A stretch of DNA of 64,000 nucleotides, taken from Phaeocystidibacter luteus. GTDB lineage: Bacteria > Bacteroidota > Bacteroidia > Flavobacteriales > Schleiferiaceae. The translations under genes and the position numbers were made by a program. The DNA is taken from contig NZ_WBVO01000003.1 in NCBI RefSeq assembly GCF_008933115.1, forward strand, positions 1 through 64,000. Direction: 5' to 3'. The notes under the pieces were generated by a model that saw only the letters and a program-made list of their open reading frames with translations, was not told the DNA's origin and ran no database searches. Numbering within the stretch: position 1 is the first letter of the stretch; each line of letters begins with the position of its first letter. Positions 1-64,000 of the stretch are shown here, one piece after another.

Positions 1-274
1 GGAGGTTTCTTGGGAAAAATAGGGATGAACGTGGTGAATCATCGTATTTGTTTCGCGCAAAACCGCAAAAAGCAAAACCGCAATAAATGATCATCAGAGT
101 CCATAAAACCGCAAAAAGGGGGGCGGGGAGTGCCTAGGAACCATAAGAATGGAGTGATGGCTGGAATTGTTAGAGACAGGCACGGTGCTTTAGCGCGTGC
201 CGGGCATTCCTAACGCCATTCCCCGCCGGCTGGCGGGGAACATTCTATTAGCCTCGTGGCTTTAGCCCGAGGTT
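1..274 (+). repeat. Composite hairpin repeat, copy A (cut by window start)
   Basis: First of three related intergenic repeats (A here, B at 1595-1833, C at 2366-2715). It opens inside the block with ggaggtttcttgggaaaa, passes a short A-rich direct repeat (aaaaccgcaaaaagc, about 57-86), a stretch at about 87-175 not shared with B or C, and ends in a three-hairpin module: 179-201 (GGCACG arms), 219-240 (TTCCCCGCC arms, 4-nt loop) and 252-272 (CCTCG arms). Hairpins 1 and 3 both carry GCTTTAGC in the loop region. This resembles REP/BIME-type palindromic repeats. No protein gene is seen in 1-377. Confidence 0.8.
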
Positions 275-377
275 GATTAGGGTTGATCTATGCAGCCTAT
301 ACTCACAATTGATTCCCTATCCGGATTCTGCCATCCTCAAGCCTGTTTTAAGCGTAATCTAGATATATTGTGAATCT

Positions 378-869
378 ATGCTTCGTCGGATATTACCATT
401 TTTCGTCTTATTCACAACGGGCTTCAGCGCTATAGGTCAAAGCGAGGATACTATCATTTCATCGATGGATTCTCTGGTTGTCGAAATGAAGCTTGTTACA
501 AGGTTGTATCCAGATAGTATTTTCCGCCTTGAAATGGAGACTAATGATATTCAGGGATGTATTTTGATAAGCTCGCCCGAATATTGTGACATATATTTCA
601 ATCAGGACACAGTGGTGTTTGTGAGCCATATCGGCAATACTTCAGTTAATTACCTTACTTCCGAATTTTGGAGCTTCCTATCAAATTGGGCGGACTCGCG
701 AATTTCAAGTAGCAAAGGTTGCGGAAGCTTGTCAAGGAGAGTTATGGGCTATGTGGTGTTTACCTTCGAGGATAAACAGTACATGATTAGTTACTGTAAG
801 GATGACTGTGATGGGCTTAAGCTTCTCTTAGAGTATGTGGAGGCCAAGGGCGTAAGCAATCCTCATTAG
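378..869 (+). CDS. Small secreted protein of unknown function
   Basis: 163 residues. Residues 1-20 look like a cleavable signal peptide ending in IGQ, so the product is probably periplasmic or surface exposed. The mature part has several cysteines, including SPEYC, SKGC and a YCKDDC cluster near the end, and a short helical C-terminus. I do not recognise the family. A weak resemblance to the protein at 1827-2324 is visible: both have a DI..F stretch followed by a V.V...G.S motif about 60-100 residues in, and a YCK motif before a Leu-rich tail. The gene sits between repeats A and B, suggesting an accessory gene. Start is the first ATG, with TATATTG about 10 nt upstream. Confidence 0.7.
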   Translation: MLRRILPFFVLFTTGFSAIGQSEDTIISSMDSLVVEMKLVTRLYPDSIFRLEMETNDIQGCILISSPEYCDIYFNQDTVVFVSHIGNTSVNYLTSEFWSFLSNWADSRISSSKGCGSLSRRVMGYVVFTFEDKQYMISYCKDDCDGLKLLLEYVEAKGVSNPH

Positions 870-897
870 ACATAATTAGGTCGAATCCTGGTTAACT

Positions 898-1497
898 CTA
901 AAATTGATAGCTCAGTCCGATATTCGCTATTCCTCTGTAGCCGTAGCCGACTTCAGCTGTTATCCCTAGCTTCTTACCGAATCGTGCGCCAATTGCATTT
1001 ACATGAAAGTTGAAGAAACCATTGTCCAATTCGTCAAGCTCATCTTCAAACTCAGTGTCCGTACCAGTGTAGTTGTCCGTTTGACGTGTATAGGCAACTG
1101 AAATGCCTGAATATACTTGGAGCCAATTTGTATTTACGTAATGATAGTCAGTTCCGAATCCCACAGTGAGGAAGATGCTAGAGACAGACCCGTCTTGTGA
1201 ACCATTAATAAACACATCCTTGTCAATGGTTTGGAAATAGCCATCTGCCAAGAAAAACCAATTGTCGTAAACTGAGATTGCGTATTCCAGTCCATAGGTT
1301 GGTGCCGCGTTGACGTTCTCGTACGTAACGCTTCCAGCGGAAACAGCTGTAATTGCCAGATTGGCGAAGTCTTCAACAATTTCTTGAGACGAAGCAAACC
1401 CGACATTCAAAGAGAGATCATTCGTGCCTTTAGTCTGCCCCATAGATACTAGTGCTAACAACATAAAAGTTCCGATGAAAAGGTGCCTAAGTTTCAT
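898..1497 (-). CDS. Outer-membrane beta-barrel family protein, hypothetical
   Basis: 199 residues with a signal peptide (residues 1-20, ending SMGQ). The rest alternates polar and aromatic/hydrophobic residues in short strands and ends in GLSYQF; a terminal aromatic is typical of outer-membrane barrels recognised by BamA. Size and pattern fit an 8-stranded OmpX/OmpW-like barrel ('porin family' proteins of Bacteroidota). No specific substrate can be inferred. It converges on the preceding gene with 28 nt between stops. The 98 nt upstream of the start precede repeat B. Confidence 0.65.
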   Translation of the reverse strand: MKLRHLFIGTFMLLALVSMGQTKGTNDLSLNVGFASSQEIVEDFANLAITAVSAGSVTYENVNAAPTYGLEYAISVYDNWFFLADGYFQTIDKDVFINGSQDGSVSSIFLTVGFGTDYHYVNTNWLQVYSGISVAYTRQTDNYTGTDTEFEDELDELDNGFFNFHVNAIGARFGKKLGITAEVGYGYRGIANIGLSYQF

Positions 1498-1594
1498 GTA
1501 ATAAAGATTTTGGTTGAAGTAAGATAAGTAAAAGATTGACTCGAATGTTTAGTGCTATAATCGACTGCCAACATTCCCTCGTAGGGGCCTGATG

Positions 1595-1833
1595 TGGTTG
1601 GTCAGTCGGATGGCGGGCAGGCTGCAAAACCGCAAAAAGCAAAATCGCAATTATCAAAATGCTCGTGGTGGAAAGAAAAACGCAGAACAGGTGAGGGAAA
1701 CGCCTGAATCCACAGCAATAGGCACGGTGCTTTAGCGCGTGCCGGGCATTCCTAACGCCATTCCCCGCCGGCTGGCGGGGAACATTCCATTAGCCTCGCG
1801 GCGTTAGCCCGAGGTTGCGTGGTGAATCATCGG
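1595..1833 (+). repeat. Composite hairpin repeat, copy B
   Basis: Fills most of the gap at 1498-1826. It starts with a degenerate ggttggtcagtcgg/ggcgggcaggct block, then the A-rich repeat (aaaaccgcaaaaagc, 1624-1652), the aatgctcgtggtggaaag block shared with copy C, and the three-hairpin module: hairpin 1 at 1721-1743, the CCCCGCC hairpin, and hairpin 3 ending at 1814. The tail gcgtggtgaatcatcg (to 1833) matches copies A and C and overlaps the 3' end of the next gene, whose stop codon lies inside it. Confidence 0.8.
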
Positions 1834-2324
1834 TATCGTTCGCGAACGGCAGCGAGTTCAGAAATCAGGTTGAGCAGAATCTCTCTGTGATTCCTCATGC
1901 CTCCTTTACAATACCTCCATCCTTTAGCCGGACCCTCAGCTTTTATTTGCACGAATACCGGAATCCCGCCAATGTATCCACCGCAATACGCGGTATCGGA
2001 AATCAGATCTAGATACCACATGCATAATGGAGGTCCCGCATTGACCGGTAGTTTGTACCTCATAATGCTATCTCCCTGCTGGACATACACCCACGTACTA
2101 TTGTTCTTGAATAATAGGATATCAACGCTCAGAACATGTTCAGGAGTCATGGGAATACATCCGCCATGCTGTTCTGAAAAATGAATGGACACATGGTTGA
2201 AACTTGAATCCTCTTCAGACGGCTCAAACGTGGCAAGACATGAGGTCTCACTCGAATCAAGTGTACTCTGGGCAGACATGTGAATGCACAAAACTGTGCA
2301 AATGAGGATACAAACGGATTTCAT
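1827..2324 (-). CDS. Small secreted Cys-containing protein, unknown function
   Basis: 165 residues from the ATG at 2324, chosen because a signal peptide begins there (residues 1-19, ending MSAQ); a longer reading frame runs upstream into repeat C and is unlikely to be coding. The mature part has several cysteines and a YCKGG motif near the C-terminus. It is possibly a diverged relative of the protein at 378-869. The final codons and the TGA stop lie in repeat B, so the present C-terminus was probably set by arrival of that element. No family recognised; it could be a decayed gene. Confidence 0.55.
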   Translation of the reverse strand: MKSVCILICTVLCIHMSAQSTLDSSETSCLATFEPSEEDSSFNHVSIHFSEQHGGCIPMTPEHVLSVDILLFKNNSTWVYVQQGDSIMRYKLPVNAGPPLCMWYLDLISDTAYCGGYIGGIPVFVQIKAEGPAKGWRYCKGGMRNHREILLNLISELAAVRERYR

Positions 2325-2365
2325 GGTATAGGATTGACGAAAATACTCGGAATAGAGTTGAGGAG

Positions 2366-2715
2366 GAAGTCTCTCGCGGAGAAAATGGATGAACGTGGTG
2401 GGTGGCCTCACCCGCCGTTGGTCGGGCAAGCTACAGAGAGACAGAGGGCACAGAGGTTTCTTGGGGAAAATGGGGATGAACGTGGTGAATCATCGTATTT
2501 GTTTCGCGCAAAACCGCAAAAAGCAAAACCGCAATTATCAAAATGCTCGTGGTGGAAAGAAAAACGCAGAACAGGTGAGGGAAACGCCTGAATCCCCAGC
2601 AATAGGCACGGTGCTTTAGCGCGTGCCGAGCATTCCTAACGCCATTCCCCGCCGGCTGGCGGGGAACATTCTATTAGCCTCGCGGCTTTAGCCCGAGGTT
2701 GCGTGGTGAATCATC
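2366..2715 (+). repeat. Composite hairpin repeat, copy C (most complete)
   Basis: Modules in order: ctctcgcggagaaaatgg; a cccgccgttggtcgggcaag hairpin block; an acagagagacagagggcac block followed by aggtttcttggggaaaat; the A-rich repeat (2511-2540); aatgctcgtggtggaaag; and the three-hairpin module (hairpin 1 at 2605-2627, hairpin 3 ending at 2698) with tail gcgtggtgaatcatc. The acagag...ggcac block is the reverse complement of the core of repeats D, E and F near 51-52.7 kb, which links the two repeat groups. It occupies most of the gap between the gene at 2324 and pyrH. Confidence 0.8.
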
Positions 2716-2758
2716 TGGTGGAGATAATTCAAGTCACATTGGTTTCAATCCTCTGTCT

Positions 2759-2791
2759 TTTGTCGAGGTACGAGGCAATCCCCTATATTTG
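2759..2791 (+). promoter_or_regulatory. pyrH promoter, Bacteroidota type
   Basis: TTTG at 2759-2762 and TATATTTG at 2784-2791 are separated by 21 nt, matching the Bacteroidota consensus TTTG-N(17-23)-TAnnTTTG. The expected transcript start is about 20 nt before the pyrH ATG. The promoter lies just downstream of repeat C. Confidence 0.65.
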
Positions 2792-2815
2792 CCCAACTCA
2801 ATTTTCAAAGCAGAG

Positions 2816-3523
2816 ATGAAGTACCAACGCATTCTCCTCAAGCTAAGCGGTGAAGCCCTCATGGGCGAGCAACAGTATGGAATTTCAGGCGATCGCCTGA
2901 AGGAATACGCCCTCGATATCAAAGAAGTTGTTGAAGCCGGAGCCCAAGTGGGAATCGTTATCGGCGGCGGAAACATCTTCCGCGGCGTTCAAGGTGCTTC
3001 CCAAGGTATGGATCGCGTTCAAGGCGATCACATGGGGATGCTCGCTACCATGATCAACGGCCTCGCTCTGCAATCTGCACTCGAGGAGGTTGGCGTTTAC
3101 ACCCGACTTCAATCTGCCATCAAAATGGATCAAATCGCCGAGCCTTTCATTCGTCGTCGCGCTGTACGACACCTCGAAAAGGGTCGTGTTGTGATCTTCG
3201 GTGGCGGAACCGGAAACCCGTATTTCACGACCGATACCGCGGCGACGCTTCGCGCTGTTGAGATTGATGCCGACGTAATCCTCAAAGGAACACGCGTTGA
3301 TGGAATCTATACCGCCGATCCAGAAAAAGACAGTACCGCCACAAAGTTCGATACGCTTTCGTTCGACGAAGTGTACAAGCGCGGCTTGAACGTGATGGAC
3401 CTTACGGCGTTCACACTCTCCAGAGAAAACAACCTCCCTATCGTAGTATTCGACATGAATACAAGAGGAAACCTCGCCAAAGTGGTGAAGGGAGAGAATA
3501 TCGGAACACTTGTAGAAAAGTAA
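2816..3523 (+). CDS. pyrH: UMP kinase
   Basis: 235 residues, the usual length for bacterial UMP kinase of the amino-acid-kinase fold, which phosphorylates UMP to UDP with ATP in pyrimidine nucleotide synthesis. Visible motifs: KLSGEALMG near the N-terminus, GGGNIFRG, and [16 protein letters not shown] in the nucleotide-binding half. The ATG at 2816 ([12 protein letters not shown]) is chosen because family members begin there and a good promoter sits at 2759-2791. In many bacteria pyrH is directly followed by frr; here a 2.2-kb secreted-protein gene lies between them. Confidence 0.97.
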
Positions 3524-3574
3524 TAGGCCTTTCAACTCGCTGAATTTCGTAGCTTTAGGTAAATCTTTCGCCTA

Positions 3575-5725
3575 ATGCGCTCTCACTTATTCGCAACGTT
3601 GCTATTTCTTTGCTCAACTTGTAGCTATGCCTACACGTTTTGGGTTGACAACTATCAAGATACCGGGGTCGGATCTTTACGTTACTCAATAAATCAATCT
3701 GCTCTGGGCGATACCGTTGCCCTTTCAACTACCCTATTAGACATGGGGGCAGATACCATTTTTATTGATTCCCTAATACTTGTTGACCATGGATTTGTCT
3801 TGCTTGGTATACCTGCACCTTATCAACGAATCTACGTTAGCGGGCGTGGATATAATGGTATTCTGAAAAGGAAGTTGTCAGCTGGATTGATGGGGAAGTT
3901 CCACTTCAGTGACATGCATTTTATCGATTGTCTCAAGGTCGGAAATCACGGCGGAGCCATAGAACTGTACGGCTTGTCCTCACTTGAAATAGTCAATTGC
4001 TCCTTCGAACGTTGTGCAACATCAAGTGCGCCCGGAAGCGGTTTTCATCTTGGCGGAGCTGTAGAGTGCCATCAATTGGATACGGTTATTATTACTTCTT
4101 CAAGTTTTGTGGATTGCAAATCAGAGAGCGGTGGAGCCGTATCCTGCTGGCCGATGTATTTTGTAAGTATTACCGACTGTCACTTTCAGTCCAATTCAGG
4201 TCGAGCTGATGGTGGGGCGTTAAACGCTCAACTGTATGCTCAAATTCCAGGTACAAGAATCGTATTGAAGGGTTGCAATTTCGTTGGTAATGACCTCAAC
4301 CTCAATCCAACTAACACATTCAACCGAAATGGTGGCGCCGCCGCGCTATATGCTAAGCATGTGCAAATAGACAGCTGCGTTTTTCAAGGGAATTCAGGTG
4401 GACTTCCAGGTTCCAATTTGGCTTGGAGTGGAGGCGGAGCCCTCAAACTAGTAGGCGAAAATTGTCTAGTTCGCAACTGCGAGTTTAAAGATAACTCGGC
4501 GCGTCGAGGCGGAGCTATAGTCTTCCAAGGAGTTGGCCATTTTTTAGATTTGACGTTCTCAGGTAATCAATCTGAATCAACAGGAGGAGCCATTGATGTT
4601 AGGACTACCCTGCAAGATACTCTTACACTTGAGAGAGTAACGATGATAGAAAACTATGCAAACTATGGAGGGGCAATTGCTACAACTCCACCGCAACAAG
4701 AGACTGTTAATCTAAATCTAATCAACTGTTCAATCTTAGAGAATACAGTCAAACTGAGCGGTTCTGCAGGGTATTTTGTTCGAGAATCAAATGTGAATGT
4801 GATAAGCTCCATCTTCACGGGTGACCAATATCAAATAACGGATTTTGAAATCGATTCTCAAGCTAGCCTTCAATCTAAGGGATATAATGTATTCTCTTCA
4901 TCGCAGGTTGCGTTGAGCTCAACCGACATCGTAGTCAATAGTGCCCGAAGGTCAAGTCTTGGATTATCAACATTAATTCCCAGTCAGTATTTCACACGAT
5001 CAATGCGACCTCAGCCGGGAAGCATACTCATAGACAGTGGAAACCTGAATGATGTTAGTAGGTCGCAATCTGGTCCAATCTCTGGGACTCGGGATATCGG
5101 ATCGGCAGAAGGCGGCTATGTCCAAACCGACACCATCTATGCATGCGATACCGTTACCTGGTGGGGAGACTTATATTCCACACCCGGCGATTACATGAAA
5201 TACCTCTACAACGCTAATGGGATGGATTCAATTGGTGTTCTGACGATTTTGCCGATTTCCGACTTGACCGTTTCTTCTCAAGGTGGTGTCTTGGGACCCC
5301 ATGGAACAAGCTCTACTGCGACCTATCAGTGGGTAGATTGCGATATGCAGTACGCCCCGATCATTGGTGAAACGAATCCAACATTCACCCCAACCTACAA
5401 TGGCAGCTTTGCCCTTGTTCTAAATGATGGAGGCTGTATTGATACTTCAGATTGTATTCTTTATCAGGAAGTAAGCTTGACCGAGCTTTTGACATCGGAG
5501 GAATTTATTTACCCTATTCCTAGCACTGGGCAATTCTTTATATCTTCTGAAATAGAGTATTCAAATTACCAGATCTATTCAACCAGCGGCTCTCCGATTC
5601 AATCGGGAAGTATTACGGATTCTCAGATTGATGTATCCGATGAAGTAGCAAATGGCATTTACGTATTAGAATTATCTGAAGGTGACGGACGACCACAGAG
5701 ATTCTCGATTGTGATTTCTCGATGA
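3575..5725 (+). CDS. Secreted parallel beta-helix protein with T9SS sorting domain
   Basis: 716 residues: signal peptide (1-20, ending SYA); a long region (about 90-450) of short repeats with recurring GGA motifs and Asn/Cys ladders, typical of right-handed parallel beta-helix (Pbp/polymorphic outer-membrane protein-like) folds; an Ig-like region around 530-625; and a C-terminal T9SS type A sorting domain (YPIPSTGQ..., GIYVLEL, about 640-716). The N-terminal GVGSLRYSI motif is typical of these 'choice-of-anchor' beta-helix proteins. It should be exported by the Sec system and then to the surface by T9SS. An adhesin or polysaccharide-binding role is possible but unproven. It interrupts the pyrH-frr pair. 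Confidence 0.85.
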   Translation: MRSHLFATLLFLCSTCSYAYTFWVDNYQDTGVGSLRYSINQSALGDTVALSTTLLDMGADTIFIDSLILVDHGFVLLGIPAPYQRIYVSGRGYNGILKRKLSAGLMGKFHFSDMHFIDCLKVGNHGGAIELYGLSSLEIVNCSFERCATSSAPGSGFHLGGAVECHQLDTVIITSSSFVDCKSESGGAVSCWPMYFVSITDCHFQSNSGRADGGALNAQLYAQIPGTRIVLKGCNFVGNDLNLNPTNTFNRNGGAAALYAKHVQIDSCVFQGNSGGLPGSNLAWSGGGALKLVGENCLVRNCEFKDNSARRGGAIVFQGVGHFLDLTFSGNQSESTGGAIDVRTTLQDTLTLERVTMIENYANYGGAIATTPPQQETVNLNLINCSILENTVKLSGSAGYFVRESNVNVISSIFTGDQYQITDFEIDSQASLQSKGYNVFSSSQVALSSTDIVVNSARRSSLGLSTLIPSQYFTRSMRPQPGSILIDSGNLNDVSRSQSGPISGTRDIGSAEGGYVQTDTIYACDTVTWWGDLYSTPGDYMKYLYNANGMDSIGVLTILPISDLTVSSQGGVLGPHGTSSTATYQWVDCDMQYAPIIGETNPTFTPTYNGSFALVLNDGGCIDTSDCILYQEVSLTELLTSEEFIYPIPSTGQFFISSEIEYSNYQIYSTSGSPIQSGSITDSQIDVSDEVANGIYVLELSEGDGRPQRFSIVISR

Positions 5726-5787
5726 ACACTATCTTCGCGGTTAGACAATACGTCTGACTGAATCGAAAAAAGTGATATTTTCACACC

Positions 5788-6351
5788 ATGGAAGAAGAAA
5801 TAGATCTTATCCTTGAAACAACTAAGGAAAGCATGCAGCGCAGTATCGAACACCTCGAAAAAGCGCTTTTGAAAATCCGTGCCGGTAGAGCAAACCCTTC
5901 TATGCTAGGAGGAGTGAAAGTAGATTACTACGGAACACTCACACCGCTTTCGCAAGTGAGTAACATCAATACGCCTGACGCACGTACGCTTTCCGTACAA
6001 CCCTGGGAGAAGTCACTCATTCCTGAAATCGAGAAGGCAATTATGAACGCCAACCTTGGGTTCAACCCCAATAACAATGGCGAAGCCGTTATCGTTTCGA
6101 TTCCACCACTAACCGAAGAACGTCGTCGCGATCTAGTAAAAATCGCCAAGGCCGAAGCCGAAGATTCTCGTATCGGTATTCGTACCGCTCGTAAAGATGC
6201 AAACGACGAAATCAAAAAGCTCGAAAAAGATGGCCTCCCAGAAGATACCGTGAAGGACATCGAAGGTGAGATTCAAGAGCTCACTAACGCGTATATCAAA
6301 AAGGTGGACGACCACCTCGTGAAGAAAGAAGAGGATATCATGAAAATCTGA
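5788..6351 (+). CDS. frr: Ribosome recycling factor
   Basis: 187 residues, the standard length. RRF acts with EF-G to split post-termination ribosomes. The sequence shows the family's three-helix-bundle pattern with IRAGRANPSML near residue 30, SVQPWEK, and a KIAKAEAEDSRIGIR helix. The start ATG gives the expected MEEEIDLILE N-terminus. The gene is followed 22 nt after its stop by a strong bidirectional terminator. Confidence 0.97.
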   Translation: MEEEIDLILETTKESMQRSIEHLEKALLKIRAGRANPSMLGGVKVDYYGTLTPLSQVSNINTPDARTLSVQPWEKSLIPEIEKAIMNANLGFNPNNNGEAVIVSIPPLTEERRRDLVKIAKAEAEDSRIGIRTARKDANDEIKKLEKDGLPEDTVKDIEGEIQELTNAYIKKVDDHLVKKEEDIMKI

Positions 6352-6373
6352 TATCATTCATCTAGACAAAAAG

Positions 6374-6398
6374 AATCCCGCTCTTGGCGGGATTTTTT
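6374..6398. terminator. Bidirectional intrinsic terminator (frr / response regulator)
   Basis: Stem aatcccgc (6374-6381), 5-nt loop, gcgggatt (6387-6394) running into six T residues; on the other strand the preceding aaaaag supplies the U-run. It ends frr on the plus strand and the response regulator on the minus strand. Confidence 0.9.
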
Positions 6399-6404
6399 AT
6401 TTCT

Positions 6405-6803
6405 TCAACCTGAGCCTTTCAGTATTTCCATCAGCTTCGGTTTCTTCATCGGCTTCACCACGTATTCCACAACCTCGGGAATAGCCTCAGCACGACTCAT
6501 TTCACTCGAGTCTACAGAAGAACTGACCATGTATATCTTGACCTCTCTCAAACGTTCATCCTTCAATTGAAGAAAGTCCTCCAAGAATTGCCAGCCGTCC
6601 AAAACGGGCATGTTAATATCAAGCAGAATCACACATGGCAGCTCGCCATCCGATTCAATGAGATGGTTGATTTGGTCTAGTGCATCAAGCCCATTCCCAA
6701 AAGAATTCACCGTCAAGGTGTCATCCAGGCTCTTTAGAATTCGACGCATCCCATAAACGTAGATGTCATCGTCATCAATAATGTAAATCGACTTGACGCT
6801 CAT
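6405..6803 (-). CDS. Single-domain response regulator (CheY-like)
   Basis: 132 residues, only a receiver domain with no output domain. Acidic pocket residues lie in the run of aspartates at 10-13; the phospho-acceptor is Asp62 (LLDINMP), the switch Ser/Thr is in the VSSS run (93-96), and the conserved Lys is Lys117 (VVKPMKK). Its start overlaps the stop of the upstream histidine kinase by 4 nt (ATGA), so the two are translationally coupled and almost certainly partners. With no DNA-binding domain it probably signals through protein contact. The matching Bacteroidota pattern is a PAS kinase plus a stand-alone receiver. Confidence 0.93.
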   Translation of the reverse strand: MSVKSIYIIDDDDIYVYGMRRILKSLDDTLTVNSFGNGLDALDQINHLIESDGELPCVILLDINMPVLDGWQFLEDFLQLKDERLREVKIYMVSSSVDSSEMSRAEAIPEVVEYVVKPMKKPKLMEILKGSG

Positions 6804-8293
6804 TTTAGGTCATCTATTACAGGAATGCTCACTGTGAAGGTAGTCCCCTTGTCAGGAACACTTTCAACATCAATAGAGCCGCCTAGAGATTCAACTTGAC
6901 TTTTACTGATAAAGAGTCCCACCCCTCGAGCTTCCGGATGCGAGTGGAACGTACTGTACATTCTGAAAATTCTATCTCTGTATCGATTTAAATCAATACC
7001 AAGGCCATTGTCCGCAATGGATAGCTTGACAAAGCTTGCCGTTTCTCTCAACGTAATTGTAATCTCCAAACTCCTATCGGGATGCCTGTACCTAATCGCG
7101 TTGCTCAGCAAGTTGAGAATGATGCTGTCTAAGTAAGCCGGCGTGAAATACACGTACTTCTCTTTCGGGAGATTATGATTACACGTGGCTCCAATCTGTC
7201 TAAGTTCTCCCGTGAGTATATCGAGAGTCTTCAGAACAGCATCTGTTAGATTGATCTTCTCAATGTTCTTGTCCACCGCGTTTTCAACTCTAACAACCTC
7301 ATTCAAATGGTCTATAGTCTCCGAGAGATTATTCGTCACCTGATCAATTTTGTCCAGTAATTGAACGCGATCTTCTGGATCGGTACTCTCGCGAACGAAG
7401 TTGACAAGCATCTCTAGATTACTGGAGTGATTGCGAAGGTTGTGACTTACAATGTGCGCGAAATTGATCAGTTTTTCATTCTGCTCTGTCGCCACAGCGA
7501 GCGTCTCCTCCATGAGCAACTGTGCCCGCTTGCGTTCATCTATATCTTGAAAAATGCCGCGTACCTTCACCACTTGGCCTTGCTCATTCTTTACAGTGCT
7601 GCCCACCGACTGCACGTATTTAGAGTTGCCTTTTGCCGTGACGATCTGGTAGGTGTTCGAAAAGGAAGAGCCTTCTTTAATAGCTACTTCTAAATCTTTA
7701 GAAATACGCTTAGCGTCTTCAGGCTTATAAAACCCTATGGCCCTTTCAACATCAACATTCTCCGTATAGGGTAGTTCGTGAATGTCATAAATGGTCTTGC
7801 TCCATTTCAGCGTGTTGTCAATCAGATTAACTTCCCATCCTCCAACTTGCGCCAGCCTACCCGTTTCCTCAAAGAACATTTCGTTCCTCTCGAGTTTCTC
7901 GCGGACCGCAATCTCTTCGTCAATATCCACAATGGTTCCCGCCATGAATACGGGCTCACCTTTCTCATCATTTATGGCGTTTCCAGATGATAAAAACCAC
8001 CGGAACTCTCCTGTTTTCATGCGCATGCGAATCGGTACACGGTATGGCCTACCATCTTCAAGGTGCGCTTTTACTGCTGTATTGACCTTTTCGACATCCT
8101 CTGTATGCAGTAAGAAGTCTATGAATGTTTTTAATTCTGGTTGGAGTTCCCCTGGTTCGTAGCCAAGAATGCGGTAGTATTGGTCAGACCACTTTTCTTC
8201 ATCGGTAACCATATCCCATTGCCAAACACCGACGTCCATCAGCTCGATGGCTTTTCGAAGTCGATTTAATTCAGCTAGGTTGGTCTCTTCCAC
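6800..8293 (-). CDS. PAS-domain sensor histidine kinase
   Basis: 497 residues, cytosolic (no signal peptide or membrane segment). Two PAS/PAC units: about 10-130 and 140-258. The DHp helix carries the H-box SHNLRNH with His284 as likely phospho-acceptor; the ATP-binding domain follows, with an N-box (LDSIILNLLSNAIRY), DNGLGID, and GVGLFISK. The Asn-rich H-box is common in Bacteroidota PAS kinases. The frame begins at GTG (8293); the next ATG, residue 20, would cut into the first PAS domain, so GTG is preferred with moderate certainty. Signal unknown; its partner is the overlapping receiver gene. Confidence 0.92.
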   Translation of the reverse strand: MEETNLAELNRLRKAIELMDVGVWQWDMVTDEEKWSDQYYRILGYEPGELQPELKTFIDFLLHTEDVEKVNTAVKAHLEDGRPYRVPIRMRMKTGEFRWFLSSGNAINDEKGEPVFMAGTIVDIDEEIAVREKLERNEMFFEETGRLAQVGGWEVNLIDNTLKWSKTIYDIHELPYTENVDVERAIGFYKPEDAKRISKDLEVAIKEGSSFSNTYQIVTAKGNSKYVQSVGSTVKNEQGQVVKVRGIFQDIDERKRAQLLMEETLAVATEQNEKLINFAHIVSHNLRNHSSNLEMLVNFVRESTDPEDRVQLLDKIDQVTNNLSETIDHLNEVVRVENAVDKNIEKINLTDAVLKTLDILTGELRQIGATCNHNLPKEKYVYFTPAYLDSIILNLLSNAIRYRHPDRSLEITITLRETASFVKLSIADNGLGIDLNRYRDRIFRMYSTFHSHPEARGVGLFISKSQVESLGGSIDVESVPDKGTTFTVSIPVIDDLK

Positions 8294-8339
8294 TGGAGCG
8301 TTTTGAAAGCTAGTGGAATGAAGATACTTCTTTTATTCG

Positions 8340-9665
8340 TTATTCCCTTATCCAATCTACGATTGACTGCGGGATTCGCGAATCAATTCCATCCATCATA
8401 GCAGCCCTTCTTTCTTCGTCTGACATATTCACACCCTTCTCCATACTGCCCACTTGAAACATAGAATGATCCGCTCCCTCCACTTCAACGTACGTTGCGG
8501 AACCTGGGTGTTCAATGTTCATCATACGTACCATTTCCTTCGGTGATTCATCCGAACAAACTTCGAAATCGGCTGTGCCATAGAAGATTAAGACCTTGCC
8601 CTCGTACGCAAGCCAAGAGGGAACAACCTCGAGTTCATCCACACTCTGGAGAGCGTCATAATTCCTGTAGAGAATGACATCGCCGCCAGTCCAAGCCAGC
8701 CCGTCTTCCATCTCATCCACCAATTCTGGATTGCTCTTCGCAATTTCTTCAGGCGATTTCTTTAAGTAGAAAAGGTGATAGGCTAAGTTGTAATAATCGC
8801 CCATGCGCTGCTCTACTTCGCTGTAGCTGAAACCCTGACGAACGAGTTGGAAGCGCCACATTTGTAAGAAGTACTCTCTCCATGGTTCGTGACGGGTTCC
8901 GTAAGCCGTTATACCAACTGAAGGAACTTCACGGGCAACGATTGGCGCGAGATAACCGCCCATAGAATGACCGAAAATGAAGAATTGCTCAGTATCCACC
9001 CAGTCAAATTCACGGACGAATTTACCAGCCTCGGTGAACGACTGTACTTCGTAGTGAAAGTCGGTGTCCATACAATCATCTGTACCCTGGCTATCACCCA
9101 CGCCGGGCTTTTCTACTCTTACGAAGGCAATTCCTGCATCTGTAAATGCCTTAGCGAGCTGGCGATAGGGATGTCCAGACCAAGTGCTTTCAATACTACC
9201 GCAGGTATATCCTTGAATGAAGTAAACCGTAGGAAACGGACCTTCTCCTTCCGGAAGGTTGGCAACTCCTCGCAAGTATCCGCCGTCGAACGGTACTTCG
9301 AAGTATTTCGTTTGCGGACTGTCGCCCGATTCTAACGGAAGCGGTTCTCCAGTTCCCACCAATTCAATCGTCTCTTCACCTCTCCTAACCGTGTATCGGA
9401 CCTCATCACCCTCACGTATGTTCTGTAATTCTGGACTTCTTAAGTCGTTGAAATCTTTCAGTTCAACATCGTTGATTTTGAGTAGGATGTCATTCGCCTG
9501 AAGCTTTGCATTCGTGGCCGTTCCTGCTGGCCCTGTGGTAGCAACTTGTACAGAGTTCTCTGGTCCAGGTTGGAGTCTGAATCCATGGAAGATTCGGCGC
9601 TGGAGATGCTGGCCATTGCAGCCTATGCTTAGGATAATTGAGCTGAGGATGAGGAACTTCTTCAT
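8340..9665 (-). CDS. PDZ-containing alpha/beta hydrolase lipoprotein
   Basis: 441 residues. A lipoprotein signal peptide ends at Cys16 (LSIGC). Residues about 40-104 form a PDZ-like domain (GPAG..., LQANDILLKINDVEL). The rest is an alpha/beta hydrolase of the serine aminopeptidase/S9-like type with nucleophile Ser234 in GHSMGG, likely Asp366 (FYGTADFE) and His400 (GADHSMF). It is therefore an envelope-anchored esterase or peptidase; the substrate is unknown. The PDZ-hydrolase order is uncommon and may position the enzyme on a protein tail. It is divergent from an AraC regulator, which may control it. Confidence 0.88.
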   Translation of the reverse strand: MKKFLILSSIILSIGCNGQHLQRRIFHGFRLQPGPENSVQVATTGPAGTATNAKLQANDILLKINDVELKDFNDLRSPELQNIREGDEVRYTVRRGEETIELVGTGEPLPLESGDSPQTKYFEVPFDGGYLRGVANLPEGEGPFPTVYFIQGYTCGSIESTWSGHPYRQLAKAFTDAGIAFVRVEKPGVGDSQGTDDCMDTDFHYEVQSFTEAGKFVREFDWVDTEQFFIFGHSMGGYLAPIVAREVPSVGITAYGTRHEPWREYFLQMWRFQLVRQGFSYSEVEQRMGDYYNLAYHLFYLKKSPEEIAKSNPELVDEMEDGLAWTGGDVILYRNYDALQSVDELEVVPSWLAYEGKVLIFYGTADFEVCSDESPKEMVRMMNIEHPGSATYVEVEGADHSMFQVGSMEKGVNMSDEERRAAMMDGIDSRIPQSIVDWIRE

Positions 9666-9732
9666 GAAATAGTGTACTTTGGTGCTATAATACTCCTAAT
9701 GGCCCTGCTACGCTTGTTCCAAATTGCGGATT

Positions 9733-10581
9733 ATGGGCATTCCATTTTTACATGCGTCACACCGCGTTACTCCGAAGGATATCGATGCCAGCGGAAGTAG
9801 CCGAATCATTCTTTCAGAATATAAGTCTTTTGAGCATTCTCTACAGAGCGATGTACTCTCCCTAAAGTATGTTCTAGATGGGGTTGAAGAGTATACCGTC
9901 AATGGGAAATCACATCTCGTTCAAGCGGGTCAATTTCTGCTCGTTCAACCTGGAGATGAAGTGAGTGTGGGCTGGAGTTCTCCTGATGCCGTTCGCGGTG
10001 TATGTTTTTATTTTGATGATGCGTTTACTCGAGAGTTTTTCCAAAACGGCCATTCCACGATGGTGCCATCACGAGTTTTTGTGGCCGACAAGCGCATACA
10101 CCAATGGTACACAGATTATCGTAATGGCGAAACTACCGCCGAAGAGTCCTGGTGGCTAGGGGCAGGTTTGACAAATGAAGTTCTGCAGCAGTATCATTCT
10201 CGTGCTCAGAAGCTCATCACCGGTCGACCGACAACCAGAAGGGCCTTGCTGCAAGCTATTTATGATGCAACTCTTTATCTGGAGAACCACGCATTCGATA
10301 AGTTTGATCTCGAAGAGTTGGCCTTCAATGCATGCATGTCGAAGTACCATTTCTTGAGAGTTTTCAAGCAGATTACGGGTGTTACTCCTCAAAACTACCA
10401 TCAACAGATCCGTTACCGCAGAGCATGCGAGCTCTTGCATGAAGACGGAATGCAGATTCAGGAAATAGCTTGGGAACTAGGTTTCCATGAACTCGCAGCT
10501 TTTTCAAAGTTTTTTAAGAAACACTCGGGTTCTACACCTAGTGCGTGGAGGAGAGGTCTAAATCAACTCAAAATAGCTTGA
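9733..10581 (+). CDS. AraC-family transcriptional regulator
   Basis: 282 residues from the ATG at 9733; an in-frame TTG at 9724 is a weaker alternative. The N-terminal half is a cupin-like sensing domain (SLKYVLDGVEEYTVNGKSH, GQFLLVQPGDEV). The C-terminal ~100 residues hold two helix-turn-helix units typical of AraC (DLEELAFNACMSKYHFLRVFK and IQEIAWELGFHELAAFSKFFKK with GSTPSAWRR). The ligand is unknown. It lies 67 nt from the divergent esterase-lipoprotein start, a common arrangement for a regulator and its target. Its 3' end overlaps the convergent gene by 19 nt. Confidence 0.93.
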   Translation: MGIPFLHASHRVTPKDIDASGSSRIILSEYKSFEHSLQSDVLSLKYVLDGVEEYTVNGKSHLVQAGQFLLVQPGDEVSVGWSSPDAVRGVCFYFDDAFTREFFQNGHSTMVPSRVFVADKRIHQWYTDYRNGETTAEESWWLGAGLTNEVLQQYHSRAQKLITGRPTTRRALLQAIYDATLYLENHAFDKFDLEELAFNACMSKYHFLRVFKQITGVTPQNYHQQIRYRRACELLHEDGMQIQEIAWELGFHELAAFSKFFKKHSGSTPSAWRRGLNQLKIA

Positions 10582-11369
10582 GTGGCGGAGTTGATTACTT
10601 CCCGAACTTCATCGTCGCTCACGTTTTCAATATCGTTAAAGGGCAACACGAAGCCACTCCATCCGCCTTTGCTCTCGGGAGCTATCCATTTGCCTATTTC
10701 GTCGTGCGACTCTGTCATAGGCTTGTATTGTTCATTTTTCCAGCCATAGAGGTAAATGTACGGTTCGTCAACCATGGTATCGGCGGGAGCAACTCCTACA
10801 CCCAAGGCTAATTCGGAGGTCACTTCACCATACAAACCACTATCGAAATGATGTGGCCAAACACGTATGTCTCTAGGATGTGTTAGAATACTTTTCGTGC
10901 CTTGTAGCAGTTTTTCAGCCCTTGTTCGCCACCTCATCCAAGCTCCTAGCATGTCGCTATTCGGGTTTGGTAAGGCTTCAGAGGTATAGACCTCGTCATC
11001 TGGCAATTCGTAATGCAGCTGAATTTCACTTACATCCTTTTCACCAATGGTCTTTGCCGTGGCTTCCCACCAGGATCTCACTTCCGATAATTGGGCTTGA
11101 GCGAGTTGTTTTCGTTCAACGGCAACTCGGCTGCGATCCTCCCAAATGAGTTCGTAGTCGGAAGGAGAAAGGGTCAGCCTGTACTCATTTCCAGTCGCTC
11201 TAAACCATCGCCCTTCTAGCCGTTGACGTTCATGATTCCACTCCAGATTGGTGTGAGAATCATCGTCTTCAGGTGATAAAAAGGCCTTGGCTGTCAACGT
11301 GAGGTACTGAGCTCCGCGGTGTAGCGCTATGTCTGCTTCTTTTACGAGGGCAACGGGGGTGTACTGCAT
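10563..11369 (-). CDS. Conserved hypothetical protein, possibly DUF5996-like
   Basis: 268 residues, no signal peptide, so cytosolic. A distinctive segment (RVWPHHFDSGLYGE, about 170-183) followed by a VDEPYIYLYGWKNEQ stretch and an acidic C-terminus is reminiscent of DUF5996-type proteins; I hold that assignment loosely. Tryptophan- and glutamate-rich. The first ATG follows a terminator for the upstream uspA-type gene, so this gene is probably a separate transcript. Converges on the AraC gene with a 19-nt overlap. Confidence 0.75.
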   Translation of the reverse strand: MQYTPVALVKEADIALHRGAQYLTLTAKAFLSPEDDDSHTNLEWNHERQRLEGRWFRATGNEYRLTLSPSDYELIWEDRSRVAVERKQLAQAQLSEVRSWWEATAKTIGEKDVSEIQLHYELPDDEVYTSEALPNPNSDMLGAWMRWRTRAEKLLQGTKSILTHPRDIRVWPHHFDSGLYGEVTSELALGVGVAPADTMVDEPYIYLYGWKNEQYKPMTESHDEIGKWIAPESKGGWSGFVLPFNDIENVSDDEVREVINSATQAILS

Positions 11370-11370
11370 C

Positions 11371-11410
11371 CAAAAAAATTAAGGTGAGCCGTATTCTGAC
11401 TCACCTTAAT
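11371..11410 (-). terminator. Intrinsic terminator of the universal stress protein gene
   Basis: On the minus strand, an 11-bp perfect stem (attaaggtgag / ctcaccttaat, arms 11400-11410 and 11378-11388) with an 11-nt loop runs straight into seven U (aaaaaaa at 11372-11378 on the plus strand). Confidence 0.9.
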
Positions 11411-11438
11411 GTTACGTAATTCTATCGAGAAATCTGAT

Positions 11439-12248
11439 TTATTCAGATTCGTGAAGCGCTAGCAATGGTACTTTGCTATGGAAAGCAACCTTGTTCGTCA
11501 AGCTCGAATGGAAGAGTCCGCGGATGATACCATACTTACGGGTGAGCAATGCGAGCATATCCGCTTCTTTTTCTTTTGTGAAGTTGAGGATTGCTTCTTC
11601 GACATTAGCTTCTTTCAGAATATGGAAGGAATGCTTCACTTCAGAAAGGTGATGGTCGAACTTGTGACGTTGACCAGTGGCTAGATCAGCCTGACCTTCT
11701 TGCTGAATATGAAGGATCAGTACTTCTGCTTGGAAAAGCTTGGCTAGTGAGGCAAGTCTGCGCAGAGCACGATCGTTCTTCTGAGAGCGGAAATCGGTAC
11801 AGTAAACGATTTTCTCGATCATCTCGAAGTTCGCGTCGGCAGGGATAGCAAGTACAGGCACATTCGTGCTTTGAAGAACACTTGCGGCATTTGATCCGAT
11901 GAGCACTTCTTCAATTCCGCTCGCTCCTTTGGTTCCCATCACAACGATGCTTTCGGGATCCTTCCTAGTTATTTCTTTGACTACTCGGATGGGGTTGCCC
12001 ATCATGCTTTTGTGCTTGGCATTTACGCCTTTAGCTTCGAGTTTGGCTACGAGTTGCTTCAAACCGTTTTCGCTGTTCTCCCTCATAATGTCAATAAGGG
12101 AAGTGCTCATTACATTTTGAGCATAAGGAAGATCATACGCGTTCAAAAGAAGGATTTCCATGTCTCCTTTTTTGGCGATATCCATGGCGAATTCTAGAGC
12201 CTTGTCGGCCGATTCGGAAAAGTCTGTGGGAAAGATGATGCGTTTCAT
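11439..12248 (-). CDS. Tandem universal stress protein
   Basis: 269 residues made of two UspA domains, about 1-140 and 148-269. The first begins RIIFPTDFSESA and keeps the ATP-binding motif G-x2-G-x9-G-S at Gly105-Gly108-Gly118-Ser119, so it probably binds ATP; the second is more divergent (KIVYCTDFRSQ) and lacks the full motif. Such proteins act in stress survival and often sit next to oxygen-limited respiration genes in Bacteroidota, which fits its place just after the cbb3 oxidase cluster. The 55-nt gap to safE could carry its own promoter. Ends at a strong terminator. Confidence 0.92.
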   Translation of the reverse strand: MKRIIFPTDFSESADKALEFAMDIAKKGDMEILLLNAYDLPYAQNVMSTSLIDIMRENSENGLKQLVAKLEAKGVNAKHKSMMGNPIRVVKEITRKDPESIVVMGTKGASGIEEVLIGSNAASVLQSTNVPVLAIPADANFEMIEKIVYCTDFRSQKNDRALRRLASLAKLFQAEVLILHIQQEGQADLATGQRHKFDHHLSEVKHSFHILKEANVEEAILNFTKEKEADMLALLTRKYGIIRGLFHSSLTNKVAFHSKVPLLALHESE

Positions 12249-12303
12249 GGTGCTGAGTTCTACTCTTATAAAATTACGAAATCGCCATCAGAAAAAAACA
12301 TGA

Positions 12304-13005
12304 TTAATGACAGCTCGGTGCTTCACCGTTCACCATTTCGGTCTTTAGCATCTCATCACCCGGACTCACATACGGAATGCTGAGGCCTAATCCTCTAAGG
12401 ATGAAAAATATGGACATGATGCCAACTACCACCGGTATTGCGTAGCGCACTCGTCCTTTTAACGCATTAATAATGTACGAGCCACTTCTTGCGATAATCA
12501 GAAGCACGGGACCCGTACCCAGCCCGAAGCCGGCCATAAACACAATTCCGTTCATCGTTGTCCCACTGCCAAGTGCTCCCAAGAGGGCGGCGTATACCAA
12601 ACCACAAGGTAGAAGCCCGTTGATCAGGCCGGTCATAAAGAAATGATGTGGCTTGCCATCTTTCAGTTTCTTCGTGAACGCAAGTTGCATCTTGGTGTAC
12701 ATCCTTCGGTAGGGCCCCCATTTCATCAATGTGGGCCACTTACTGATTAAGCCAAGCAATAGCATAGCACCAACCAATATGGAGAGCGGTTGCTGCCAGC
12801 CCGCGAGTGATAGTCCCGCACCTAAAGTGCCCACGAGTGCACCTAGCAGAACGTAAGTGGATAGTTTGCCAACCTGATGGCTGATATGTCCTAACCAAAA
12901 GCCGGAGCGTCTCACGGGTAGTGCAAGCGCAATCGGACCACACATGACAGCACAGTGCAGACTACCCATGAGACCTATAATTGTTCCGGCTATTAGAGAT
13001 TCCAT
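12304..13005 (-). CDS. Sulfite exporter TauE/SafE-type membrane protein (cbb3 cluster)
   Basis: 233 residues with about six membrane helices. The N-terminal motif GSLHCAVMCGPIAL (residues 15-28) with its Cys-x2-His/Cys arrangement is typical of the 'TauE/SafE' or UreH-like proteins found at the end of cco operons, where a role in copper or heme delivery to the oxidase has been proposed. The start codon overlaps the fixH stop (TAATG). It is the last gene of the tightly coupled cbb3 operon. Confidence 0.88.
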   Translation of the reverse strand: MESLIAGTIIGLMGSLHCAVMCGPIALALPVRRSGFWLGHISHQVGKLSTYVLLGALVGTLGAGLSLAGWQQPLSILVGAMLLLGLISKWPTLMKWGPYRRMYTKMQLAFTKKLKDGKPHHFFMTGLINGLLPCGLVYAALLGALGSGTTMNGIVFMAGFGLGTGPVLLIIARSGSYIINALKGRVRYAIPVVVGIMSIFFILRGLGLSIPYVSPGDEMLKTEMVNGEAPSCH

Positions 13006-13436
13006 TAGAATCGGTCCTTAAATTCCCAACGGTATGTTTCGCCCTGACTTTCTCCCACAACTTCAACATTCCAAAGGCCTGCAGTAGCAGGACGTTTTAT
13101 GCTGATGCTATTCGTCTCTGGGTTTTCAACTTCGTTTGCTACATCTAAAGCGGCGTTATCTGGACGTAAAAGCTTGATGCTGATCTTTGACCAGTCGCCT
13201 TCAGGAAGTACAATTTCTAGGCTCTGAGCGCTTTTGATGAGGTCAACCTCTCCAGCGCTCATGCCATTTTCGATAGCTCTTTTCTCTTCGTCGTACGACA
13301 CTTCCTGGGCGTAGTAGTCTTCAGAAGTGAGATCAACTCGCTGTTGGAAAGTTCCATAAACGAGTGTGGCAATGAAGGCGATGAATCCCAGAAGGAATAG
13401 GGTAATGCCGTGCCCCCAGTTAAATTTAATTTTCAT
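13005..13436 (-). CDS. FixH family protein, cbb3 oxidase assembly
   Basis: 143 residues: one N-terminal membrane helix (GHGITLFLLGFIAFIATLVYG) and a periplasmic beta domain beginning with SEDYYAQEVSYDEE, as in FixH/CcoH proteins that help assemble or stabilise cytochrome cbb3. Overlaps ccoG upstream (ATGA) and safE downstream (TAATG), so it is translationally coupled to both. Confidence 0.9.
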   Translation of the reverse strand: MKIKFNWGHGITLFLLGFIAFIATLVYGTFQQRVDLTSEDYYAQEVSYDEEKRAIENGMSAGEVDLIKSAQSLEIVLPEGDWSKISIKLLRPDNAALDVANEVENPETNSISIKRPATAGLWNVEVVGESQGETYRWEFKDRF

Positions 13437-14875
13437 GGTAATGCGCGTTTAGTAGGAAGTCGACCAGAACCCGGACCTTCAAACTCGAAGTCCTGATATT
13501 CTACTGGTTCGCCATTCACAAGTATTTCAAATACAATGTTGTCTCTGGAACTGTTGAGTTCCGTTTGAGGAATCTTCACAAGCAGGGTTGCATCTACAAT
13601 CCCACCGCCAGCTATGCTGTCTGGTAAGGCAGGTGCATATACAATAGTTCCATTTTTGTTGGCGAGGTTGATGGATACGTTCACCGGATTAGGCGATTTG
13701 TTGATCGTCTTCACCGTTATCATGTTCATTACCAATTCATCCTCTACAATGGTGAAGCTTTGATTCTTCGCCTTAAGGAATTTCACCTCTATAATCGGGC
13801 GATCCGAAAGCAGGAAACCCATCAATATGAGCAGTACGCCGAGTACTCCAGAATATGCTTTGGCTCGCGTCGTGAACTTCCACTTTTCACCCGTTTCGAT
13901 TTCATCTTCCGAGGCGAAGCGTATCAGTCCTTTTGGTTTATCAATGCGCTCCATTACGTCGTTGCAAACGTCAATGCAAGCCGTACAGTTGATACACTCT
14001 AGTTGAGTGCCGTTTCGGATGTCGATTCCGGTTGGACACACATCCACACACTGGTGACAGTCGATGCAGTCGCCTTTACCGGCCTCTTCGCGATTTTCCT
14101 TCTTTTTGAACTTGGCTCGGGTTTCACCACGAACCTTATCGTAGGCGATAACCACACTTTTTCTATCGAGCATCGCACCTTGAAGTCGGCCGTAAGGGCA
14201 TACCATGATGCATACTTGCTCGCGAAACCAGGCGAATACAAAGAAGAAGATGGTGGTGAAAACTACGAGACTGATGAAGTTCCCCCAGTGTTGGGTTGGA
14301 CCTTCTTGAACCATCAACCACCAGCGGTCGGTGCCGATGAGGATCATCAAGAAGGTGTTGCCAATTAGGAAGGAGATTATCCAGAACAGCGAGTATTTGA
14401 AGCTTCTTTTTAGAAGTTTCTCACGTGAAGTCCACGGGAGTTTTCTCAACCTTAGTTGCTGACCTCTATCTCCATCAATCCAGTACTCAATGCGGCGGAA
14501 CACGTGTTCCATGAAGATGGTTTGTGGGCACATCCAACCGCAAAAGATTCGTCCAAACACCACCGTAAATAGCACTACAAAGAGTACTCCGGTGATCATG
14601 GAAATGACCAACAGATAGAAATCTTGCGGCCAGAAAGTAGATCCGAAAATGACGAACTCACGTCCGAGTACATCGAGCTTTAGAAACGGCTCTCCACCAA
14701 TGCGGAGCCAGGGAACTGCAAAGAAGAATACCAACAACCCCATGGCAACTCTGGTACGAGCTTTCATCCAGTAGCCGTTCACGCGTTTTGGAACGATCCA
14801 CTTTCTTTTGCCGTCTTCATCCACGGTTCCAATGGAATCGCGGAAGCTGTCGTCCATGGGGGAGTAGGTTTTCAT
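13433..14875 (-). CDS. ccoG: Cytochrome c oxidase accessory protein CcoG
   Basis: 480 residues, an inner-membrane polyferredoxin needed for cbb3 oxidase assembly (linked to copper reduction in known homologues). Several membrane helices; NapH-like motifs FCGWMCPQTIFMEH (112-125) and CIMVCPYGRLQG (222-233); two 4Fe-4S sites at Cys270/273/276/280 and Cys294/297/300/304; and a C-terminal Ig-like domain (about 360-480). The start overlaps the ccoP stop (TAATG). Confidence 0.96.
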   Translation of the reverse strand: MKTYSPMDDSFRDSIGTVDEDGKRKWIVPKRVNGYWMKARTRVAMGLLVFFFAVPWLRIGGEPFLKLDVLGREFVIFGSTFWPQDFYLLVISMITGVLFVVLFTVVFGRIFCGWMCPQTIFMEHVFRRIEYWIDGDRGQQLRLRKLPWTSREKLLKRSFKYSLFWIISFLIGNTFLMILIGTDRWWLMVQEGPTQHWGNFISLVVFTTIFFFVFAWFREQVCIMVCPYGRLQGAMLDRKSVVIAYDKVRGETRAKFKKKENREEAGKGDCIDCHQCVDVCPTGIDIRNGTQLECINCTACIDVCNDVMERIDKPKGLIRFASEDEIETGEKWKFTTRAKAYSGVLGVLLILMGFLLSDRPIIEVKFLKAKNQSFTIVEDELVMNMITVKTINKSPNPVNVSINLANKNGTIVYAPALPDSIAGGGIVDATLLVKIPQTELNSSRDNIVFEILVNGEPVEYQDFEFEGPGSGRLPTKRALP

Positions 14876-15813
14876 TACTCGGCTGCTTCGCTTGTTTCTG
14901 CGTCAGTAGTTTCGGTTTCGTCTGCAGCTTCTTCTACAGTCTCACTTTCTGCTTCTGCAACGGGCTCTGGTGCAACCCAGAGTTCGCCATCAGCTGGAAG
15001 TGCATCTGGTGGGTTTGTTCCTTGAAGCATCAGCACGTAGCTCGCGATCTGGTGGATTTTCTCATCAGAATAACGCGTTCCCCAAGGTGCCATAGACGTA
15101 CCCGCAACACCTTCTTTAATAGTGGTGTACACGTTGGAGATCCCTCCTCCGTGCTTCCAGTATTCGTCGGTAAGGTTTGGACCTGTACTACCGCCGCCAT
15201 CTGCTTTGTGGCATGATGCACAAACCGAAGTGAAAATGTCTTCGGCAAAGGCCAATTCACCCATGCTGGTAATAGGCTCCAACTCGTCGGCATTCAATTC
15301 TACAATTGCCCCAGAGGAAAGTGCTGCCTTTTGCTCAGCTTCGAAGGCCGCGTATTCAGCCGCTAGTTCTTCTTGGCTATTCATACCGTCTCCTGTAACA
15401 TGGAATCGAATCAGGTACACAACGGCGAAGATGATGGATACATAGAAACCGTAAAGCCACCAAGGCGGAAGTCGGTTATCAAGCTCTTGAATACCGTCAT
15501 AATCGTGGTCGGTGAGGATTTCATTTTCTCGCTCAATCGGCACTGCGGCGGTGAGGGCTTGCATAATTTGGCTTGATTCCTCAGCCTCTTTTTCTTGAAC
15601 CTCTTCCCAGCGGCCTTGCGCCTTGAGGCTTACTTCCTTCATCACATCTAATGCATTCTTTACGACTGCAAATGAGATGATAAGGAATATGAGGATGGTG
15701 AAACCAATCCATACCATAGGATTGTTGAGTGCGTCCTTTAGAGCCTCGCCGGCAGCGAAGGAAGGTACGCTTACAAGTACAGCCAATAGGGAGGCTACTA
15801 TTCTCTTTTTCAT
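14875..15813 (-). CDS. ccoP: cbb3 oxidase subunit III, monoheme CcoP
   Basis: 312 residues. Signal peptide-like N-terminus (to about 21), membrane helices at about 34-54 and 119-138, then one cytochrome c domain with heme motif Cys198-Ala-Ser-Cys201-His202 and a likely axial Met in GTSMAPWG. Proteobacterial CcoP has two heme c sites; only one is present here. The last ~30 residues are a very acidic Glu/Ala/Thr tail. It should pass electrons to the CcoNO subunit. Overlaps ccoQ by 4 nt and ccoG by 1 nt. Confidence 0.94.
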   Translation of the reverse strand: MKKRIVASLLAVLVSVPSFAAGEALKDALNNPMVWIGFTILIFLIISFAVVKNALDVMKEVSLKAQGRWEEVQEKEAEESSQIMQALTAAVPIERENEILTDHDYDGIQELDNRLPPWWLYGFYVSIIFAVVYLIRFHVTGDGMNSQEELAAEYAAFEAEQKAALSSGAIVELNADELEPITSMGELAFAEDIFTSVCASCHKADGGGSTGPNLTDEYWKHGGGISNVYTTIKEGVAGTSMAPWGTRYSDEKIHQIASYVLMLQGTNPPDALPADGELWVAPEPVAEAESETVEEAADETETTDAETSEAAE

Positions 15814-16004
15814 GACTTGTAGTTTGAGGTTGGTTCGTCGCCCTCTAGTGGCAGTGAACTGATTTCACGGATGGTTGACTTATCCTGACGGATCACATGG
15901 ATGAGAAGCCCGATGAAAAAGCTGAAGAATATGAGGAAGCTGATGATCGGGAAGATCTCTACGTTTTCGATGGCCGCCATTGGGCCTTTGAGAAATTTAA
16001 TCAT
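15810..16004 (-). CDS. ccoQ: cbb3 oxidase subunit CcoQ/FixQ
   Basis: 64 residues with one membrane helix (about 16-37) followed by a charged tail, the standard shape of CcoQ, a small subunit that stabilises the cbb3 complex. Position between ccoNO (2-nt gap) and ccoP (4-nt overlap) supports the call more than the sequence itself. Confidence 0.88.
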   Translation of the reverse strand: MIKFLKGPMAAIENVEIFPIISFLIFFSFFIGLLIHVIRQDKSTIREISSLPLEGDEPTSNYKS

Positions 16005-16006
16005 GA

Positions 16007-18196
16007 TTACTCGTTTTCAGCTGTTTCTTTGGCTTGGATATCGGTACCGAGGCGTTGTAGATAGGCGATAAGCGCTACAATTTCCTCTTGAGGGTCTACA
16101 TCGCTAATCTTAGGATTGCTGTTGAGCATGTCGGCAATCTGTTGCGCTTGCTCGTCCATGTGCATTTCCCAATTCTCAATGTAGTCGTCGGTATATGGAA
16201 CACCGAGTGTTTGCATAGCCTCGAGTTTTCCTCTCGTCAGGCTGCGGTCGAGCGTTGCATCGTTAGATGAAACGTTGCCATTCTCATCTTGAATCTCGTA
16301 AGTGAAGAGCCATGGGTAGCGAGGCATGATAGATCCTTCAGAAGTAATAGTTGGATCCCACATGTGCTGGTAATGCCATGCGGCGCCCCCGGCTCCAGGT
16401 TGGCGTTGACCAATACGGTGAAGGTCTGGACCAGTACGCTTAGAACCCCATAGGAATGGATGGTCGTAAACGAACTCGCTCGCTTTGGAATATTCGCCGT
16501 AGCGCGCTTCTTCACTTCTAAACGGACGAACCATTTGAGAGTGACAGGCATTACATCCTTCTCGAATGTAAAGATCGCGACCTTCGAGTTCGAGCACGGT
16601 GTACGGCTTCACGTAATCGTGTTGTGCAACACCGCCCTTAGACAAGATGGTAGGAACGATTTCAACGAGACCACCAATCAAGATTACCACGGTGCTGAGG
16701 ATGAGGAGTTGAACAGGGCGACGCTCAATCCAGCGGTGCCAGTATTCACCTTTGTGTGCCTTGTAGGCTTTTGCAAGTGGAGCTGCTTCAGCCTCTTCGT
16801 TTGCAACCAATTTACCGGTCTTTACAGTCTTATAGATGTTGTAAAGCATGATAAGTGCACCAACTAGGTAAAGTGTACCACCAATGGCGCGAGTCACATA
16901 GAACGGGAAGAGTTCGGTAACGGTTTCGAGGAAGTTGTCGTATACCAATCCCCCATCTGCATTAAACTGCTTCCACATCAAACTCTGGGTAAATCCAGCC
17001 ACATACATTGGGATGGCCCAGAAGAGGATGCCTAGGGTTCCAATCCAGAAGTGGGTGTTTGCGAGGCGCTCGCTATATAGTTTCGTTTTGTAGAGCTTCG
17101 GAATGAGGAAGTAAATCATACCGAAGATGATGAAGCCATTCCATCCGAGTGTTCCGATATGCACGTGTGCCGGAATCCAATCGGTAAAGTGAGCAATGGC
17201 GTTTACGTTTTTGAGTGAGAGAAGTGGACCTTCTAAAGTGGCCATACCGTAAGCGGTGATGGCTACCACGAAGAACTTCAGAACGGCGGAGTCACGAACT
17301 CTATCCCACGCTCCACGCAGGGTAAGAAGGCCGTTGAGCATACCACCCCAGCTCGGTGCGATGAGCATGATAGAGAACACAACGCCAAGGCTTTGCGCCC
17401 AGTCTGGCAAGGATGTGTAAAGAAGGTGGTGAGGACCAGCCCAAATGTAAATGAAGATCAATGCCCAGAAGTGGATGATTGAAAGTCGGTAGGAGTACAC
17501 CGGACGATTCACCGCCTTTGGAACGAAGTAATACATCAATCCAAGAACCGGAGTAGTAAGGAAGAAGGCCACCGCGTTGTGTCCGTACCACCATTGCACG
17601 AGTGCATCCTGAACCCCGGCGAAGATGGAGTAGCTCTTCCACATTCCAACTGGAATTTCAAGGTTGTTGATGATGTGAAGAACCGCTACGGTTACCCAAG
17701 TCGCTATGTAGAACCATATCGCCACATAGAGATGTCGCTCTCTACGTTTGAGGATTGTCCAGAACATGTTGATACCGAACACCACCCATATGAGCGTGAT
17801 GAGGATATCAATCGGCCACTCGAGCTCCGCGTATTCCTTGGATGAGGTAAGTCCCATCGCCAGCGTTACAGCCGCAAGCACAATGACTAACTGCCATCCC
17901 CAAAAGTGGATTTTAGACAGCAGCTTGCTGGCCATTGGAGTCTTCAATAATCGCGGCAGGGAGTAGTAGATCCCAGCGAAGATTGCGTTCCCCACAAATG
18001 CGAAGATTGCAGCGTTGGTGTGAATCGCGCGCAAACGTCCGTACGTCAGAAACTCCAGGTTGAAGTTCAAGCTAGGTGCGAACAGTTGCGAGGCAATCGT
18101 GATACCAATTAAAAACGCCACCACCGCCCAAAGCAGGGTTGCGTAGGTGAAGTCCCGCACAATGCGGTTGTCGTAGTGGAATTTTTCTAGTTCCAT
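16007..18196 (-). CDS. ccoN: Fused cbb3 oxidase subunits I and II (CcoN-CcoO)
   Basis: 729 residues. Residues 1-~460 are the CcoN heme-copper core: heme b ligand His59 (RAIHTNAA), CuB ligands His206 (WWYGHNAV) and His256/257 (GPHHLLYT), heme ligands His344/His346 (IPAHVHIGT). Residues ~480-729 are CcoO: one membrane helix (497-516), then a mono-heme cytochrome c with Cys548-x2-Cys551-His552 (GCNACHSQMVRPF). The fusion is known in Bacteroidota. It reduces oxygen to water at low oxygen tension and pumps protons. Its ATG shares one base with the ccoS stop. Confidence 0.97.
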   Translation of the reverse strand: MELEKFHYDNRIVRDFTYATLLWAVVAFLIGITIASQLFAPSLNFNLEFLTYGRLRAIHTNAAIFAFVGNAIFAGIYYSLPRLLKTPMASKLLSKIHFWGWQLVIVLAAVTLAMGLTSSKEYAELEWPIDILITLIWVVFGINMFWTILKRRERHLYVAIWFYIATWVTVAVLHIINNLEIPVGMWKSYSIFAGVQDALVQWWYGHNAVAFFLTTPVLGLMYYFVPKAVNRPVYSYRLSIIHFWALIFIYIWAGPHHLLYTSLPDWAQSLGVVFSIMLIAPSWGGMLNGLLTLRGAWDRVRDSAVLKFFVVAITAYGMATLEGPLLSLKNVNAIAHFTDWIPAHVHIGTLGWNGFIIFGMIYFLIPKLYKTKLYSERLANTHFWIGTLGILFWAIPMYVAGFTQSLMWKQFNADGGLVYDNFLETVTELFPFYVTRAIGGTLYLVGALIMLYNIYKTVKTGKLVANEEAEAAPLAKAYKAHKGEYWHRWIERRPVQLLILSTVVILIGGLVEIVPTILSKGGVAQHDYVKPYTVLELEGRDLYIREGCNACHSQMVRPFRSEEARYGEYSKASEFVYDHPFLWGSKRTGPDLHRIGQRQPGAGGAAWHYQHMWDPTITSEGSIMPRYPWLFTYEIQDENGNVSSNDATLDRSLTRGKLEAMQTLGVPYTDDYIENWEMHMDEQAQQIADMLNSNPKISDVDPQEEIVALIAYLQRLGTDIQAKETAENE

Positions 18197-18360
18197 TAGG
18201 ATTGGGATTTGTGGTCATCTTCGTCATCATCGTGCAATAGGCGTACGGAGTTTCCATAAGTGTCGTCAAACTGACCGGATTTTGCCGACCAAATGAAAGC
18301 ACCTAGGAACACGAGGGCTACTAGCAAGCTGACTGAAATGAGTAAATAGATAATTTCCAT
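18196..18360 (-). CDS. ccoS: cbb3-type oxidase maturation protein CcoS
   Basis: 54 residues, a short gene easily missed. It reads MEIIYLLISVSLLVALVFLG, an N-terminal membrane helix, then FIWSAKSGQFDD, the hallmark CcoS motif (W-x-x-K-x-G-Q-F-D-D), and an Asp/His-rich tail (HDDDEDDH). CcoS is needed for cofactor insertion into cbb3 oxidase. The TAA stop overlaps the ccoNO ATG by one base (TAATG), so it is the first gene of the operon. The 168 nt upstream hold the shared cco/marR control region. Confidence 0.93.
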   Translation of the reverse strand: MEIIYLLISVSLLVALVFLGAFIWSAKSGQFDDTYGNSVRLLHDDDEDDHKSQS

Positions 18361-18415
18361 GAAAGGTGTGGTCCTTTATTCGATAACAAAACTATCAGGA
18401 CGCACCTCGGCGGAG

Positions 18416-18430
18416 CATGACATACATCAA
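18416..18430. promoter_or_regulatory. Possible second, degenerate Fnr-like half-site pair
   Basis: ATGAC-N4-ATCAA (18417-18421 and 18426-18430). The ATCAA half is a perfect match to the Fnr half-site; the other half differs at two of five bases. It is closer to ccoS than the main palindrome and could be a secondary site or chance. Confidence 0.3.
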
Positions 18431-18434
18431 ATGC

Positions 18435-18456
18435 AAACATGATTTTTATCATGTTT
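18435..18456. promoter_or_regulatory. Fnr/Crp-like palindromic operator between ccoS and marR
   Basis: Perfect 9-bp inverted repeat AAACATGAT-TTTT-ATCATGTTT. The inner ATGAT-N4-ATCAT differs from the Fnr consensus TTGAT-N4-ATCAA by one symmetrical base per arm. It lies 75 nt from the ccoS start and 72 nt from the marR start, placed to control either or both. Low-oxygen control of cbb3 genes by Crp/Fnr-family proteins is established in other bacteria. Confidence 0.6.
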
Positions 18457-18501
18457 TTGGCCGATTTGAACAACATTTACCTCTCTATGTTGGAACATTA
18501 A

Positions 18502-18509
18502 TATATTTG
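18502..18509 (+). promoter_or_regulatory. marR -7 element
   Basis: TATATTTG, a perfect match to TAnnTTTG, 19 nt before the marR ATG. A clear -33 TTTG is not present at the right distance; TTTA at 18475-18478 is the nearest candidate (23-nt spacer). Confidence 0.5.
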
Positions 18510-18528
18510 AGGTCAAATACTCGCGATA

Positions 18529-18981
18529 ATGCAGATTGGAGAAGAGATAAAACAAGGGAAGTTTGAGGACGGATTGCAGAAGGCCATCATCAACCTCATT
18601 TACACCCATAACTGGTTCAAAGAGAGCATGTCAGGATTCCTAAAATCCTATGATATCACGAGCCAGCAATACAACGTACTACGTATCTTGAATGGTCAGT
18701 TTCCAAATGGGATTACCACAGGTGAAATTCGCAACCGCATGCTCGACAAGATGAGCGATGCCTCGAGATTGGTAGATCGTCTTGAACGCATTGGCCACGT
18801 TCAAAAGAACCGCAATTCTGATGATCGCCGATTGGTGACCTGCGTAATAACCGAACAAGGCCGAACGCTTTTGTCAGACATCAGGTCTGCCGAAAAAGGT
18901 ATGTACAATCCTATTCGCGACAGAATCTCGGAGGAAGAAGCCGAGGAACTGAGCAGAATCCTCGATAAAATGAGAGGATAG
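18529..18981 (+). CDS. MarR-family transcriptional regulator
   Basis: 150 residues with the winged-helix MarR fold: an N-terminal dimerisation helix, recognition region (GEIRNRMLDKMSDASRLVDRLE, about 64-85) and the wing RNSDDRRLVTCVITEQGR. MarR proteins sense small molecules or redox state and usually repress neighbouring genes. It is divergent from the cbb3 operon across a 168-nt region with palindromes, so it may control cco or itself. The stop abuts the pgi stop with no spacing. Confidence 0.94.
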   Translation: MQIGEEIKQGKFEDGLQKAIINLIYTHNWFKESMSGFLKSYDITSQQYNVLRILNGQFPNGITTGEIRNRMLDKMSDASRLVDRLERIGHVQKNRNSDDRRLVTCVITEQGRTLLSDIRSAEKGMYNPIRDRISEEEAEELSRILDKMRG

Positions 18982-20628
18982 TTACCTCTTGCTCAGATAA
19001 TAGTTAATAAGGCCGGTGGTCGATTCGTCGTGATCTCCGGCCTTTCCATTTTCTAGCTCCGGAAGAATCACATTCGCAAGTTGCTTTCCGAGCTCAACGC
19101 CCCACTGGTCGAAGCTGAAGACATTCCAAATCACTCCTTGAATGAAGATTTTTTGCTCGTAAAGCGCAATCAAACTTCCCAAGGCCTTCGGTGTCATTTC
19201 TGAGAATAGGAATGAGGTCGTGGGCTTGTTTCCATCAAAGATTTTAAACGGAACCAACTTTTCAATCTCATCATCAGACTTTCCTGCAGCTTTCAATTCT
19301 GCACGAACGGTTTCTTCCGATTTTCCTTTCATCAAAGCTTCTGTTTGGGCGAAATAGTTCGCTAAGAGTTTCCTTTGATGATCATCGAGATTATGTTGAG
19401 CCTTAACCGAAGCGATGAAATCGCACGGAATAAGAGACGTGCCCTGGTGAATAAGCTGATAGAAGGCATGCTGGCCGTTGGTTCCAGGCTCTCCCCAAAC
19501 TATGGGTCCGGTTTGATAGTCGACCTTTTTACCGGCGCGATCTACGCTTTTCCCGTTGCTTTCCATATCCCCCTGCTGTAAGTACGCAGCAAATCGATTG
19601 AGGTGCTGATCGTAAGGGAGAACAGCCGTGCTTTCTGCATTCATGAAATTGCGATACCAAATGCCCAACGTAGCCATAATCATGGGAACGTTTTCGCGGA
19701 ATGGTTTTTCGGCAGTGTGCAGATCGGTCTCATTAGCCCCCGCTAGGAATTGAGCAAAATTCTCGCTCCCCACAGCTAGGCAAACGGGTAGTCCGATGGT
19801 GCTCCAAACCGAATATCTACCACCAACCCAGTCCCAAAAGCCAAAGACATTTGCAGTATCAATACCGAATTCCGCAACTTTCTGGTGATTCGTGCTCACC
19901 GCCACAAAGTGCTTCGCTATTGCCGCTTCGTTAGGCGCATATTCCAAGAACCAACGTCGAGCTGTGTGGGCGTTGGTCATGGTCTCTTGGGTGGTGAACG
20001 TTTTCGATTCAATAATGAAAAGCGTGCGCTCTGGATCAATATGACGAAGGACCTTTGCGATGTCAGCACCATCTACATTCGAAACGAAATGGAATTGAAG
20101 GTCGGGTCTGCTGAACGGGTAGAGGGCTTCGTACACCATGCGCGGACCAAGGTCTGATCCGCCAATTCCGATGTTTACGATGTGTCGGATGGCTTTTCCG
20201 CTATAGCCTTTCCATTCGCCATTTCTGACCTTCTTTGTGAAGGCGTACATTTTGTCAAGTTCAGTGTGAACGAGCCTTACGACGTCTTCGCCATCAATGG
20301 TCAAAGAATCTGATTTTGGTTTTCTCAATGCCGTATGCAATACCGCACGATTCTCCGTTTCATTGATGAATTCACCCTGCAATTGCGATTGAATGGCCGA
20401 TTTAACTTCAGCTTCCTCAACCAATTTTTCGAGAAGCCCTAGTGTTTCGTCGGTAATCAGGTGCTTGGAGTAATCAAAGAGGAAAAGATCATTCTGAATC
20501 GATAGGTTTTCAAACCTTCCTTTATCAGATTCAAATGCACGTTGGATGGAGAAACTGCGCATGTTTTCGGCATGTTCCTTCAATTCACGCCAACTCTGTA
20601 GCTCCGTCGGATTAATTCTTTTCAGCAT
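18982..20628 (-). CDS. pgi: Glucose-6-phosphate isomerase
   Basis: 548 residues, normal length. Interconverts glucose-6-phosphate and fructose-6-phosphate in glycolysis/gluconeogenesis. Family signatures: [32 protein letters not shown] (sugar phosphate binding), [13 protein letters not shown] and the C-terminal [14 protein letters not shown]. It shares its upstream region with the divergent desaturase gene and carries a -7 box inside a 30-bp palindrome. Confidence 0.97.
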
Positions 20629-20638
20629 GCTTAGGGTA

Positions 20639-20668
20639 GATTGAAGTCCAAATGTAACGACTTCAATC
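20639..20668. promoter_or_regulatory. Palindrome between pgi and desaturase, candidate operator
   Basis: Perfect 9-bp inverted repeat GATTGAAGT-N12-ACTTCAATC. It straddles the predicted pgi -7 box (minus strand, TACATTTG at 20656-20649) and lies upstream of the desaturase -7 box. A dimeric repressor bound here would block pgi. There is no T-run, so it is not an intrinsic terminator. Confidence 0.5.
20649..20656 (-). promoter_or_regulatory. pgi -7 element
   Basis: TACATTTG on the minus strand matches TAnnTTTG, 20 nt before the pgi ATG, in the centre of the palindrome. No good -33 TTTG was seen. Confidence 0.5.
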
Positions 20669-20678
20669 GTCGAATCAC

Positions 20679-20686
20679 TAACTTTG
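20679..20686 (+). promoter_or_regulatory. Desaturase -7 element
   Basis: TAACTTTG matches TAnnTTTG and ends only 5 nt before the ATG at 20692, so the mRNA would be leaderless or start translation at the ATG at 20701. Confidence 0.5.
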
Positions 20687-20691
20687 TAGCG

Positions 20692-21786
20692 ATGAGTACA
20701 ATGAAAGACCTAAGAGTCGACACAGAAAGAAATAAGGCCTTTGCCCAGGACCTTAACAGAAGAGTTCACGCATACCTTAATCAAGACGGTAAGTCACCAT
20801 ATGCAGACTTCCGTTATTACCTCAAGGCGGTTTTTATGGCTGGCTTGTATTGGGTTCCATTCTTCCTTATGCTTTTTCACGTGGGGGGCACTCCACTTTT
20901 CTGGATTAGCTGGATTTTGATGGGATTCGGAATGTCGGGCATCGGTATGAACGTAATGCACGACGCGAACCACGGCTCAGTTAGCACGAAACAACGTATC
21001 AATAAGTTCTTCGGTGCGAGTATGTACCTCTTGAGCGGATACGTTCTCACATGGCAGATTCAGCACAATCACCTTCACCACAATTACACCAATCACATCG
21101 GTCAGGATGAAGACCTCGAAACTCGCGGTTTACTTCGTCTACACCCTGGTGATAAGTGGAAGAAGGGACATAAGTTCCAGGCTTGGTACGGACCGTTTAT
21201 CTACGGGTTACTCACCTTGAACTGGGTGTTGGTGAAGGATTTCTCGCAGGTTGCTCGTTATAACAAGATGGGCTTGCTTGAGAAATTCAAAACAACCGTA
21301 AATAAGGAGTTTGTGAAATTGAGCTTCATCAAGGCATTGTACATCGGTGTATTTCTTGGACTTCCTATGATGATGGGATGGGCTTGGTATTCGGTACTTC
21401 TCGGTTTCGTAATCATGCACTTCCTCGCTGGGTTCGTATTGAGCTTCGTATTCCAATTGGCTCACGTTGTTCCCGAAGTTGATCACCCAACAGGTGAAGA
21501 GATTAAAGGTCCAGGCGCATGGCAAGTAAACCAACTTCTCACCACGTCAAACTTCGCAATGAAGAACCCTGTGTTAACATGGAGTTTGGGCGGGTTGAAC
21601 CATCAGATCGAACACCACCTGTTCCCGCATGTGAGTCACGTTCACTATCCCGCATTAGCTAAGATTGTGGAGCGCACAGCCAAAGAGCATGGACTTCCAT
21701 ATTTCAAGCACTCATTTATGTTGGAGGCAGTAGCTGCCCACTTGAGGTTCTTGAATGACATGGGTAAAAAACCTGCAACGGCGTAA
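20692..21786 (+). CDS. Membrane fatty acid desaturase
   Basis: About 364 residues. An integral-membrane di-iron acyl desaturase. Numbering from the ATG at 20701, the three histidine boxes are HDANH (87-91), HNHLHH (122-127) and HQIEHH (301-306); the Gln in the third box is typical of front-end (delta-5/6, linoleoyl-CoA-like) desaturases, although no cytochrome b5 domain is fused. Hydrophobic spans flank the boxes. It introduces a double bond into acyl chains, probably for membrane fluidity. Start could be ATG 20692 or 20701; an in-frame TTG further upstream is rejected because it precedes the promoter. Followed by a strong terminator. Confidence 0.92.
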
Positions 21787-21809
21787 GCAACTGTTGTTGA
21801 TAAAAATTG

Positions 21810-21839
21810 AACGGCGAGGAAATCCCTCGCCGTTTTTTT
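21810..21839 (+). terminator. Intrinsic terminator of the desaturase gene
   Basis: Perfect 10-bp stem aacggcgagg / cctcgccgtt (21810-21819, 21825-21834) with a 5-nt loop, followed by a T-run to 21839. Confidence 0.92.
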
Positions 21840-21867
21840 GTGTCCAACTCCCCGGTATGTGAACTGC

Positions 21868-21945
21868 TATACCATGGGTTAAATTTCCCCCACCACCCAG
21901 CGCACAAGCTACGGCTATTGCACGATCTAAGTCGGACCGTAAACG
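21868..21945 (+). repeat. Inverted repeat, left copy, flanking the SGNH hydrolase gene
   Basis: About 78 nt that match the reverse complement of 23432-23510. Shared blocks: tataccatgggtt, cccccacc, cccagcgcacaagcta, taagtcg and cgtaaacg. The gap at 21787-22091 otherwise holds only the terminator above and an unassigned stretch before the hydrolase start. Confidence 0.7.
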
Positions 21946-22091
21946 TTTACTTCCGTTTTCAAATGTTTGGCAATTTTCGGCGGTCACTTCTGCTATTTCA
22001 TCCCTCGCTTTTAGTCTCAAATGGTGGTCTGCAACTCGTTGACTTCGAGACGCCCCGCTGAATTGATTAGCTTTGATTCAACAGAGAAGAA

Positions 22092-23342
22092 ATGAGACAG
22101 ACCTACCTATTGCTATTCGTGCTCTTCGCAAGCACAACCCTCCTTCAAGCGCAAACCAAGAGAGCGCTGTTCATTGGTAACAGTTATACAAATGCCAACA
22201 ACTTGCCACAATTGGTGACTGATATTGCGTACTCTTTTGGTGACACGCTCGTAACCGACAAGAATACTCCTGGAGGGTATACACTTCAAGCGCATTCCAC
22301 AAATGCCACTACGCTGAATAAGATTGCTCTAGGTACGTGGGATTACGTGATTTTTCAGGAACAAAGTCAGCGTCCTTCGTTTCCACCGAGCCAGGTTGCT
22401 ACTGAAGTTTTACCATATGCAAGCGCCCTTTCGAACGCCGTTAAGGGTGCGAATTCTTGCACCGAAGTAATGTTCTATATGACTTGGGGTAGGGAGAACG
22501 GAGATCAATCAAATTGTGCCGCATATCCTCCCATTTGCACGTACGCTGGCATGCAGGAGAGATTGCGCAGCAGTTACCTGCTCATGGGACAACAGAATTC
22601 GGCAGAAGTGAGTCCAGTAGGGGCGGTGTGGCGTGATGTACGAGCCAACTTCCCAACAATTGGCCTGTACACATCAGATGAAAGCCATCCGAATATCAAC
22701 GGAAGCTATTTGGCAGCTCTCACTTTCTATGCGTCGATTTACCACAAACCCGTTACCGGTGCCTGGGCGCCAAGTGGAGTTAATGCTACAGATGCCGCAA
22801 ACATGCAAATGCAGGTGAATTCGACGGTTTTCGACAGTCTGGGTGTTTGGATGATTGATACGACCACGCTTCAAGTGAGGAGGTCCTTCTACCACAACGG
22901 ATGCACAGTAACAGCTGATTATTCAACCTCTCAAAATGCGGATTCCATTTATGTTGATTTTGGGAACGGAGATTTCGGAAGTTCGTTCGTCGACTCAACC
23001 ACATATGTTACGAATGGACTATATGTGATTCAATCCACACTTTATCGCGATTGCGATTCACTGTCCACTTCGGATACGATTCAAGTTAGTTGTTCAATTG
23101 GGTTGATGGAGTTTGATGATGATTTACGCCTATACCCGAATCCAGCAACGGATTTCGTCACTATTCCTGATGATTTAATCGGGCAGAAGTATTCGCTGGC
23201 TGACTTATCTGGCCGCGTAATTGAAATGGGGGTTTTAGGTGACAGGCTTGATATCCGCGGACTCAAAAGTGGTCGGTATGTGTTGAGTACTGCTTTTGGA
23301 AACCAAACTGTGTACTCGACCGTAATTCTGGTTGAGAGATAG
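22092..23342 (+). CDS. Secreted SGNH/GDSL-like hydrolase with T9SS sorting domain
   Basis: 416 residues: signal peptide (1-20, ending LQAQ), then an SGNH-fold domain (about 23-240) with catalytic-type Ser31 in FIGNSYT and a SDESHPN motif giving Asp196 and His199, as in DUF4886-like GDSL hydrolases. Residues ~260-335 are a Cys-containing linker, and 340-416 a T9SS type A sorting domain (YPNPATDFVTI, SGRYVLS). Expected to be a surface esterase, for example a carbohydrate or glycoprotein deacetylase; substrate unknown. It is monocistronic and bounded by an inverted repeat pair. Confidence 0.88.
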   Translation: MRQTYLLLFVLFASTTLLQAQTKRALFIGNSYTNANNLPQLVTDIAYSFGDTLVTDKNTPGGYTLQAHSTNATTLNKIALGTWDYVIFQEQSQRPSFPPSQVATEVLPYASALSNAVKGANSCTEVMFYMTWGRENGDQSNCAAYPPICTYAGMQERLRSSYLLMGQQNSAEVSPVGAVWRDVRANFPTIGLYTSDESHPNINGSYLAALTFYASIYHKPVTGAWAPSGVNATDAANMQMQVNSTVFDSLGVWMIDTTTLQVRRSFYHNGCTVTADYSTSQNADSIYVDFGNGDFGSSFVDSTTYVTNGLYVIQSTLYRDCDSLSTSDTIQVSCSIGLMEFDDDLRLYPNPATDFVTIPDDLIGQKYSLADLSGRVIEMGVLGDRLDIRGLKSGRYVLSTAFGNQTVYSTVILVER

Positions 23343-23431
23343 TAGTTTTCCCTTCCTCACTTCGTTTGGTAATGCCCTTTTTTCCACTTTGTGGTCTTTC
23401 AAATAGGGTGGAAAACTAAACGTATGTATCC

Positions 23432-23510
23432 GTTTACGACACGACTTACATCCCACAGGATGGTTAGCTTGTGCGCTGGGAGGTGGGGGTATTATAAACC
23501 CATGGTATAA
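23432..23510 (-). repeat. Inverted repeat, right copy, flanking the SGNH hydrolase gene
   Basis: Reverse complement of the element at 21868-21945 with substitutions and small gaps, centred on tagcttgtgcgctggg (plus strand). Just upstream, tagttttcc (23344-23352) and ggaaaacta (23411-23419) form a 9-bp perfect inverted repeat right after the hydrolase stop, so this 3' region may fold extensively. A partial third copy of one end is at 51264-51299. Confidence 0.7.
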
Positions 23511-23536
23511 ACTCTGATTTTGTAGTTCTCGCCACA

Positions 23537-23573
23537 AAAAAACGGTCCAACCCACTAGGGATTGAACCGTTCT
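23537..23573 (-). terminator. Intrinsic terminator of nfu
   Basis: On the minus strand, gaacggttcaatccc pairs with gggttggaccgtt (one bulge and a mismatch) and runs into seven U. It lies 21 nt after the nfu stop. Confidence 0.85.
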
Positions 23574-23593
23574 AAATCTTGTTCTTCTAACAA

Positions 23594-24208
23594 TTATCCG
23601 TTGATCGCCTCGACGTCATCAACTAACGTTGGCAACATTTTTTGCATCAAGTTCAAAATGCCATTCTTCAATGTCATTGTGGATGATGGACAGCCCGAAC
23701 ATGCGCCTTGAAGCTGTACTTTGACAATCTTATTGTCGTAACCAGCGTAGCGGATGTTCCCTCCATCTTGAGCTACAGCGGGCTTAACGTATTCCTCCAG
23801 AATCTCAACGATTCTAGTTTCAACTTCTCCCATATCGGCCGGATTGATATCCTCCGTGATGTTCGAAAGGGTCTCTTGAGCCGTTTCTTTAATCTCCACT
23901 GGCGCCGTCATGATTGGCTTGCCATCGCGGACATACTCAGAGATAAACCCTCTGATTTCATGGATTACTTCATCCCATTCGATGATGTCGAACTTCGAAA
24001 TTGCAACGAAGTTGGTTGAAACGAAGACCTCCTTTACAAACGGGAAGTGAAATAGCTGACTTGCCAATGGCGAAGGTTTTGCTTCCTCAATATTGTGGAA
24101 TTCAACACTGTCGCCCTCGATTAACCTGCGATTAGCAACGAACTTCATCACCGCGGGGTTAGGCGTCATCTCAGCATATATCTCTACAGGTACTTTTTGC
24201 GTACTCAT
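23594..24208 (-). CDS. Nfu-type iron-sulfur cluster scaffold protein
   Basis: 204 residues. N-terminal Nfu_N domain (TPNPAVMKFVANRRL, about 14-100) and a C-terminal NifU-like domain with the cluster-binding Cys170-x2-Cys173 (GACSGCPSSTMTLK). It carries and delivers 4Fe-4S clusters to target enzymes. Transcribed away from the gamma-carbonic anhydrase gene; a TACCTTTG -7 box lies about 20 nt upstream. Confidence 0.95.
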   Translation of the reverse strand: MSTQKVPVEIYAEMTPNPAVMKFVANRRLIEGDSVEFHNIEEAKPSPLASQLFHFPFVKEVFVSTNFVAISKFDIIEWDEVIHEIRGFISEYVRDGKPIMTAPVEIKETAQETLSNITEDINPADMGEVETRIVEILEEYVKPAVAQDGGNIRYAGYDNKIVKVQLQGACSGCPSSTMTLKNGILNLMQKMLPTLVDDVEAING

Positions 24209-24227
24209 TTTGGTGCTAATTTGCCTA

Positions 24228-24235
24228 CAAAGGTA
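24228..24235 (-). promoter_or_regulatory. nfu -7 element
   Basis: TACCTTTG on the minus strand matches TAnnTTTG, 20 nt before the nfu start. The surrounding acaaaggt (24227-24234) and acctttgt (24249-24256) form an 8-bp inverted repeat that may just reflect divergent promoter boxes. Confidence 0.45.
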
Positions 24236-24298
24236 AGGGATAATGCCGACCTTTGTTATACCATCAAATGCCTTTCGAGGGAAATATAGACAACGTTT

Positions 24299-24826
24299 AT
24301 GGCGCTAATTAAAGATGTTCGCGATCTCCATCCAGAAATGGGAGAAGATTGCTATCTAGCTGAGACAGCAACAATTATCGGTGATGTGAAAATGGGTGAC
24401 CAGTGCAGCATCTGGTTCAACGCCGTTGTTCGAGGCGATGTGAATGCCATTCGAATGGGGAACAAGGTGAACGTTCAAGACAATGCTGTAATTCATTGTA
24501 CTTACCAGAAGGCCGCCACGACGATTGGAAACAATGTGAGTATCGGACATAATGCCATTGTGCACGGGTGTACGATTCACGACAATGTGCTTGTAGGTAT
24601 GGGGTCTATAGTTATGGACGGTTGTGTTGTCGAAAGCAACTCTATCGTAGCAGCTGGTGCTGTAGTTACCGAGGGAACGCATATTCCTTCTGGAACCATT
24701 TTCGCTGGTATTCCAGCCAGAAAGGTGAAGGACATTACACCCGAGCTCACAAAAGGGGAGGTTGAGCGTATTGCCAACAACTATGTGATGTACTCCGGAT
24801 GGTTTAAAGACATCACAAAGCTCTAA
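24299..24826 (+). CDS. Gamma-carbonic anhydrase family protein
   Basis: 175 residues of left-handed parallel beta-helix hexapeptide repeats. Zinc ligands of the gamma class are all present: His66 (NAVIH), His84 and His89 (GHNAIVHG); Arg45, Asp47, Gln60 and Asp61 (VVRGDVN, NVQDN) match the family's conserved active-site residues. It may hydrate carbon dioxide, but many homologues (YrdA/PaaY-like) have untested activity. Convergent with murI with no gap between stops. Confidence 0.93.
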   Translation: MALIKDVRDLHPEMGEDCYLAETATIIGDVKMGDQCSIWFNAVVRGDVNAIRMGNKVNVQDNAVIHCTYQKAATTIGNNVSIGHNAIVHGCTIHDNVLVGMGSIVMDGCVVESNSIVAAGAVVTEGTHIPSGTIFAGIPARKVKDITPELTKGEVERIANNYVMYSGWFKDITKL

Positions 24827-25621
24827 TTACTTCCAGAGTTCGTATTCCTCTAAGTGAATGCTGTCGTGAAAGAAGTGACGTGAAATGCGTTCGAATGTCG
24901 GGGTGTAATCGCTCACGAAGAACTTCGACGTCCCAAGCGATTCCTCTGCATTCAATAGGTTGGCCTCCTGCAAAACGTGATGTGCATATTCTGCAACAAT
25001 GACCGGAGTATTCATCAACTGAACATCCGCTCCTAGAATATCGCGAAAGAGCTGGGTGAGCAACGGGTAGTGCGTACAACCCGGAATCAAGGTATCGATG
25101 CCTTTCATTGATTCTAAGCCCAGGTAATGTTCGGCGGTTTTACGAGCTATTTCACTCGACTCTAGCCCTTCTTCAATTACCGGCACAAAAAGAGGTGTGG
25201 CCATAGCTCGTATGTCCAGCGTTGCGCTCTTACCGGTTATCTTTTCTTGGTAAACGTTTGACGTGATTGTCGCCCTCGTACCAATTACTCCAATAGTATT
25301 CGTGTTCTCCGGAATCGCATCTACAACGGGGTCAATTACATTGATGATTGGAATCTTCGGCTCGTATTTTTCCTTGAGGACATCGGTGGCCACCGAACTG
25401 GCGGAGTTACACGCAATGACGATCGCCTTAGCTCCAGATGCAACCAAGAACTCAGCAATGCCCAAACTGTAGCTCTTAATGGCTTCAGAGGATTTCTCAC
25501 CGTAAGGCAAGTGGGCCGTGTCTCCAAAATAGATGATGTCTTCCGCGGGGAGTAACTCGCGGATCGCCTTGGCGACAGTCAGTCCACCAACACCTGAATC
25601 GAAAATGCCAATTGGGTTTTT
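24827..25621 (-). CDS. murI: Glutamate racemase
   Basis: 264 residues from the GTG at 25621, giving MKNPIGIFDSGVGGLTVAK, the normal family N-terminus. Makes D-glutamate for peptidoglycan. Catalytic pair Cys72 (IACNSASS) and Cys183 (PGCTHYP), with Asp9 in FDSGVGG. A longer frame starts at ATG 25699, but its first codons run through the intrinsic terminator of the upstream ompH gene and give no family-like sequence, so that start is rejected. TATCTTCA lies about 6 nt upstream of the GTG as a weak -7 box, suggesting a very short leader. Confidence 0.93.
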   Translation of the reverse strand, partial: KNPIGIFDSGVGGLTVAKAIRELLPAEDIIYFGDTAHLPYGEKSSEAIKSYSLGIAEFLVASGAKAIVIACNSASSVATDVLKEKYEPKIPIINVIDPVVDAIPENTNTIGVIGTRATITSNVYQEKITGKSATLDIRAMATPLFVPVIEEGLESSEIARKTAEHYLGLESMKGIDTLIPGCTHYPLLTQLFRDILGADVQLMNTPVIVAEYAHHVLQEANLLNAEESLGTSKFFVSDYTPTFERISRHFFHDSIHLEEYELWK

Positions 25622-25660
25622 CACAAGGTGAAGATACGAAGGGATTACAAGAGTTTGAGG

Positions 25661-25696
25661 AAAGAAAAAACCCTCTCTCGTTTCCGAAAGAGGGTT
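25661..25696 (-). terminator. Intrinsic terminator of the bamA-ompH operon
   Basis: On the minus strand, aaccctctttcg (25696-25685) and cgagagagggtt (25680-25669) form a 12-bp stem with one mismatch and a GAAA tetraloop, then a U-rich run (ttttttcttt). Confidence 0.9.
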
Positions 25697-25716
25697 CATT
25701 ATTTGAGTAGACGTGC

Positions 25717-26232
25717 TTAGATGAGTCCGAGCTTCGCCAATACTTTCTGACTGATGTCGTGTGAATCTTTGCGGAAGATTACAACGCCACGGCTCACAGA
25801 GCTATCGAGGATGTAATCGTAACCGTTTTCGGTTCCAACACTGTTTACTGCGTCTTGAAGTTTTTCAACTACTGGTTCGAGCAATGCGCGCTCTTGAGTC
25901 ATCAAGTCTTGCTGTGCTTCTTGCTGATACGCCTCAAGGCTGTTTTGCATAGTTTGAATCTCTTCCGCTTCTTTTTGCAAACGAAGTTGAGTCCAAGTTG
26001 AACGATTCGCCTGCGCATTCTGAATCTTAGAAGTGATCTCAGCTCTTAGATCCTGAATTTCTTGACGATACTGAGCGCTAAGGGCTTCAAGTTGAGCCAT
26101 GGCAGTTTGATACTCCGGCATCTTAACGATGATAGAGTCCGTGTTGCAATAGCCAACATTGAGTTGTGCGAATGCAGGGGCTGCTGCAAGCATGAATGCT
26201 ACTACCGTGAGTAATCTTTGAATACGTTTCAT
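25717..26232 (-). CDS. OmpH/Skp-family periplasmic chaperone (second copy)
   Basis: 171 residues: signal peptide (1-22, ending AFAQ), then LNVGYCNTDSIIVKMPEYQ and a long coiled-coil (about 45-130) ending in a small beta domain, the Skp tentacle layout. Skp/OmpH proteins hold unfolded outer-membrane proteins for BamA. It is 10 nt downstream of a related gene, so the locus carries tandem ompH genes after bamA, as is usual in Bacteroidota. Confidence 0.93.
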   Translation of the reverse strand: MKRIQRLLTVVAFMLAAAPAFAQLNVGYCNTDSIIVKMPEYQTAMAQLEALSAQYRQEIQDLRAEITSKIQNAQANRSTWTQLRLQKEAEEIQTMQNSLEAYQQEAQQDLMTQERALLEPVVEKLQDAVNSVGTENGYDYILDSSVSRGVVIFRKDSHDISQKVLAKLGLI

Positions 26233-26242
26233 TTTCCTGTTT

Positions 26243-26752
26243 TTAATATCCTAGTTCATCGAGGACGTCATCACTGACATCCATTTCTGGATCGGCGTAT
26301 AACATGGTTACCGATCCTGTTTTATCAAATACAAAGTCCAATCGTTTGCGACGTGCTACTGCTTTAATCGCGTTATAGACCTGATCTTGTATAGGCTTTA
26401 CGAGCTCTGCTCTCTTTTTAAAGAGCTCACCCTCCGGCCCGAAATACTTGATACGCAAATTGCGTGCCTCTTCCCTTTTTACCTTGATGGCATCCAGTCT
26501 CTCCTGCTGCATCTCTTCGGTTAGAAGAATCTTCTCTGCATCAAAAGCTTGCTGAAGTGCATCGGCCTCGGATTGAAGCGCCTCAATCTCACCCGACCAT
26601 TCTTGCGACAAACGATCGATTTCACGTTGTGCCTGTGAATATTCAGGGATTTGCTCGAGGATGTATTTCGTATCCACATAACCCAGGCGCTGAGCCCAAG
26701 TAGCCGTGGTTACAAAGATTGCAAAGAACGTTATCCAGTGTTTTAAGCGCAT
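26243..26752 (-). CDS. OmpH/Skp-family periplasmic chaperone (first copy)
   Basis: 169 residues from ATG 26752, chosen because the signal peptide MRLKHWITFFAIFVTTATWA begins there; the frame extends upstream into bamA. Mature start QRLGYVDTKYILEQIPEYS is the OmpH signature, followed by a charged coiled coil (about 45-115) and a C-terminal FDKTGSVTMLYADPE segment. Works with BamA, encoded 23 nt upstream. Confidence 0.93.
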   Translation of the reverse strand: MRLKHWITFFAIFVTTATWAQRLGYVDTKYILEQIPEYSQAQREIDRLSQEWSGEIEALQSEADALQQAFDAEKILLTEEMQQERLDAIKVKREEARNLRIKYFGPEGELFKKRAELVKPIQDQVYNAIKAVARRKRLDFVFDKTGSVTMLYADPEMDVSDDVLDELGY

Positions 26753-26775
26753 AAGCCCGGCGAATTTAGGGAATT

Positions 26776-29214
26776 TTAGAACTGTTGACCAATCACAAAG
26801 TGTGTTTGCCATCCGCTTGGCTGACCAATGTTTCCAATCGGGTCGAATCCGTATCCTAAATCCACCCCAAGAAGACCGAACATAGGCATGAAGATGCGCA
26901 CACCTCCACCTGCAGATCGCTTGAGATTGAACGGACGGAAGTCCTCAAAATTGCTGAAGGAATCACCTGCCTCTAGGAAGCCTAGAACATATATTGTGGC
27001 CTGCGGATTTGGAGAGATCAAATAACGCATTTCAAATGTGAACTTGTTGAAAAGAGGATCACCCGCGGCAGAACTTAATGACAAGTTCGGGTAACCGCGC
27101 AATCCAATAATTTCTCTTCCGTCAATAGCGAAGTTCTGAAGTCCATCACCACCCACGAAGAATCTTTCAAAAGGAGAAAGGCCATAGGCATCGTTGTACG
27201 ATCCCAAGAATCCAAATTCTGCATAACCGCGGAATACAGTGTTCTTGGCAATCTCCGTATACCAGTCGGCGCTGAATTTCCACTTGTGGTATTCAATCCA
27301 CTCGTACTGCTCAGTTACTGGCTTGTTTGGCCAATTTGGATCCCACAATGAGAACGGTGGTGTCAATTCTGCCGTCAAGCTGAAGCTCGAACCGCGCGTT
27401 GGGAAGATCGGAACGTCACGGTTATCTCTTCGAAGCGTGAGCTGTAAGTTGATGTTTCGTGAGACTCCATCCGGCAACAAGGTGTAATTCGTTGCATCAA
27501 ATACCCGGTATTCAACCCCTGTGTAAAGCGTGAAGTAGTCATCAGGCCAAGTAAGTCGGCGACCCAATCCCATGTTAATACCTGTAATCGCAATTCGATA
27601 AGAACCTACCTGGAATCCTTGGTTGATGTTGTGATAAACCGAAGCCGTAAACGATTGTGGACGCTTGCCAAACAACCACGGCTCCGTGAAACTCGCGCTG
27701 TAGCTCTGGAAGAATCTACCCGAAGCTTGCGCTCTCAAGTTGATGGTTTGCCCGTCACCCGAAGGCAAAGGCTTCCACTCACTACCCTTAAACAGGTTTC
27801 GAGCAGAGAAGTTGTTGAATCGAAGACCAAGCGTACCCACGATTTGTCCAGCGCCCCAACCACCTTGAAGTTCAAGCTGTGAAGTACTTTGTTCAACAAC
27901 CGTATATTCTAAGTCTACCGTTCCCGTTTCTGGATTCGGCTGTGGCGTAACATTAATGGAACGAGGGTCGAAGTAACCTAGCTGCGCCAATTCGCGAATG
28001 GTTCTCTGGATGTCTGAACGGCTAAACAAGTCACCTGGACGTGTTCTCAATTCACGATAGATAACGTGGTCATTCGTGCGGTCGTTTCCTACAATGCGAA
28101 CCTCATTCACCGTGGCTGGTCTACCTTCTCTAATTCGAATCTCAATGTCGATTGAATCATTCTCCACCAAAACCTCAACTGGAGTTACAGAAGAGAAGAG
28201 GTATCCATTGTCCAAATAGATACTGGCAATGTCATTTCCATCTGGATCGAATTGAACGCGCTCATTGAGGCGCTGAGAGTCGTAGATATCCCCTTTTTCA
28301 ATTTCTAGAACACGACGCAAGAGGTCGGTGCTGTACTTTGAGTTACCAATAAATGAGATGTTTCTGAAGTAGTACTTCGGACCCTCTTCAAGGTAAACGT
28401 CAATTTGTACACGATCTGGGCTTACCTGGTAGATTGAATCTCGGACCACACGAGCATCTCGATATCCGCTTTGATTGTAGAAGTCGATGATCGTTCTCAG
28501 GTCGGCTTCGTATTCTGTGCGAATGAATTTCGAGCTGCGGAAGAAGTTGAACCAAGCATAGCGCTTCGTTTCCTCCATTTCGCCTCTCAAATCGCTGTCC
28601 TTAAAGTTTTCATTCCCAAAGAAGTGAATGTCCTCAATCTTCACTCGCTCTCCTGGATTTACCTCGATGCGCAGTGTTGCCGTACCTACGGTTCCTGAAT
28701 CGATTTCAACCGATATCTGCGAAGTCGCGTTGAGGTAGCCCTTCTCGCGGTAAATCTTCTCAATCTTATTCTGAGAAGTAATGATGAGGTTCTCTGTAAT
28801 GATAGTTCCTCGTGTGAGTTTCAATGCCTCACGAAGATCGTCCTGCTTACTCTTCTTAATCCCGATAAAGTAGAACCTCGATAGTCGAGGGAGTTCTACA
28901 AGTCGGATTTCCAAGAATATGACCGAAGCGTTCTTTTGAACAACTGCGATGCTCACGTCTGCGAAAAGCTGTTGCTCCCAGAGTTTCTTCACCGCATTGG
29001 TTACTTCTTGTCCAGGAATGCGAATCTTGTCGCCCACGGTTAGACCAGAAAGAAGCTGGATAACCGTTGGGTCGAGATTGTCAGCACCCACTACAGTGAT
29101 ACCACCAATCTCATATTCAATGGATGGATTGAGCGTGATATCTTGCGCAAACGTAGTGCTTGCAAAAAGTAAGAGTAGAGTGAGGAGGGAGAGGCTTTTT
29201 TTTAACATAAACAT
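26776..29214 (-). CDS. bamA: Outer membrane protein assembly factor BamA
   Basis: 812 residues. Signal peptide (ends TFAQ at about 23), five POTRA-like repeats (about 28-410; e.g. ITVVGADNLDP, IEDIHFFGNENF, FRNISFIGNSKYS, VNEVRIVGNDRTND) and a 16-strand Omp85 barrel (about 440-812) with FFVGGDGLQNF and a terminal Phe. It folds and inserts outer-membrane proteins. The ATG overlaps the uppS stop by one base (TGATG), so the two are coupled. Confidence 0.97.
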   Translation of the reverse strand: MFMLKKSLSLLTLLLLFASTTFAQDITLNPSIEYEIGGITVVGADNLDPTVIQLLSGLTVGDKIRIPGQEVTNAVKKLWEQQLFADVSIAVVQKNASVIFLEIRLVELPRLSRFYFIGIKKSKQDDLREALKLTRGTIITENLIITSQNKIEKIYREKGYLNATSQISVEIDSGTVGTATLRIEVNPGERVKIEDIHFFGNENFKDSDLRGEMEETKRYAWFNFFRSSKFIRTEYEADLRTIIDFYNQSGYRDARVVRDSIYQVSPDRVQIDVYLEEGPKYYFRNISFIGNSKYSTDLLRRVLEIEKGDIYDSQRLNERVQFDPDGNDIASIYLDNGYLFSSVTPVEVLVENDSIDIEIRIREGRPATVNEVRIVGNDRTNDHVIYRELRTRPGDLFSRSDIQRTIRELAQLGYFDPRSINVTPQPNPETGTVDLEYTVVEQSTSQLELQGGWGAGQIVGTLGLRFNNFSARNLFKGSEWKPLPSGDGQTINLRAQASGRFFQSYSASFTEPWLFGKRPQSFTASVYHNINQGFQVGSYRIAITGINMGLGRRLTWPDDYFTLYTGVEYRVFDATNYTLLPDGVSRNINLQLTLRRDNRDVPIFPTRGSSFSLTAELTPPFSLWDPNWPNKPVTEQYEWIEYHKWKFSADWYTEIAKNTVFRGYAEFGFLGSYNDAYGLSPFERFFVGGDGLQNFAIDGREIIGLRGYPNLSLSSAAGDPLFNKFTFEMRYLISPNPQATIYVLGFLEAGDSFSNFEDFRPFNLKRSAGGGVRIFMPMFGLLGVDLGYGFDPIGNIGQPSGWQTHFVIGQQF

Positions 29215-29966
29215 CAAGTGCTCTGTATCTGCTCGCTGGTTTTACCAAATCGACGTTCTCTGGATTGATACGTGCGAATCGCGTCGTACAAATCTTCTTT
29301 CTTGAAATCCGGCCACAGTACCGGAGTAAAGTAGAGTTCAGAGTAGGCAATTTGCCAGAGTAAGTAGTTGCTTATTCTATATTCACCGCTGGTTCTAATC
29401 AACAACTCAGGGTGGGGAATGTCTGCTGTGAACATGTGTTGGTCGATCACCAACTCGTCGATGTTCTCACTTTTTAATTCACCACTAGCCACCTTTTCTG
29501 AGATGCGCTGAACAGCGTTTACGATTTCTGTTTTTGCTCCGTAATTCAATGCCAACGTAAGTACCATGCGGTTATTATTACGAGTGGCCTCCATTACTTC
29601 GTTGAGTTCGGTCTGACAATTCTTTGGGAGCGCATCGAGCTGGCCAATTGAATTGAGACGAATTCCATTCTCTTGGAGCGTAGAGAGTTCCTTGCCCAGT
29701 GTAGAAACCAAGAGTTGCATCAAGGCGCCAACTTCGGCCTTAGGGCGATTCCAGTTTTCGGTTGAAAAGGCATAAACCGTGAGGTATTCAATACCAATCT
29801 CTGCCGATGCCGTGGCGATATTTCTCAAGGCTTCAACTCCAATTTCATGGCCTCGTACACGAGTCAGGAATCCCTGCTTTTTTGCCCAACGTCCATTGCC
29901 ATCCATAATGATAGCCACGTGCTTTGGCACTCGTTTAGAGTCGATATCCTTGGGAGTCGAATTCAT
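29214..29966 (-). CDS. uppS: Isoprenyl transferase (undecaprenyl diphosphate synthase)
   Basis: 250 residues from the ATG at 29966, which overlaps the stop of the upstream gene by 4 nt (ATGA). Makes the C55 lipid carrier for cell-wall synthesis from farnesyl-PP and isopentenyl-PP. Signatures: AIIMDGNGRWAKKQG with catalytic Asp22, YLTVYAFSTENWNRP, LLIRTSGEYRISNYLLWQ. Confidence 0.96.
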   Translation of the reverse strand: MNSTPKDIDSKRVPKHVAIIMDGNGRWAKKQGFLTRVRGHEIGVEALRNIATASAEIGIEYLTVYAFSTENWNRPKAEVGALMQLLVSTLGKELSTLQENGIRLNSIGQLDALPKNCQTELNEVMEATRNNNRMVLTLALNYGAKTEIVNAVQRISEKVASGELKSENIDELVIDQHMFTADIPHPELLIRTSGEYRISNYLLWQIAYSELYFTPVLWPDFKKEDLYDAIRTYQSRERRFGKTSEQIQST

Positions 29967-30796
29967 CGAGAGATGAAGTTTGTACACTTCTCTACGAAAG
30001 GTGTGAGTTCAAAGTATAGGTGCACACCCGTGAATACATACCAGTCATCTGTCTGGCTGTTTCCGCGAGCGTATCCAATGAGTTCATTCGGACGGTCAGT
30101 TCTGTTGCTCAAGGCAGCAGCTACATCGCCATGTTCGGCGCGGATGAGGTCGGGGTCGGCATAAACACCGCTCACATCATCCAAATAATCCGTCCAAGTT
30201 CTTCTAAAGCCGCATTCAACGGCCATGGTCACGGTACGACCAATATTCCATCTATAGCCCATGCCGAAGGGAAGAGACCAGGTGGCAAGGGGGTAGTAGT
30301 TTCCAGGGTTCGCAGTTGTGCGCTGGCCTTCCGTTCCAAGCGGTGCAAGGTCGTACCAATCGCCTTCGTAAAAGGCTTGAGGGTTAAAACCTGTTATACC
30401 AAAACCGGCAAAAACATAGGGTGTATGTGTGTACTTGCGGCTTCCTGCCATGTATTTGAAGAAATTCACTTCTCCTACAATGATTCCTTCGTAAATGTTA
30501 GATCGGAAGTGCAAGTCGCGATAGTTTCTATCTGGCATTCCAGAAAGTGCGTCGTCATTTGCCAAACGTCCAAATGAAAACTGCCCGCGGATAGCGTAAT
30601 GGTAATCGAATTGATGGCGGTACGTAACCCCCACAACTCCACCCTGTGGCAAATGAATTCCGTAATTGCCCACATCGCCAATGAAGTTGGTGCCACCTAA
30701 AAAGATGCCCAATTCATTGGAAGATTGGCTTCGTTGAGCAAGTGCTCCGAAGCTAGTTAGTAGCAAGAAAATCAGCGCTTTACTACGCATATTCAT
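29963..30796 (-). CDS. DUF6089 family outer-membrane protein
   Basis: 277 residues from ATG 30796; a second ATG six nt on is equally possible. Signal peptide to about GALAQ, then NELGIFLGGTNFIGDVGN, the hallmark of DUF6089 proteins, and a beta-rich domain with GFGITGFNP and a WTDYLDDVSGVY motif. These proteins are nearly always encoded just before uppS-bamA in Bacteroidota, which suggests an envelope-assembly role; the mechanism is not established. A longer upstream frame overlaps nadK and is rejected because a -7 box (30818-30825) lies just before this ATG. Confidence 0.9.
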   Translation of the reverse strand: MNMRSKALIFLLLTSFGALAQRSQSSNELGIFLGGTNFIGDVGNYGIHLPQGGVVGVTYRHQFDYHYAIRGQFSFGRLANDDALSGMPDRNYRDLHFRSNIYEGIIVGEVNFFKYMAGSRKYTHTPYVFAGFGITGFNPQAFYEGDWYDLAPLGTEGQRTTANPGNYYPLATWSLPFGMGYRWNIGRTVTMAVECGFRRTWTDYLDDVSGVYADPDLIRAEHGDVAAALSNRTDRPNELIGYARGNSQTDDWYVFTGVHLYFELTPFVEKCTNFISR

Positions 30797-30817
30797 TGTT
30801 CCTTTTACGGCAAGCCG

Positions 30818-30825
30818 CAAATATA
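30818..30825 (-). promoter_or_regulatory. -7 element of DUF6089-uppS-bamA
   Basis: TATATTTG on the minus strand, 21 nt before the DUF6089 ATG. Perfect TAnnTTTG match; the -33 region is poor. It would allow the envelope genes to be expressed independently of nadK. Confidence 0.5.
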
Positions 30826-30851
30826 GTGTTTTCAGTACGGAAAGCCTGATT

Positions 30852-31742
30852 CTAATTCCTTCTATCCAAGCCCCAAAGAAGCTTGTTTCGCAATGTGCTC
30901 GGGAAGTTCTGAACCTCTGTTTGTACCATCCGAATTTGGAAGTCAGATCTTTCCAAAAATACTTCAACATCACTATCGCAAGGGTAGATGCGAGAATCAA
31001 CCGAAGTCAAGAACTGGTCTTCTCTCGTTTCAACCTTCATGCGAATTTTGAAGTTGTTCGGGATTACAAACGGACGAACCGTCAAATTATGCGGGGCAAT
31101 TGGAGTGATAACGAAATTTTCACTCCCAGGCATGATGATAGGTCCACCGCAAGAAAGCGAGTAACCTGTAGATCCGGTTGGAGTGGCTATGATAAGTCCA
31201 TCCGCCCAGTATGAGTTCAAGTATTCATCGTTGATCCACGTATGAACCGTAATCATCGATGTAGTGTCTTTGCGGCTAACCGCAATTTCATTCAAAGCAA
31301 AGTTGGGGTCAGGCTGTGGCGCGGTGCCGCTCAATTCAACCCCAATCAAATTTCTATTCTGAATGGTGTACGATCCTTTCAAAAGCGACTTAGCTGCACG
31401 GATGACCTCTTCTCTGGCAACATCCGCCAAAAATCCTAGTCGGCCCGTATTCACACCCAAAATCGGAACACCACTCTGACGCACCAAGGTGGCCGCATCT
31501 AGGATAGTGCCATCGCCACCCACCGTCATCATTATATCAGGCTTACCAGCCTCAAAGTCGGTATGACCCGAAAAGGTCGGGTAGTTCAGATCGATGTCAA
31601 TGTCACAGTGCTTCACCAAATGGTCGTGCAGAGGCTTGTAAAAGAAGAGGTCCACACCTTCTGAGCGAAGCATGTGATACAGCTTTTCAATATGCGGACG
31701 AGCCTCAGGAGTGATGGTTTTCCCAAAAACGGCAATCTTCAT
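30852..31742 (-). CDS. nadK: NAD kinase
   Basis: 296 residues. Phosphorylates NAD to NADP. Signatures: GGDGT at 75-79 (TVGGDGTILDA), LNEIAVSRKD, and TPTGSTGYSLSCGGPI. Two nt after the CBS-domain gene stop, so co-transcribed with it. Neighbourhood order matches other Bacteroidota. Confidence 0.97.
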   Translation of the reverse strand: MKIAVFGKTITPEARPHIEKLYHMLRSEGVDLFFYKPLHDHLVKHCDIDIDLNYPTFSGHTDFEAGKPDIMMTVGGDGTILDAATLVRQSGVPILGVNTGRLGFLADVAREEVIRAAKSLLKGSYTIQNRNLIGVELSGTAPQPDPNFALNEIAVSRKDTTSMITVHTWINDEYLNSYWADGLIIATPTGSTGYSLSCGGPIIMPGSENFVITPIAPHNLTVRPFVIPNNFKIRMKVETREDQFLTSVDSRIYPCDSDVEVFLERSDFQIRMVQTEVQNFPSTLRNKLLWGLDRRN

Positions 31743-31744
31743 GA

Positions 31745-32404
31745 TTACATGTTAAGGTAGTTCATGAACTGGTCGAAGCGTTGCTTCAAATCTTGTTCAT
31801 ACCTGTTTTCGTGCCATGCTTGGGCAACTACGTATTCATATCGCTCAAAGGAGGCGATAATCGGACTCAAATCTGTAAAGTTGATTCGAATGGTAACCTC
31901 GAACAAGCCTTTGTCCTGGTTAACATGCATGTATGTGGCTAGAATCTTGGCGTCATTGCTCTCGACAATCTGAGCGATTTGAGCCATGGAATAATCGTAT
32001 TGATTCACTTCCAAGACCAAAACGCTTCCGGGAGCTTGCAGACTGAAGAGGCCACCAATGGCGTGTAGCACATCTTGTGGAAGAATGTACCCCACGTACT
32101 TTTTATCACCATCAATTACCGGAAGTATGCTAATACGCTCCTCACCGTACTTCCTCACCGCATCGAAAAGGTGACTTTCCATTTCCACATTGGAGAGGAT
32201 AAAACGCTGACGAAGAGATTCAATCGTATCGTTTTCATCCGCATCTAGCGCGGCATCTTCAGAGATCAACCCCTCGTATAAGGTTTCTTGAACAATGGGC
32301 CAGTGATGCATGCCCAAGTCTTCCATCTCACGCAATGCATCGCCAACTTTGTCTTTTGGCGTAAGCGGAGTAATGTCTATTTGTATGAGATCTTGAGCGA
32401 TCAT
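31745..32404 (-). CDS. CBS-domain protein (AcuB-like)
   Basis: 219 residues. Two CBS motifs form one Bateman module (about 1-135; TPKDKVGDALREMEDLGMHHWPIV and ISILPVIDGDKKYVGYI), followed by an ACT-like C-terminal domain (GSVLVLEVNQYDYSMAQIAQIVE). Such proteins bind adenine nucleotides and regulate partner enzymes; directly preceding nadK suggests adenylate or NAD sensing, which is inference. It has its own -7 box at 32422-32429. Confidence 0.9.
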   Translation of the reverse strand: MIAQDLIQIDITPLTPKDKVGDALREMEDLGMHHWPIVQETLYEGLISEDAALDADENDTIESLRQRFILSNVEMESHLFDAVRKYGEERISILPVIDGDKKYVGYILPQDVLHAIGGLFSLQAPGSVLVLEVNQYDYSMAQIAQIVESNDAKILATYMHVNQDKGLFEVTIRINFTDLSPIIASFERYEYVVAQAWHENRYEQDLKQRFDQFMNYLNM

Positions 32405-32421
32405 ATGCTTTTCGTTACTAG

Positions 32422-32429
32422 CAAACTTA
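32422..32429 (-). promoter_or_regulatory. -7 element of the CBS-nadK operon
   Basis: TAAGTTTG on the minus strand matches TAnnTTTG, 17 nt before the CBS gene ATG. It is divergent from the pdxJ box at 32439-32446 with only 9 nt between them. Confidence 0.5.
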
Positions 32430-32438
32430 TCGATTTTC

Positions 32439-32446
32439 TACCTTTG
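32439..32446 (+). promoter_or_regulatory. pdxJ -7 element
   Basis: TACCTTTG matches TAnnTTTG, 23 nt before the pdxJ ATG. TTTTCG at 32409-32414 is the only -33-like sequence (24-nt spacer). Confidence 0.5.
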
Positions 32447-32469
32447 GGCTCCTTATTTTCAACGCTATC

Positions 32470-33207
32470 ATGACACATCTAAGTGTAAACGTAAATAAAG
32501 TGGCCACCTTGCGAAATGCACGCGGGGGCAATGTACCTAATGTTCTTCAAACAGCCTTAGATTGTGAGCGATTCGGCGCACAAGGAATTACCGTGCATCC
32601 TCGTCCAGATGAGCGCCATATTCGCTACGCTGATGTTCGCGAACTCGCTCCTGCCGTAACCACCGAGTTCAATATTGAAGGGTATCCAAATGAATCTTTC
32701 ATCAATTTGGTCCTTGAAAATAAGCCAGCACAAGTAACGCTTGTTCCAGATGGACCCGATGTCCTTACTTCAAATGCGGGTTGGGATACCATTACACATG
32801 CCGATATGCTCCGCCCTATCGTCGCCAGATTCAAAGCGGCTGGCATCCGTGTAAGTCTTTTTATTGAAACAGATACGGAGTTGATTCGCGGAGCTGCCGA
32901 TGTTGGAGCAGATAGAATCGAGCTTTACACCGAAGCATTTGCAGTTAATCATGCTACGATGGGTGCTGAGGCCGCAAAGCCATACGCTGAAAGTGCGCGT
33001 TTTGCGCATTCCATCGGACTTGGCGTTAACGCCGGCCATGATTTGAGTTTAGAGAACCTGGCTGATTTCATAGCCCATGTTCCACATGTAGATGAGGTAT
33101 CAATAGGTCATGCGCTAATCAGCGACGCCCTTTACCTCGGACTGGAGAATACGGTACAGGCATACCGACGTCAAATCGAGCTCGGCTGGCATCGCCGCGA
33201 ACATTGA
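32470..33207 (+). CDS. pdxJ: Pyridoxine 5'-phosphate synthase
   Basis: 245 residues, the usual length. Condenses 1-deoxy-xylulose-5-phosphate with an amino-ketone phosphate in vitamin B6 synthesis. Signatures: [57 protein letters not shown] and [13 protein letters not shown]. Confidence 0.97.
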
Positions 33208-33231
33208 TTCAATCCACAGGTTGATATACAT

Positions 33232-34005
33232 ATGAAGTTATTCAGCAGAATTGTAGGTGATGGTCCAGATGTGCTCATACTGCACGGACTATTTGGAATG
33301 AACGATAACTGGAATACCCTAGGCAAACGCTGGGCCGAGGATTGCGGCATGAGAATGCACATGCTCGACCTTCGTAATCACGGACAGTCTCCCCATTCTT
33401 CCGAGCACTCGTATACCGCCATGGCTGAAGATGTGCTCCAGTATCTGGATGATAATCAAATCGATTCCGCCATCGTAATGGGACATTCCATGGGAGGTAA
33501 AGTGGCCATGCGTTTGGCGGTTGACCATCCTTCTCGCGTTTCAAAGCTCGTAGTTGTGGATATTGCTCCGAAAGGCTACCCCGTGCACCATCAGGAGATC
33601 ATAGATTCCCTACAGTCTCTAAATTTTGATGAGTTGTCTAGCCGTAGGGATGCCGATAAAAAGTTGGCGGAGAGCATGCCTAATTTCGCTATGCGCCAAT
33701 TCCTCTTGAAAAGCCTGCACTGGGAAAAGGAGAATCGACTTGGTTGGAGGTTTAACCTCGAGGCCATCGACAAGAATATTGAAATGGTAGGTGAAGCGAT
33801 GGAATCGCAAGCGCATTACGATGGTGAGACTTTATTTATCCGCGGTGAAAAGAGCGGATACATTAAAGATGGAGATATGGAGTTGATTCAGCATCATTTT
33901 AAAAATGCTGAGTTACATACTGTGGTAGGCGCAGGTCATTGGGTGCACGCTGAAAAACCGGAGGAAATGTATCGCGAGATCTGTGAGTTCCTTATTGAAG
34001 GGTAA
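33232..34005 (+). CDS. Alpha/beta fold hydrolase (YbfF-like)
   Basis: 257 residues, no signal peptide, so cytosolic. Fold begins with ILHGLFGMNDNW (oxyanion loop), DLRNHGQSPHS, nucleophile Ser86 in GHSMGG, and a GAGHWVHAEKPEE motif with the catalytic His near the C-terminus. The first segment strongly resembles YbfF-type acyl-CoA/ester hydrolases. It is 24 nt downstream of pdxJ and may be co-transcribed. The 3' end overlaps the convergent DUF2141 gene by 14 nt. Confidence 0.93.
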   Translation: MKLFSRIVGDGPDVLILHGLFGMNDNWNTLGKRWAEDCGMRMHMLDLRNHGQSPHSSEHSYTAMAEDVLQYLDDNQIDSAIVMGHSMGGKVAMRLAVDHPSRVSKLVVVDIAPKGYPVHHQEIIDSLQSLNFDELSSRRDADKKLAESMPNFAMRQFLLKSLHWEKENRLGWRFNLEAIDKNIEMVGEAMESQAHYDGETLFIRGEKSGYIKDGDMELIQHHFKNAELHTVVGAGHWVHAEKPEEMYREICEFLIEG

Positions 34006-34390
34006 TCACTATTTTTTTGTCCCCTTTCACCTCGAATCGCTGGTCTTCTAAATCTGGCGGGCCAAACGTTCCCCTTGCGTCGTTAGAAAACCCATAAGCC
34101 TCGGTCGGGTAACCTACGGCATTGGTATTAATCTCCTTGTCCTCATTTTCGTCGTGAAAAGCCGCAGCTGTGTATGTGCCTTTTTCGACATTCGTGAAGG
34201 TGTGCGAAACCACTCCACTAGCCGGAATATCAACAATAACCTTGCGTAGGTCATTGCCATCCGCGTCGCGAAGCGCGAGCATGACCTTTCCTTCGCGGGA
34301 TTCGAGGCCAGCGAATTCAATGGTAAGAGAATGTTGAGCAAAGCCCAACGTGCTAAAAAGAATGCTAAGGGATAAGAGGAATACTCTCAT
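33992..34390 (-). CDS. DUF2141 domain secreted protein
   Basis: 132 residues: signal peptide (1-18, ending GFAQ) and a single beta-sandwich DUF2141 domain with GKVMLALRDADGND, GTYTAAAFHDENEDKEINTN and a GFSNDARGTFGPP motif. Function of the family is unknown; the Asp/Asn-rich loop could bind calcium. The start shares bases with the stop of the upstream gene (TAATG), so the two are coupled. Confidence 0.92.
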   Translation of the reverse strand: MRVFLLSLSILFSTLGFAQHSLTIEFAGLESREGKVMLALRDADGNDLRKVIVDIPASGVVSHTFTNVEKGTYTAAAFHDENEDKEINTNAVGYPTEAYGFSNDARGTFGPPDLEDQRFEVKGDKKIVITLQ

Positions 34391-34785
34391 TATCGGATGA
34401 GTACTACGCTTCCTCGTTCATCGATGCTCACAATACGCTCTTGGGATGGCGTTTCATATCGAGCTACGAGTCTCCAGAGGTATACACCTTCTTTCAAGGT
34501 CTGTCCGTCGTAGTATCCGTTGAATGCTTCAGATGGGTCAAGCGATTCGTAAACCAAGCGTCCCCAACGGTCATAAATACGTAGGTGGTAGCTTACTGGG
34601 TTACAGTTTTCGGAAACAACTACCGGGAATAGGTCATTCACACCATCACCATTCGGGGTGAAAGCGTTAGCCGCATATACAGCGCAACCGTCGTAATTCG
34701 CCACCTGCTGAGCCGATAGGTCGCCCGCAAACAGTAGCAATGCGAAGGTGAATAATCCGAGTATGTTCTTTCTTATTGACTTCAT
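34390..34785 (-). CDS. Stand-alone T9SS type B (gliding-motility CTD) protein
   Basis: 131 residues: signal peptide (1-25, ending LSAQ) and then almost only a CHU_C / type B sorting domain (AANAFTPNGDGVNDLFPV, YHLRIYDRWGRLVYES, GYYDGQTLKEGVYLW). Type B domains normally form the last ~90 residues of very large secreted proteins; here there is no passenger. It is coupled to the DUF2141 gene and preceded by a TATATTTG box. Could be a remnant of a larger gene or a genuine mini-protein that uses or competes for the T9SS. Confidence 0.9.
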   Translation of the reverse strand: MKSIRKNILGLFTFALLLFAGDLSAQQVANYDGCAVYAANAFTPNGDGVNDLFPVVVSENCNPVSYHLRIYDRWGRLVYESLDPSEAFNGYYDGQTLKEGVYLWRLVARYETPSQERIVSIDERGSVVLIR

Positions 34786-34792
34786 CTCAAAG

Positions 34793-34800
34793 CAAATATA
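34793..34800 (-). promoter_or_regulatory. -7 element of type B CTD / DUF2141 operon
   Basis: TATATTTG on the minus strand, 7 nt before the ATG, implying a very short leader. Confidence 0.45.
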
Positions 34801-34884
34801 GCTTTTTACCTCAATAGACCTAATCTAAAATGTGTACGACCTTTCTGAATTTAGTGAAATGCGCTTTCTGATGAACTAACGATT

Positions 34885-36081
34885 TTAGTCAAAGTCCAAA
34901 GTGAGCTTAAATCGCAACACCCTGCCATTCCCGGCATCGCACACATAAAGTATCTCATTGTAATACGCCAAACCGCGAGGTTCGTTGAAGTTCGTCAAGC
35001 CTATGCCAGTGCCTCCAAAACTGGCAATGGCATACTTCGTTTCTCCAGAAGCTGGGGGAGGAGGAACACCTTCTAATCCGTTAGCTGTGAACTGGTAGAT
35101 AGAATCTGTATTTGCATCACTTACAAAGATGTAACGACTTTCATCTCCAGCCACAGTTACGCCCATCGGATCGGTGAACTTACCTGGCTCATTCAAGTAG
35201 CCGTCGGATACCGGATCTGGACCATAAATAACCGGACGATATTCCGCACCAAAGTCCGATTCAATGAACTCAATGCGTTGAACTTTCAAGAGGTTATTGG
35301 GGTCTCTACTGGTGAAGAAAAAGTCCGGACTGTTACTCGCGCTGAATTGCGGGGCCTTTGTCAAAGTGGAAATGTCAAACGGATCTTTGAAGTAGTCGTT
35401 GAACAAGCCGCTAGAGGTTTGCACGGAAATCGGACTTAAGTAATCGTCGTCATTAGAGAAGATGATGACGGCATCATCCGGACCTTGGTTCGCGTTGTTC
35501 GGACTTGGCCCTTGGCGAGTGACATAGTATTGGTTGTTTCGCGTAGGGTTGACGTTATCTCCCATCACAGCAATGCCATTGAAGGTCACTTGTGCATCGG
35601 TAGAGGAGAAGCTGTTCTTGAAATAGAAGGGGTGAACGATGGTGTTCACAATTTCAGCATGATCTAAGCCATAACCCGAATTGCCCAATTGGTCGATTCT
35701 GTAAATGGCAGATAGGCTGTAAGCGATTCCATTCACAACCGTGTCTTTCGTTCCGATTGCGAGCAAGTCAAAGCTTCTGTCTTGCGTAACGAATTTCAAA
35801 CCTGGAACGCTAAAGCGACCTTGTTCGCGGCCCGATTCATCGAGACAAATAATCTCTTCTGTGAGCTCGTCGGCTACGTAGATGAGTTCATCAAATCCGG
35901 CTACAATTGAAACCGGGCGTCCAAAGTTGTTGAGCGCGGGTTGAATAGGCACATAGGCGATATCCCGAGTAGAGAACTCTGGGACCTCAATGAAATCGAG
36001 ATCGGTTTTCTCACCAAAATAGTCTTCACATGAAACAAGCGTGAAGGCGAGAGCGATAACTAAAAGCTTGAATACTCTCAT
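34885..36081 (-). CDS. NHL-repeat-like lipoprotein
   Basis: 398 residues. Lipoprotein signal ends in LVSC (Cys19). Repeats typical of NHL/beta-propeller proteins are visible: GRPVSIVAGFDELIYVADELTEEI, DPMGVTVAGDESRYIFVSDANTDSIYQF and NEPRGLAYYNEILYVCDAGNGRVLRF. Probably anchored in the outer membrane. Its start overlaps the stop of the PorV-like gene (ATGA); it is the last gene of the 47-35 kb block. A binding or scaffold role next to the TonB receptor is inferred; function not known. Confidence 0.85.
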   Translation of the reverse strand: MRVFKLLVIALAFTLVSCEDYFGEKTDLDFIEVPEFSTRDIAYVPIQPALNNFGRPVSIVAGFDELIYVADELTEEIICLDESGREQGRFSVPGLKFVTQDRSFDLLAIGTKDTVVNGIAYSLSAIYRIDQLGNSGYGLDHAEIVNTIVHPFYFKNSFSSTDAQVTFNGIAVMGDNVNPTRNNQYYVTRQGPSPNNANQGPDDAVIIFSNDDDYLSPISVQTSSGLFNDYFKDPFDISTLTKAPQFSASNSPDFFFTSRDPNNLLKVQRIEFIESDFGAEYRPVIYGPDPVSDGYLNEPGKFTDPMGVTVAGDESRYIFVSDANTDSIYQFTANGLEGVPPPPASGETKYAIASFGGTGIGLTNFNEPRGLAYYNEILYVCDAGNGRVLRFKLTLDFD

Positions 36082-37082
36082 TCTCGTAGGTCTTTATTCA
36101 ATTCAATACGGATTCCAATATTCTGTTGGAATCCAAGATGATTCGTCGGATTGATGCTGTAATCGAAATACACAGGGTGACCACCCATTGGGTAGCGAAC
36201 GCCCATTCCGAACGTTGGCCAGCTTTGTCCTGTTACATTGATCTTATACCCAGCGCGAACCGCCAAGATTCGCATGTATTCATATTCAATTCCCAAACGG
36301 TAATTTTCCGCGTTGTCGTTCGGGTGATTCAACTGAATCGCGGTCAAGATTCGGTGTCGATCTTCCTCGTAAGGTACCATCGACACACCAAGGCTGAATA
36401 CGTTTGGTAAAGTGTTGTCTTCCAAATTCCCAGATTGCAATCTGTTGAACCCAGAGGCGATGTAAGTTCCCGAAAGCGATGAGTTACCTCCGAAGTTTCT
36501 TACCAAGACAGAGAATTGAAGTTCCTTCCAATCCGTTTGGTACAAGAAGCCGACATCAACAGCCGCGGTGTGGTTGTAGTAATCGGCTAGCTGCTCAAAG
36601 ATGTACTTCAAGGTTACTCCGATTTCAAACTGGCTGCTCAACTGACGCGCATAGCTGATACCCACGCTGGCGTTATTTGCATAGAAGATTCTGCCTGTGC
36701 CGTTTGGCTGAAATTCCGTTCTCTCTTCCAATGCTCCGCTGTTCAACATGTTGAACGAAGCGCCGATGGAACTTGCATCATCGATAGGGAAAATACCAGA
36801 AAGCCAGCTCTGATTGATTCCACCTCCAATGAAGTAGTGGCTCAATGAAATGGCCGTGGCATCGAGGTTGGTCATTCCCGCTGGATTGTGGTAAATGGCA
36901 TAAGCATCTCCACTTAATGCTGTGGATGCTCCACCGAGTGCTTGGGAACGTGGACTCATATCATTCTTGAGGAAACTCAAGGCAGATAGACCCGCTCTCT
37001 CTCCACCGTAAGTAGGCAGGAGCTGAGCTTGAGCAAGTGCTCCGCTCAATACCAATAGTAGTATGTATGTGGTCTTCTTCAT
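36078..37082 (-). CDS. PorV/PorQ family outer-membrane protein
   Basis: 334 residues with a signal peptide (ending AQAQ) and a barrel starting with SQALGGASTALSGDAYAIYHNPAGM, the PorV/PorQ family signature. PorV is the T9SS shuttle that carries cargo to the attachment complex; PorQ-type relatives also occur. Whether this one serves the general T9SS or only the locus cargo is unknown. It lies 2 nt after the TonB receptor gene and overlaps the NHL lipoprotein gene. Confidence 0.9.
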   Translation of the reverse strand: MKKTTYILLLVLSGALAQAQLLPTYGGERAGLSALSFLKNDMSPRSQALGGASTALSGDAYAIYHNPAGMTNLDATAISLSHYFIGGGINQSWLSGIFPIDDASSIGASFNMLNSGALEERTEFQPNGTGRIFYANNASVGISYARQLSSQFEIGVTLKYIFEQLADYYNHTAAVDVGFLYQTDWKELQFSVLVRNFGGNSSLSGTYIASGFNRLQSGNLEDNTLPNVFSLGVSMVPYEEDRHRILTAIQLNHPNDNAENYRLGIEYEYMRILAVRAGYKINVTGQSWPTFGMGVRYPMGGHPVYFDYSINPTNHLGFQQNIGIRIELNKDLRE

Positions 37083-37084
37083 GA

Positions 37085-39922
37085 TTAAAATCTGAATCCT
37101 ATTCCGTACAAAATTTGACGTGGCGCGAGATAGCGTGCTGGGTTGCGCGGGTCAACTCCCGATTCCTGCGGACCGTTGTATTGAGGTCTAGGATCTCTCC
37201 AAGTGTTTGGCACATCATCGCCGTATTCATACGCTCTACCCGTAACCGGGTTGATGATTTGTGCGTTGTTCCAATCCAATAGGTTTCTAACCTCAAGCGA
37301 GAAGGTGAGTCCAGAGCCCGATTTCTTATCTGTAAAGAGGGTGTAGCTCAACTTCAAATCACTTGTAATCCATGGCGTTGCTCGCTCCTGCAAGTACTGG
37401 TCATTTAGCACTTCGTACTCGGGACGACCCAAATCGTTCTCGCCAATTTTTTCTTGTGGAGTGTATCTGAATCCAGATGAGTAACCAAATTGTAAGAAGG
37501 CTTCAAAGCCGTTGAGGTTCATCCCCAAGATTCGCATGGTAGAGTCTGGCGCGAACACGGTTCCCAAGTTCACATTCCAAGGTCTGTCCCAAGCCAAGAA
37601 TTGTTCTCTCGTCAAGGCTACCTCTCCGTTTTGCTCAATCTGAAGGGAAGATTCTCTCGCGGAGTTCGACTTACCGCGCGCCTGCTGGTACGATACGTTT
37701 CCAAATACGCGGAAGTGCTTTCCAATTCGGTAGTTCGCACCCAATTCAACACCAACTACTTTCGCGTAGTCTTGGTTGATGTACATGGTCTTCGTTACTG
37801 GTCGGCCCGTTTGGTCTTCCACAATTACTCGGCGAGAGACAATGTAGTCGAAGCGGTTGTTGTTGTACGCTGCAACTGTAAATCCAAAGTTCTTGGTTAC
37901 CGCAGCTTTGTAGCCTACCTCGTAACTCACGTTTACTTCTGGGTCCAAGTCTGGATTACCCAAGAAGCTCAGGAACGACCTGTCTTGATACACTGGATCA
38001 AGACCCGCATACATAAAGCGAGGGTGCGGCAAGCGCATGCTGTGTCCGTAGTTGAAGTACAACACATTGTTTGCTGTAACCGGGAAGCTCACATTGATTC
38101 TAGGAAGCAATCTTGCCTTCCAACGCAATCCCGCGAATCCCACGGTTTTGTCCATGTAGTCTTCACGTACCTGGTCGATAACCGGCGCATTCGGGTCAGC
38201 TACAGCGTCATCAGCAAACTTGCCAGGCGCCCAATAATTCATACGAACACCAATGGAAGCGATGATTCCTTTGTAGGTGATTTTATCTTGAACGAAGATG
38301 CCACCGCGAACCGGATTTACCTTCCAAATGTCGTTGCTAGAACCAATGGATATAGATGGGGTGGTCAACGTATCGTTAATGATAATCGGAGCTCCTACCC
38401 AAGGGCGAGTTACATCCACCCATTGGTACTCGTTGAATACATTCTCAATACCCATGCTCACTTCGTGAACCTTGCTTTCTGGAATCCAATGCGCTTTTGC
38501 ACGAATGGTGTATTCTTCCGCGTAGTGGTCGTGCCATGTTGGAGTGATTCCTCCGTTGTTTACGAGGCCGTCGCCAGGACGAACGAAGAAAATTCCCGAA
38601 GGGTCATCAGGATTAAACACGCCTACCGGATAGGTGATGATATTGTCTTCATCCAAAATTCGGTCGACCGTTGGCGTTCTAAACTCACGTCCGTTAGCGT
38701 CTGCACGAAGGTTGGTGAATAGTCTACCCAAGCTCACGTTCAATCCCCACTGCTTGCTCAATATCTGATTGATGTTGATGGCCGTAAGGTTACTGTGGTG
38801 GGTGTAGGTTGTCGCGTTGTCGAGGTTGTTGCTGCGCTCGTATTGATAGCCCGGGGTAAGAATCGCATCGAAGCCTACAATTTGAAGGGAGCGCGTATTC
38901 TGGTTGATATTCAGGGAGTGCTGATTGGTCAGCGTAATCTTCGTTCCCGGACGAACGGCCCAAGCGAGCTTTAGTGTGTGAGTCCAAGCATTGGTTTGAC
39001 GAGGAGCCCAAAGCTCAGGATTGCCAGTAAAGAGCGATGATTGCAATTGGCTAGCCTGATTGGGGAAGTACTCATCCGTCAGGTTCATGGTTACGTTGTT
39101 GAACATCGTGACCTTCTTATCCGTGCCTGGAATTGGAAAGCCGAACGTCAATTCAGCAATATCTGTATTGAAGGATGTTGCCGCGTTTGGATCAAACAAA
39201 TGGTCGGTTTGAAAGCGGCCACTGATCGCAAATTTGTCGCCAGCCTCTCGAATCTTGGTGTTGATGACACCAGAAGAGCCTCCACCGAATTCGGCGCCAG
39301 CGCCACCTGTGATTACATCGATTGAGGAAACGGAACTCGAGGCGACATTCACACCAAATCCAGTGCCGGCGAGGGGGTCTTGGGCAGAAATTCCATCGAC
39401 GATGTATTCTGTTTCGTACACACGAGCACCGCGAATTTGCAGGCCGTCCTGCGTCTTCGTAATACCCGCTTGCATGGCTACGACTTCCTGAACGTCGCGG
39501 ACGTTCATTTGGGAAATCTCGGTCTGACGAATGGTAATCTCCGACCCTGCAACTTCTAGGTCTACCTGGTTCTTTTGACCGATTACGGTAACTTCTTCGA
39601 GTACGTCCCGAGATCCTTCCATCCTGAAGTTGATCTCAGTTTCCTCGCCAGCGGTAACGGTCACCCCGTTAATTTGCTGAGTTCCATATCCCAAGATTTC
39701 AACCTTCACGCTGTAATCTCCCGGAGGTACGTCTTCAATATTGAATTGGCCACTGAATGAAGTGACTTGTGCAAAGTAGGTTCCGACAACGCGCACGCCA
39801 GCCTGGAAGATTGGCTCTCCCGTTTCGGCATCGATTACTTGTCCTTTGATGGAACCTGTTTCGTCCTGTGCCCACAAGGCGGTTGAGAACACGAACGCTA
39901 TGCTCAGTAGTAGTGCTCTCAT
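37085..39922 (-). CDS. TonB-dependent receptor with carboxypeptidase-regulatory-like domain
   Basis: 945 residues from ATG 39922 (signal peptide ending LWAQ). N-terminal CarboxypepD_reg-like domain (GSIKGQVIDAETGEPI, about 25-110), plug domain (QEVVAMQAGITK, VYETEYIVDGISAQDPL), then a 22-strand barrel ending in ILYGIGFRF with a terminal Phe. It lacks a SusD-type partner nearby, so it is not a typical PUL receptor. Substrate unknown; the neighbours suggest products of extracellular phosphoester or nucleic acid cleavage. The start is 1 nt after the upstream stop. Confidence 0.93.
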   Translation of the reverse strand: MRALLLSIAFVFSTALWAQDETGSIKGQVIDAETGEPIFQAGVRVVGTYFAQVTSFSGQFNIEDVPPGDYSVKVEILGYGTQQINGVTVTAGEETEINFRMEGSRDVLEEVTVIGQKNQVDLEVAGSEITIRQTEISQMNVRDVQEVVAMQAGITKTQDGLQIRGARVYETEYIVDGISAQDPLAGTGFGVNVASSSVSSIDVITGGAGAEFGGGSSGVINTKIREAGDKFAISGRFQTDHLFDPNAATSFNTDIAELTFGFPIPGTDKKVTMFNNVTMNLTDEYFPNQASQLQSSLFTGNPELWAPRQTNAWTHTLKLAWAVRPGTKITLTNQHSLNINQNTRSLQIVGFDAILTPGYQYERSNNLDNATTYTHHSNLTAININQILSKQWGLNVSLGRLFTNLRADANGREFRTPTVDRILDEDNIITYPVGVFNPDDPSGIFFVRPGDGLVNNGGITPTWHDHYAEEYTIRAKAHWIPESKVHEVSMGIENVFNEYQWVDVTRPWVGAPIIINDTLTTPSISIGSSNDIWKVNPVRGGIFVQDKITYKGIIASIGVRMNYWAPGKFADDAVADPNAPVIDQVREDYMDKTVGFAGLRWKARLLPRINVSFPVTANNVLYFNYGHSMRLPHPRFMYAGLDPVYQDRSFLSFLGNPDLDPEVNVSYEVGYKAAVTKNFGFTVAAYNNNRFDYIVSRRVIVEDQTGRPVTKTMYINQDYAKVVGVELGANYRIGKHFRVFGNVSYQQARGKSNSARESSLQIEQNGEVALTREQFLAWDRPWNVNLGTVFAPDSTMRILGMNLNGFEAFLQFGYSSGFRYTPQEKIGENDLGRPEYEVLNDQYLQERATPWITSDLKLSYTLFTDKKSGSGLTFSLEVRNLLDWNNAQIINPVTGRAYEYGDDVPNTWRDPRPQYNGPQESGVDPRNPARYLAPRQILYGIGFRF

Positions 39923-39923
39923 T

Positions 39924-41354
39924 TTACCAGTCGAAATCATTGGTTAATATTTCGTCGATGAGGTTTTCCACATCCTGCGGAGTTCGGTTGAAACGCCACA
40001 ATTCCATGGAGAATAGTACTTGCGATACATTCCCGCTAAATCTTCTGCGCACCCCTACGAGGTTATCTCCTTGCCATCCACTCAATGGAGTGAGCTCGGT
40101 GCGGTAGTAGTTTTCTGCATCGGCAGATTTCACGATAGGTGTAATTCCTACTAATACGTTGTTGGATTGCAACAGTGGATAGGTTGCCGAATCCGTTACC
40201 GGATAGGTCGCACTATCTGGGTAAACACGTACGAGTCCAGAACTTCTTACCACATCAGTCATCGGGTAGGTTCCGACAATGCCTGATAGGTCTGAAAGCG
40301 TTCCAAATGAAGTGGTCACCAAGATTTTCTTTCCCGCATCTGTGTATTCCTGGACCGCAGGGCCCATCAAGGCAAGTAGAGGACCGGTCTGACCTGTCGC
40401 CTGATTTTGGAATACCTGTGCGTCGGAATGAATAAACAGGCGGTCGTATTGTTTCAATATATGGTTGACGGTTGGCGACCAGAAGGCAGGCTGTAGTTCG
40501 CCGCCATTGATGCCGTAGTCGAGAAAGTCGTAGTTGATATTCAAGTTTGAGAGAATCGTAGCATATTGACTCGTCACACTTGAACTCTGTCCGCTCACAA
40601 CGAGCAGGTCGGATGTAGGCAAAACGAGGGTTACCGCGTCGGCTGTATCCACTTCGGAATAGCTGTTGGCAATATCCTTTGTTCTGAGGTACATGGTGTT
40701 GGTTCCTCCAGCTTCGAGTCCGTCTATGGTCATCGATTGTGGAGAGTTGTCGTTGGCGAAGTACACTTCGGCCGTAGTTGGTCCCGATGGGGTGTTCGGG
40801 TCGAGCACAAAGGTTAGAAGCTTTTGATTCGGTGGAATTTGGTACCAAGTACCGTTGTTGAATCGCACTTCGGCTTCAATGATGGTTTCGTCCCCATCTT
40901 GGTCGGTAGCATTCCATCTGTACGTAGCTACGCCGATGGATGTTCCTTTTGTTTGAACGTCGGTATCGATTTCAGAAACCGGCGGTGTGTTTTTAAGCGG
41001 AATACGCAAGTCGGCTGGTGATGGATCACGGAGTGAGTCGTTGTCTAGCGCTCTCACATAAAGGTTGATGTCAACCGAATCCTGTCCAGCGGGGATATCG
41101 AATTGGAAAGTGCTGTCCTGGAGAGTAGTAAATCCCCAGTTTTGGTTGTCGAGGCTAACTTCATAACCAACAACGTAACCGTCTTTATCAGTTCCGTACC
41201 AACTCAATCGAACAACAGAGTTCAATCGGTTTTCTCCAACCAAGTTTATTTCCTCCACGGAAATCTTGGTTTGAGGCGGGGTGTTGGCCACCGGTTCACC
41301 TTCGTCGCATCCAAAGAGGAATGCCAGTGAAGAAAGGAGTAACAGTCTTTTCAT
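39924..41354 (-). CDS. Large lipoprotein with fibronectin-like domains
   Basis: 476 residues from ATG 41354; lipobox LFGC at about residue 15. Two Ig/fibronectin-type segments (VVRLSWYGTDKDGYVVGYEVSLD; ATYRWNATDQDGDETI) are followed by a Rossmann-like C-terminal half (SDLLVVSGQSSSVTSQYATIL..., KKILVTTSFGTLSD) that looks like a DUF4350/glutamine-amidotransferase-like fold; I do not recognise the family exactly. Preceded by a terminator hairpin (41374-41406) and followed directly by the TonB receptor gene. Confidence 0.8.
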   Translation of the reverse strand: MKRLLLLSSLAFLFGCDEGEPVANTPPQTKISVEEINLVGENRLNSVVRLSWYGTDKDGYVVGYEVSLDNQNWGFTTLQDSTFQFDIPAGQDSVDINLYVRALDNDSLRDPSPADLRIPLKNTPPVSEIDTDVQTKGTSIGVATYRWNATDQDGDETIIEAEVRFNNGTWYQIPPNQKLLTFVLDPNTPSGPTTAEVYFANDNSPQSMTIDGLEAGGTNTMYLRTKDIANSYSEVDTADAVTLVLPTSDLLVVSGQSSSVTSQYATILSNLNINYDFLDYGINGGELQPAFWSPTVNHILKQYDRLFIHSDAQVFQNQATGQTGPLLALMGPAVQEYTDAGKKILVTTSFGTLSDLSGIVGTYPMTDVVRSSGLVRVYPDSATYPVTDSATYPLLQSNNVLVGITPIVKSADAENYYRTELTPLSGWQGDNLVGVRRRFSGNVSQVLFSMELWRFNRTPQDVENLIDEILTNDFDW

Positions 41355-41373
41355 AGGTCGGTATCCCGAGATA

Positions 41374-41406
41374 GAAAAAGAAGGAGGGCACCGAGGCACC
41401 CTCCTT
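41374..41406 (-). terminator. Intrinsic terminator inside the secreted-enzyme/TonB locus
   Basis: On the minus strand, aaggaggg (41406-41399) and ccctcctt (41388-41381) form an 8-bp stem with a 10-nt loop that can partly pair, followed by ctttttct. It lies after the OB-fold protein gene and 20 nt before the next ATG. Confidence 0.8.
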
Positions 41407-41413
41407 TCAAAAT

Positions 41414-43639
41414 TTATTGAGCTACAACGATACGCGCACTGTGAATGCGGTTCTCATTGTCCATAATTCTCATGATGTATGCACCTTCGCGCAATCCTGC
41501 AAGGTTCAATTCAACACGAGAGTCGTTTGTTTTTTGATCGATAATCACACGACCCGAAAGGTCGAATAACTGTACCGCTACAATCTGGCTTCCTTCAAGC
41601 TCCACGTTCAAGCGTCCTGAAGTTGGATTCGGGAACGCGCGCAACTCAGCTTGTGAGTTCCATTCGCGAACTGAGATTGAAGATTGTGGAAGGTCAGTAG
41701 TGTCCAATGTGATGTTAGCTCCGATGAAGTCATCGTTGTTTCTAGGAAGCAAACGGTAGTTTGAGAATCCGTAGAAAAGTACACCGCGAACGGCGTCGAA
41801 GGTCATCGTATCCGCCACAACAATCGCAGGAACTTCCATTTCACCGTCAACTGTTTCATAAACTGTGTCGGTTACGAGCTGAACGTAAAGTGAAGACTGC
41901 GAAGAGCCACTCTGACGACCCGCTAGGATGCGTCCAGATGTTTGACGTGAGGCCCCAACAACGTCTGATACGCTGTAGTCACCAAAGCCCATGTTCTCTT
42001 CGTTGATGGTAAGCTTCTGGTTGTTCGGCAAACGGTATTCTACCAATACACCTTCGTACTTCTCCCAACCAAAGTTGGCTTGAGCAGCGCTGTCGGTTGG
42101 ATCGATAACTGTAGGCTGGATAGTCGCACGGTTTCCAGTAAGCTGGATGTTTGAAACAACTACCTGAGTCATTCCAAAGTTTTCGTTAACCTGACCAGTG
42201 ATGATTACTTCCTCATCGCGGAAGTAGTTGCTGATGCCAGCACCAATACACCATACACCACTCCATTCAGATCCGCCTTCGTCCTGTACGTAGAGGTAGC
42301 CAAGGTCGTGGCGCTTCGTAGAAGCAGTAACGATTCCTCTGAAGGTAACCGTCTGTCCAACAAGTGGAGAGTTTCCGCTTCCGTCCAAAGAGAACTGGAT
42401 GTCAAAGATTTTCAAACCGCCATCGCGCACGAAGTAGTACTCGAAGTTTGGCTCTGCAGCTCCAATTGGAGTAGTCGGGTAGTAAGAGTCGTTTCCTTGG
42501 TCATCCGTAGACTTGATGTAGTAGCGTACCAAAGTTCCATCAGGGTAGTTCGGGATGGTGAACTCGTACTCGTCAGTTGTTCCACCTACAAGGCTCAAAG
42601 GCTGACGTGGGAACTGAGACGGGTCAAGCGTAGTATCGGCAGTGAAGTAAACAAAGGCAGAATCAACAGTACCGTCGAAGTCTGTAATGTTCATCGTCAA
42701 GTCTACCGACTGGTTGCTTGTTGGAATGGCAGGGTCACGGTCAAAGTTGCTGATGTACGGAGGTGCAAAACCTACGTCGTAGTGAGCACTGTCGAACGGA
42801 TTAAGCTCGTATCCGCGAGATCCGCTGTTGAGGAAACATCCGTTTCCGTCGTGGCGAAGGATACCGCTCAAGCTGTTGTAGAAAGTACCTGGAACTGGTG
42901 GGTTAAACGAACCAGTTGCCTGTGGTGAGAATGGGTTTACCGTTTGGTGAGAAGGGAGCTTCTGTGCCAAGAAACGGTCGGATACGTTAATCACGTTTCC
43001 ATTTCCATCAACTACGTTAAAGCTAACACGGCTGTTGCCGCTGAAGTAAATCACCTCTGTAACGGTTACGTTTTGAAGGGTGATGTAGGTGTTCTCCCAC
43101 TGCTCTCCAGTAGTTGGAATGTTCACACGGTTGTTGTCATTCAAGTCAGCCAATGGAACAATTGCAGATGACGGAGCTGTGGTTGAACCAAGAATGGTGA
43201 ATGAGTTTCCATCAATTGGTTCGAGCTGAGTTCCGTTGTTGAATGCATTAACCACACCGGTGAACTCGATGATGTCACCCGGAAGGGCAGTCTCGATGTT
43301 CGGAAGTGGAAGCAAGTTTCCTTGCGCATTCTGATAAGCACCCATAACCTCAATACCTCCAAACGGAGTTGTGCTACCGCCGTTCGCAGTATCAGCAATG
43401 AAAAGGAAAGGACGGTGACCACCTTGAACAGATCCTGAAGCAACTTCAGAAACGTTACCAGGAGTTACAACCACACCACGCGTAGTGATGGTGTCGCCAA
43501 AGTAGGCGCTTGTGTCATTACAGTTTGCCAGGTCGGTCTGACTCACAAACTGGATTTGGTTGATGTCTACATAAGGATACTGCGCTTGGGCCGCGAAGCC
43601 TGCGAAGATCATCATGCAGAGGAGTAGAGCTCTTCTCAT
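41414..43639 (-). CDS. Secreted OB-fold protein with T9SS sorting domain
   Basis: 741 residues from ATG 43639, where the signal peptide MRRALLLCMMIFAGFAAQAQ starts (ATG 43672 is an alternative). Contains two OB-fold-like regions resembling the YhcR nuclease OB domain: GDTITTRGVVVTPGN...GDIIEFTGVV (about 40-150) and GQTVTFRGIVTAST...EEVIITGQV (about 425-500), an Ig-like middle (SFDRDP/NFDRDPAIP region, about 290-400) and a T9SS type A domain (FPNPTSGRLNVEL, EGAYIMRI). In characterised extracellular nucleases such OB domains are fused to the catalytic domain; here the catalytic EEP domain is in a neighbouring gene. Confidence 0.85.
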   Translation of the reverse strand: MRRALLLCMMIFAGFAAQAQYPYVDINQIQFVSQTDLANCNDTSAYFGDTITTRGVVVTPGNVSEVASGSVQGGHRPFLFIADTANGGSTTPFGGIEVMGAYQNAQGNLLPLPNIETALPGDIIEFTGVVNAFNNGTQLEPIDGNSFTILGSTTAPSSAIVPLADLNDNNRVNIPTTGEQWENTYITLQNVTVTEVIYFSGNSRVSFNVVDGNGNVINVSDRFLAQKLPSHQTVNPFSPQATGSFNPPVPGTFYNSLSGILRHDGNGCFLNSGSRGYELNPFDSAHYDVGFAPPYISNFDRDPAIPTSNQSVDLTMNITDFDGTVDSAFVYFTADTTLDPSQFPRQPLSLVGGTTDEYEFTIPNYPDGTLVRYYIKSTDDQGNDSYYPTTPIGAAEPNFEYYFVRDGGLKIFDIQFSLDGSGNSPLVGQTVTFRGIVTASTKRHDLGYLYVQDEGGSEWSGVWCIGAGISNYFRDEEVIITGQVNENFGMTQVVVSNIQLTGNRATIQPTVIDPTDSAAQANFGWEKYEGVLVEYRLPNNQKLTINEENMGFGDYSVSDVVGASRQTSGRILAGRQSGSSQSSLYVQLVTDTVYETVDGEMEVPAIVVADTMTFDAVRGVLFYGFSNYRLLPRNNDDFIGANITLDTTDLPQSSISVREWNSQAELRAFPNPTSGRLNVELEGSQIVAVQLFDLSGRVIIDQKTNDSRVELNLAGLREGAYIMRIMDNENRIHSARIVVAQ

Positions 43640-43675
43640 ACTGTGTGAAGTTTGATGTAGATAATTGGACATGTG

Positions 43676-45850
43676 TTACTTAATTATGACAAATTGCCCG
43701 GTGTACGAATCACCGGTGTCGAGGTCTTCAACCGAGAACATGTAGAGTCCGCGGCTGATAATCTGGGAATCTCTCGAAAGAAGGTCCCAAGCGTGTTCGC
43801 CTCCAGAGAAAACATTTTCATCTGGATTCTCAGATCCGAAGGTTTGATACCATCGAATATCTCCGCCATCGTAGTTGGCGTCGTGCTGTATTTCGTCAAT
43901 GAAGTCTCCCGCCGCAGTGTAGATCCGAATCACGCAACGCGCTGGTAGGTTTGCAAAAATGAGCTTGCGACTTTCTTCCTGGAAGTTCGATTGACCTTCC
44001 CAGCTTGCGCCAGCATAGTATGGGTTCGGGTACACGAATGGCTCTTTCGCATCCATGTCTTCATTCGGCGTAGTTCCCGCGAAGGCGCGGAAGTCATTCG
44101 CCAAGAAGCTCGATTCCAATGATTCCAAGTTGCTCTCCGGGTTACCTTGATCAAATGCCGTTACTGCCACTGCGTTTTGCCATCCGTTCTGAACGTTATC
44201 AATCACATATAGATAATGATAGGCCGTTGTGTCGCCTTCAAAGAATACGGGTTGATCGAGGCGAATGCTCTCTAATCCAGTATCGTAAAACAGACCGTTA
44301 GCCGGCAGGTCATATTGTGCAACTTCAATGAAATCGCGGGCGAGATCAGGCGTTCCGGTAACGTCGAAACCAAGTCGGCTCAAGTAAACGCGGTACCCTT
44401 CGAAGTCAATTTTTTGAGTGATTGGGTCAACCGAACGCTCTGAGTTGTCCGACCAGTAGATTTCAATTTTGTTCTCTTGCGGTACTACTCTTGTGCGAGG
44501 AGTTTCTGGCGGACTAGGAAGAATGAAACGCGTGATTTCACCGTCTCCATCCTTGTCTTCGCCCTCATCTAGAATACCGTTGAAGTTGGTATCCTCACCG
44601 TTGTAAGCAGTTTGAGCCCAATCGGCATTGCTCACCAATATTTCTTTTTGCTCTGCGGTGTTTGCAGAATTGGGATTGCCATCATCTTTCTTTGCGCCTA
44701 GCACAAAGGCAAAAGAGATGTTGATTTCATCTCCTGGTTCAAATCGACGGAAAGGTCCCATGGAAACGAGGTCAGAACGGTTTCCTGAGGCGCCCAACAA
44801 ATCCTGAATATCCACTCCAGCACCTTGCTGGCAAGGTCCGCCAGCTGGGTCGTCCCAACAAGGGTTGTCATTCAAGCCAAGCGACATCTTTTGATAGCGC
44901 TGGTTGTCGTCTTGTGGGAAGAAGAAAAGCGCTTGAGAAGAGTTGTTGAAGATCCAAGAATTGTAGTGTACTGTGTTGTCCTGATCCAACTCCATTTGCC
45001 CGGTTACAGAATTGAATGCCGAATCGATTGCAGGGTGATGGAAGCCGTACTTGTCTTCCGCTCCCAAGAACTTTTGGGCAATGTAACTGTCCGTGAAACC
45101 TGGGTCGCCAGTTGCATCGAAACAGTAGGCCATCGTTAGGCTGTCGATGTATCCGTTACCACCTTGAGAGTAGAAGGCAGCGCCGCCAGCACCAGCAGGA
45201 GTAATGTTGATGTTTCGTACTACCGTATTCGCCCAAAGTGCGATGTACACATCGTCAAAGTAACTCTGACTCGTATTCTTAAATGTGAGGTTCACAATGA
45301 CGAAGAAATCGCTGAAACGGTAGTTCCAGTTATACGTTTCCATAGTCACCTCAACGTTCATTGGGTTGAGGTGATTTTGAATAGGAATGCTGGTTCCAGG
45401 GATCTGGATGTTTTCGTCAGTAAAGGTCGCTACGTAGTCCTGGTGGGAAACGGCGTCGGGAGTAAAGTTGGGGTTGTCGAGAAGTGAAGATCGAACACCT
45501 AAACCGTCGCCCGGCTGTGCCGTAAACTCGAAACCTGAACGGCCCGGCGCATATCCTTGAGGAGCGTCGTATGCGGATGTAGACACGCGGACGTTACCAC
45601 CGTTTTCCAAGCCGCCAATCCAAATTCCAGATTCGAACAAGTGCTCGACTCCAGAGCCAGCAGGGTATTCTCCGGAAGGGTCTCCAGATCCATCTCGATA
45701 TCCGCGGAAAGCGTTTCCGAACGTGCCAAGATTTGTGATAGTTAAACGAACGTTACTTGCATTCGTTACCCGTTCCTCGAAGCTGGTTTGTCCGATAACC
45801 TGTGCGGTAATCAAACTGAAGAATAGTATGAGGGATACGCTGTGCTTCAT
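43676..45850 (-). CDS. Large secreted protein, unknown function, with C-terminal YPNP domain
   Basis: 724 residues with a signal peptide (1-20, ending VIGQ). The N-terminal half is beta-rich with Trp/Gly motifs (FESGIWIGGLENGG, YFDDVYIALWANT); an acidic calcium-type loop DTNFNGILDEGEDKDGDGEI sits near residue 430; a fibronectin-like segment follows (KIEIYWSDNS...FEGYRVYLSRLGFD); the C-terminus has FVYPNPYYAG and RGLYMFSVED, an FlgD/T9SS-like module. Members of this type occur next to PorV and TonB genes in Bacteroidota, function unknown. Starts 1 nt after the nuclease-like gene. Confidence 0.8.
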   Translation of the reverse strand: MKHSVSLILFFSLITAQVIGQTSFEERVTNASNVRLTITNLGTFGNAFRGYRDGSGDPSGEYPAGSGVEHLFESGIWIGGLENGGNVRVSTSAYDAPQGYAPGRSGFEFTAQPGDGLGVRSSLLDNPNFTPDAVSHQDYVATFTDENIQIPGTSIPIQNHLNPMNVEVTMETYNWNYRFSDFFVIVNLTFKNTSQSYFDDVYIALWANTVVRNINITPAGAGGAAFYSQGGNGYIDSLTMAYCFDATGDPGFTDSYIAQKFLGAEDKYGFHHPAIDSAFNSVTGQMELDQDNTVHYNSWIFNNSSQALFFFPQDDNQRYQKMSLGLNDNPCWDDPAGGPCQQGAGVDIQDLLGASGNRSDLVSMGPFRRFEPGDEINISFAFVLGAKKDDGNPNSANTAEQKEILVSNADWAQTAYNGEDTNFNGILDEGEDKDGDGEITRFILPSPPETPRTRVVPQENKIEIYWSDNSERSVDPITQKIDFEGYRVYLSRLGFDVTGTPDLARDFIEVAQYDLPANGLFYDTGLESIRLDQPVFFEGDTTAYHYLYVIDNVQNGWQNAVAVTAFDQGNPESNLESLESSFLANDFRAFAGTTPNEDMDAKEPFVYPNPYYAGASWEGQSNFQEESRKLIFANLPARCVIRIYTAAGDFIDEIQHDANYDGGDIRWYQTFGSENPDENVFSGGEHAWDLLSRDSQIISRGLYMFSVEDLDTGDSYTGQFVIIK

Positions 45851-45851
45851 A

Positions 45852-47162
45852 TTATCGCTTGATGAATTTTGTCATCGCAACACGACCGTTCTGTAGGGTA
45901 ACACGTGCGAATAGAAGCCCGTTTGGCAAGCTTCCAACATTCATTTCAATTCTTGTATTATCAGGCTTTAACTCCATGATTGTGCGTCCGTTGAGGTCGA
46001 CAATTTCCAACTTGGATGCTTCTCCAAGGTTATGTGGCCATTCAATCCTGATTAAATCTTCCGTGAGCTGAGCTACTCTGATTTGGTCTCCACCAAATTT
46101 TGATTCAGGCAACCCCACCGATTTCTTTTCAATATCAATTTCAAGAACCACGGGAAGGTGGTCGGACATTCCATGAAGCGCGGAAAGCACATTGGCCGGC
46201 ACACTTAGGTTTACACCATCGGTGATATCATCATTAAAGTGCTCGCCATCATTACCAATTACCTGGAAGCTGTTCACTACGTATTCGATTCCCTCGGCTC
46301 CGTTCAAAATTTCATCCGACACGAGGATGTGGTCATAGCGGTCGTCAAGTCCACCTCCTGAGAAACATCCGTTGTTCGTATTTGAGGTACGCGTGCTTTG
46401 TGTGTGAATATATCGACTGCCGTAATCGTTGTACCAGTTTCCTACTTCATTTAATGGATCGTAAAGTCTTACTCCAGCAACAGAATAGCTCACAAGGTTC
46501 TGGAATGCGGTGGAAGCACCCGTGTTAATGTTGAGGTCGCCACATAGAATCACATTGTCATCCTGTACCTGAGTTTGGATGTACTGCATGGTGGCTAGCG
46601 TGGCCGCATTTCTCTGATTCTGGTCTGATGTCGAAGAACCCGCTTTGAGGTGAACTCCAATTACCGTGAAGAATGTAGTGTCAGGGTCCAACCCTCCGAG
46701 TAGAGAATCTTTGTAGTAGAATCGGTAGAAGTCGATGACGCGAACCAAGTTTTGATTGTTGCCATCAACGCTGATGTAGGATTGTGAATGTAGCCCAACG
46801 TAACGCGTGTCGTAAAAGGCTGCATTAACTAAATCCGAAAAGCTGTTGTTGGTGTATGTTGCCTTTGCCCAGTGATTTACCCCATTGGTGTTGAGGGCGT
46901 TGGTCAGTATTCTATCGGTCGGCACACCCGAGTTTGCACCTACTTCCTGGCAAATGAGGATATGTGGAGAAATGTGATTTACGATGGTTTCGAGATACCC
47001 ATCTTTCTGACTCGATGAGTTGTTCGTACCGTCACACCAATTTGTTGTATTTCTGTAATTCAACAAATTGTATGTCATGACCTTGATTCGCTCGTTGTTT
47101 TGAGCCTGAGCGAAAATGTTAAAAAACAAGATGGTCAGAAGGAGTCCGTAGACTTTCTTCAT
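45852..47162 (-). CDS. Secreted endonuclease/exonuclease/phosphatase-fold enzyme with T9SS domain
   Basis: 436 residues: signal peptide (1-20, ending AQAQ), an EEP (DNase I-like) domain (about 25-330) with metal and catalytic residues in VMTYNLLNY (Asn32), LICQEVG (Glu73), VIGVHLKAGS, LCGDLNINTG and GMSDHLPVV, and a T9SS type A sorting domain (about 360-436). Full retention of the EEP residues suggests an active phosphodiesterase or nuclease at the cell surface. First gene of the 47-35 kb block, with a promoter at 47228-47259. Confidence 0.92.
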   Translation of the reverse strand: MKKVYGLLLTILFFNIFAQAQNNERIKVMTYNLLNYRNTTNWCDGTNNSSSQKDGYLETIVNHISPHILICQEVGANSGVPTDRILTNALNTNGVNHWAKATYTNNSFSDLVNAAFYDTRYVGLHSQSYISVDGNNQNLVRVIDFYRFYYKDSLLGGLDPDTTFFTVIGVHLKAGSSTSDQNQRNAATLATMQYIQTQVQDDNVILCGDLNINTGASTAFQNLVSYSVAGVRLYDPLNEVGNWYNDYGSRYIHTQSTRTSNTNNGCFSGGGLDDRYDHILVSDEILNGAEGIEYVVNSFQVIGNDGEHFNDDITDGVNLSVPANVLSALHGMSDHLPVVLEIDIEKKSVGLPESKFGGDQIRVAQLTEDLIRIEWPHNLGEASKLEIVDLNGRTIMELKPDNTRIEMNVGSLPNGLLFARVTLQNGRVAMTKFIKR

Positions 47163-47227
47163 GCATACTATTCATTTACCCGTTCCCGCTGAAAACCAGC
47201 CCGATTCTAGGTCCCGATAAAGGAGAA

Positions 47228-47259
47228 CAAAGGTAGATATGTGGGCTAAATCCGACAAG
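47228..47259 (-). promoter_or_regulatory. Promoter of the EEP-enzyme operon
   Basis: Minus strand: CTTG (47259-47256), 20-nt spacer, TACCTTTG (47235-47228). The -7 box is a perfect TAnnTTTG. The leader is about 60 nt. A short gggct...agccc stem covers the -33 region. Confidence 0.55.
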
Positions 47260-47285
47260 CCCTAATGTTAACCACAGTTTAATTT

Positions 47286-49790
47286 TTAACGACGCTTGGT
47301 GGTGTCACGAGTGTCGTTCCACTCGAAAATGTACTCTGGTTCTGGCTCCGCGTTATCTTCCTTCCCATTTAATAAGTCGCGAAGTTCTTGACCTTCCGCT
47401 CGCCATTCGTCTTGAATGCCTTGTTGAAGAAGCGAACGATCTAGTGTTATACTCGGATTGTCGAGGGTGCCGTAAATGCGGACAGGGATTTGAGGCTGCT
47501 CTCTTGTGGATTCTTGGATGAACTCGCTCAGCTCATCGTTCGTACGGCGTCGAGTGCCCAGGGCATCAAGGAGTTTCAACTTCAGGGAATAGTCGATATC
47601 GTTGGCAAAACTGTGATCACCTTCAACCCAAAGCTCGAGTACGGAGCTTTTCACGGTCATTCCCGGAATGTGAATGTTTTCGTTGTTGATGCTAAGATGA
47701 TTCTCGAGAGTTTCAAAGTGTACGTCTCGCAGTTCGGATACATCGGCGAATCTAGACAAAGACTCTAGCGGCTTGTAATTTACCAGTCTACCGTTCCGAA
47801 TCTTGAAGTCGGTTTCGGATTTCAAGCTTGGAATAACCGGTTTCATGTCCTCGTTAAAGTAGATGCTAACGGCGTAGTCGACATCAGCTTTGCCGTATAT
47901 ATTGTCTGCGGTGAGACTTTGCTGACCGAAGTTTTCGAATTGTGTGAAGAGGTCGGTGATATCCACATTTACAAGCGAACCATTTGTGGTTAGCAAGAAA
48001 TTGCTGCCCTCTGGATGCCAACGGAAGTTGGATTTCACGTTTCCACCAGCTGCCGCGAAGCGAAGGTTGTTCCCAATGATGTCTTTGCCTTGGCTGTAAA
48101 ATTGTCCGGCAAGTTTCGTGGCAGAGAAGGTTTTGTGTTCAAATTCATCAACGGTAAGGGCAACGTTGAAATCAAATCGAAAGGGCTCTTCCTTCGGCGC
48201 GGATTCTTCTCTGTGATTCAGTTCCCATGCGAAGATGTCTTCTAGGTTGAGGTGGTCGGAATGAAGAGACATTCTAAATGTAGGCATTGGAGTTTCTCCG
48301 AATACCAGGGCGTTCTCAATCGTTCCTCTCGCTTTGAAATCCGAGCTTCCAGATTCGAAAGCTAGGTTCTCCACTTCGATATTTGCTCCGGCAAAGGTCA
48401 GTGCCGCAGATAGATTGGCCATATCGAGGCCTGAGTTGCGGACTTTCAAGCTTCCTTCCGTTAGGTTCATTGACCCTTTTAGGTAGGCCCCTTGAAGGCC
48501 GTCAGCTTGAATGTCGCCAAAACTCGAATAGCGCTTTCTGATGTCGAAGCTACCTGAAAGCGTTCCACTAGCGGATTCCCAGAAGTTTGTACCTGCCAGG
48601 GTGAGTGCTTCTTCAAAATCGAGATTGAGATTGCCGTTTGTTGAAACGGTTGGAGAGGTGAAATTTCGAATACTGAGGTTGCCACTCAGTTCGCCGGTTT
48701 TTGTTCGCGCGGAAATTCGCTCTATTCGGAGTATCGCATCTTCCAGTCGACCTCGCTCTCCATTGTCAAAGTGGCCGTCGAACGACATTCCCGACAAATG
48801 AAGACCGGATTTTTTGAGGTCTAGGCGACCACCGCTTACGCGTGTGTCGGCCGAAATAAACGCTTGCTTGTCTTCGATGTGAATCTGCATATCCAACGCG
48901 AAGGTTCCGTCGGCATCCACGAGTGACTTATCCGGTAAGAACTGCTTTGGAAGCATTGAAATGAACCGAGCTAAGGGAAGCGATTGTCCGGTTAGTTCCC
49001 AGTGATTTGTGGATCCTGAGATATAGCCGTTTGCATTCATGGCAAGACCTTCGAGTTCAATTTGTCCGTCTTCAATAAAGGTGGAATCGCCTGTACTTCT
49101 GAAATTGAGCTGTGCGGCAATCTTTCTATTGGGTAGGTATTCAACTTCTTCAGTCGTGAGCGATCGAATGGCTCCACGCCAAGTGAGCGAGCTCGCAAAC
49201 TCTCCGGAGGTCAGTCCACCTTTGAGTCTGAGGTCGGATGCTTGCAGAATTGTTTCAACCTTGGCGCCTTGGTCGTAGAAATAGATGCGCGTGTTGTTGA
49301 AATGGACATCTTCTAAGGCAATGTTCAGTGCGTTTTCTGAAGTATCGGCACTCTCCTTCCAGAAGTGGAAGTTATCTCGACCGGTTCGGTAGATTCGAAG
49401 CTCGACGTTGCCTTCATCGAAGGCGATGCCCTTGAGTTCGTATTCCGATTGAATGAGCTTCCAGAGGTTGAATTCGAAGTACACATTCTGGAAGTAGAAA
49501 AGAGTATCTTCTGAAGTGGTGGGATATACCTCTTTGCAGAAGACTTCGCTGAAGCGGAAGCTTACATCTGGAAAGCGTGAAAAGAAATCGAGCTCTATGG
49601 AGCCCACTTTTAAATCGGTGTCGAGGTACTCATTCACCTCTGAAACGAGGGCGCCTCGAAGCTTTTCCTGGTTGGTGTATAGGTATGCGAATGCGATTCC
49701 GAGAAGCACGATAACCGTGAGTAAAACACTCACGGTCCATCGTACAATTCGTTTTAGGATTTTCCTTTTTGGAGCCCCTTGTTCGCTCAT
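47286..49790 (-). CDS. AsmA-like membrane-anchored protein
   Basis: 834 residues. Basic cytosolic N-terminus, one membrane helix (about 17-36), then the AsmA signature (LRGALVSEVNEYLDTDLKVGSIELDFFSRFPDVSF) and a very long repetitive beta region, as in the AsmA/TamB-like bridge proteins that move lipids between membranes. A C-terminal AsmA-type domain lies around residues 590-770. The tail is acidic. Separate from the operon downstream by 123 nt. Confidence 0.9.
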   Translation of the reverse strand: MSEQGAPKRKILKRIVRWTVSVLLTVIVLLGIAFAYLYTNQEKLRGALVSEVNEYLDTDLKVGSIELDFFSRFPDVSFRFSEVFCKEVYPTTSEDTLFYFQNVYFEFNLWKLIQSEYELKGIAFDEGNVELRIYRTGRDNFHFWKESADTSENALNIALEDVHFNNTRIYFYDQGAKVETILQASDLRLKGGLTSGEFASSLTWRGAIRSLTTEEVEYLPNRKIAAQLNFRSTGDSTFIEDGQIELEGLAMNANGYISGSTNHWELTGQSLPLARFISMLPKQFLPDKSLVDADGTFALDMQIHIEDKQAFISADTRVSGGRLDLKKSGLHLSGMSFDGHFDNGERGRLEDAILRIERISARTKTGELSGNLSIRNFTSPTVSTNGNLNLDFEEALTLAGTNFWESASGTLSGSFDIRKRYSSFGDIQADGLQGAYLKGSMNLTEGSLKVRNSGLDMANLSAALTFAGANIEVENLAFESGSSDFKARGTIENALVFGETPMPTFRMSLHSDHLNLEDIFAWELNHREESAPKEEPFRFDFNVALTVDEFEHKTFSATKLAGQFYSQGKDIIGNNLRFAAAGGNVKSNFRWHPEGSNFLLTTNGSLVNVDITDLFTQFENFGQQSLTADNIYGKADVDYAVSIYFNEDMKPVIPSLKSETDFKIRNGRLVNYKPLESLSRFADVSELRDVHFETLENHLSINNENIHIPGMTVKSSVLELWVEGDHSFANDIDYSLKLKLLDALGTRRRTNDELSEFIQESTREQPQIPVRIYGTLDNPSITLDRSLLQQGIQDEWRAEGQELRDLLNGKEDNAEPEPEYIFEWNDTRDTTKRR

Positions 49791-49880
49791 TTTTGCGCTG
49801 CTGTGATTCCGGATGTGAAATTACAACCGGATGCTAGGGCAACGAAAGAGGTAGTTCGGATATTTTTCAACGACCGAACG

Positions 49881-50786
49881 TTAACGGGTTTTAAGGAAGT
49901 TTACCTCGTCCTTGGTAAGGAAGCGATAATGTCCGCGGTTCAAACTTTTCTTGGTCAGGCCGGCAAACGACGTTCTGTCCAATTTGATTACCTCATAGCC
50001 GAGGTGTTCAAACATTCTACGAACGATTCTATTCTTCCCAGAGTGAATTTCCACGCCGATTTGGGATTTCGACTTATCGTCGATGTACGAAAGCGCATCT
50101 GGCGCAATCTTTCCGTCTTCGAGTTCGACCCCAGCAAGGAGTGCGTCGAAATCACCACGCTTAAAGTTCTTATCGAGCTGTACGGCGTAGATTTTTCTCG
50201 CACCGTGAGAAGGGTGTGTAAGCTTCTTGGCAAGATCACCGTCGTTGGTGAAGAGCAAAACCCCTGTGGTCGCTCTATCGAGACGCCCTACTGGGTAAAT
50301 TCGCTCTTTGCAAGCTCCACCGATCAGGTCCATAACCGTCTTTCTCGCTTTTGGGTCGTCCATAGTCGTAAGGAAACCTTTTGGCTTATTGAGAAGGAGG
50401 TATTGTTTCGCTTCGGCGCGGATCAGTTCGCCGTTGTAGCGTACTTCATCGCTTGACTTCACCTTAGTTCCGAGCTCTGTTACCACCTTTCCATTGATGG
50501 AAACAAGTCCGGCTTGGATGAGATTGTCGGCCTCCCTACGGCTGCTGATTCCTGCAACCGAAAGGAATCGGTTGAGGCGCATGTCCTGGTTGAGGTCGCG
50601 AATGCTCTCAGCTTGTCTACGTTTTGGCTTGTAGAACTTCTTTGGTGCTTCAGAAGAGGATTCAGCATGAGCGGGTTTGCTACCACGTTGTTGTTGTGGT
50701 TTGTTGCCCCGTGCCTGCGGTCCTCTCGGATGGCTCGAAGAGTTGGGCTTACGTCCGCCTCCTCGATTTGGCCTTCTAGTATTCAT
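49881..50786 (-). CDS. RsuA/RluB-type rRNA pseudouridine synthase
   Basis: 301 residues. Residues 1-65 are a basic, low-complexity extension rich in Arg, Gly, Pro, Gln; 68-115 an S4 RNA-binding domain (MRLNRFLSVAGISSRREADNL); 125-290 the catalytic domain with Asp170 in GRLDRATTG. It modifies a uridine in rRNA, probably 23S as in RluB. The N-terminal tail is common in Bacteroidota homologues. A TACATTTG box lies 23 nt upstream of the start. Confidence 0.94.
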   Translation of the reverse strand: MNTRRPNRGGGRKPNSSSHPRGPQARGNKPQQQRGSKPAHAESSSEAPKKFYKPKRRQAESIRDLNQDMRLNRFLSVAGISSRREADNLIQAGLVSINGKVVTELGTKVKSSDEVRYNGELIRAEAKQYLLLNKPKGFLTTMDDPKARKTVMDLIGGACKERIYPVGRLDRATTGVLLFTNDGDLAKKLTHPSHGARKIYAVQLDKNFKRGDFDALLAGVELEDGKIAPDALSYIDDKSKSQIGVEIHSGKNRIVRRMFEHLGYEVIKLDRTSFAGLTKKSLNRGHYRFLTKDEVNFLKTR

Positions 50787-50809
50787 ATCCTCTGTTGTTT
50801 TAAGGGGTG

Positions 50810-50817
50810 CAAATGTA
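50810..50817 (-). promoter_or_regulatory. -7 element of the pseudouridine synthase gene
   Basis: TACATTTG on the minus strand matches TAnnTTTG, with a TTTC about 17 nt further upstream as a weak -33. Confidence 0.45.
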
Positions 50818-50866
50818 CGTATAAGATACGGACTGAAAATACAAGAACCCTTTTATTTTCAGTGGC

Positions 50867-51235
50867 TTATGCTCTGGGATAGAACGCGTCCTGAATGTGA
50901 ATCACTTGCGGTTTTGGACCTGCATAGTACACTGCCACAAGATCAAATCTGGTGTCGCCATTCCAGTCGTGATCTTGGATATATCTATCGGCTGCCCTTA
51001 ACATACATGCTTCTTTCTGCGGAGTGATGAAATCCTCTGGTACGCTGTACGTATTGGTTGCCCTAGTTTTCACTTCTACAAAGATGAGTGTGCTCCTGAA
51101 TTTTGCCAGTATATCGATTTCATCTCGGCCAAGTTGGAGGTTTCTTCCGATTATTCGATAGCCGATTCCTACGAGATAATCTACGGCAGCTTGTTCGCCC
51201 TCGGCTCCTTTTCGTTTGTTGTGCATGGTGTCCAT
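50867..51235 (-). CDS. YraN family protein (UPF0102)
   Basis: 122 residues (119 if the second ATG at 51226 is used). Restriction-endonuclease-like fold with GAEGEQAAVDYL, GRDEIDILAKFRSTLIFVEVKTR, in which the Asp-x10-Glu-x-Lys catalytic pattern is present. Homologues are predicted nucleases of unclear role. No signal peptide. Confidence 0.93.
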   Translation of the reverse strand: MDTMHNKRKGAEGEQAAVDYLVGIGYRIIGRNLQLGRDEIDILAKFRSTLIFVEVKTRATNTYSVPEDFITPQKEACMLRAADRYIQDHDWNGDTRFDLVAVYYAGPKPQVIHIQDAFYPRA

Positions 51236-51263
51236 GTGGCAAATATGGAGGAAGGTGAGTGGT

Positions 51264-51299
51264 GTAGTCGTGTGTTAAACGTTTACTTGCGTTTGCAAA
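51264..51299. repeat. Partial third copy of the inverted-repeat element
   Basis: gtagtcgtgtgttaaacg followed by tttacttgcgtttgcaaa resembles the cgtaaacg end of the elements at 21868-21945 and 23432-23510 (with its flank). Only this end is recognisable. It lies just upstream of yraN and before repeat D. Confidence 0.4.
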
Positions 51300-51337
51300 C
51301 GGGTAGGGGCTGGGTGTGTTTCTTGCTCGGTGTTTCT

Positions 51338-51509
51338 CCCGACTACCGGCGAGAGAACCCCATGACGCCCCTGCGATCTCTTTCCGCCACGCAAATCCTC
51401 AATATTCTCCGCGAGAAACCTCCGTGCCCCCTGTGACTCTGTGTGAGGTTCCCACCCCGCTTCGCGAACTCTCCCCACTCCCACACATCTCATATATTCT
51501 CTGCGAGAG
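51338..51509 (-). repeat. Dispersed repeat D (direct partner of F)
   Basis: About 170 nt almost identical to repeat F (52484-52654), same orientation. Core on the plus strand: cctccgtgccccctgtgact ctgtgtgag, preceded by the ccgccacgcaaat block and followed by accccgcttcgcgaactctc and attctctgcgagag. The reverse complement of the core matches part of repeat C. It fills most of the gap between yraN and the antitoxin gene. Confidence 0.8.
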
Positions 51510-51657
51510 ATCAATCAATTCCCTCCTTGAGATTCCTAAGTTTCATTTTGAATTACTCAACTTGCAGGAGAATTGTGATACCCTTCCTCTCGGCTTTTGT
51601 ATATTATGTAGGCTTTGCGATGTACGAGGAGTCGAAATCAAACCAAACCTCGCTATC

Positions 51658-51909
51658 ATGACTTTATCTGAAAGACGAAATCAACTTCTAACGATGCTTA
51701 AAAATGCAGACGACCTGCTAATCTCTAAACTCGAGTTGGTCGTTGCGAATCATATAAAAGGAACTAGTGGGTCAGTTGAAGAGCTTCCTGAAGACATTCA
51801 GGCTATGTTGACCAGAAGCCTAGATGATATTAGGAATGGAGAAGTACGCTCTCACGAGAATGTGATGTCTGACTTCAGAGAAAAGTATGGAAAGCCCAAA
51901 AAGAAATGA
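51658..51909 (+). CDS. Antitoxin of a RelB/ParD-like toxin-antitoxin pair
   Basis: 83 residues from ATG 51658 (MTLSERRNQLLTMLKNADD); a longer frame upstream runs through repeat D and is not coding. Mostly helical and charged with a basic C-terminus (REKYGKPKKK), like small antitoxins whose flexible tail wraps the toxin. It overlaps the toxin gene by 4 nt (ATGA), the usual coupling. Exact antitoxin family not recognised from sequence. Confidence 0.8.
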   Translation: MTLSERRNQLLTMLKNADDLLISKLELVVANHIKGTSGSVEELPEDIQAMLTRSLDDIRNGEVRSHENVMSDFREKYGKPKKK

Positions 51910-52205
51910 ATGTCATCTGGTCGAGAACGGCTGAGACATCCTTTCAAGAAGAGTTAGACTTCATCCAGCGTAAATGGGGCTCCATCCAAGTAATTGAATT
52001 TCTCAACCTGGTCGACAAACACATTAATACTCTTAAGTCAGGTTTAATTCTTGGAACTTCATTGATGGGATACGACGCATATAAGTGGGTGATCTCGAAG
52101 CAAACATCTCTCATCTATATGGTAGACGAGGATACCATTTACCTTATTCTGTTTTGGAACAATAAAAGAAGGCCGTCGAGCTTCAAAAGATATCTAGAAA
52201 GATAA
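51906..52205 (+). CDS. RelE/ParE-superfamily toxin
   Basis: 99 residues. Fold matches RelE/ParE toxins: MNVIWSRTAETSFQEELDFIQ, a mid helix, then YKWVISKQTSLIYMVDEDTIYLILFWNNKRRPSSF, where the basic C-terminal strand carries likely RNA- or gyrase-contacting residues. Could be an mRNA interferase (RelE) or a gyrase poison (ParE). Translationally coupled to the antitoxin and flanked by near-identical repeats D and F. Confidence 0.85.
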   Translation: MNVIWSRTAETSFQEELDFIQRKWGSIQVIEFLNLVDKHINTLKSGLILGTSLMGYDAYKWVISKQTSLIYMVDEDTIYLILFWNNKRRPSSFKRYLER

Positions 52206-52211
52206 GGGAAG

Positions 52212-52331
52212 GTGTTTTTCGCCCGACGGTGGTCAGGCAAGCCGTAAAACCGGAATAGGCAAAACCGCAAATCATCAATATTCTCCGCGAGAAACCTCCG
52301 TGCCCCCTGTGACTCTGTGTGAGAACCCCAA
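52212..52331. repeat. Mosaic repeat E
   Basis: Starts with the gcccgacggtggtcaggcaa and A-rich block in the same orientation as copies B and C, then switches to the cctccgtgccccctgtgact core in the D/F orientation. It therefore joins two modules head to head. Confidence 0.7.
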
Positions 52332-52345
52332 CCTGCTCCACATTC

Positions 52346-52368
52346 GGCATGTGCTAAAGCAACATGCC
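52346..52368. repeat. Isolated REP-like hairpin with compensatory changes
   Basis: Plus strand GGCATGT-GCTAAAGCA-ACATGCC. Its reverse complement matches hairpin 1 of copies A-C, but both sides of the stem changed from CG/CG to TG/CA, keeping the pairing. The GCTTTAGC loop is retained. It sits alone between repeats E and F. Confidence 0.7.
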
Positions 52369-52483
52369 TGTTACCTTGGAGTATAGTTCAGCATTCGATT
52401 TCATGACATCATTGGGCGCTCTCCATGTTCCTTTTGCCTTTTACGCATCTCGATGATTTTGGAATTGAGTTTTTGCGGCTTGC

Positions 52484-52654
52484 CTGACCACCGGCGGGAG
52501 AACCCCATGACGCCCCTGCGATCTCTTTCCGCCACGCAAATCTTCACATTCTCCGCGAGAAACCTCCGTGCCCCCTGTGACTCTGTGTGAGTATCTCCAC
52601 CCCGCTTCGCGAACTCTCCCCACTCCCACACATCTCATATATTCTCTGCGAGAG
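52484..52654 (-). repeat. Dispersed repeat F (direct partner of D)
   Basis: 171 nt nearly identical to D. It ends at attctctgcgagag, immediately before the stop codon of the LD-carboxypeptidase gene (cta, 52656-52658 on the plus strand). A gcggcttgcc block just before it (from about 52475) relates to the E and B copies. Confidence 0.8.
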
Positions 52655-52655
52655 C

Positions 52656-53552
52656 CTAATCTCCGTAGATCAACCTCGCCCCACCATCAACCTCCAACCG
52701 CACCCTGGCCCCAATTTCAACCGCCCTATTGTCTTCAAGATGACCAATCGGGAAGCCAAAGCCCACTGGAATTTTGAAGGGTTTTAGATGACGAGCAATG
52801 ATTTCTTCCGCGTGCTCACCAAACGAAACTGTGTTGTCATTCATGGCCGTCATTCCACCTACGACCAGCCCAGAGATTTTATCAAACCAACCGTTTCTTC
52901 TGAAATTCATCATCATTCTATCGATGTGATAGAGGTATTCATCTAAATCCTCAATGAACAGAATATTGCCATCCAGATTAGGCTGTGAAGTAGAGCCGAG
53001 TATTGAGTACAGCATGGATAGGTTGCCGCCAACTAATACCCCCTCTGCGGTGCCGGGTTGATTGAGTTCATGAGGCCGTGCACTTAAATCAATTGCCCTT
53101 GAAAACAAAGCCTGCTTGAGCGAATCGAGTGCTAGTTCTGTGTTTGAGTTCACATTTATAGGCATGGTGGCGTGAAGTGTGGAATAGCCAAATCGACTGG
53201 CTTCGCCGTGAAGAGCTGTCACATCACTGTAACCGATAATCCACTTTGGGTTCTGCGCAAATCCTTCCCAGTTTAACTCGTCTACAATCCGAACTGTTCC
53301 ATATCCTCCGCGGCAGCACCATATTGCACGAGCAGTGGGGTGGTCCAAACACCATTGTAAGGCTTTCCGTCGAGTTTCATCATTTCCAGCAAATTGATTT
53401 TCAACCTCATGTAGACCAGGTGCCTTTTCCCATTTCAATCCATTTTTTTCCAACCAAGCAATGGCGGGTTCTAGCTCTTCGGGACTTATTTTTCGTGCCG
53501 TTGATGTAAAGAGTACGGTGTCTCCCGGAGCTAGTGATTGTGGGCGTATCAT
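52656..53552 (-). CDS. LD-carboxypeptidase (S66 family)
   Basis: 298 residues. Cytosolic serine peptidase that trims the tetrapeptide of recycled murein, cleaving the meso-Dap-D-Ala bond. Catalytic triad of family S66: Ser109 (GYSDVTAL), Glu201 (FIEDLDE) and His271 (IGHLEDN). MccF-type relatives cleave peptide-nucleotide antibiotics instead and cannot be excluded. The stop codon touches repeat F. Divergent from metG. Confidence 0.93.
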
Positions 53553-53601
53553 GTAAATTGAATGTGCAGTTTCGAGTCATTCGAAGGTACGAAACTGAGC
53601 A

Positions 53602-53633
53602 TTCGCTTCTTCGATGTGTGGATTGTACTTTTG
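53602..53633 (+). promoter_or_regulatory. metG promoter
   Basis: TTCG (53602-53605), 20-nt spacer, TACTTTTG (53626-53633). The -7 box matches TAnnTTTG exactly; the -33 box has one mismatch to TTTG. It lies 17 nt before the metG ATG and argues against the longer upstream frame. Confidence 0.55.
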
Positions 53634-53650
53634 TGCTTCAAATTATCAAG

Positions 53651-55696
53651 ATGCAAGATCCCAAGAGATATACGATTACGGCAGCTTTGCCCTATGCCAA
53701 CGGCCCGATTCACATCGGTCACCTTGCAGGATGTTACCTTCCGGCCGACATCTATGTGCGTTACCTTCGTCTGAAAGGAAAGGACGTGCAGTTTATGTGT
53801 GGGTCCGACGAGCACGGCGTAGCTATCACCATGAAAGCTAAAAAAGAGGGGATTACTCCTCAAGAAGTGGTTGATCGATATCACACAATGATGAAAGATG
53901 CCCTGAACGATTTTGGGATTTCTTTCGATCATTATTCCCGCACGAGTAGCGAGGTTCACAAGGAGACCGCATCGGAGTTTTTCAAGAATCTTTATGAGAA
54001 AGGTGTTTTTGAAACTCGCGAAACTGAACAGTATTTCGATGAAGAAGCCAATCAGTTTTTGGCAGATCGATACATCATGGGTACTTGTCCCGTGTGCGGA
54101 CACGAAGATGCCTATGGCGACCAGTGTGAGAATTGTGGTTCAAGCTTGAATCCGACGGACCTAAAGAATCCAAGATCAACACTTTCTGGCGCATCACCCG
54201 TTCTCCGAAAGACCACTAACTGGTTCCTTCCCTTAGATAAGCTTGCGCCTAAGATTCGTGAGTTCATTGAGAAACACAGCGATTGGAAGCCCAACGTTTA
54301 TGGTCAATGTAAGAGTTGGCTCGACGCAGGGGATGGTCTACAGCCAAGGTCCATGACGCGCGATCTCGATTGGGGCGTGCCCGTACCTGTAGAAGGTGCA
54401 GAAGGTAAAGTCCTTTACGTTTGGTTCGATGCGCCGATTGGGTACATCAGTGCAACGAAGGAGCATTTGGGTGATGACTGGGAGAAGTGGTGGAAATCTG
54501 AGGATACGCGACTTATCCACTTCATCGGGAAGGATAACATTGTGTTCCACTGTATCATTTTCCCTGCAATCTTGATGGAGCATGGCGAATTTATCCTCCC
54601 GGACAACGTGCCAGCCAATGAGTTCTTAAACCTCGAAGGCAAGAAGATTTCAACCTCCCGAAACTGGGCGGTTTGGTTGCATGAGTATCTCGTCGATTTC
54701 GAGAACAAGCAAGACATTCTTCGCTACACACTCGCGGCATCCATGCCTGAAACGAAGGATAACGACTTTACATGGGGCGAATTCCAAACCCGCAACAACA
54801 GTGAATTGGTTGCCGTGTTTGGAAACTTTGTGAACCGCGTGATGGTCCTCAATCAGAAGTACTACAACGGCGTAGTTCCGTCGCCTGCGGTACTTACAGA
54901 TGCCGACAAAAGTGCACTCACAGAAGTGAAGACTTCTCTTGAGAAACTTGAAGCATCAATTGAGAACTTTAAGTTTAGAGAGGCACTAAGTGCTTTGATG
55001 AATATAGCTCGTACCGGCAATAAGTATTTGGCGGATGAAGAGCCTTGGAAGACTCAAAAGACTGATCCTGTTCGTACGGCGAGCGTTATGCATTGGGCGA
55101 CTCAAATCACATCTATCTTAGCCGTGGCTTGCGAGCCGTTCTTACCGTTCACATCTCAAAAAATGAGAGGTTTCTTGAATTTAGGTGATGATGTGAATTG
55201 GGCTGCTATCAATCGTGGGGTCGAATTATTGAAAGAAGGACACCAACTAGGTAAATCAGAACTTCTCTTCGAAAAAATTGAAGATGAGGAAGTTCAGAAA
55301 CAATTGAATAAATTGGAGGAATCTGCAAAGTCTCAGGAAGTGGAAACAGTTAATCTTGAACCAGCAAAGGACGAAGCTACGTTTGATGATTTCATGAAAA
55401 TGGACATCAGAACGGCGACAATTCTGGAAGCTGAGAAAGTAAAGAAGGCTGATAAACTGCTGAAATTGAAAGTAGATACGGGACTCGACGTTCGCACCGT
55501 TGTCTCTGGTATTGCGGAACATTTCTCTCCTGATGAAGTTGTAGGTAAGCAAGTGTGCTTGTTGGCAAACTTAGCTCCACGAAAAATTCGCGGCGTAGAA
55601 AGCCAAGGCATGATCCTCATGGCAGAAAATGCCGAGGGAAAACTCGTTTTCGTTCGTCCAGAACAGGCAATTGAGAACGGGATGGTAATCGCATAA
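53651..55696 (+). CDS. metG: Methionine-tRNA ligase
   Basis: 681 residues from ATG 53651, which gives the family N-terminus [21 protein letters not shown] with the HIGH motif. Zinc knuckle Cys146-x2-Cys149 and Cys159-x2-Cys162; KISTS-type loop ([10 protein letters not shown], about 334-343); anticodon-binding helices; and a C-terminal EMAP/Trbp111-like tRNA-binding domain (about 570-681; [14 protein letters not shown]). Charges tRNA-Met. An in-frame extension upstream starts before the promoter and is rejected. Confidence 0.97.
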
Positions 55697-55707
55697 ATCC
55701 AAATGGT

Positions 55708-56661
55708 ATGAAGACAAGAGTTTTATGGATGCTTTCTGCAGTAGCCCTCCTGTGGGCCTGTGCTGATGAAGATCCAATTGAAAATCCAAATGACCCAGGT
55801 GTTGAGGGCCGATACACCCAGGAAGTTTTCGCTTCAGTAACGGTTCAAGAAGTGCAATATGACGCAGCGAATGACCTGTGGTACGACGTCTACATGCCGG
55901 AGAATGACGATGACACCGAGCGACGAGTAGTGATTTTAGGTCACGGTGGAGCATTCGTAGGCGGCAATCGCAAGAACGACTTGATGGCTGACTATGCGAC
56001 GCGCCTGGCGAAATACGGCTACGTCGTTGTGAGTTACGAGTATCGATTAGCAGCAGGAATAAATGATATGTTGGATAGTACTTCATCGATTGGAGTCGTG
56101 GCCAGAAGTTTGGCAGATGCTACCACGGTTTTTGATGAAATCAAAGCCTCTGCATCCAACGGAAACCCGTACGGAATAGATCCAATGAATATGGCCATTG
56201 GAGGGAATAGTGCCGGTGCTGTATTGGCGCTGCACATGGGATACTTGGATGAGAATGATGTGATTTCTTCAAACCTTCAAGCGGCGTTAGACGCCGAAGG
56301 GGGGTGGGACTCTTACTATAATCCAACCGCTGCCACCGAGGTGAAAGCGGTCATTTCGCTTGCCGGGGGAATCTTGAAGACACACTATTTGAACAGTTAC
56401 GGGCCACAGTTGATTATGGCGCATGGTACGTGGGACAATATTGTGCCTTACGGTTGCAACAACGTTCTCAACTTTACCCAAACGGCCATTGAGCTTTGCG
56501 GCACGCAACCACTCGCAATAGAAGCAGAGGCCCGCTCAATAACCCATGCTGAGCTTCTATTCCCAGAAACGCAGCATTGCCCTTGGATTGACGACTTGGC
56601 GATACGAGATCAACTCTATGATTTCCTAGTAACGGAACTCGACGAGGCTATGGCCCCATAG
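55708..56661 (+). CDS. Alpha/beta hydrolase lipoprotein (HSL/carboxylesterase type)
   Basis: 317 residues. Lipoprotein signal ends at Cys18 (LLWAC). Oxyanion motif GHGGAFVGG, nucleophile in IGGNSAGAVL, likely Asp in HGTWDNIVPY and His near ETQHCPW. This is the hormone-sensitive-lipase-like layout, so an envelope-bound esterase for short-chain or acetyl esters is likely. It starts 11 nt after metG and may be on the same transcript. Confidence 0.9.
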   Translation: MKTRVLWMLSAVALLWACADEDPIENPNDPGVEGRYTQEVFASVTVQEVQYDAANDLWYDVYMPENDDDTERRVVILGHGGAFVGGNRKNDLMADYATRLAKYGYVVVSYEYRLAAGINDMLDSTSSIGVVARSLADATTVFDEIKASASNGNPYGIDPMNMAIGGNSAGAVLALHMGYLDENDVISSNLQAALDAEGGWDSYYNPTAATEVKAVISLAGGILKTHYLNSYGPQLIMAHGTWDNIVPYGCNNVLNFTQTAIELCGTQPLAIEAEARSITHAELLFPETQHCPWIDDLAIRDQLYDFLVTELDEAMAP

Positions 56662-56688
56662 TTTTTGCGGGTATCCCGATTCAGTGGT

Positions 56689-56763
56689 GGTCTCATAGTT
56701 CAATGGATAGAATAGAAGTTTCCTAAACTTTTGATCTAGGTTCGATTCCTAGTGAGACCACCA
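56689..56763 (+). tRNA. tRNA-Arg (anticodon CCU)
   Basis: 75 nt with a full cloverleaf: acceptor GGTCTCA/TGAGACC, D-stem GTTC/GAAT (one G-T pair), anticodon stem GAAGT/ACTTT with loop TTCCTAA (anticodon CCT, reading AGG), T-stem CTAGG/CCTAG with loop TTCGATT. ACCA at the 3' end means CCA is encoded. Confidence 0.95.
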
Positions 56764-56795
56764 GTGTTATCGGGGTGTATTGCACAGACGGAAAT

Positions 56796-57137
56796 TCACA
56801 TCTCCAGCATTTCGTGGACTTCAATTTCGCAGCTCTGCTCCCAGCCCGAGTTGTGCGGGTGATCTTTTAAGAGTTTTAGAATTTCATCCATGTTTTCGCC
56901 TTGCATGATGGAGTAGCCACAAAGTTGTTTGGTCGAGTCAGACGTATCGCCCCCAACTGCTATTCGCTTTCCGTAGGCCAGTGGATTTCCGAGATTGACG
57001 ACATGTCCTTCGGCTTTTGCGGCCCAGTCGGTCCACATCTTCATTCCTTCTTCTCGCTGTTCAGGAGTAGAGTCGCTCATCTGAGTTAGAGCGTCCAGTC
57101 TTGCGTAATATGTAACCAGGTAGTTCTTCATGGCCAT
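56796..57137 (-). CDS. YCII-related domain protein
   Basis: 113 residues from ATG 57137 (or 111 from 57131). Small cytosolic protein of the YciI-like alpha/beta barrel type: NYLVTYYARL, a KMWTDWAAKAEGHVVNLGNPLAYGKRI stretch with a GYSIMQGENMDEILKLLKDHP motif. Homologues are often small enzymes or dimers of unknown function. An upstream frame extension has no support. Confidence 0.85.
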   Translation of the reverse strand: MAMKNYLVTYYARLDALTQMSDSTPEQREEGMKMWTDWAAKAEGHVVNLGNPLAYGKRIAVGGDTSDSTKQLCGYSIMQGENMDEILKLLKDHPHNSGWEQSCEIEVHEMLEM

Positions 57138-57235
57138 ATGAGTTTTAGTTTCCTGTAAATTAATCAATTGAATCGACAGGAGGACTAAACTCACGTTACG
57201 GCAGCGATGCTTTTGAGCTTATGAGTGGGAAGAAG

Positions 57236-57307
57236 TGACTCCGCCAGGAATCGAACCTGGATCTTGGGTTCCGGAGACCCACGTACTATCCATTGTACTA
57301 CGGAGCC
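57236..57307 (-). tRNA. tRNA-Arg (anticodon CCG)
   Basis: 72 nt, minus strand: acceptor GGCTCCG/CGGAGTC (one G-T pair), D-stem GTAC/GTAC, anticodon stem TGGGT/ACCCA with loop CTCCGGA (anticodon CCG, reading CGG), T-stem CCAGG/CCTGG. The discriminator A is followed by CTT, so CCA is not encoded here, unlike in the neighbouring tRNA-Arg gene. TACTTTCG about 8 nt upstream could be its -7 box. Confidence 0.95.
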
Positions 57308-57372
57308 GGGTTTGCGAAAGTACGGAGTTTGAAAGAAGTTCGCCGATTTGAGGGAACCTAATTTCAATAGTT

Positions 57373-57867
57373 TTAGTCAAACTGAACGGTCAACCCAAAG
57401 TTTACCAACTCTGGAAAACCGAAGCCCACTTGTATACCGACAAAATCTACTTCGGGGTGGTACCTGTATCCAAAAGCAACACTCGGAAGCGCGCCGCTTT
57501 GGTCTCGCTTTGTCTCTACGAAACCCATCAATCCAATTTGAGTTTCAAGCCAATGACCGTTTCCGCCGGAGACATCATACAGCGCTTGAAAGCGAGTACT
57601 CAATCCAGCAAAATCACTAAAGAACAGGCCATCATCGTTCGTGGCATTAAAGGAGACGAGATACGTCGTGAGCCCCAACCTCCAATTGCTAGTCTGACTA
57701 ACAAAAAACCTATACTCATATCCGAGTTGAAAGGAGGTAGCTGCACTTCCGATTAGTCCCAGTCTGACAGATCCAAAATGTCTCGGAAGGGTGTTTGAAG
57801 GTTCACTAACCTGAGCGCTAGCGCATAGGGAACTTAGCAGTATTAGAAAACAGACGAGTCGTTTCAT
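57373..57867 (-). CDS. Small outer-membrane beta-barrel protein, hypothetical
   Basis: 164 residues with a signal peptide (1-19, ending CASAQ). The rest alternates short hydrophobic/aromatic strands and turns (FGSVRLGLIGSAATSFQLGYEYRF) and ends NFGLTVQFD. Fits an 8-stranded barrel of unknown role; not clearly related to the barrel protein at 898-1497. Overlap or operon partners are not evident; 71 nt separate it from the next gene. Confidence 0.75.
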   Translation of the reverse strand: MKRLVCFLILLSSLCASAQVSEPSNTLPRHFGSVRLGLIGSAATSFQLGYEYRFFVSQTSNWRLGLTTYLVSFNATNDDGLFFSDFAGLSTRFQALYDVSGGNGHWLETQIGLMGFVETKRDQSGALPSVAFGYRYHPEVDFVGIQVGFGFPELVNFGLTVQFD

Positions 57868-57938
57868 AGAGAGAGTATTAGAAATTCTCGAATTATCTGC
57901 GTGAGCGAACTTCGCTCGATATGATTATCCTAAAATAG

Positions 57939-58262
57939 CTATTTCAAGCTGAGCTGGATAGGCGTGCAAGTGCCTTTGGTTATTACCTGGAGCAAACCCG
58001 GTAAGGTGTCACCTTCAGCTTCTTTTAGTTCGTTGACATCGTAATCCGACAGTAAATCAGTCACGTCTTTACTTAGGCCATTTGCTAACCAAGGGTGCAT
58101 GTTCACCGGAGCATTGATCATGTAGATGGCCGTATCAGCATCGTAAACCGCCACATCAGCGGTGTTGTAGTCACAAGAACCACCTTCTTTGTGTCGTATT
58201 GTGCAACTGAAGAGTACAAGCGATAAGCTTGCAATTGCTGCTATGCGAAGCGCTTTGCTCAT
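57939..58262 (-). CDS. Small lipoprotein, hypothetical
   Basis: 107 residues from ATG 58262, which overlaps the stop of the upstream gene (ATGA). Lipobox LVLFSC gives Cys20. The mature part is Asp-rich (YNTADVAVYDADTAIYMIN) with two further Cys. No family recognised. Coupled to the coiled-coil membrane protein encoded just upstream, so the two may function together in the envelope. Confidence 0.75.
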   Translation of the reverse strand: MSKALRIAAIASLSLVLFSCTIRHKEGGSCDYNTADVAVYDADTAIYMINAPVNMHPWLANGLSKDVTDLLSDYDVNELKEAEGDTLPGLLQVITKGTCTPIQLSLK

Positions 58263-58663
58263 GATGCACTTTCGATTTGAGATTGTAGCTCTTTTTTCTC
58301 CTTTTCCCATGATTTCTTGTCAGCCTCATGCGCCTTGCGAGCAGCATCTAGATCACCTTCTAATTCGGCAACTTTCGACTCCAAAGAAGAAACTGATTTC
58401 TTCAATTTCACAATGGTCTCATCGCGTTCCGCTACGGTGTGAATGAGCTCGTCACGTTTCTCTTCAAGACCATCAATCATCTGTCGACTGCGTTGCTGCG
58501 TGAGGAAGACATAGCCCACGTAAATAGCTACGCCGACACCCAAAGCATACTGCATGTACGTCATGGTCTTAGGAGAGGCCGACGAGAAGAGCAGCGCGGC
58601 ATATGCTATAGCGAGTAGTACGGCTACGGAGAGGACGAATAGTTCAATCTGCTTGATTTTCAT
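58259..58663 (-). CDS. Membrane protein with C-terminal coiled coil, hypothetical
   Basis: 134 residues: membrane segments at about 8-26 and 39-55, then a charged coiled-coil tail (60-134; heptad-like Leu/Val with many Glu/Lys) facing the cytoplasm or periplasm. No family recognised. Followed with a 4-nt overlap by a small lipoprotein gene. Similar two-gene sets of a coiled-coil membrane protein and a lipoprotein could build an envelope bridge; that is inference. Confidence 0.75.
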   Translation of the reverse strand: MKIKQIELFVLSVAVLLAIAYAALLFSSASPKTMTYMQYALGVGVAIYVGYVFLTQQRSRQMIDGLEEKRDELIHTVAERDETIVKLKKSVSSLESKVAELEGDLDAARKAHEADKKSWEKEKKELQSQIESAS

Positions 58664-58761
58664 CGAGGTAGGTCTTGGAGTTGTTCGTTGTTCTAGTGGT
58701 CAAGTTAACAATTCTCTCAATTCCTACTTCATTTTACACTTGTCTTCTTCTCAATAAATAG

Positions 58762-58847
58762 GGCGGAGGATACCCGTAGGCGTGCAGCACCCGCATTCCT
58801 ACCACCAGGTGAATATCAGTATAACGGTCTACGGATATCCCCACGCC
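58762..58847. repeat. Imperfect inverted repeat after the PID-CTERM-like gene
   Basis: Left arm ggcggaggatacccgtag (58762-58779) pairs with the right arm ctacggatatccccacgcc (58829-58847) with one mismatch in the 12-bp core and small gaps outside. It lies directly after the stop at 58851 on the minus strand and could be a transcript-end structure or a dispersed repeat. No U-run follows, so it is not a classical terminator. Nothing else is seen in 58664-58850. Confidence 0.5.
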
Positions 58848-58850
58848 ACA

Positions 58851-59036
58851 TTAAGTACTAATCAACTGCTTCGTCCGAATTCGTCTCAGTAGCGCCCAAG
58901 TACCCACCACACTCCCCAAAAGAAGGAGCACAATCTCAAACTCATCTAGTGGAGCAGGAGTTGCTGGGTTGTCGGGCTGAGCGATCACAACGAACGACAG
59001 GCACGTGAATAGTCCCATCATTACTTTTCTTTTCAT
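58851..59036 (-). CDS. PID-CTERM-like small secreted protein
   Basis: 61 residues from ATG 59036. Signal peptide (MKRKVMMGLFTCLSFVVIAQ), a short Pro-rich spacer, then PLDEF, a hydrophobic helix (EIVLLLLGSVVGTWALL) and a basic end (RRIRTKQL). This matches the PID-CTERM sorting layout (Pro-[Ile/Leu]-Asp, membrane segment, Arg/Lys cluster) of Bacteroidota, presumed substrates of an exosortase-like system. Almost nothing remains between signal and anchor, so the mature peptide would be tiny. No exosortase gene is in this window. Confidence 0.7.
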   Translation of the reverse strand: MKRKVMMGLFTCLSFVVIAQPDNPATPAPLDEFEIVLLLLGSVVGTWALLRRIRTKQLIST

Positions 59037-59120
59037 TGGCTGGTGATGTTTTGGTTTGATGCAAACATCCTCCATTTCGCAGGTTAATAACCGAATCTCA
59101 CGGGGACAAATCGTGGACAA

Positions 59121-59492
59121 TCACATCTTTTGGGTGGACGGATGGTGGACAAGCACGTGATTCAGGTAGGCATCAAGCGAAATTCCATCGGGAAGGTCTA
59201 GTTTCTTTTTAAGTCTGTATTTCGACTTTTTTACACTGTCTGAAGCCATGTAAAGCTCCTTTGCTATGGTGTGGTTCGACAATCCACGCGCCGTAAGAAG
59301 CGCAATTTGCAGATCACGTTCGCTTAGGTGGGGGTTCTTCGACATCAAATGCAATTCAAAGCTCACGGGTGGGCGACTGCTTTGCCACTTGCGATGCCAC
59401 AGTATCGCGGTTGACAGTACGAAGAATAGGTTGAGGAGAATGGATACGGCTTGCCATCCTCCGATGCCAAGTTCGAGCAATGTAGTTTCCAT
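59121..59492 (-). CDS. Membrane-anchored LuxR-type DNA-binding protein
   Basis: 123 residues from ATG 59492. One N-terminal membrane helix (about 13-31) then a GerE/LuxR helix-turn-helix (NPHLSERDLQIALLTARGLSNHTIAKELYMASDSVKKSKYRLKKKL, about 53-97). No receiver or ligand domain is present. Such single-helix regulators are frequent in Bacteroidota. It precedes the PID-CTERM-like gene by 84 nt on the same strand, so it may control it. Confidence 0.85.
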   Translation of the reverse strand: METTLLELGIGGWQAVSILLNLFFVLSTAILWHRKWQSSRPPVSFELHLMSKNPHLSERDLQIALLTARGLSNHTIAKELYMASDSVKKSKYRLKKKLDLPDGISLDAYLNHVLVHHPSTQKM

Positions 59493-59557
59493 GGTTGTTT
59501 GATTTGGTAGTAGCAATTTACCTCAAACCAAATGGGAACATTGGATTCTCAAACCAC

Positions 59558-59588
59558 AAAAAAAGGGAGACACTTTGCAGTGGCTCCC
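59558..59588 (-). terminator. Intrinsic terminator of the ftsQAZ operon
   Basis: On the minus strand, gggagccact (59588-59579) pairs with agtgtctccc (59574-59565) with one mismatch and a 4-nt loop, followed by seven U. It lies 28 nt after the ftsZ stop. Confidence 0.9.
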
Positions 59589-59616
59589 CGGTGTTTTAGT
59601 CCCTAGAAGTCAGAAC

Positions 59617-61782
59617 TTAATCTACATTGTCATGTAAGAAGCTGTTGTTGCTTCTAAATTCGAGATCATCTCCATCGCCGCCAATGCTCGTACCGCCCAT
59701 GCGGCTTTGCGTACTCTGGCGAGAATGGTCGATCTCAACGCCTTGGCGCTTATACGCCGGCTCCTTTTCGCTGTCAATCAAGTTGCTCTGCAAATTTTGA
59801 AACTTGTAGTTGAACTGCTTCAAGCGTTGGCTGCGCTCTTCATTTCGTTGGCGCATAGCCTCTTCAATCGGACGTTCGAGCGGATCGGCCTCGGTTTGAG
59901 ATGAAGCTGCGGCTGGTTTAGATTCAGCTTGACGTACTTCAAACTTCAAAGCTTCGTCTTCCTCCTCTTTTGGTTTTTCAACTTTCGTTTGACTAGAAGA
60001 CATGCCCAATCGCTGCTCTAGTTCGCGAAGGTCGTCCAGCGTATGTACAACTCTGTCGCCCTTTTGCTTAGGCTGAGGTTCTTCGGAAGCGCGAGGGAGT
60101 TCTGCTTGTTCCTCTTCAATCTCATCGTTGAGGTTGAAGCGAACTTCCTCATAGTGTTCCTGGCTTGGGATGTTTTCTTCCTCTGAAGTTACTTCAGGTT
60201 CAGATTCATTGGTGTTCACAACATCCCATTCCATGGAAGCTTCTTCCGCAGTTTCTCCAGTAAATGCCTCGTCAATCGAGAAGTCGAATACATCTACTTC
60301 TTCGGTTTCGGCAACCGGTTCTTCTTCAACTTCTGGCTCAGCAGATGGTTCGTCTTCAATCACGAAGTCGGTCTCCGCATCGAGCTCAAAGTCGCCTAGT
60401 TCAAATACTACGCGCTCTTCAGTTGAGTTTGATTCAGCAGGCTCCTCGATGTCTTCGATTTCCGCTTCAGGAGTAGAAACCTCTGGCATCACAGCTTCGG
60501 CCGTTGGCTTAGGTGTCTCTACTTGTATCTCTTCGTCGATGGTTTCATTGATGGTTTCACCAATTACCTCTGGAGTTGGCTCCACTTCAGGAATTGGCTG
60601 ATCCATTGGGTCAACAATCGCCTCTGGTTGTGCTGGAGCCTGCGGTTCGTCTAAATCAAAGAGTCCTCTTTGAACAACGGCTTGCTTCGGCTCCTCAGGC
60701 TTTTTTTCTTGCTCAGGTTTTTCAGAGATAGGTTGGTCTGTTGCAGGGGCGTCGTCTAGCGTGTGTACAACTCTTTCTGGGGCGCGTGTAAACGGTTGAA
60801 CCGTTGCCTGGGCGCTGAATCCAGTGGCGATAATCGTGATGCTTACCGCGTCGCCGAGTTCTTCATCCTGACCGATACCCATGATGATGTTGGCGTCGCC
60901 GCCAGCTTCGTTTTGGATGTAGTCGTTTACCTCACCAATCTCGTCGAATGTGATTTCGTGATCGTCGCTACCACATACGATAAGGAGTAGCACATTCTTC
61001 GCACCAACAATGTGGTTGTCGTTTAGCAGTGGAGAATCTAAAGCGCCTCGGATGGCATCCATCGCGCGGGTTTGTCCCGATGCTTTTGCAGAACCCATGA
61101 TGGCCGTACCTGAATTAGCCAATACGGTCTTGGCGTCCTTCAAGTCAATATTCGCCGTGTAGTGATGGGTAATTACTTCGGCAATTCCCTTTGCTGCGGT
61201 AGCCAACACTTCGTCTGCCTTTGCAAACCCAGCTTTGAAGCCTAGGTTGCCATAAACTTCGCGAAGCTTGTTGTTATTAATAACGATGAGCGAGTCGAGA
61301 TGCTGCTTGAACTTCTCAATACCGTGCTTGGCTTGTTGGAGGCGAATCTTTCCCTCAAAGGCAAAAGGGATAGTTACGATACCAACGGTTAGGATGCCAA
61401 GTTCCTGCGCAACACGAGCGATAATGGGTGCTGCTCCTGTTCCAGTACCACCGCCCATTCCGGCAGTGATGAACAACATCTTGGTGTTGTGTCCTAGTAC
61501 TTCTTTGATTTCCTCTACGGTTTCAAGTGCGGCACGTTCCCCAACTTCGGGGTTAGCTCCAGCCCCCAATCCTTCGGTGAGGTTGGCCCCAAGTTGGATT
61601 CGGTTTTCAACCGGACTGTGTTCTAGTGCTTGAGCGTCGGTATTACACACCACGAAGTCCACTCCATTGATGCCCAAACGCTTCATGTGATTCACGGCAT
61701 TGCTACCGCCACCACCTACGCCAATCACCTTGATTACGGATGATCTGTTCTTTGGTAAATCGAAATTCAATCCTTCTTCCAT
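59617..61782 (-). CDS. ftsZ: Cell division protein FtsZ
   Basis: 721 residues from ATG 61782 (GTG at 61785 is the alternative). The GTPase core spans about 15-325: tubulin signature GGGTGTG (110-116) and T7 loop NIDLKD (211-216). The C-terminal ~390 residues are a very long, acidic, low-complexity linker (many Glu/Pro/Thr), ending in a short conserved peptide (NNSFLHDNVD). An octapeptide RVVHTLDD occurs twice, at 337-344 and again near 590. FtsZ forms the division ring and is tethered by FtsA, whose gene is upstream. Confidence 0.96.
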   Translation of the reverse strand: MEEGLNFDLPKNRSSVIKVIGVGGGGSNAVNHMKRLGINGVDFVVCNTDAQALEHSPVENRIQLGANLTEGLGAGANPEVGERAALETVEEIKEVLGHNTKMLFITAGMGGGTGTGAAPIIARVAQELGILTVGIVTIPFAFEGKIRLQQAKHGIEKFKQHLDSLIVINNNKLREVYGNLGFKAGFAKADEVLATAAKGIAEVITHHYTANIDLKDAKTVLANSGTAIMGSAKASGQTRAMDAIRGALDSPLLNDNHIVGAKNVLLLIVCGSDDHEITFDEIGEVNDYIQNEAGGDANIIMGIGQDEELGDAVSITIIATGFSAQATVQPFTRAPERVVHTLDDAPATDQPISEKPEQEKKPEEPKQAVVQRGLFDLDEPQAPAQPEAIVDPMDQPIPEVEPTPEVIGETINETIDEEIQVETPKPTAEAVMPEVSTPEAEIEDIEEPAESNSTEERVVFELGDFELDAETDFVIEDEPSAEPEVEEEPVAETEEVDVFDFSIDEAFTGETAEEASMEWDVVNTNESEPEVTSEEENIPSQEHYEEVRFNLNDEIEEEQAELPRASEEPQPKQKGDRVVHTLDDLRELEQRLGMSSSQTKVEKPKEEEDEALKFEVRQAESKPAAASSQTEADPLERPIEEAMRQRNEERSQRLKQFNYKFQNLQSNLIDSEKEPAYKRQGVEIDHSRQSTQSRMGGTSIGGDGDDLEFRSNNSFLHDNVD

Positions 61783-61824
61783 CACTTACTCAAATTGCCT
61801 TTGTTGTTACTCTAGCTCTGGATT

Positions 61825-63228
61825 CTATACGTCGTTATCTAAAAACTGCTTAAACTTTTCAACCCAACTTTCGAAGACACCCTTTCTCGGTTTTGCAGGG
61901 GTAGTAGGCTGTTCTTCTTCGTTGGTGTCATCTTCGTTCTCTGCGGTAGCTTCTGCCTCTGCTTCCTCTTCGGCAGCTTTGGCGTCTTCAACTTCTTGAG
62001 CCGCTTTCACCGCTCGTTGTATTTCTTCTGGATCTGCCCCTGGCTCCGTTGCCATGATGTCTACCTGATGCGAGGTGAGTCCCTTCATAAGTAGACCGAT
62101 GGCCGTTGCATACTGCGGTGAGCTGAGGTCTTCATCCGAGCCGCTTGCCAAATGCTCATTTGGGAAGCCAATTCTGGTGTCCATACCCGTGATGTATTCC
62201 ACCAATTGCTTTACGTGTCGCAATTGTGAACCTCCACCGGTTAGAACGATGCCGGCAATGAGCTTCTTGCGTTGCTCGTCGTATCCGTAATTTTTAATTT
62301 CTTGAAAAACCGATTCAATGATTTCCACACATCGTGCATGGATAATCTTCGACAGCATTTTCAATGAGATTTCCTTCGGTTCTCTGCCTCGCAATCCAGG
62401 GATAGAAACGATTTCATTCTCCTTGTTTTCGCCAGGCCATGCCGACCCAAACTTGATCTTTAATAGTTCGGCTTGCTTCTCGATAATCGAGCAGCCTTCC
62501 TTGATGTCGCTAGTGACGATGTTGCCACCGTATGGAATCACGGCGGTATGACGGATTATACCATCCTTGAAAATGGCGATGTCCGAGGTGCCGCCTCCAA
62601 TATCGACAAGAACAACCCCAGCTTCTTTTTCTTCCTGACTCAAGACAGCCTCTGCAGATGCCAATGGTTCCAATGTGATATTGGCAAGCTCGAGACCAGT
62701 ATTTTTCACACAGCGACCAATGTTCTTGATGCTGGATATTTGTCCCACTACAATGTGGAAGTTGGCTTCTAGTCTGCCGCCGTACATGCCTCGTGGTTCG
62801 TGGATTTCAGGCTGACCATCAACTTTGTATTCCTGAGGGAGTACATGGATGATTTCTTCACCTGGCATCATGACCAGCTTATGCACGTTTTGAATGAGGT
62901 TGTCGATGTCGGCATCCTCAATCACACTTTCAGCGTCCTCACGCGTGATGTAATCGCTGTGTTGAAGGCTGCGGATATGCTGTCCAGCTATGCCTACAAC
63001 CACGCTTCTGATTTTGAGGCCAGAAGCCTCTTCGGCCATAGTAACGGCCTTTTCGATTGATTCGATGGTCTGCACGATGTTCGTGACCACACCGCGCTGA
63101 ACACCAAGGCTCTTCGCCTTGCCGATGCCGAGCACCTCAATTTTGCCATGCTCGTTCAGCTGACCCACTACTACCACAATTTTGGTAGTACCGATGTCTA
63201 ATCCGACTGCTATGCGTTTCCCTTCCAT
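61825..63228 (-). CDS. ftsA: Cell division protein FtsA
   Basis: 467 residues. Actin-like ATPase that attaches FtsZ to the membrane. Motifs: VGLDIGTTKIVVVVG (phosphate 1), VLVDIGGGTSDIAIF (phosphate 2), IVLTGGGSQL (adenosine). The tail is acidic (about 405-445) and ends in an amphipathic helix (VFESWVEKFKQFLDNDV) that should bind the membrane. The start follows ftsQ by 7 nt; a gap of 42 nt precedes ftsZ. Confidence 0.96.
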   Translation of the reverse strand: MEGKRIAVGLDIGTTKIVVVVGQLNEHGKIEVLGIGKAKSLGVQRGVVTNIVQTIESIEKAVTMAEEASGLKIRSVVVGIAGQHIRSLQHSDYITREDAESVIEDADIDNLIQNVHKLVMMPGEEIIHVLPQEYKVDGQPEIHEPRGMYGGRLEANFHIVVGQISSIKNIGRCVKNTGLELANITLEPLASAEAVLSQEEKEAGVVLVDIGGGTSDIAIFKDGIIRHTAVIPYGGNIVTSDIKEGCSIIEKQAELLKIKFGSAWPGENKENEIVSIPGLRGREPKEISLKMLSKIIHARCVEIIESVFQEIKNYGYDEQRKKLIAGIVLTGGGSQLRHVKQLVEYITGMDTRIGFPNEHLASGSDEDLSSPQYATAIGLLMKGLTSHQVDIMATEPGADPEEIQRAVKAAQEVEDAKAAEEEAEAEATAENEDDTNEEEQPTTPAKPRKGVFESWVEKFKQFLDNDV

Positions 63229-63235
63229 ATCGTGG

Positions 63236-63967
63236 TCAAAACTTCGTACTTACTACTTGATCATTGAACCTGAGGTCAATGGTCTTTACTTCGTTCATCT
63301 GCCCTTCCTTCTCGAGGAATGAGTAGAAAACAGCCAACTTCTGGAGCTTAGATTCAGAATCTTCTAAATCACCCCAAATGATGTGATGCCTTCCGATTCG
63401 TGGATACACCGTGTAGTGCCCAGTTGAATCGCGCTGTAATGCTTCGAGATTTCCACCGAGCCAAGAAGAGTCGTCGAGCAGCTGGAGGAAGTGATATGCT
63501 TCCTGCCAATGACTGCTGTCGATGTGCCCGGTAATCATGGGTACGTTGGCTGAGTGGTTTTTACTTCGTGGAAATCGCTCTCCATATTCGTTCATGTAAA
63601 CATCTTCGCCTCCAGAACGCACTCGCGCTATGGCTCGATGCTGCACGACGTCTACAGATATACGACCGTCCAATGTGAAATATACCTCCGCTTCATTGAT
63701 AAGCGGGTGATTCTCAAGGCTTTCTTCTAACAATGCAGTGTTAATTAAATTCAATGCCTTGCCAACTATGCTATCTTCTTGATTATCAACTATTTTAGAT
63801 ATATTTTCTATTGTGAGGAAGTACTGGTTTTCAGGTTGTTCTAGGTTGATATTCAACTCAGTAACCACCGATTCATCTTCCTGCGATGACGCAAATCCCA
63901 TTGCAACCGCAAAAATTGCGATCCCTAAAAGCCAAGATGCGGCCTTCAATATCCGTTTCATTTTCAT
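63236..63967 (-). CDS. ftsQ: Cell division protein FtsQ
   Basis: 243 residues: one membrane helix (about 8-25) and an extracytoplasmic POTRA/FtsQ domain (GKALNLINTALLEESLENHPLINEAEVYFTLDGRISVDVVQHRAIARV). Bitopic protein of the divisome. The ATG overlaps the stop of the upstream gene (ATGA). Assignment is helped by the order ftsQ-ftsA-ftsZ. FtsQ sequences are poorly conserved. Confidence 0.92.
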   Translation of the reverse strand: MKMKRILKAASWLLGIAIFAVAMGFASSQEDESVVTELNINLEQPENQYFLTIENISKIVDNQEDSIVGKALNLINTALLEESLENHPLINEAEVYFTLDGRISVDVVQHRAIARVRSGGEDVYMNEYGERFPRSKNHSANVPMITGHIDSSHWQEAYHFLQLLDDSSWLGGNLEALQRDSTGHYTVYPRIGRHHIIWGDLEDSESKLQKLAVFYSFLEKEGQMNEVKTIDLRFNDQVVSTKF

Positions 63968-64000
63968 GATTGGAGGGCGTTTACAATGGGTTCAACTAAT
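63964..64000 (-). CDS. murC: 3' end of probable murC (partial, cut by window end)
   Basis: Only the last 11 codons are present on the minus strand: LVEPIVNALQS then TGA, overlapping the ftsQ start by 4 nt. The translation resembles the C-terminus of UDP-N-acetylmuramate-alanine ligase, and murC precedes ftsQ in the division cluster of Bacteroidota. Called mostly from context. Confidence 0.6.
   Translation of the reverse strand, partial: LVEPIVNALQS

Follow-up and report, generated by a model that had tools for sequence, protein, structure and literature searches.

A predicted six-gene operon core with an exchangeable nuclease slot, a candidate surface system for nucleic acid capture and import in Phaeocystidibacter luteus

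Results

Seven tightly spaced genes on the minus strand

The stretch of DNA analysed here (the window) comprises 64,000 nucleotides of a Phaeocystidibacter luteus contig and contains a compact block of seven genes, P1 to P7, all on the same strand (Table 1). A first-pass annotation of the sequence had placed a same-strand block at 34885-47259; the seven genes and their shared strand were retained when we re-read the coordinates and gaps, but the end of the block was found to lie at 47162 rather than 47259. The tightness of the block, with junctions mostly of 0-3 nt or overlapping, was likewise borne out, as 1 nt separates P1 from P2, 3 nt separate P2 from P3 and 2 nt separate P5 from P6, while P4 and P5 overlap by 17 nt and P6 and P7 by 4 nt. 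Between P3 and P4 lie 14 nt, which become 59 nt with the internal ATG as the P4 start. The Bacteroidetes -7 promoter element has the consensus TAnnTTTG, which is the consensus that the possible operon promoter in Table 1 fits. An AsmA gene, P8 (CHU_C) and P9 were also considered as members of the block and were rejected because no conserved match to them was present beside the block in the loci of relatives. Neither ComEC nor other competence genes were found among the ten large neighbouring proteins of the window.

Table 1. Coordinates and predicted nature of the genes and of the candidate promoter of the block.
Feature	Coordinates	Strand	Description
P1	45852..47162	-	predicted secreted phosphodiesterase of the EEP (DNase I-like) fold, with a T9SS type A tail; enzyme of the exchangeable slot
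P2	43676..45850	-	predicted secreted protein, 724 aa; operon core
P3	41414..43672	-	predicted secreted protein; OB (28-300), Ig-like linker (300-412), OB (412-665), T9SS type A tail
P4	39924..41354	-	predicted lipoprotein; ORF opens with GTG at 41399, probable start ATG at 41354
P5	37085..39940	-	TonB-dependent receptor; N-terminal CarboxypepD_reg domain
P6	36078..37082	-	PorV/PorQ-family outer-membrane barrel
P7	34885..36081	-	predicted lipoprotein; NHL repeat, predicted beta-propeller
Possible operon promoter TACCTTTG	47228..47235	-	read by eye; fits TAnnTTTG; TTG about 20 nt upstream

P2 to P7 form a conserved core

The first-pass annotation had proposed gene-neighbourhood conservation as a check, and the genes proved to occur together, with their order kept, far outside Flavobacteriia. 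A phylum-wide sample contained 57 P2 loci, of which 48 had all six genes from P2 to P7 in order; in a class sample, this held for 11 of the 33 loci that had enough sequence downstream. The core order also occurred in Ignavibacteria and KSB1, as P2-P6 in Fermentibacteria, and partially, on short contigs, in Neomarinimicrobiota and Eisenbacteria; within the phylum the system was patchy (112/395 genomes). Wherever P2 was found apart from P5, a full P5 was encoded elsewhere in the genome (26/26), scoring above 1000 bits in 24 of these and being cut by contig ends in the other two, while the best P5 match in ten P2-negative genomes reached 107 bits and covered the N-terminus only. A search for a Flavobacteriaceae-type P5 orthologue returned N-terminal matches only. 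From this gene order and co-occurrence, we conclude that P2-P7 is a conserved six-gene operon, with P2 and P5 retained together.

The core protein P2 was 40-64% identical across the FCB group and matched no Pfam family in profile searches. Its AlphaFold model (pLDDT 87, fold matches with Z up to 19.6) comprises a mutarotase-like super-sandwich (about residues 22-444), a Ca-type loop, Ig/fn3 domains and a T9SS-like tail. The Ca-type loop that had been noticed at first sight (about residues 418-432) was nearly invariant among relatives. Carbohydrate phosphorylase activity was considered for P2 and rejected, as the matched part is only the non-catalytic sandwich domain.

P3 carries two homologous OB domains

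Profile searches for OB and EEP domains, also proposed beforehand as a check, returned matches for both. Residues 445-665 of P3 matched the OB part of ExeM/NucH (NF033681 positions 2-235, E=7e-13), although P3 scored 48 bits against the curated ExeM/NucH cut-off of 300, and no EEP domain was detected within P3 by profile search. The P3 profile also matched the N-terminal domain of the solved EEP proteins 9sf8/9sf9, and its OB domains matched the OB part of the PLD nucleases described below. The two domains (28-300 and 412-665) aligned with each other at an hhalign probability of 99.9%, compared to 0.1% for the linker control, and because they are homologous the earlier description of two YhcR-like OB folds is right. 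DUF5689 (PF18942) gave no Pfam match to P3, while hhalign related it to the OB domains at 93% and 85% (controls <1%). We propose P3 as the nucleic acid binder of the system.

P1 occupies an exchangeable nuclease slot

P1 had been described as a secreted EEP enzyme with metal and catalytic motifs, and both the profile matches and the motifs upheld this. It matched Pfam PF03372 with E=4.3e-5, slightly below the Pfam cut-off, and the MnuA nuclease profile with E=8e-7, and its family profile matched the PDB structures of DNase I, DNase gamma and nocturnin. Across 19 relatives, none of the catalytic residues varied (Asn, Glu, His, Asp-X-Asn, Asp and Ser-Asp-His). Judged by its fold and these catalytic residues, P1 belongs to the EEP (DNase I-like) superfamily.

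In other loci, the position beside the core was occupied by EEP, PLD/NucT-like, ENPP-type or Endonuclease I enzymes; 40 of 65 loci had a same-strand phosphodiesterase or nuclease there, against a background of 2 among 240 further genes of these loci. Pfam searches with 90 slot neighbours identified 13 EEP, 12 PLD and 4 ENPP-type proteins, none of which families was among the matches listed for 90 control genes; Endonuclease I was the fourth slot fold, and NucT was the best NCBIfam match of the PLD protein that was tested from the slot. That four unrelated phosphodiesterase or nuclease families occupy the same slot lends the nucleic acid reading independent support. However, 24/65 intact loci had no phosphodiesterase among the neighbours tested, which counts against the reading of the block as a nucleic acid acquisition system, and the activity must therefore be supplied by another gene or be dispensable there. 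The comparison of loci indicates that P1 is an exchangeable accessory and not part of the operon core. The split of OB and EEP domains into neighbouring genes holds here (P3 and P1) but is lineage-dependent, as the Ignavibacteria slot protein is often an OB domain fused to a PLD nuclease.

Lipoproteins, receptor and barrel

The assignment of P4 and P7 as lipoproteins agreed with their lipoboxes. In P4, two Ig-like domains are accompanied by one that resembles class-I glutamine amidotransferases but has no conserved catalytic Cys; an enzymatic role for P4 was rejected, the lipobox Cys being its sole conserved cysteine. P7 is the conserved last gene of the operon. P5 scored 46.9 bits against the SusC/RagA subfamily cut-off of 368 and no SusD match was found anywhere in the block, in agreement with its description as a TonB-dependent receptor without SusD; it forms its own receptor clade, with one strong copy per genome. 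P6 was confirmed as a PorV/PorQ barrel by its match to family NF033709 (171.6 bits, cut-off 90, E=3e-50), but fell below both equivalog cut-offs (PorV 72 versus 250, PorQ 98.7 versus 220). Besides SprA, the genome encodes a canonical PorV candidate of the T9SS (C21:247282), which is distinct from P6.

Discussion

We propose, with moderate confidence, that the products of the P1-P7 operon work together at the cell surface to bind nucleic acids, DNA being the most likely substrate, to cleave them extracellularly and to take up the fragments via a dedicated TonB-dependent receptor. P3 and P1, and probably P2, would exit via the type IX secretion system (T9SS); P3 would bind nucleic acid through both OB folds, and P1 would cut it at the surface. 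P2 and the lipoproteins P4 and P7 may form an outer platform or lid above P5, doing a SusD-like job, while P6, as a PorV relative, may receive or anchor the T9SS-delivered subunits. P5 would then take fragments in using TonB energy, for a yield of phosphorus, nitrogen and nucleobases, and possibly of transforming DNA. Of the dedicated acquisition complex that the first-pass annotation had suggested, the nucleic acid part is supported by the OB and EEP profiles, the slot families and the conserved order, whereas the EEP enzyme proved accessory and we infer the import of products. The proposal is also opposed by the fact that P2 and P5 each have one strong copy per genome, unlike the multiplying SusCD nutrient loci, and by several Bacteroidia in which P2-P3 are separated from P5 with no clear P6 or P7 beside either.

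The extracellular nucleases ExeM/NucH and YhcR resemble P1 plus P3 in being secreted and in combining an OB-type with an EEP catalytic domain, but here the OB and EEP domains are encoded by two different genes of an operon that also includes a receptor, and in other loci the slot is filled by OB-PLD fusions or by ENPP or Endonuclease I enzymes. Helicobacter pylori NucT, the namesake of the top NCBIfam hit to the PLD slot protein, is a PLD nuclease that reportedly releases purines from extracellular DNA, and we know of no receptor operon for it. SusCD utilisomes (PMC7618045) likewise group enzymes and exposed binding proteins at the cell surface around a TonB-dependent receptor; here there is no SusD, the single-copy receptor lies below the SusC cut-off, and subunits predicted to be T9SS-exported and a PorV-family barrel are present. 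On these sequence comparisons we read P1-P7 as a putative SusD-less, T9SS-delivered utilisome. The PusCD phosphate utilisation system of Flavobacterium also links an outer-membrane transporter to phosphodiesterases, but is SusCD-based, and its reported phosphodiesterases are periplasmic (PMC8115612). Riemerella RA0C_RS04915/RS04920 and the Bacteroidia TBDR-DUF5689 pairs, lipoprotein-TBDR pairs marked by DUF5689, share with our block a receptor that has a CarboxypepD_reg domain, a DUF5689/OB domain that is probably a distant relative and, in most of the pairs found here, a neighbouring EEP gene. They differ in that P5 appears to fall in another receptor clade, that P2, P4, P6 and P7 are extra here, and that P3, which has two OB domains, ends in a T9SS tail rather than carrying a lipobox.

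Bacteroidota reportedly play a major part in the breakdown of extracellular DNA in sediments (PMC8289736), and natural transformation occurs in some members that lack type IV pilus genes (PMC8459023). In the literature that we searched, the P1-P7 operon was not described, and no established outer-membrane route for DNA or DNA fragments in Bacteroidota was found. The operon is a defined candidate for such a route, with cultured carriers such as Salibacter halophilus, Acidiluteibacter ferrifornacis and Thermaurantimonas aggregans and a presence in about a quarter of the sampled phylum, and TBDR-DUF5689-EEP, which excludes the P2-P7 operon, is a second, making the question testable by gene deletions.

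It is possible, if rather less than probable, that P2-P7 serves natural transformation in FCB bacteria as their long-sought DNA importer of the outer membrane, partly delivered by the T9SS; P3 would catch double-stranded DNA, the slot nuclease would nick or trim it and P5 would carry it to the periplasm for ComEC. In this reading the operon would replace the TBDR-DUF5689 pair found in other Bacteroidia. Riemerella anatipestifer lacks pilus genes, and its transformation requires both the CarboxypepD_reg receptor RA0C_RS04915 and its DUF5689 neighbour RA0C_RS04920 (PMC8459023). TBDR-DUF5689 pairs recur in Bacteroidia, mostly with a divergent EEP gene, although their equation with the Riemerella genes is based on domain content and adjacency. 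P2 (60 genomes) and a strong DUF5689 match (61) were never shared in 295 class genomes (12.4 expected, p about 1e-7), a mutual exclusivity that is confounded by shared ancestry; within one family (f35), five sampled genomes had one system and four the other. The DUF5689 domain resembles the P3 OB domains by hhalign, as given above, but P5 aligns with the pair receptors over about 280 N-terminal residues only. ComEC was present in 20/20 P2-positive genomes but is near-universal regardless of P2, and a secreted nuclease would also destroy DNA coming in.

The nutritional reading of P1-P7 has further competitors, of which an accessory of the BAM or T9SS machinery is very improbable: the surface proteins, lipoproteins and PorV/FadL-like barrel recall the BamG/BamH canopy (PMC12611786), but P6 scored 18.2 bits against the BamG (NF053685) cut-off of 250, for which we rejected the BAM idea, and the patchy P2 system (112/395 phylum genomes) contrasts with BamG and BamH, reported as universal in the phylum. 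We also think it unlikely that the system handles other phosphodiesters (phospholipid head groups, teichoic-acid-like polymers or phosphosugars) in place of nucleic acids. The EEP, PLD and ENPP families all include lipid or small-molecule phosphodiesterases, P1 had a weak sphingomyelinase match (E=4.5e-4) and the fold of P2 is similar to that of a domain in carbohydrate-active enzymes, but the ExeM-type OB folds, the slot Endonuclease I, the NucT match of the PLD proteins and the presence of DNase I and DNase gamma among solved P1 relatives point to nucleic acids. Equally doubtful is a general T9SS-linked surface-assembly or adhesion module, built of the TBDR, a large tail-bearing protein and a PorV relative, with the nuclease as a passenger; the same genome does contain a paralogous cluster of a TBDR, a 1179 aa protein, a 177 aa P2-like protein and a PorV-family protein that lacks OB and nuclease genes, but four unrelated nuclease families fill the slot in 40/65 loci over a background of 2/240, and the OB protein P3 belongs to the conserved core.

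A conserved operon with an exchangeable nuclease gene

P2-P7 is a real, deeply conserved operon that has apparently been undescribed so far, and P1, the EEP enzyme gene beside it, lies outside its core. The seven genes are tightly spaced, with successive junctions from P1 to P7 of 1, 3, 14 (or 59, if P4 starts at an internal ATG), -17, 2 and -4 nt. P6 reached the cut-off of the PorV/PorQ family, and the P. luteus genome also contains SprA, a canonical PorV candidate and two further PorV-family genes. The paralogous module of this genome was found to be without an OB gene and without a nuclease gene.

Features of the P. luteus genome discussed here
Feature	Location	Strand	Description
P1-P7	window 47162-34885	minus	EEP enzyme (P1); 724 aa secreted protein (P2); double-OB protein (P3); lipoprotein (P4); TonB-dependent receptor with CarboxypepD_reg domain (P5); PorV/PorQ-family barrel (P6); NHL lipoprotein (P7)
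Small secreted protein	window 34390-34785	minus	131 aa, almost entirely T9SS type B (CHU_C) sorting domain, scant cargo
cbb3 oxidase gene	window 16007-18196	minus	single 729 aa frame, fusion of COX1 (CcoN) and FixO (CcoO)
Paralogous module (L242)	C12:314000-328000, about 1-6732 within it		TonB-dependent receptor, 1179 aa protein, 177 aa P2-like protein, PorV-family barrel
Long open frame	C21:123460-126204		1492 aa, four DUF5689 matches (29-42 bits)

Full-length P2 matches (40-64% identical) spanned the FCB group, with carriers among the Flavobacteriales (Schleiferiaceae, Cryomorphaceae, Salibacter, Acidiluteibacter, Thermaurantimonas) and beyond them (Ignavibacteria, KSB1, Fermentibacteria, Neomarinimicrobiota, Eisenbacteria). 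P2 was matched in 112 of 395 genomes phylum-wide, nearly always at one place per genome. The order P2-P3-P4-P5-P6-P7 was intact at 48 of the 57 phylum-sample loci and 11 of the 33 class-sample loci, and the neighbours beyond this block varied. In some Bacteroidia the operon was split, leaving P2-P3 or P2 alone. However, P5 was retained elsewhere in all 26 split-operon genomes tested (>1000 bits in 24; in two the gene was truncated by contig ends), whereas its best match in ten P2-negative genomes reached 107 bits and covered the N-terminus only, suggesting that P2 and P5 are mutually dependent even when unlinked.

P1 encodes a secreted enzyme of the EEP fold that bears a T9SS tail. All EEP catalytic motifs are kept in its family (N32, E73, H171, D209, N211, D277 and S333-D334-H335, invariant in 19 sequences), whose profile retrieved the structures of DNase I, DNase gamma and nocturnin. 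In Flavobacteriales the EEP gene sits immediately upstream of P2. In Ignavibacteria and others, the position directly downstream of P7 is taken by an EEP enzyme, by a PLD nuclease of OB-PLD or LTD-OB-PLD architecture (with NucT as its best NCBIfam match), or by an enzyme of the ENPP type (type I phosphodiesterase/nucleotide pyrophosphatase); in two class-sample loci it holds Endonuclease I. By Pfam, 90 neighbours at this slot included 13 EEP, 12 PLD and 4 ENPP proteins, versus none among the 25 families listed (including those with at least two members) for a control set of 90 genes from these loci. When custom profiles were used to count per locus, 40 of 65 intact operons were accompanied by a phosphodiesterase or nuclease gene on the same strand, either next to the operon or one gene away; the background was 2 of 240 other genes at those loci. 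Because four unrelated folds interchange in the slot, this pattern argues for selection for one activity, phosphodiester cutting, most economically of nucleic acids. The first-pass annotation had proposed a dedicated acquisition complex, an idea that survived the two tests set for it and was strengthened by their outcome, the OB and EEP matches and the co-occurrence of the genes across the FCB group; the core, however, is P2-P7 and not the nuclease, with P1 exchangeable among the four folds.

At three loci (L160, L167 and L170), tandem accessory genes after P7 encode an EEP enzyme and then an OB-bearing protein of ~1100 aa, in which a PLD profile match was confirmed for L170 only. A divergent EEP-type/OB protein is located upstream of P2 at L167 and L203.

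Domain composition and proposed mechanism

P3 carries a T9SS tail and matched the OB part of ExeM/NucH (E=7e-13), and its profile matched the N-terminal portion of 9sf8 and 9sf9, two EEP-domain proteins of solved structure. Profile-profile comparison identified residues 28-300 and 412-665 as a duplicated domain (99.9%). Each copy is also related to the domain that Ignavibacteria slot proteins carry in fusion with a PLD nuclease (99.7% and 99.6%), whereas the control, the stretch between the copies, gave 0.1% and 0.3%. Pfam gave no family for P2, but its predicted structure (pLDDT 87, from a 60-sequence alignment) showed an N-terminal super-sandwich that resembles, with Z up to 19.6, a domain without catalytic function in GH15, GH94 and GH116 enzymes; Ig-like domains and a tail come after it. 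In the P4 model (pLDDT 92), a pair of Ig-like domains accompanies a domain resembling class-I amidotransferases (Z 15.2) that has no conserved catalytic cysteine. In these models P2 and P4 look like binding or scaffold proteins more than enzymes, a common fold being no proof of function.

From the observed domains, signals and gene linkage, we infer as the most likely sequence of steps that P1, P3 and probably P2 would be exported by the T9SS and received or anchored with the help of P6, that P3 would bind nucleic acid at the surface and P1 cut it, and that the proteins would assemble into a complex in which P2, P4 and P7 cover the mouth of P5, through which the fragments would be imported, powered by TonB.

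Relationship to the DUF5689 pair

Among the papers searched, DUF5689 appears in one, a transposon screen of Riemerella anatipestifer, in which a receptor and the adjacent DUF5689 protein are reported to be essential for natural transformation (PMC8459023). Many other Bacteroidia have the same kind of pair, a receptor followed by a DUF5689 lipoprotein, in most cases with a divergent EEP gene; this arrangement is a candidate second nucleic-acid system, exclusive of the P2 system. Strong DUF5689 matches occurred in 61 and P2 in 60 of the 295 class-sample genomes, with none shared versus 12.4 expected (p about 1e-7, a significance inflated by shared ancestry), and the exclusion was also seen inside one family (f35). 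Twenty P2-positive genomes gave no strong DUF5689 match, several of their weak matches being the PLD slot proteins themselves; ComEC was present in 20/20. Profile matches of 93% and 85% (controls <1%) make a relationship between the DUF5689 domain and the P3 OB domains probable, but P5 had only its N-terminal part in common with the receptors of the pair. These results suggest, short of proof, that P2-P7 and the DUF5689 pair are two outer-membrane systems that replace one another in handling a common substrate.

The receptor-DUF5689 lipoprotein pair was conserved with a divergent EEP gene at L232, L233, L234, L236, L239, L240, L252-L256, L258, L260 and L261, and at L259 the EEP gene was placed further on from the pair.
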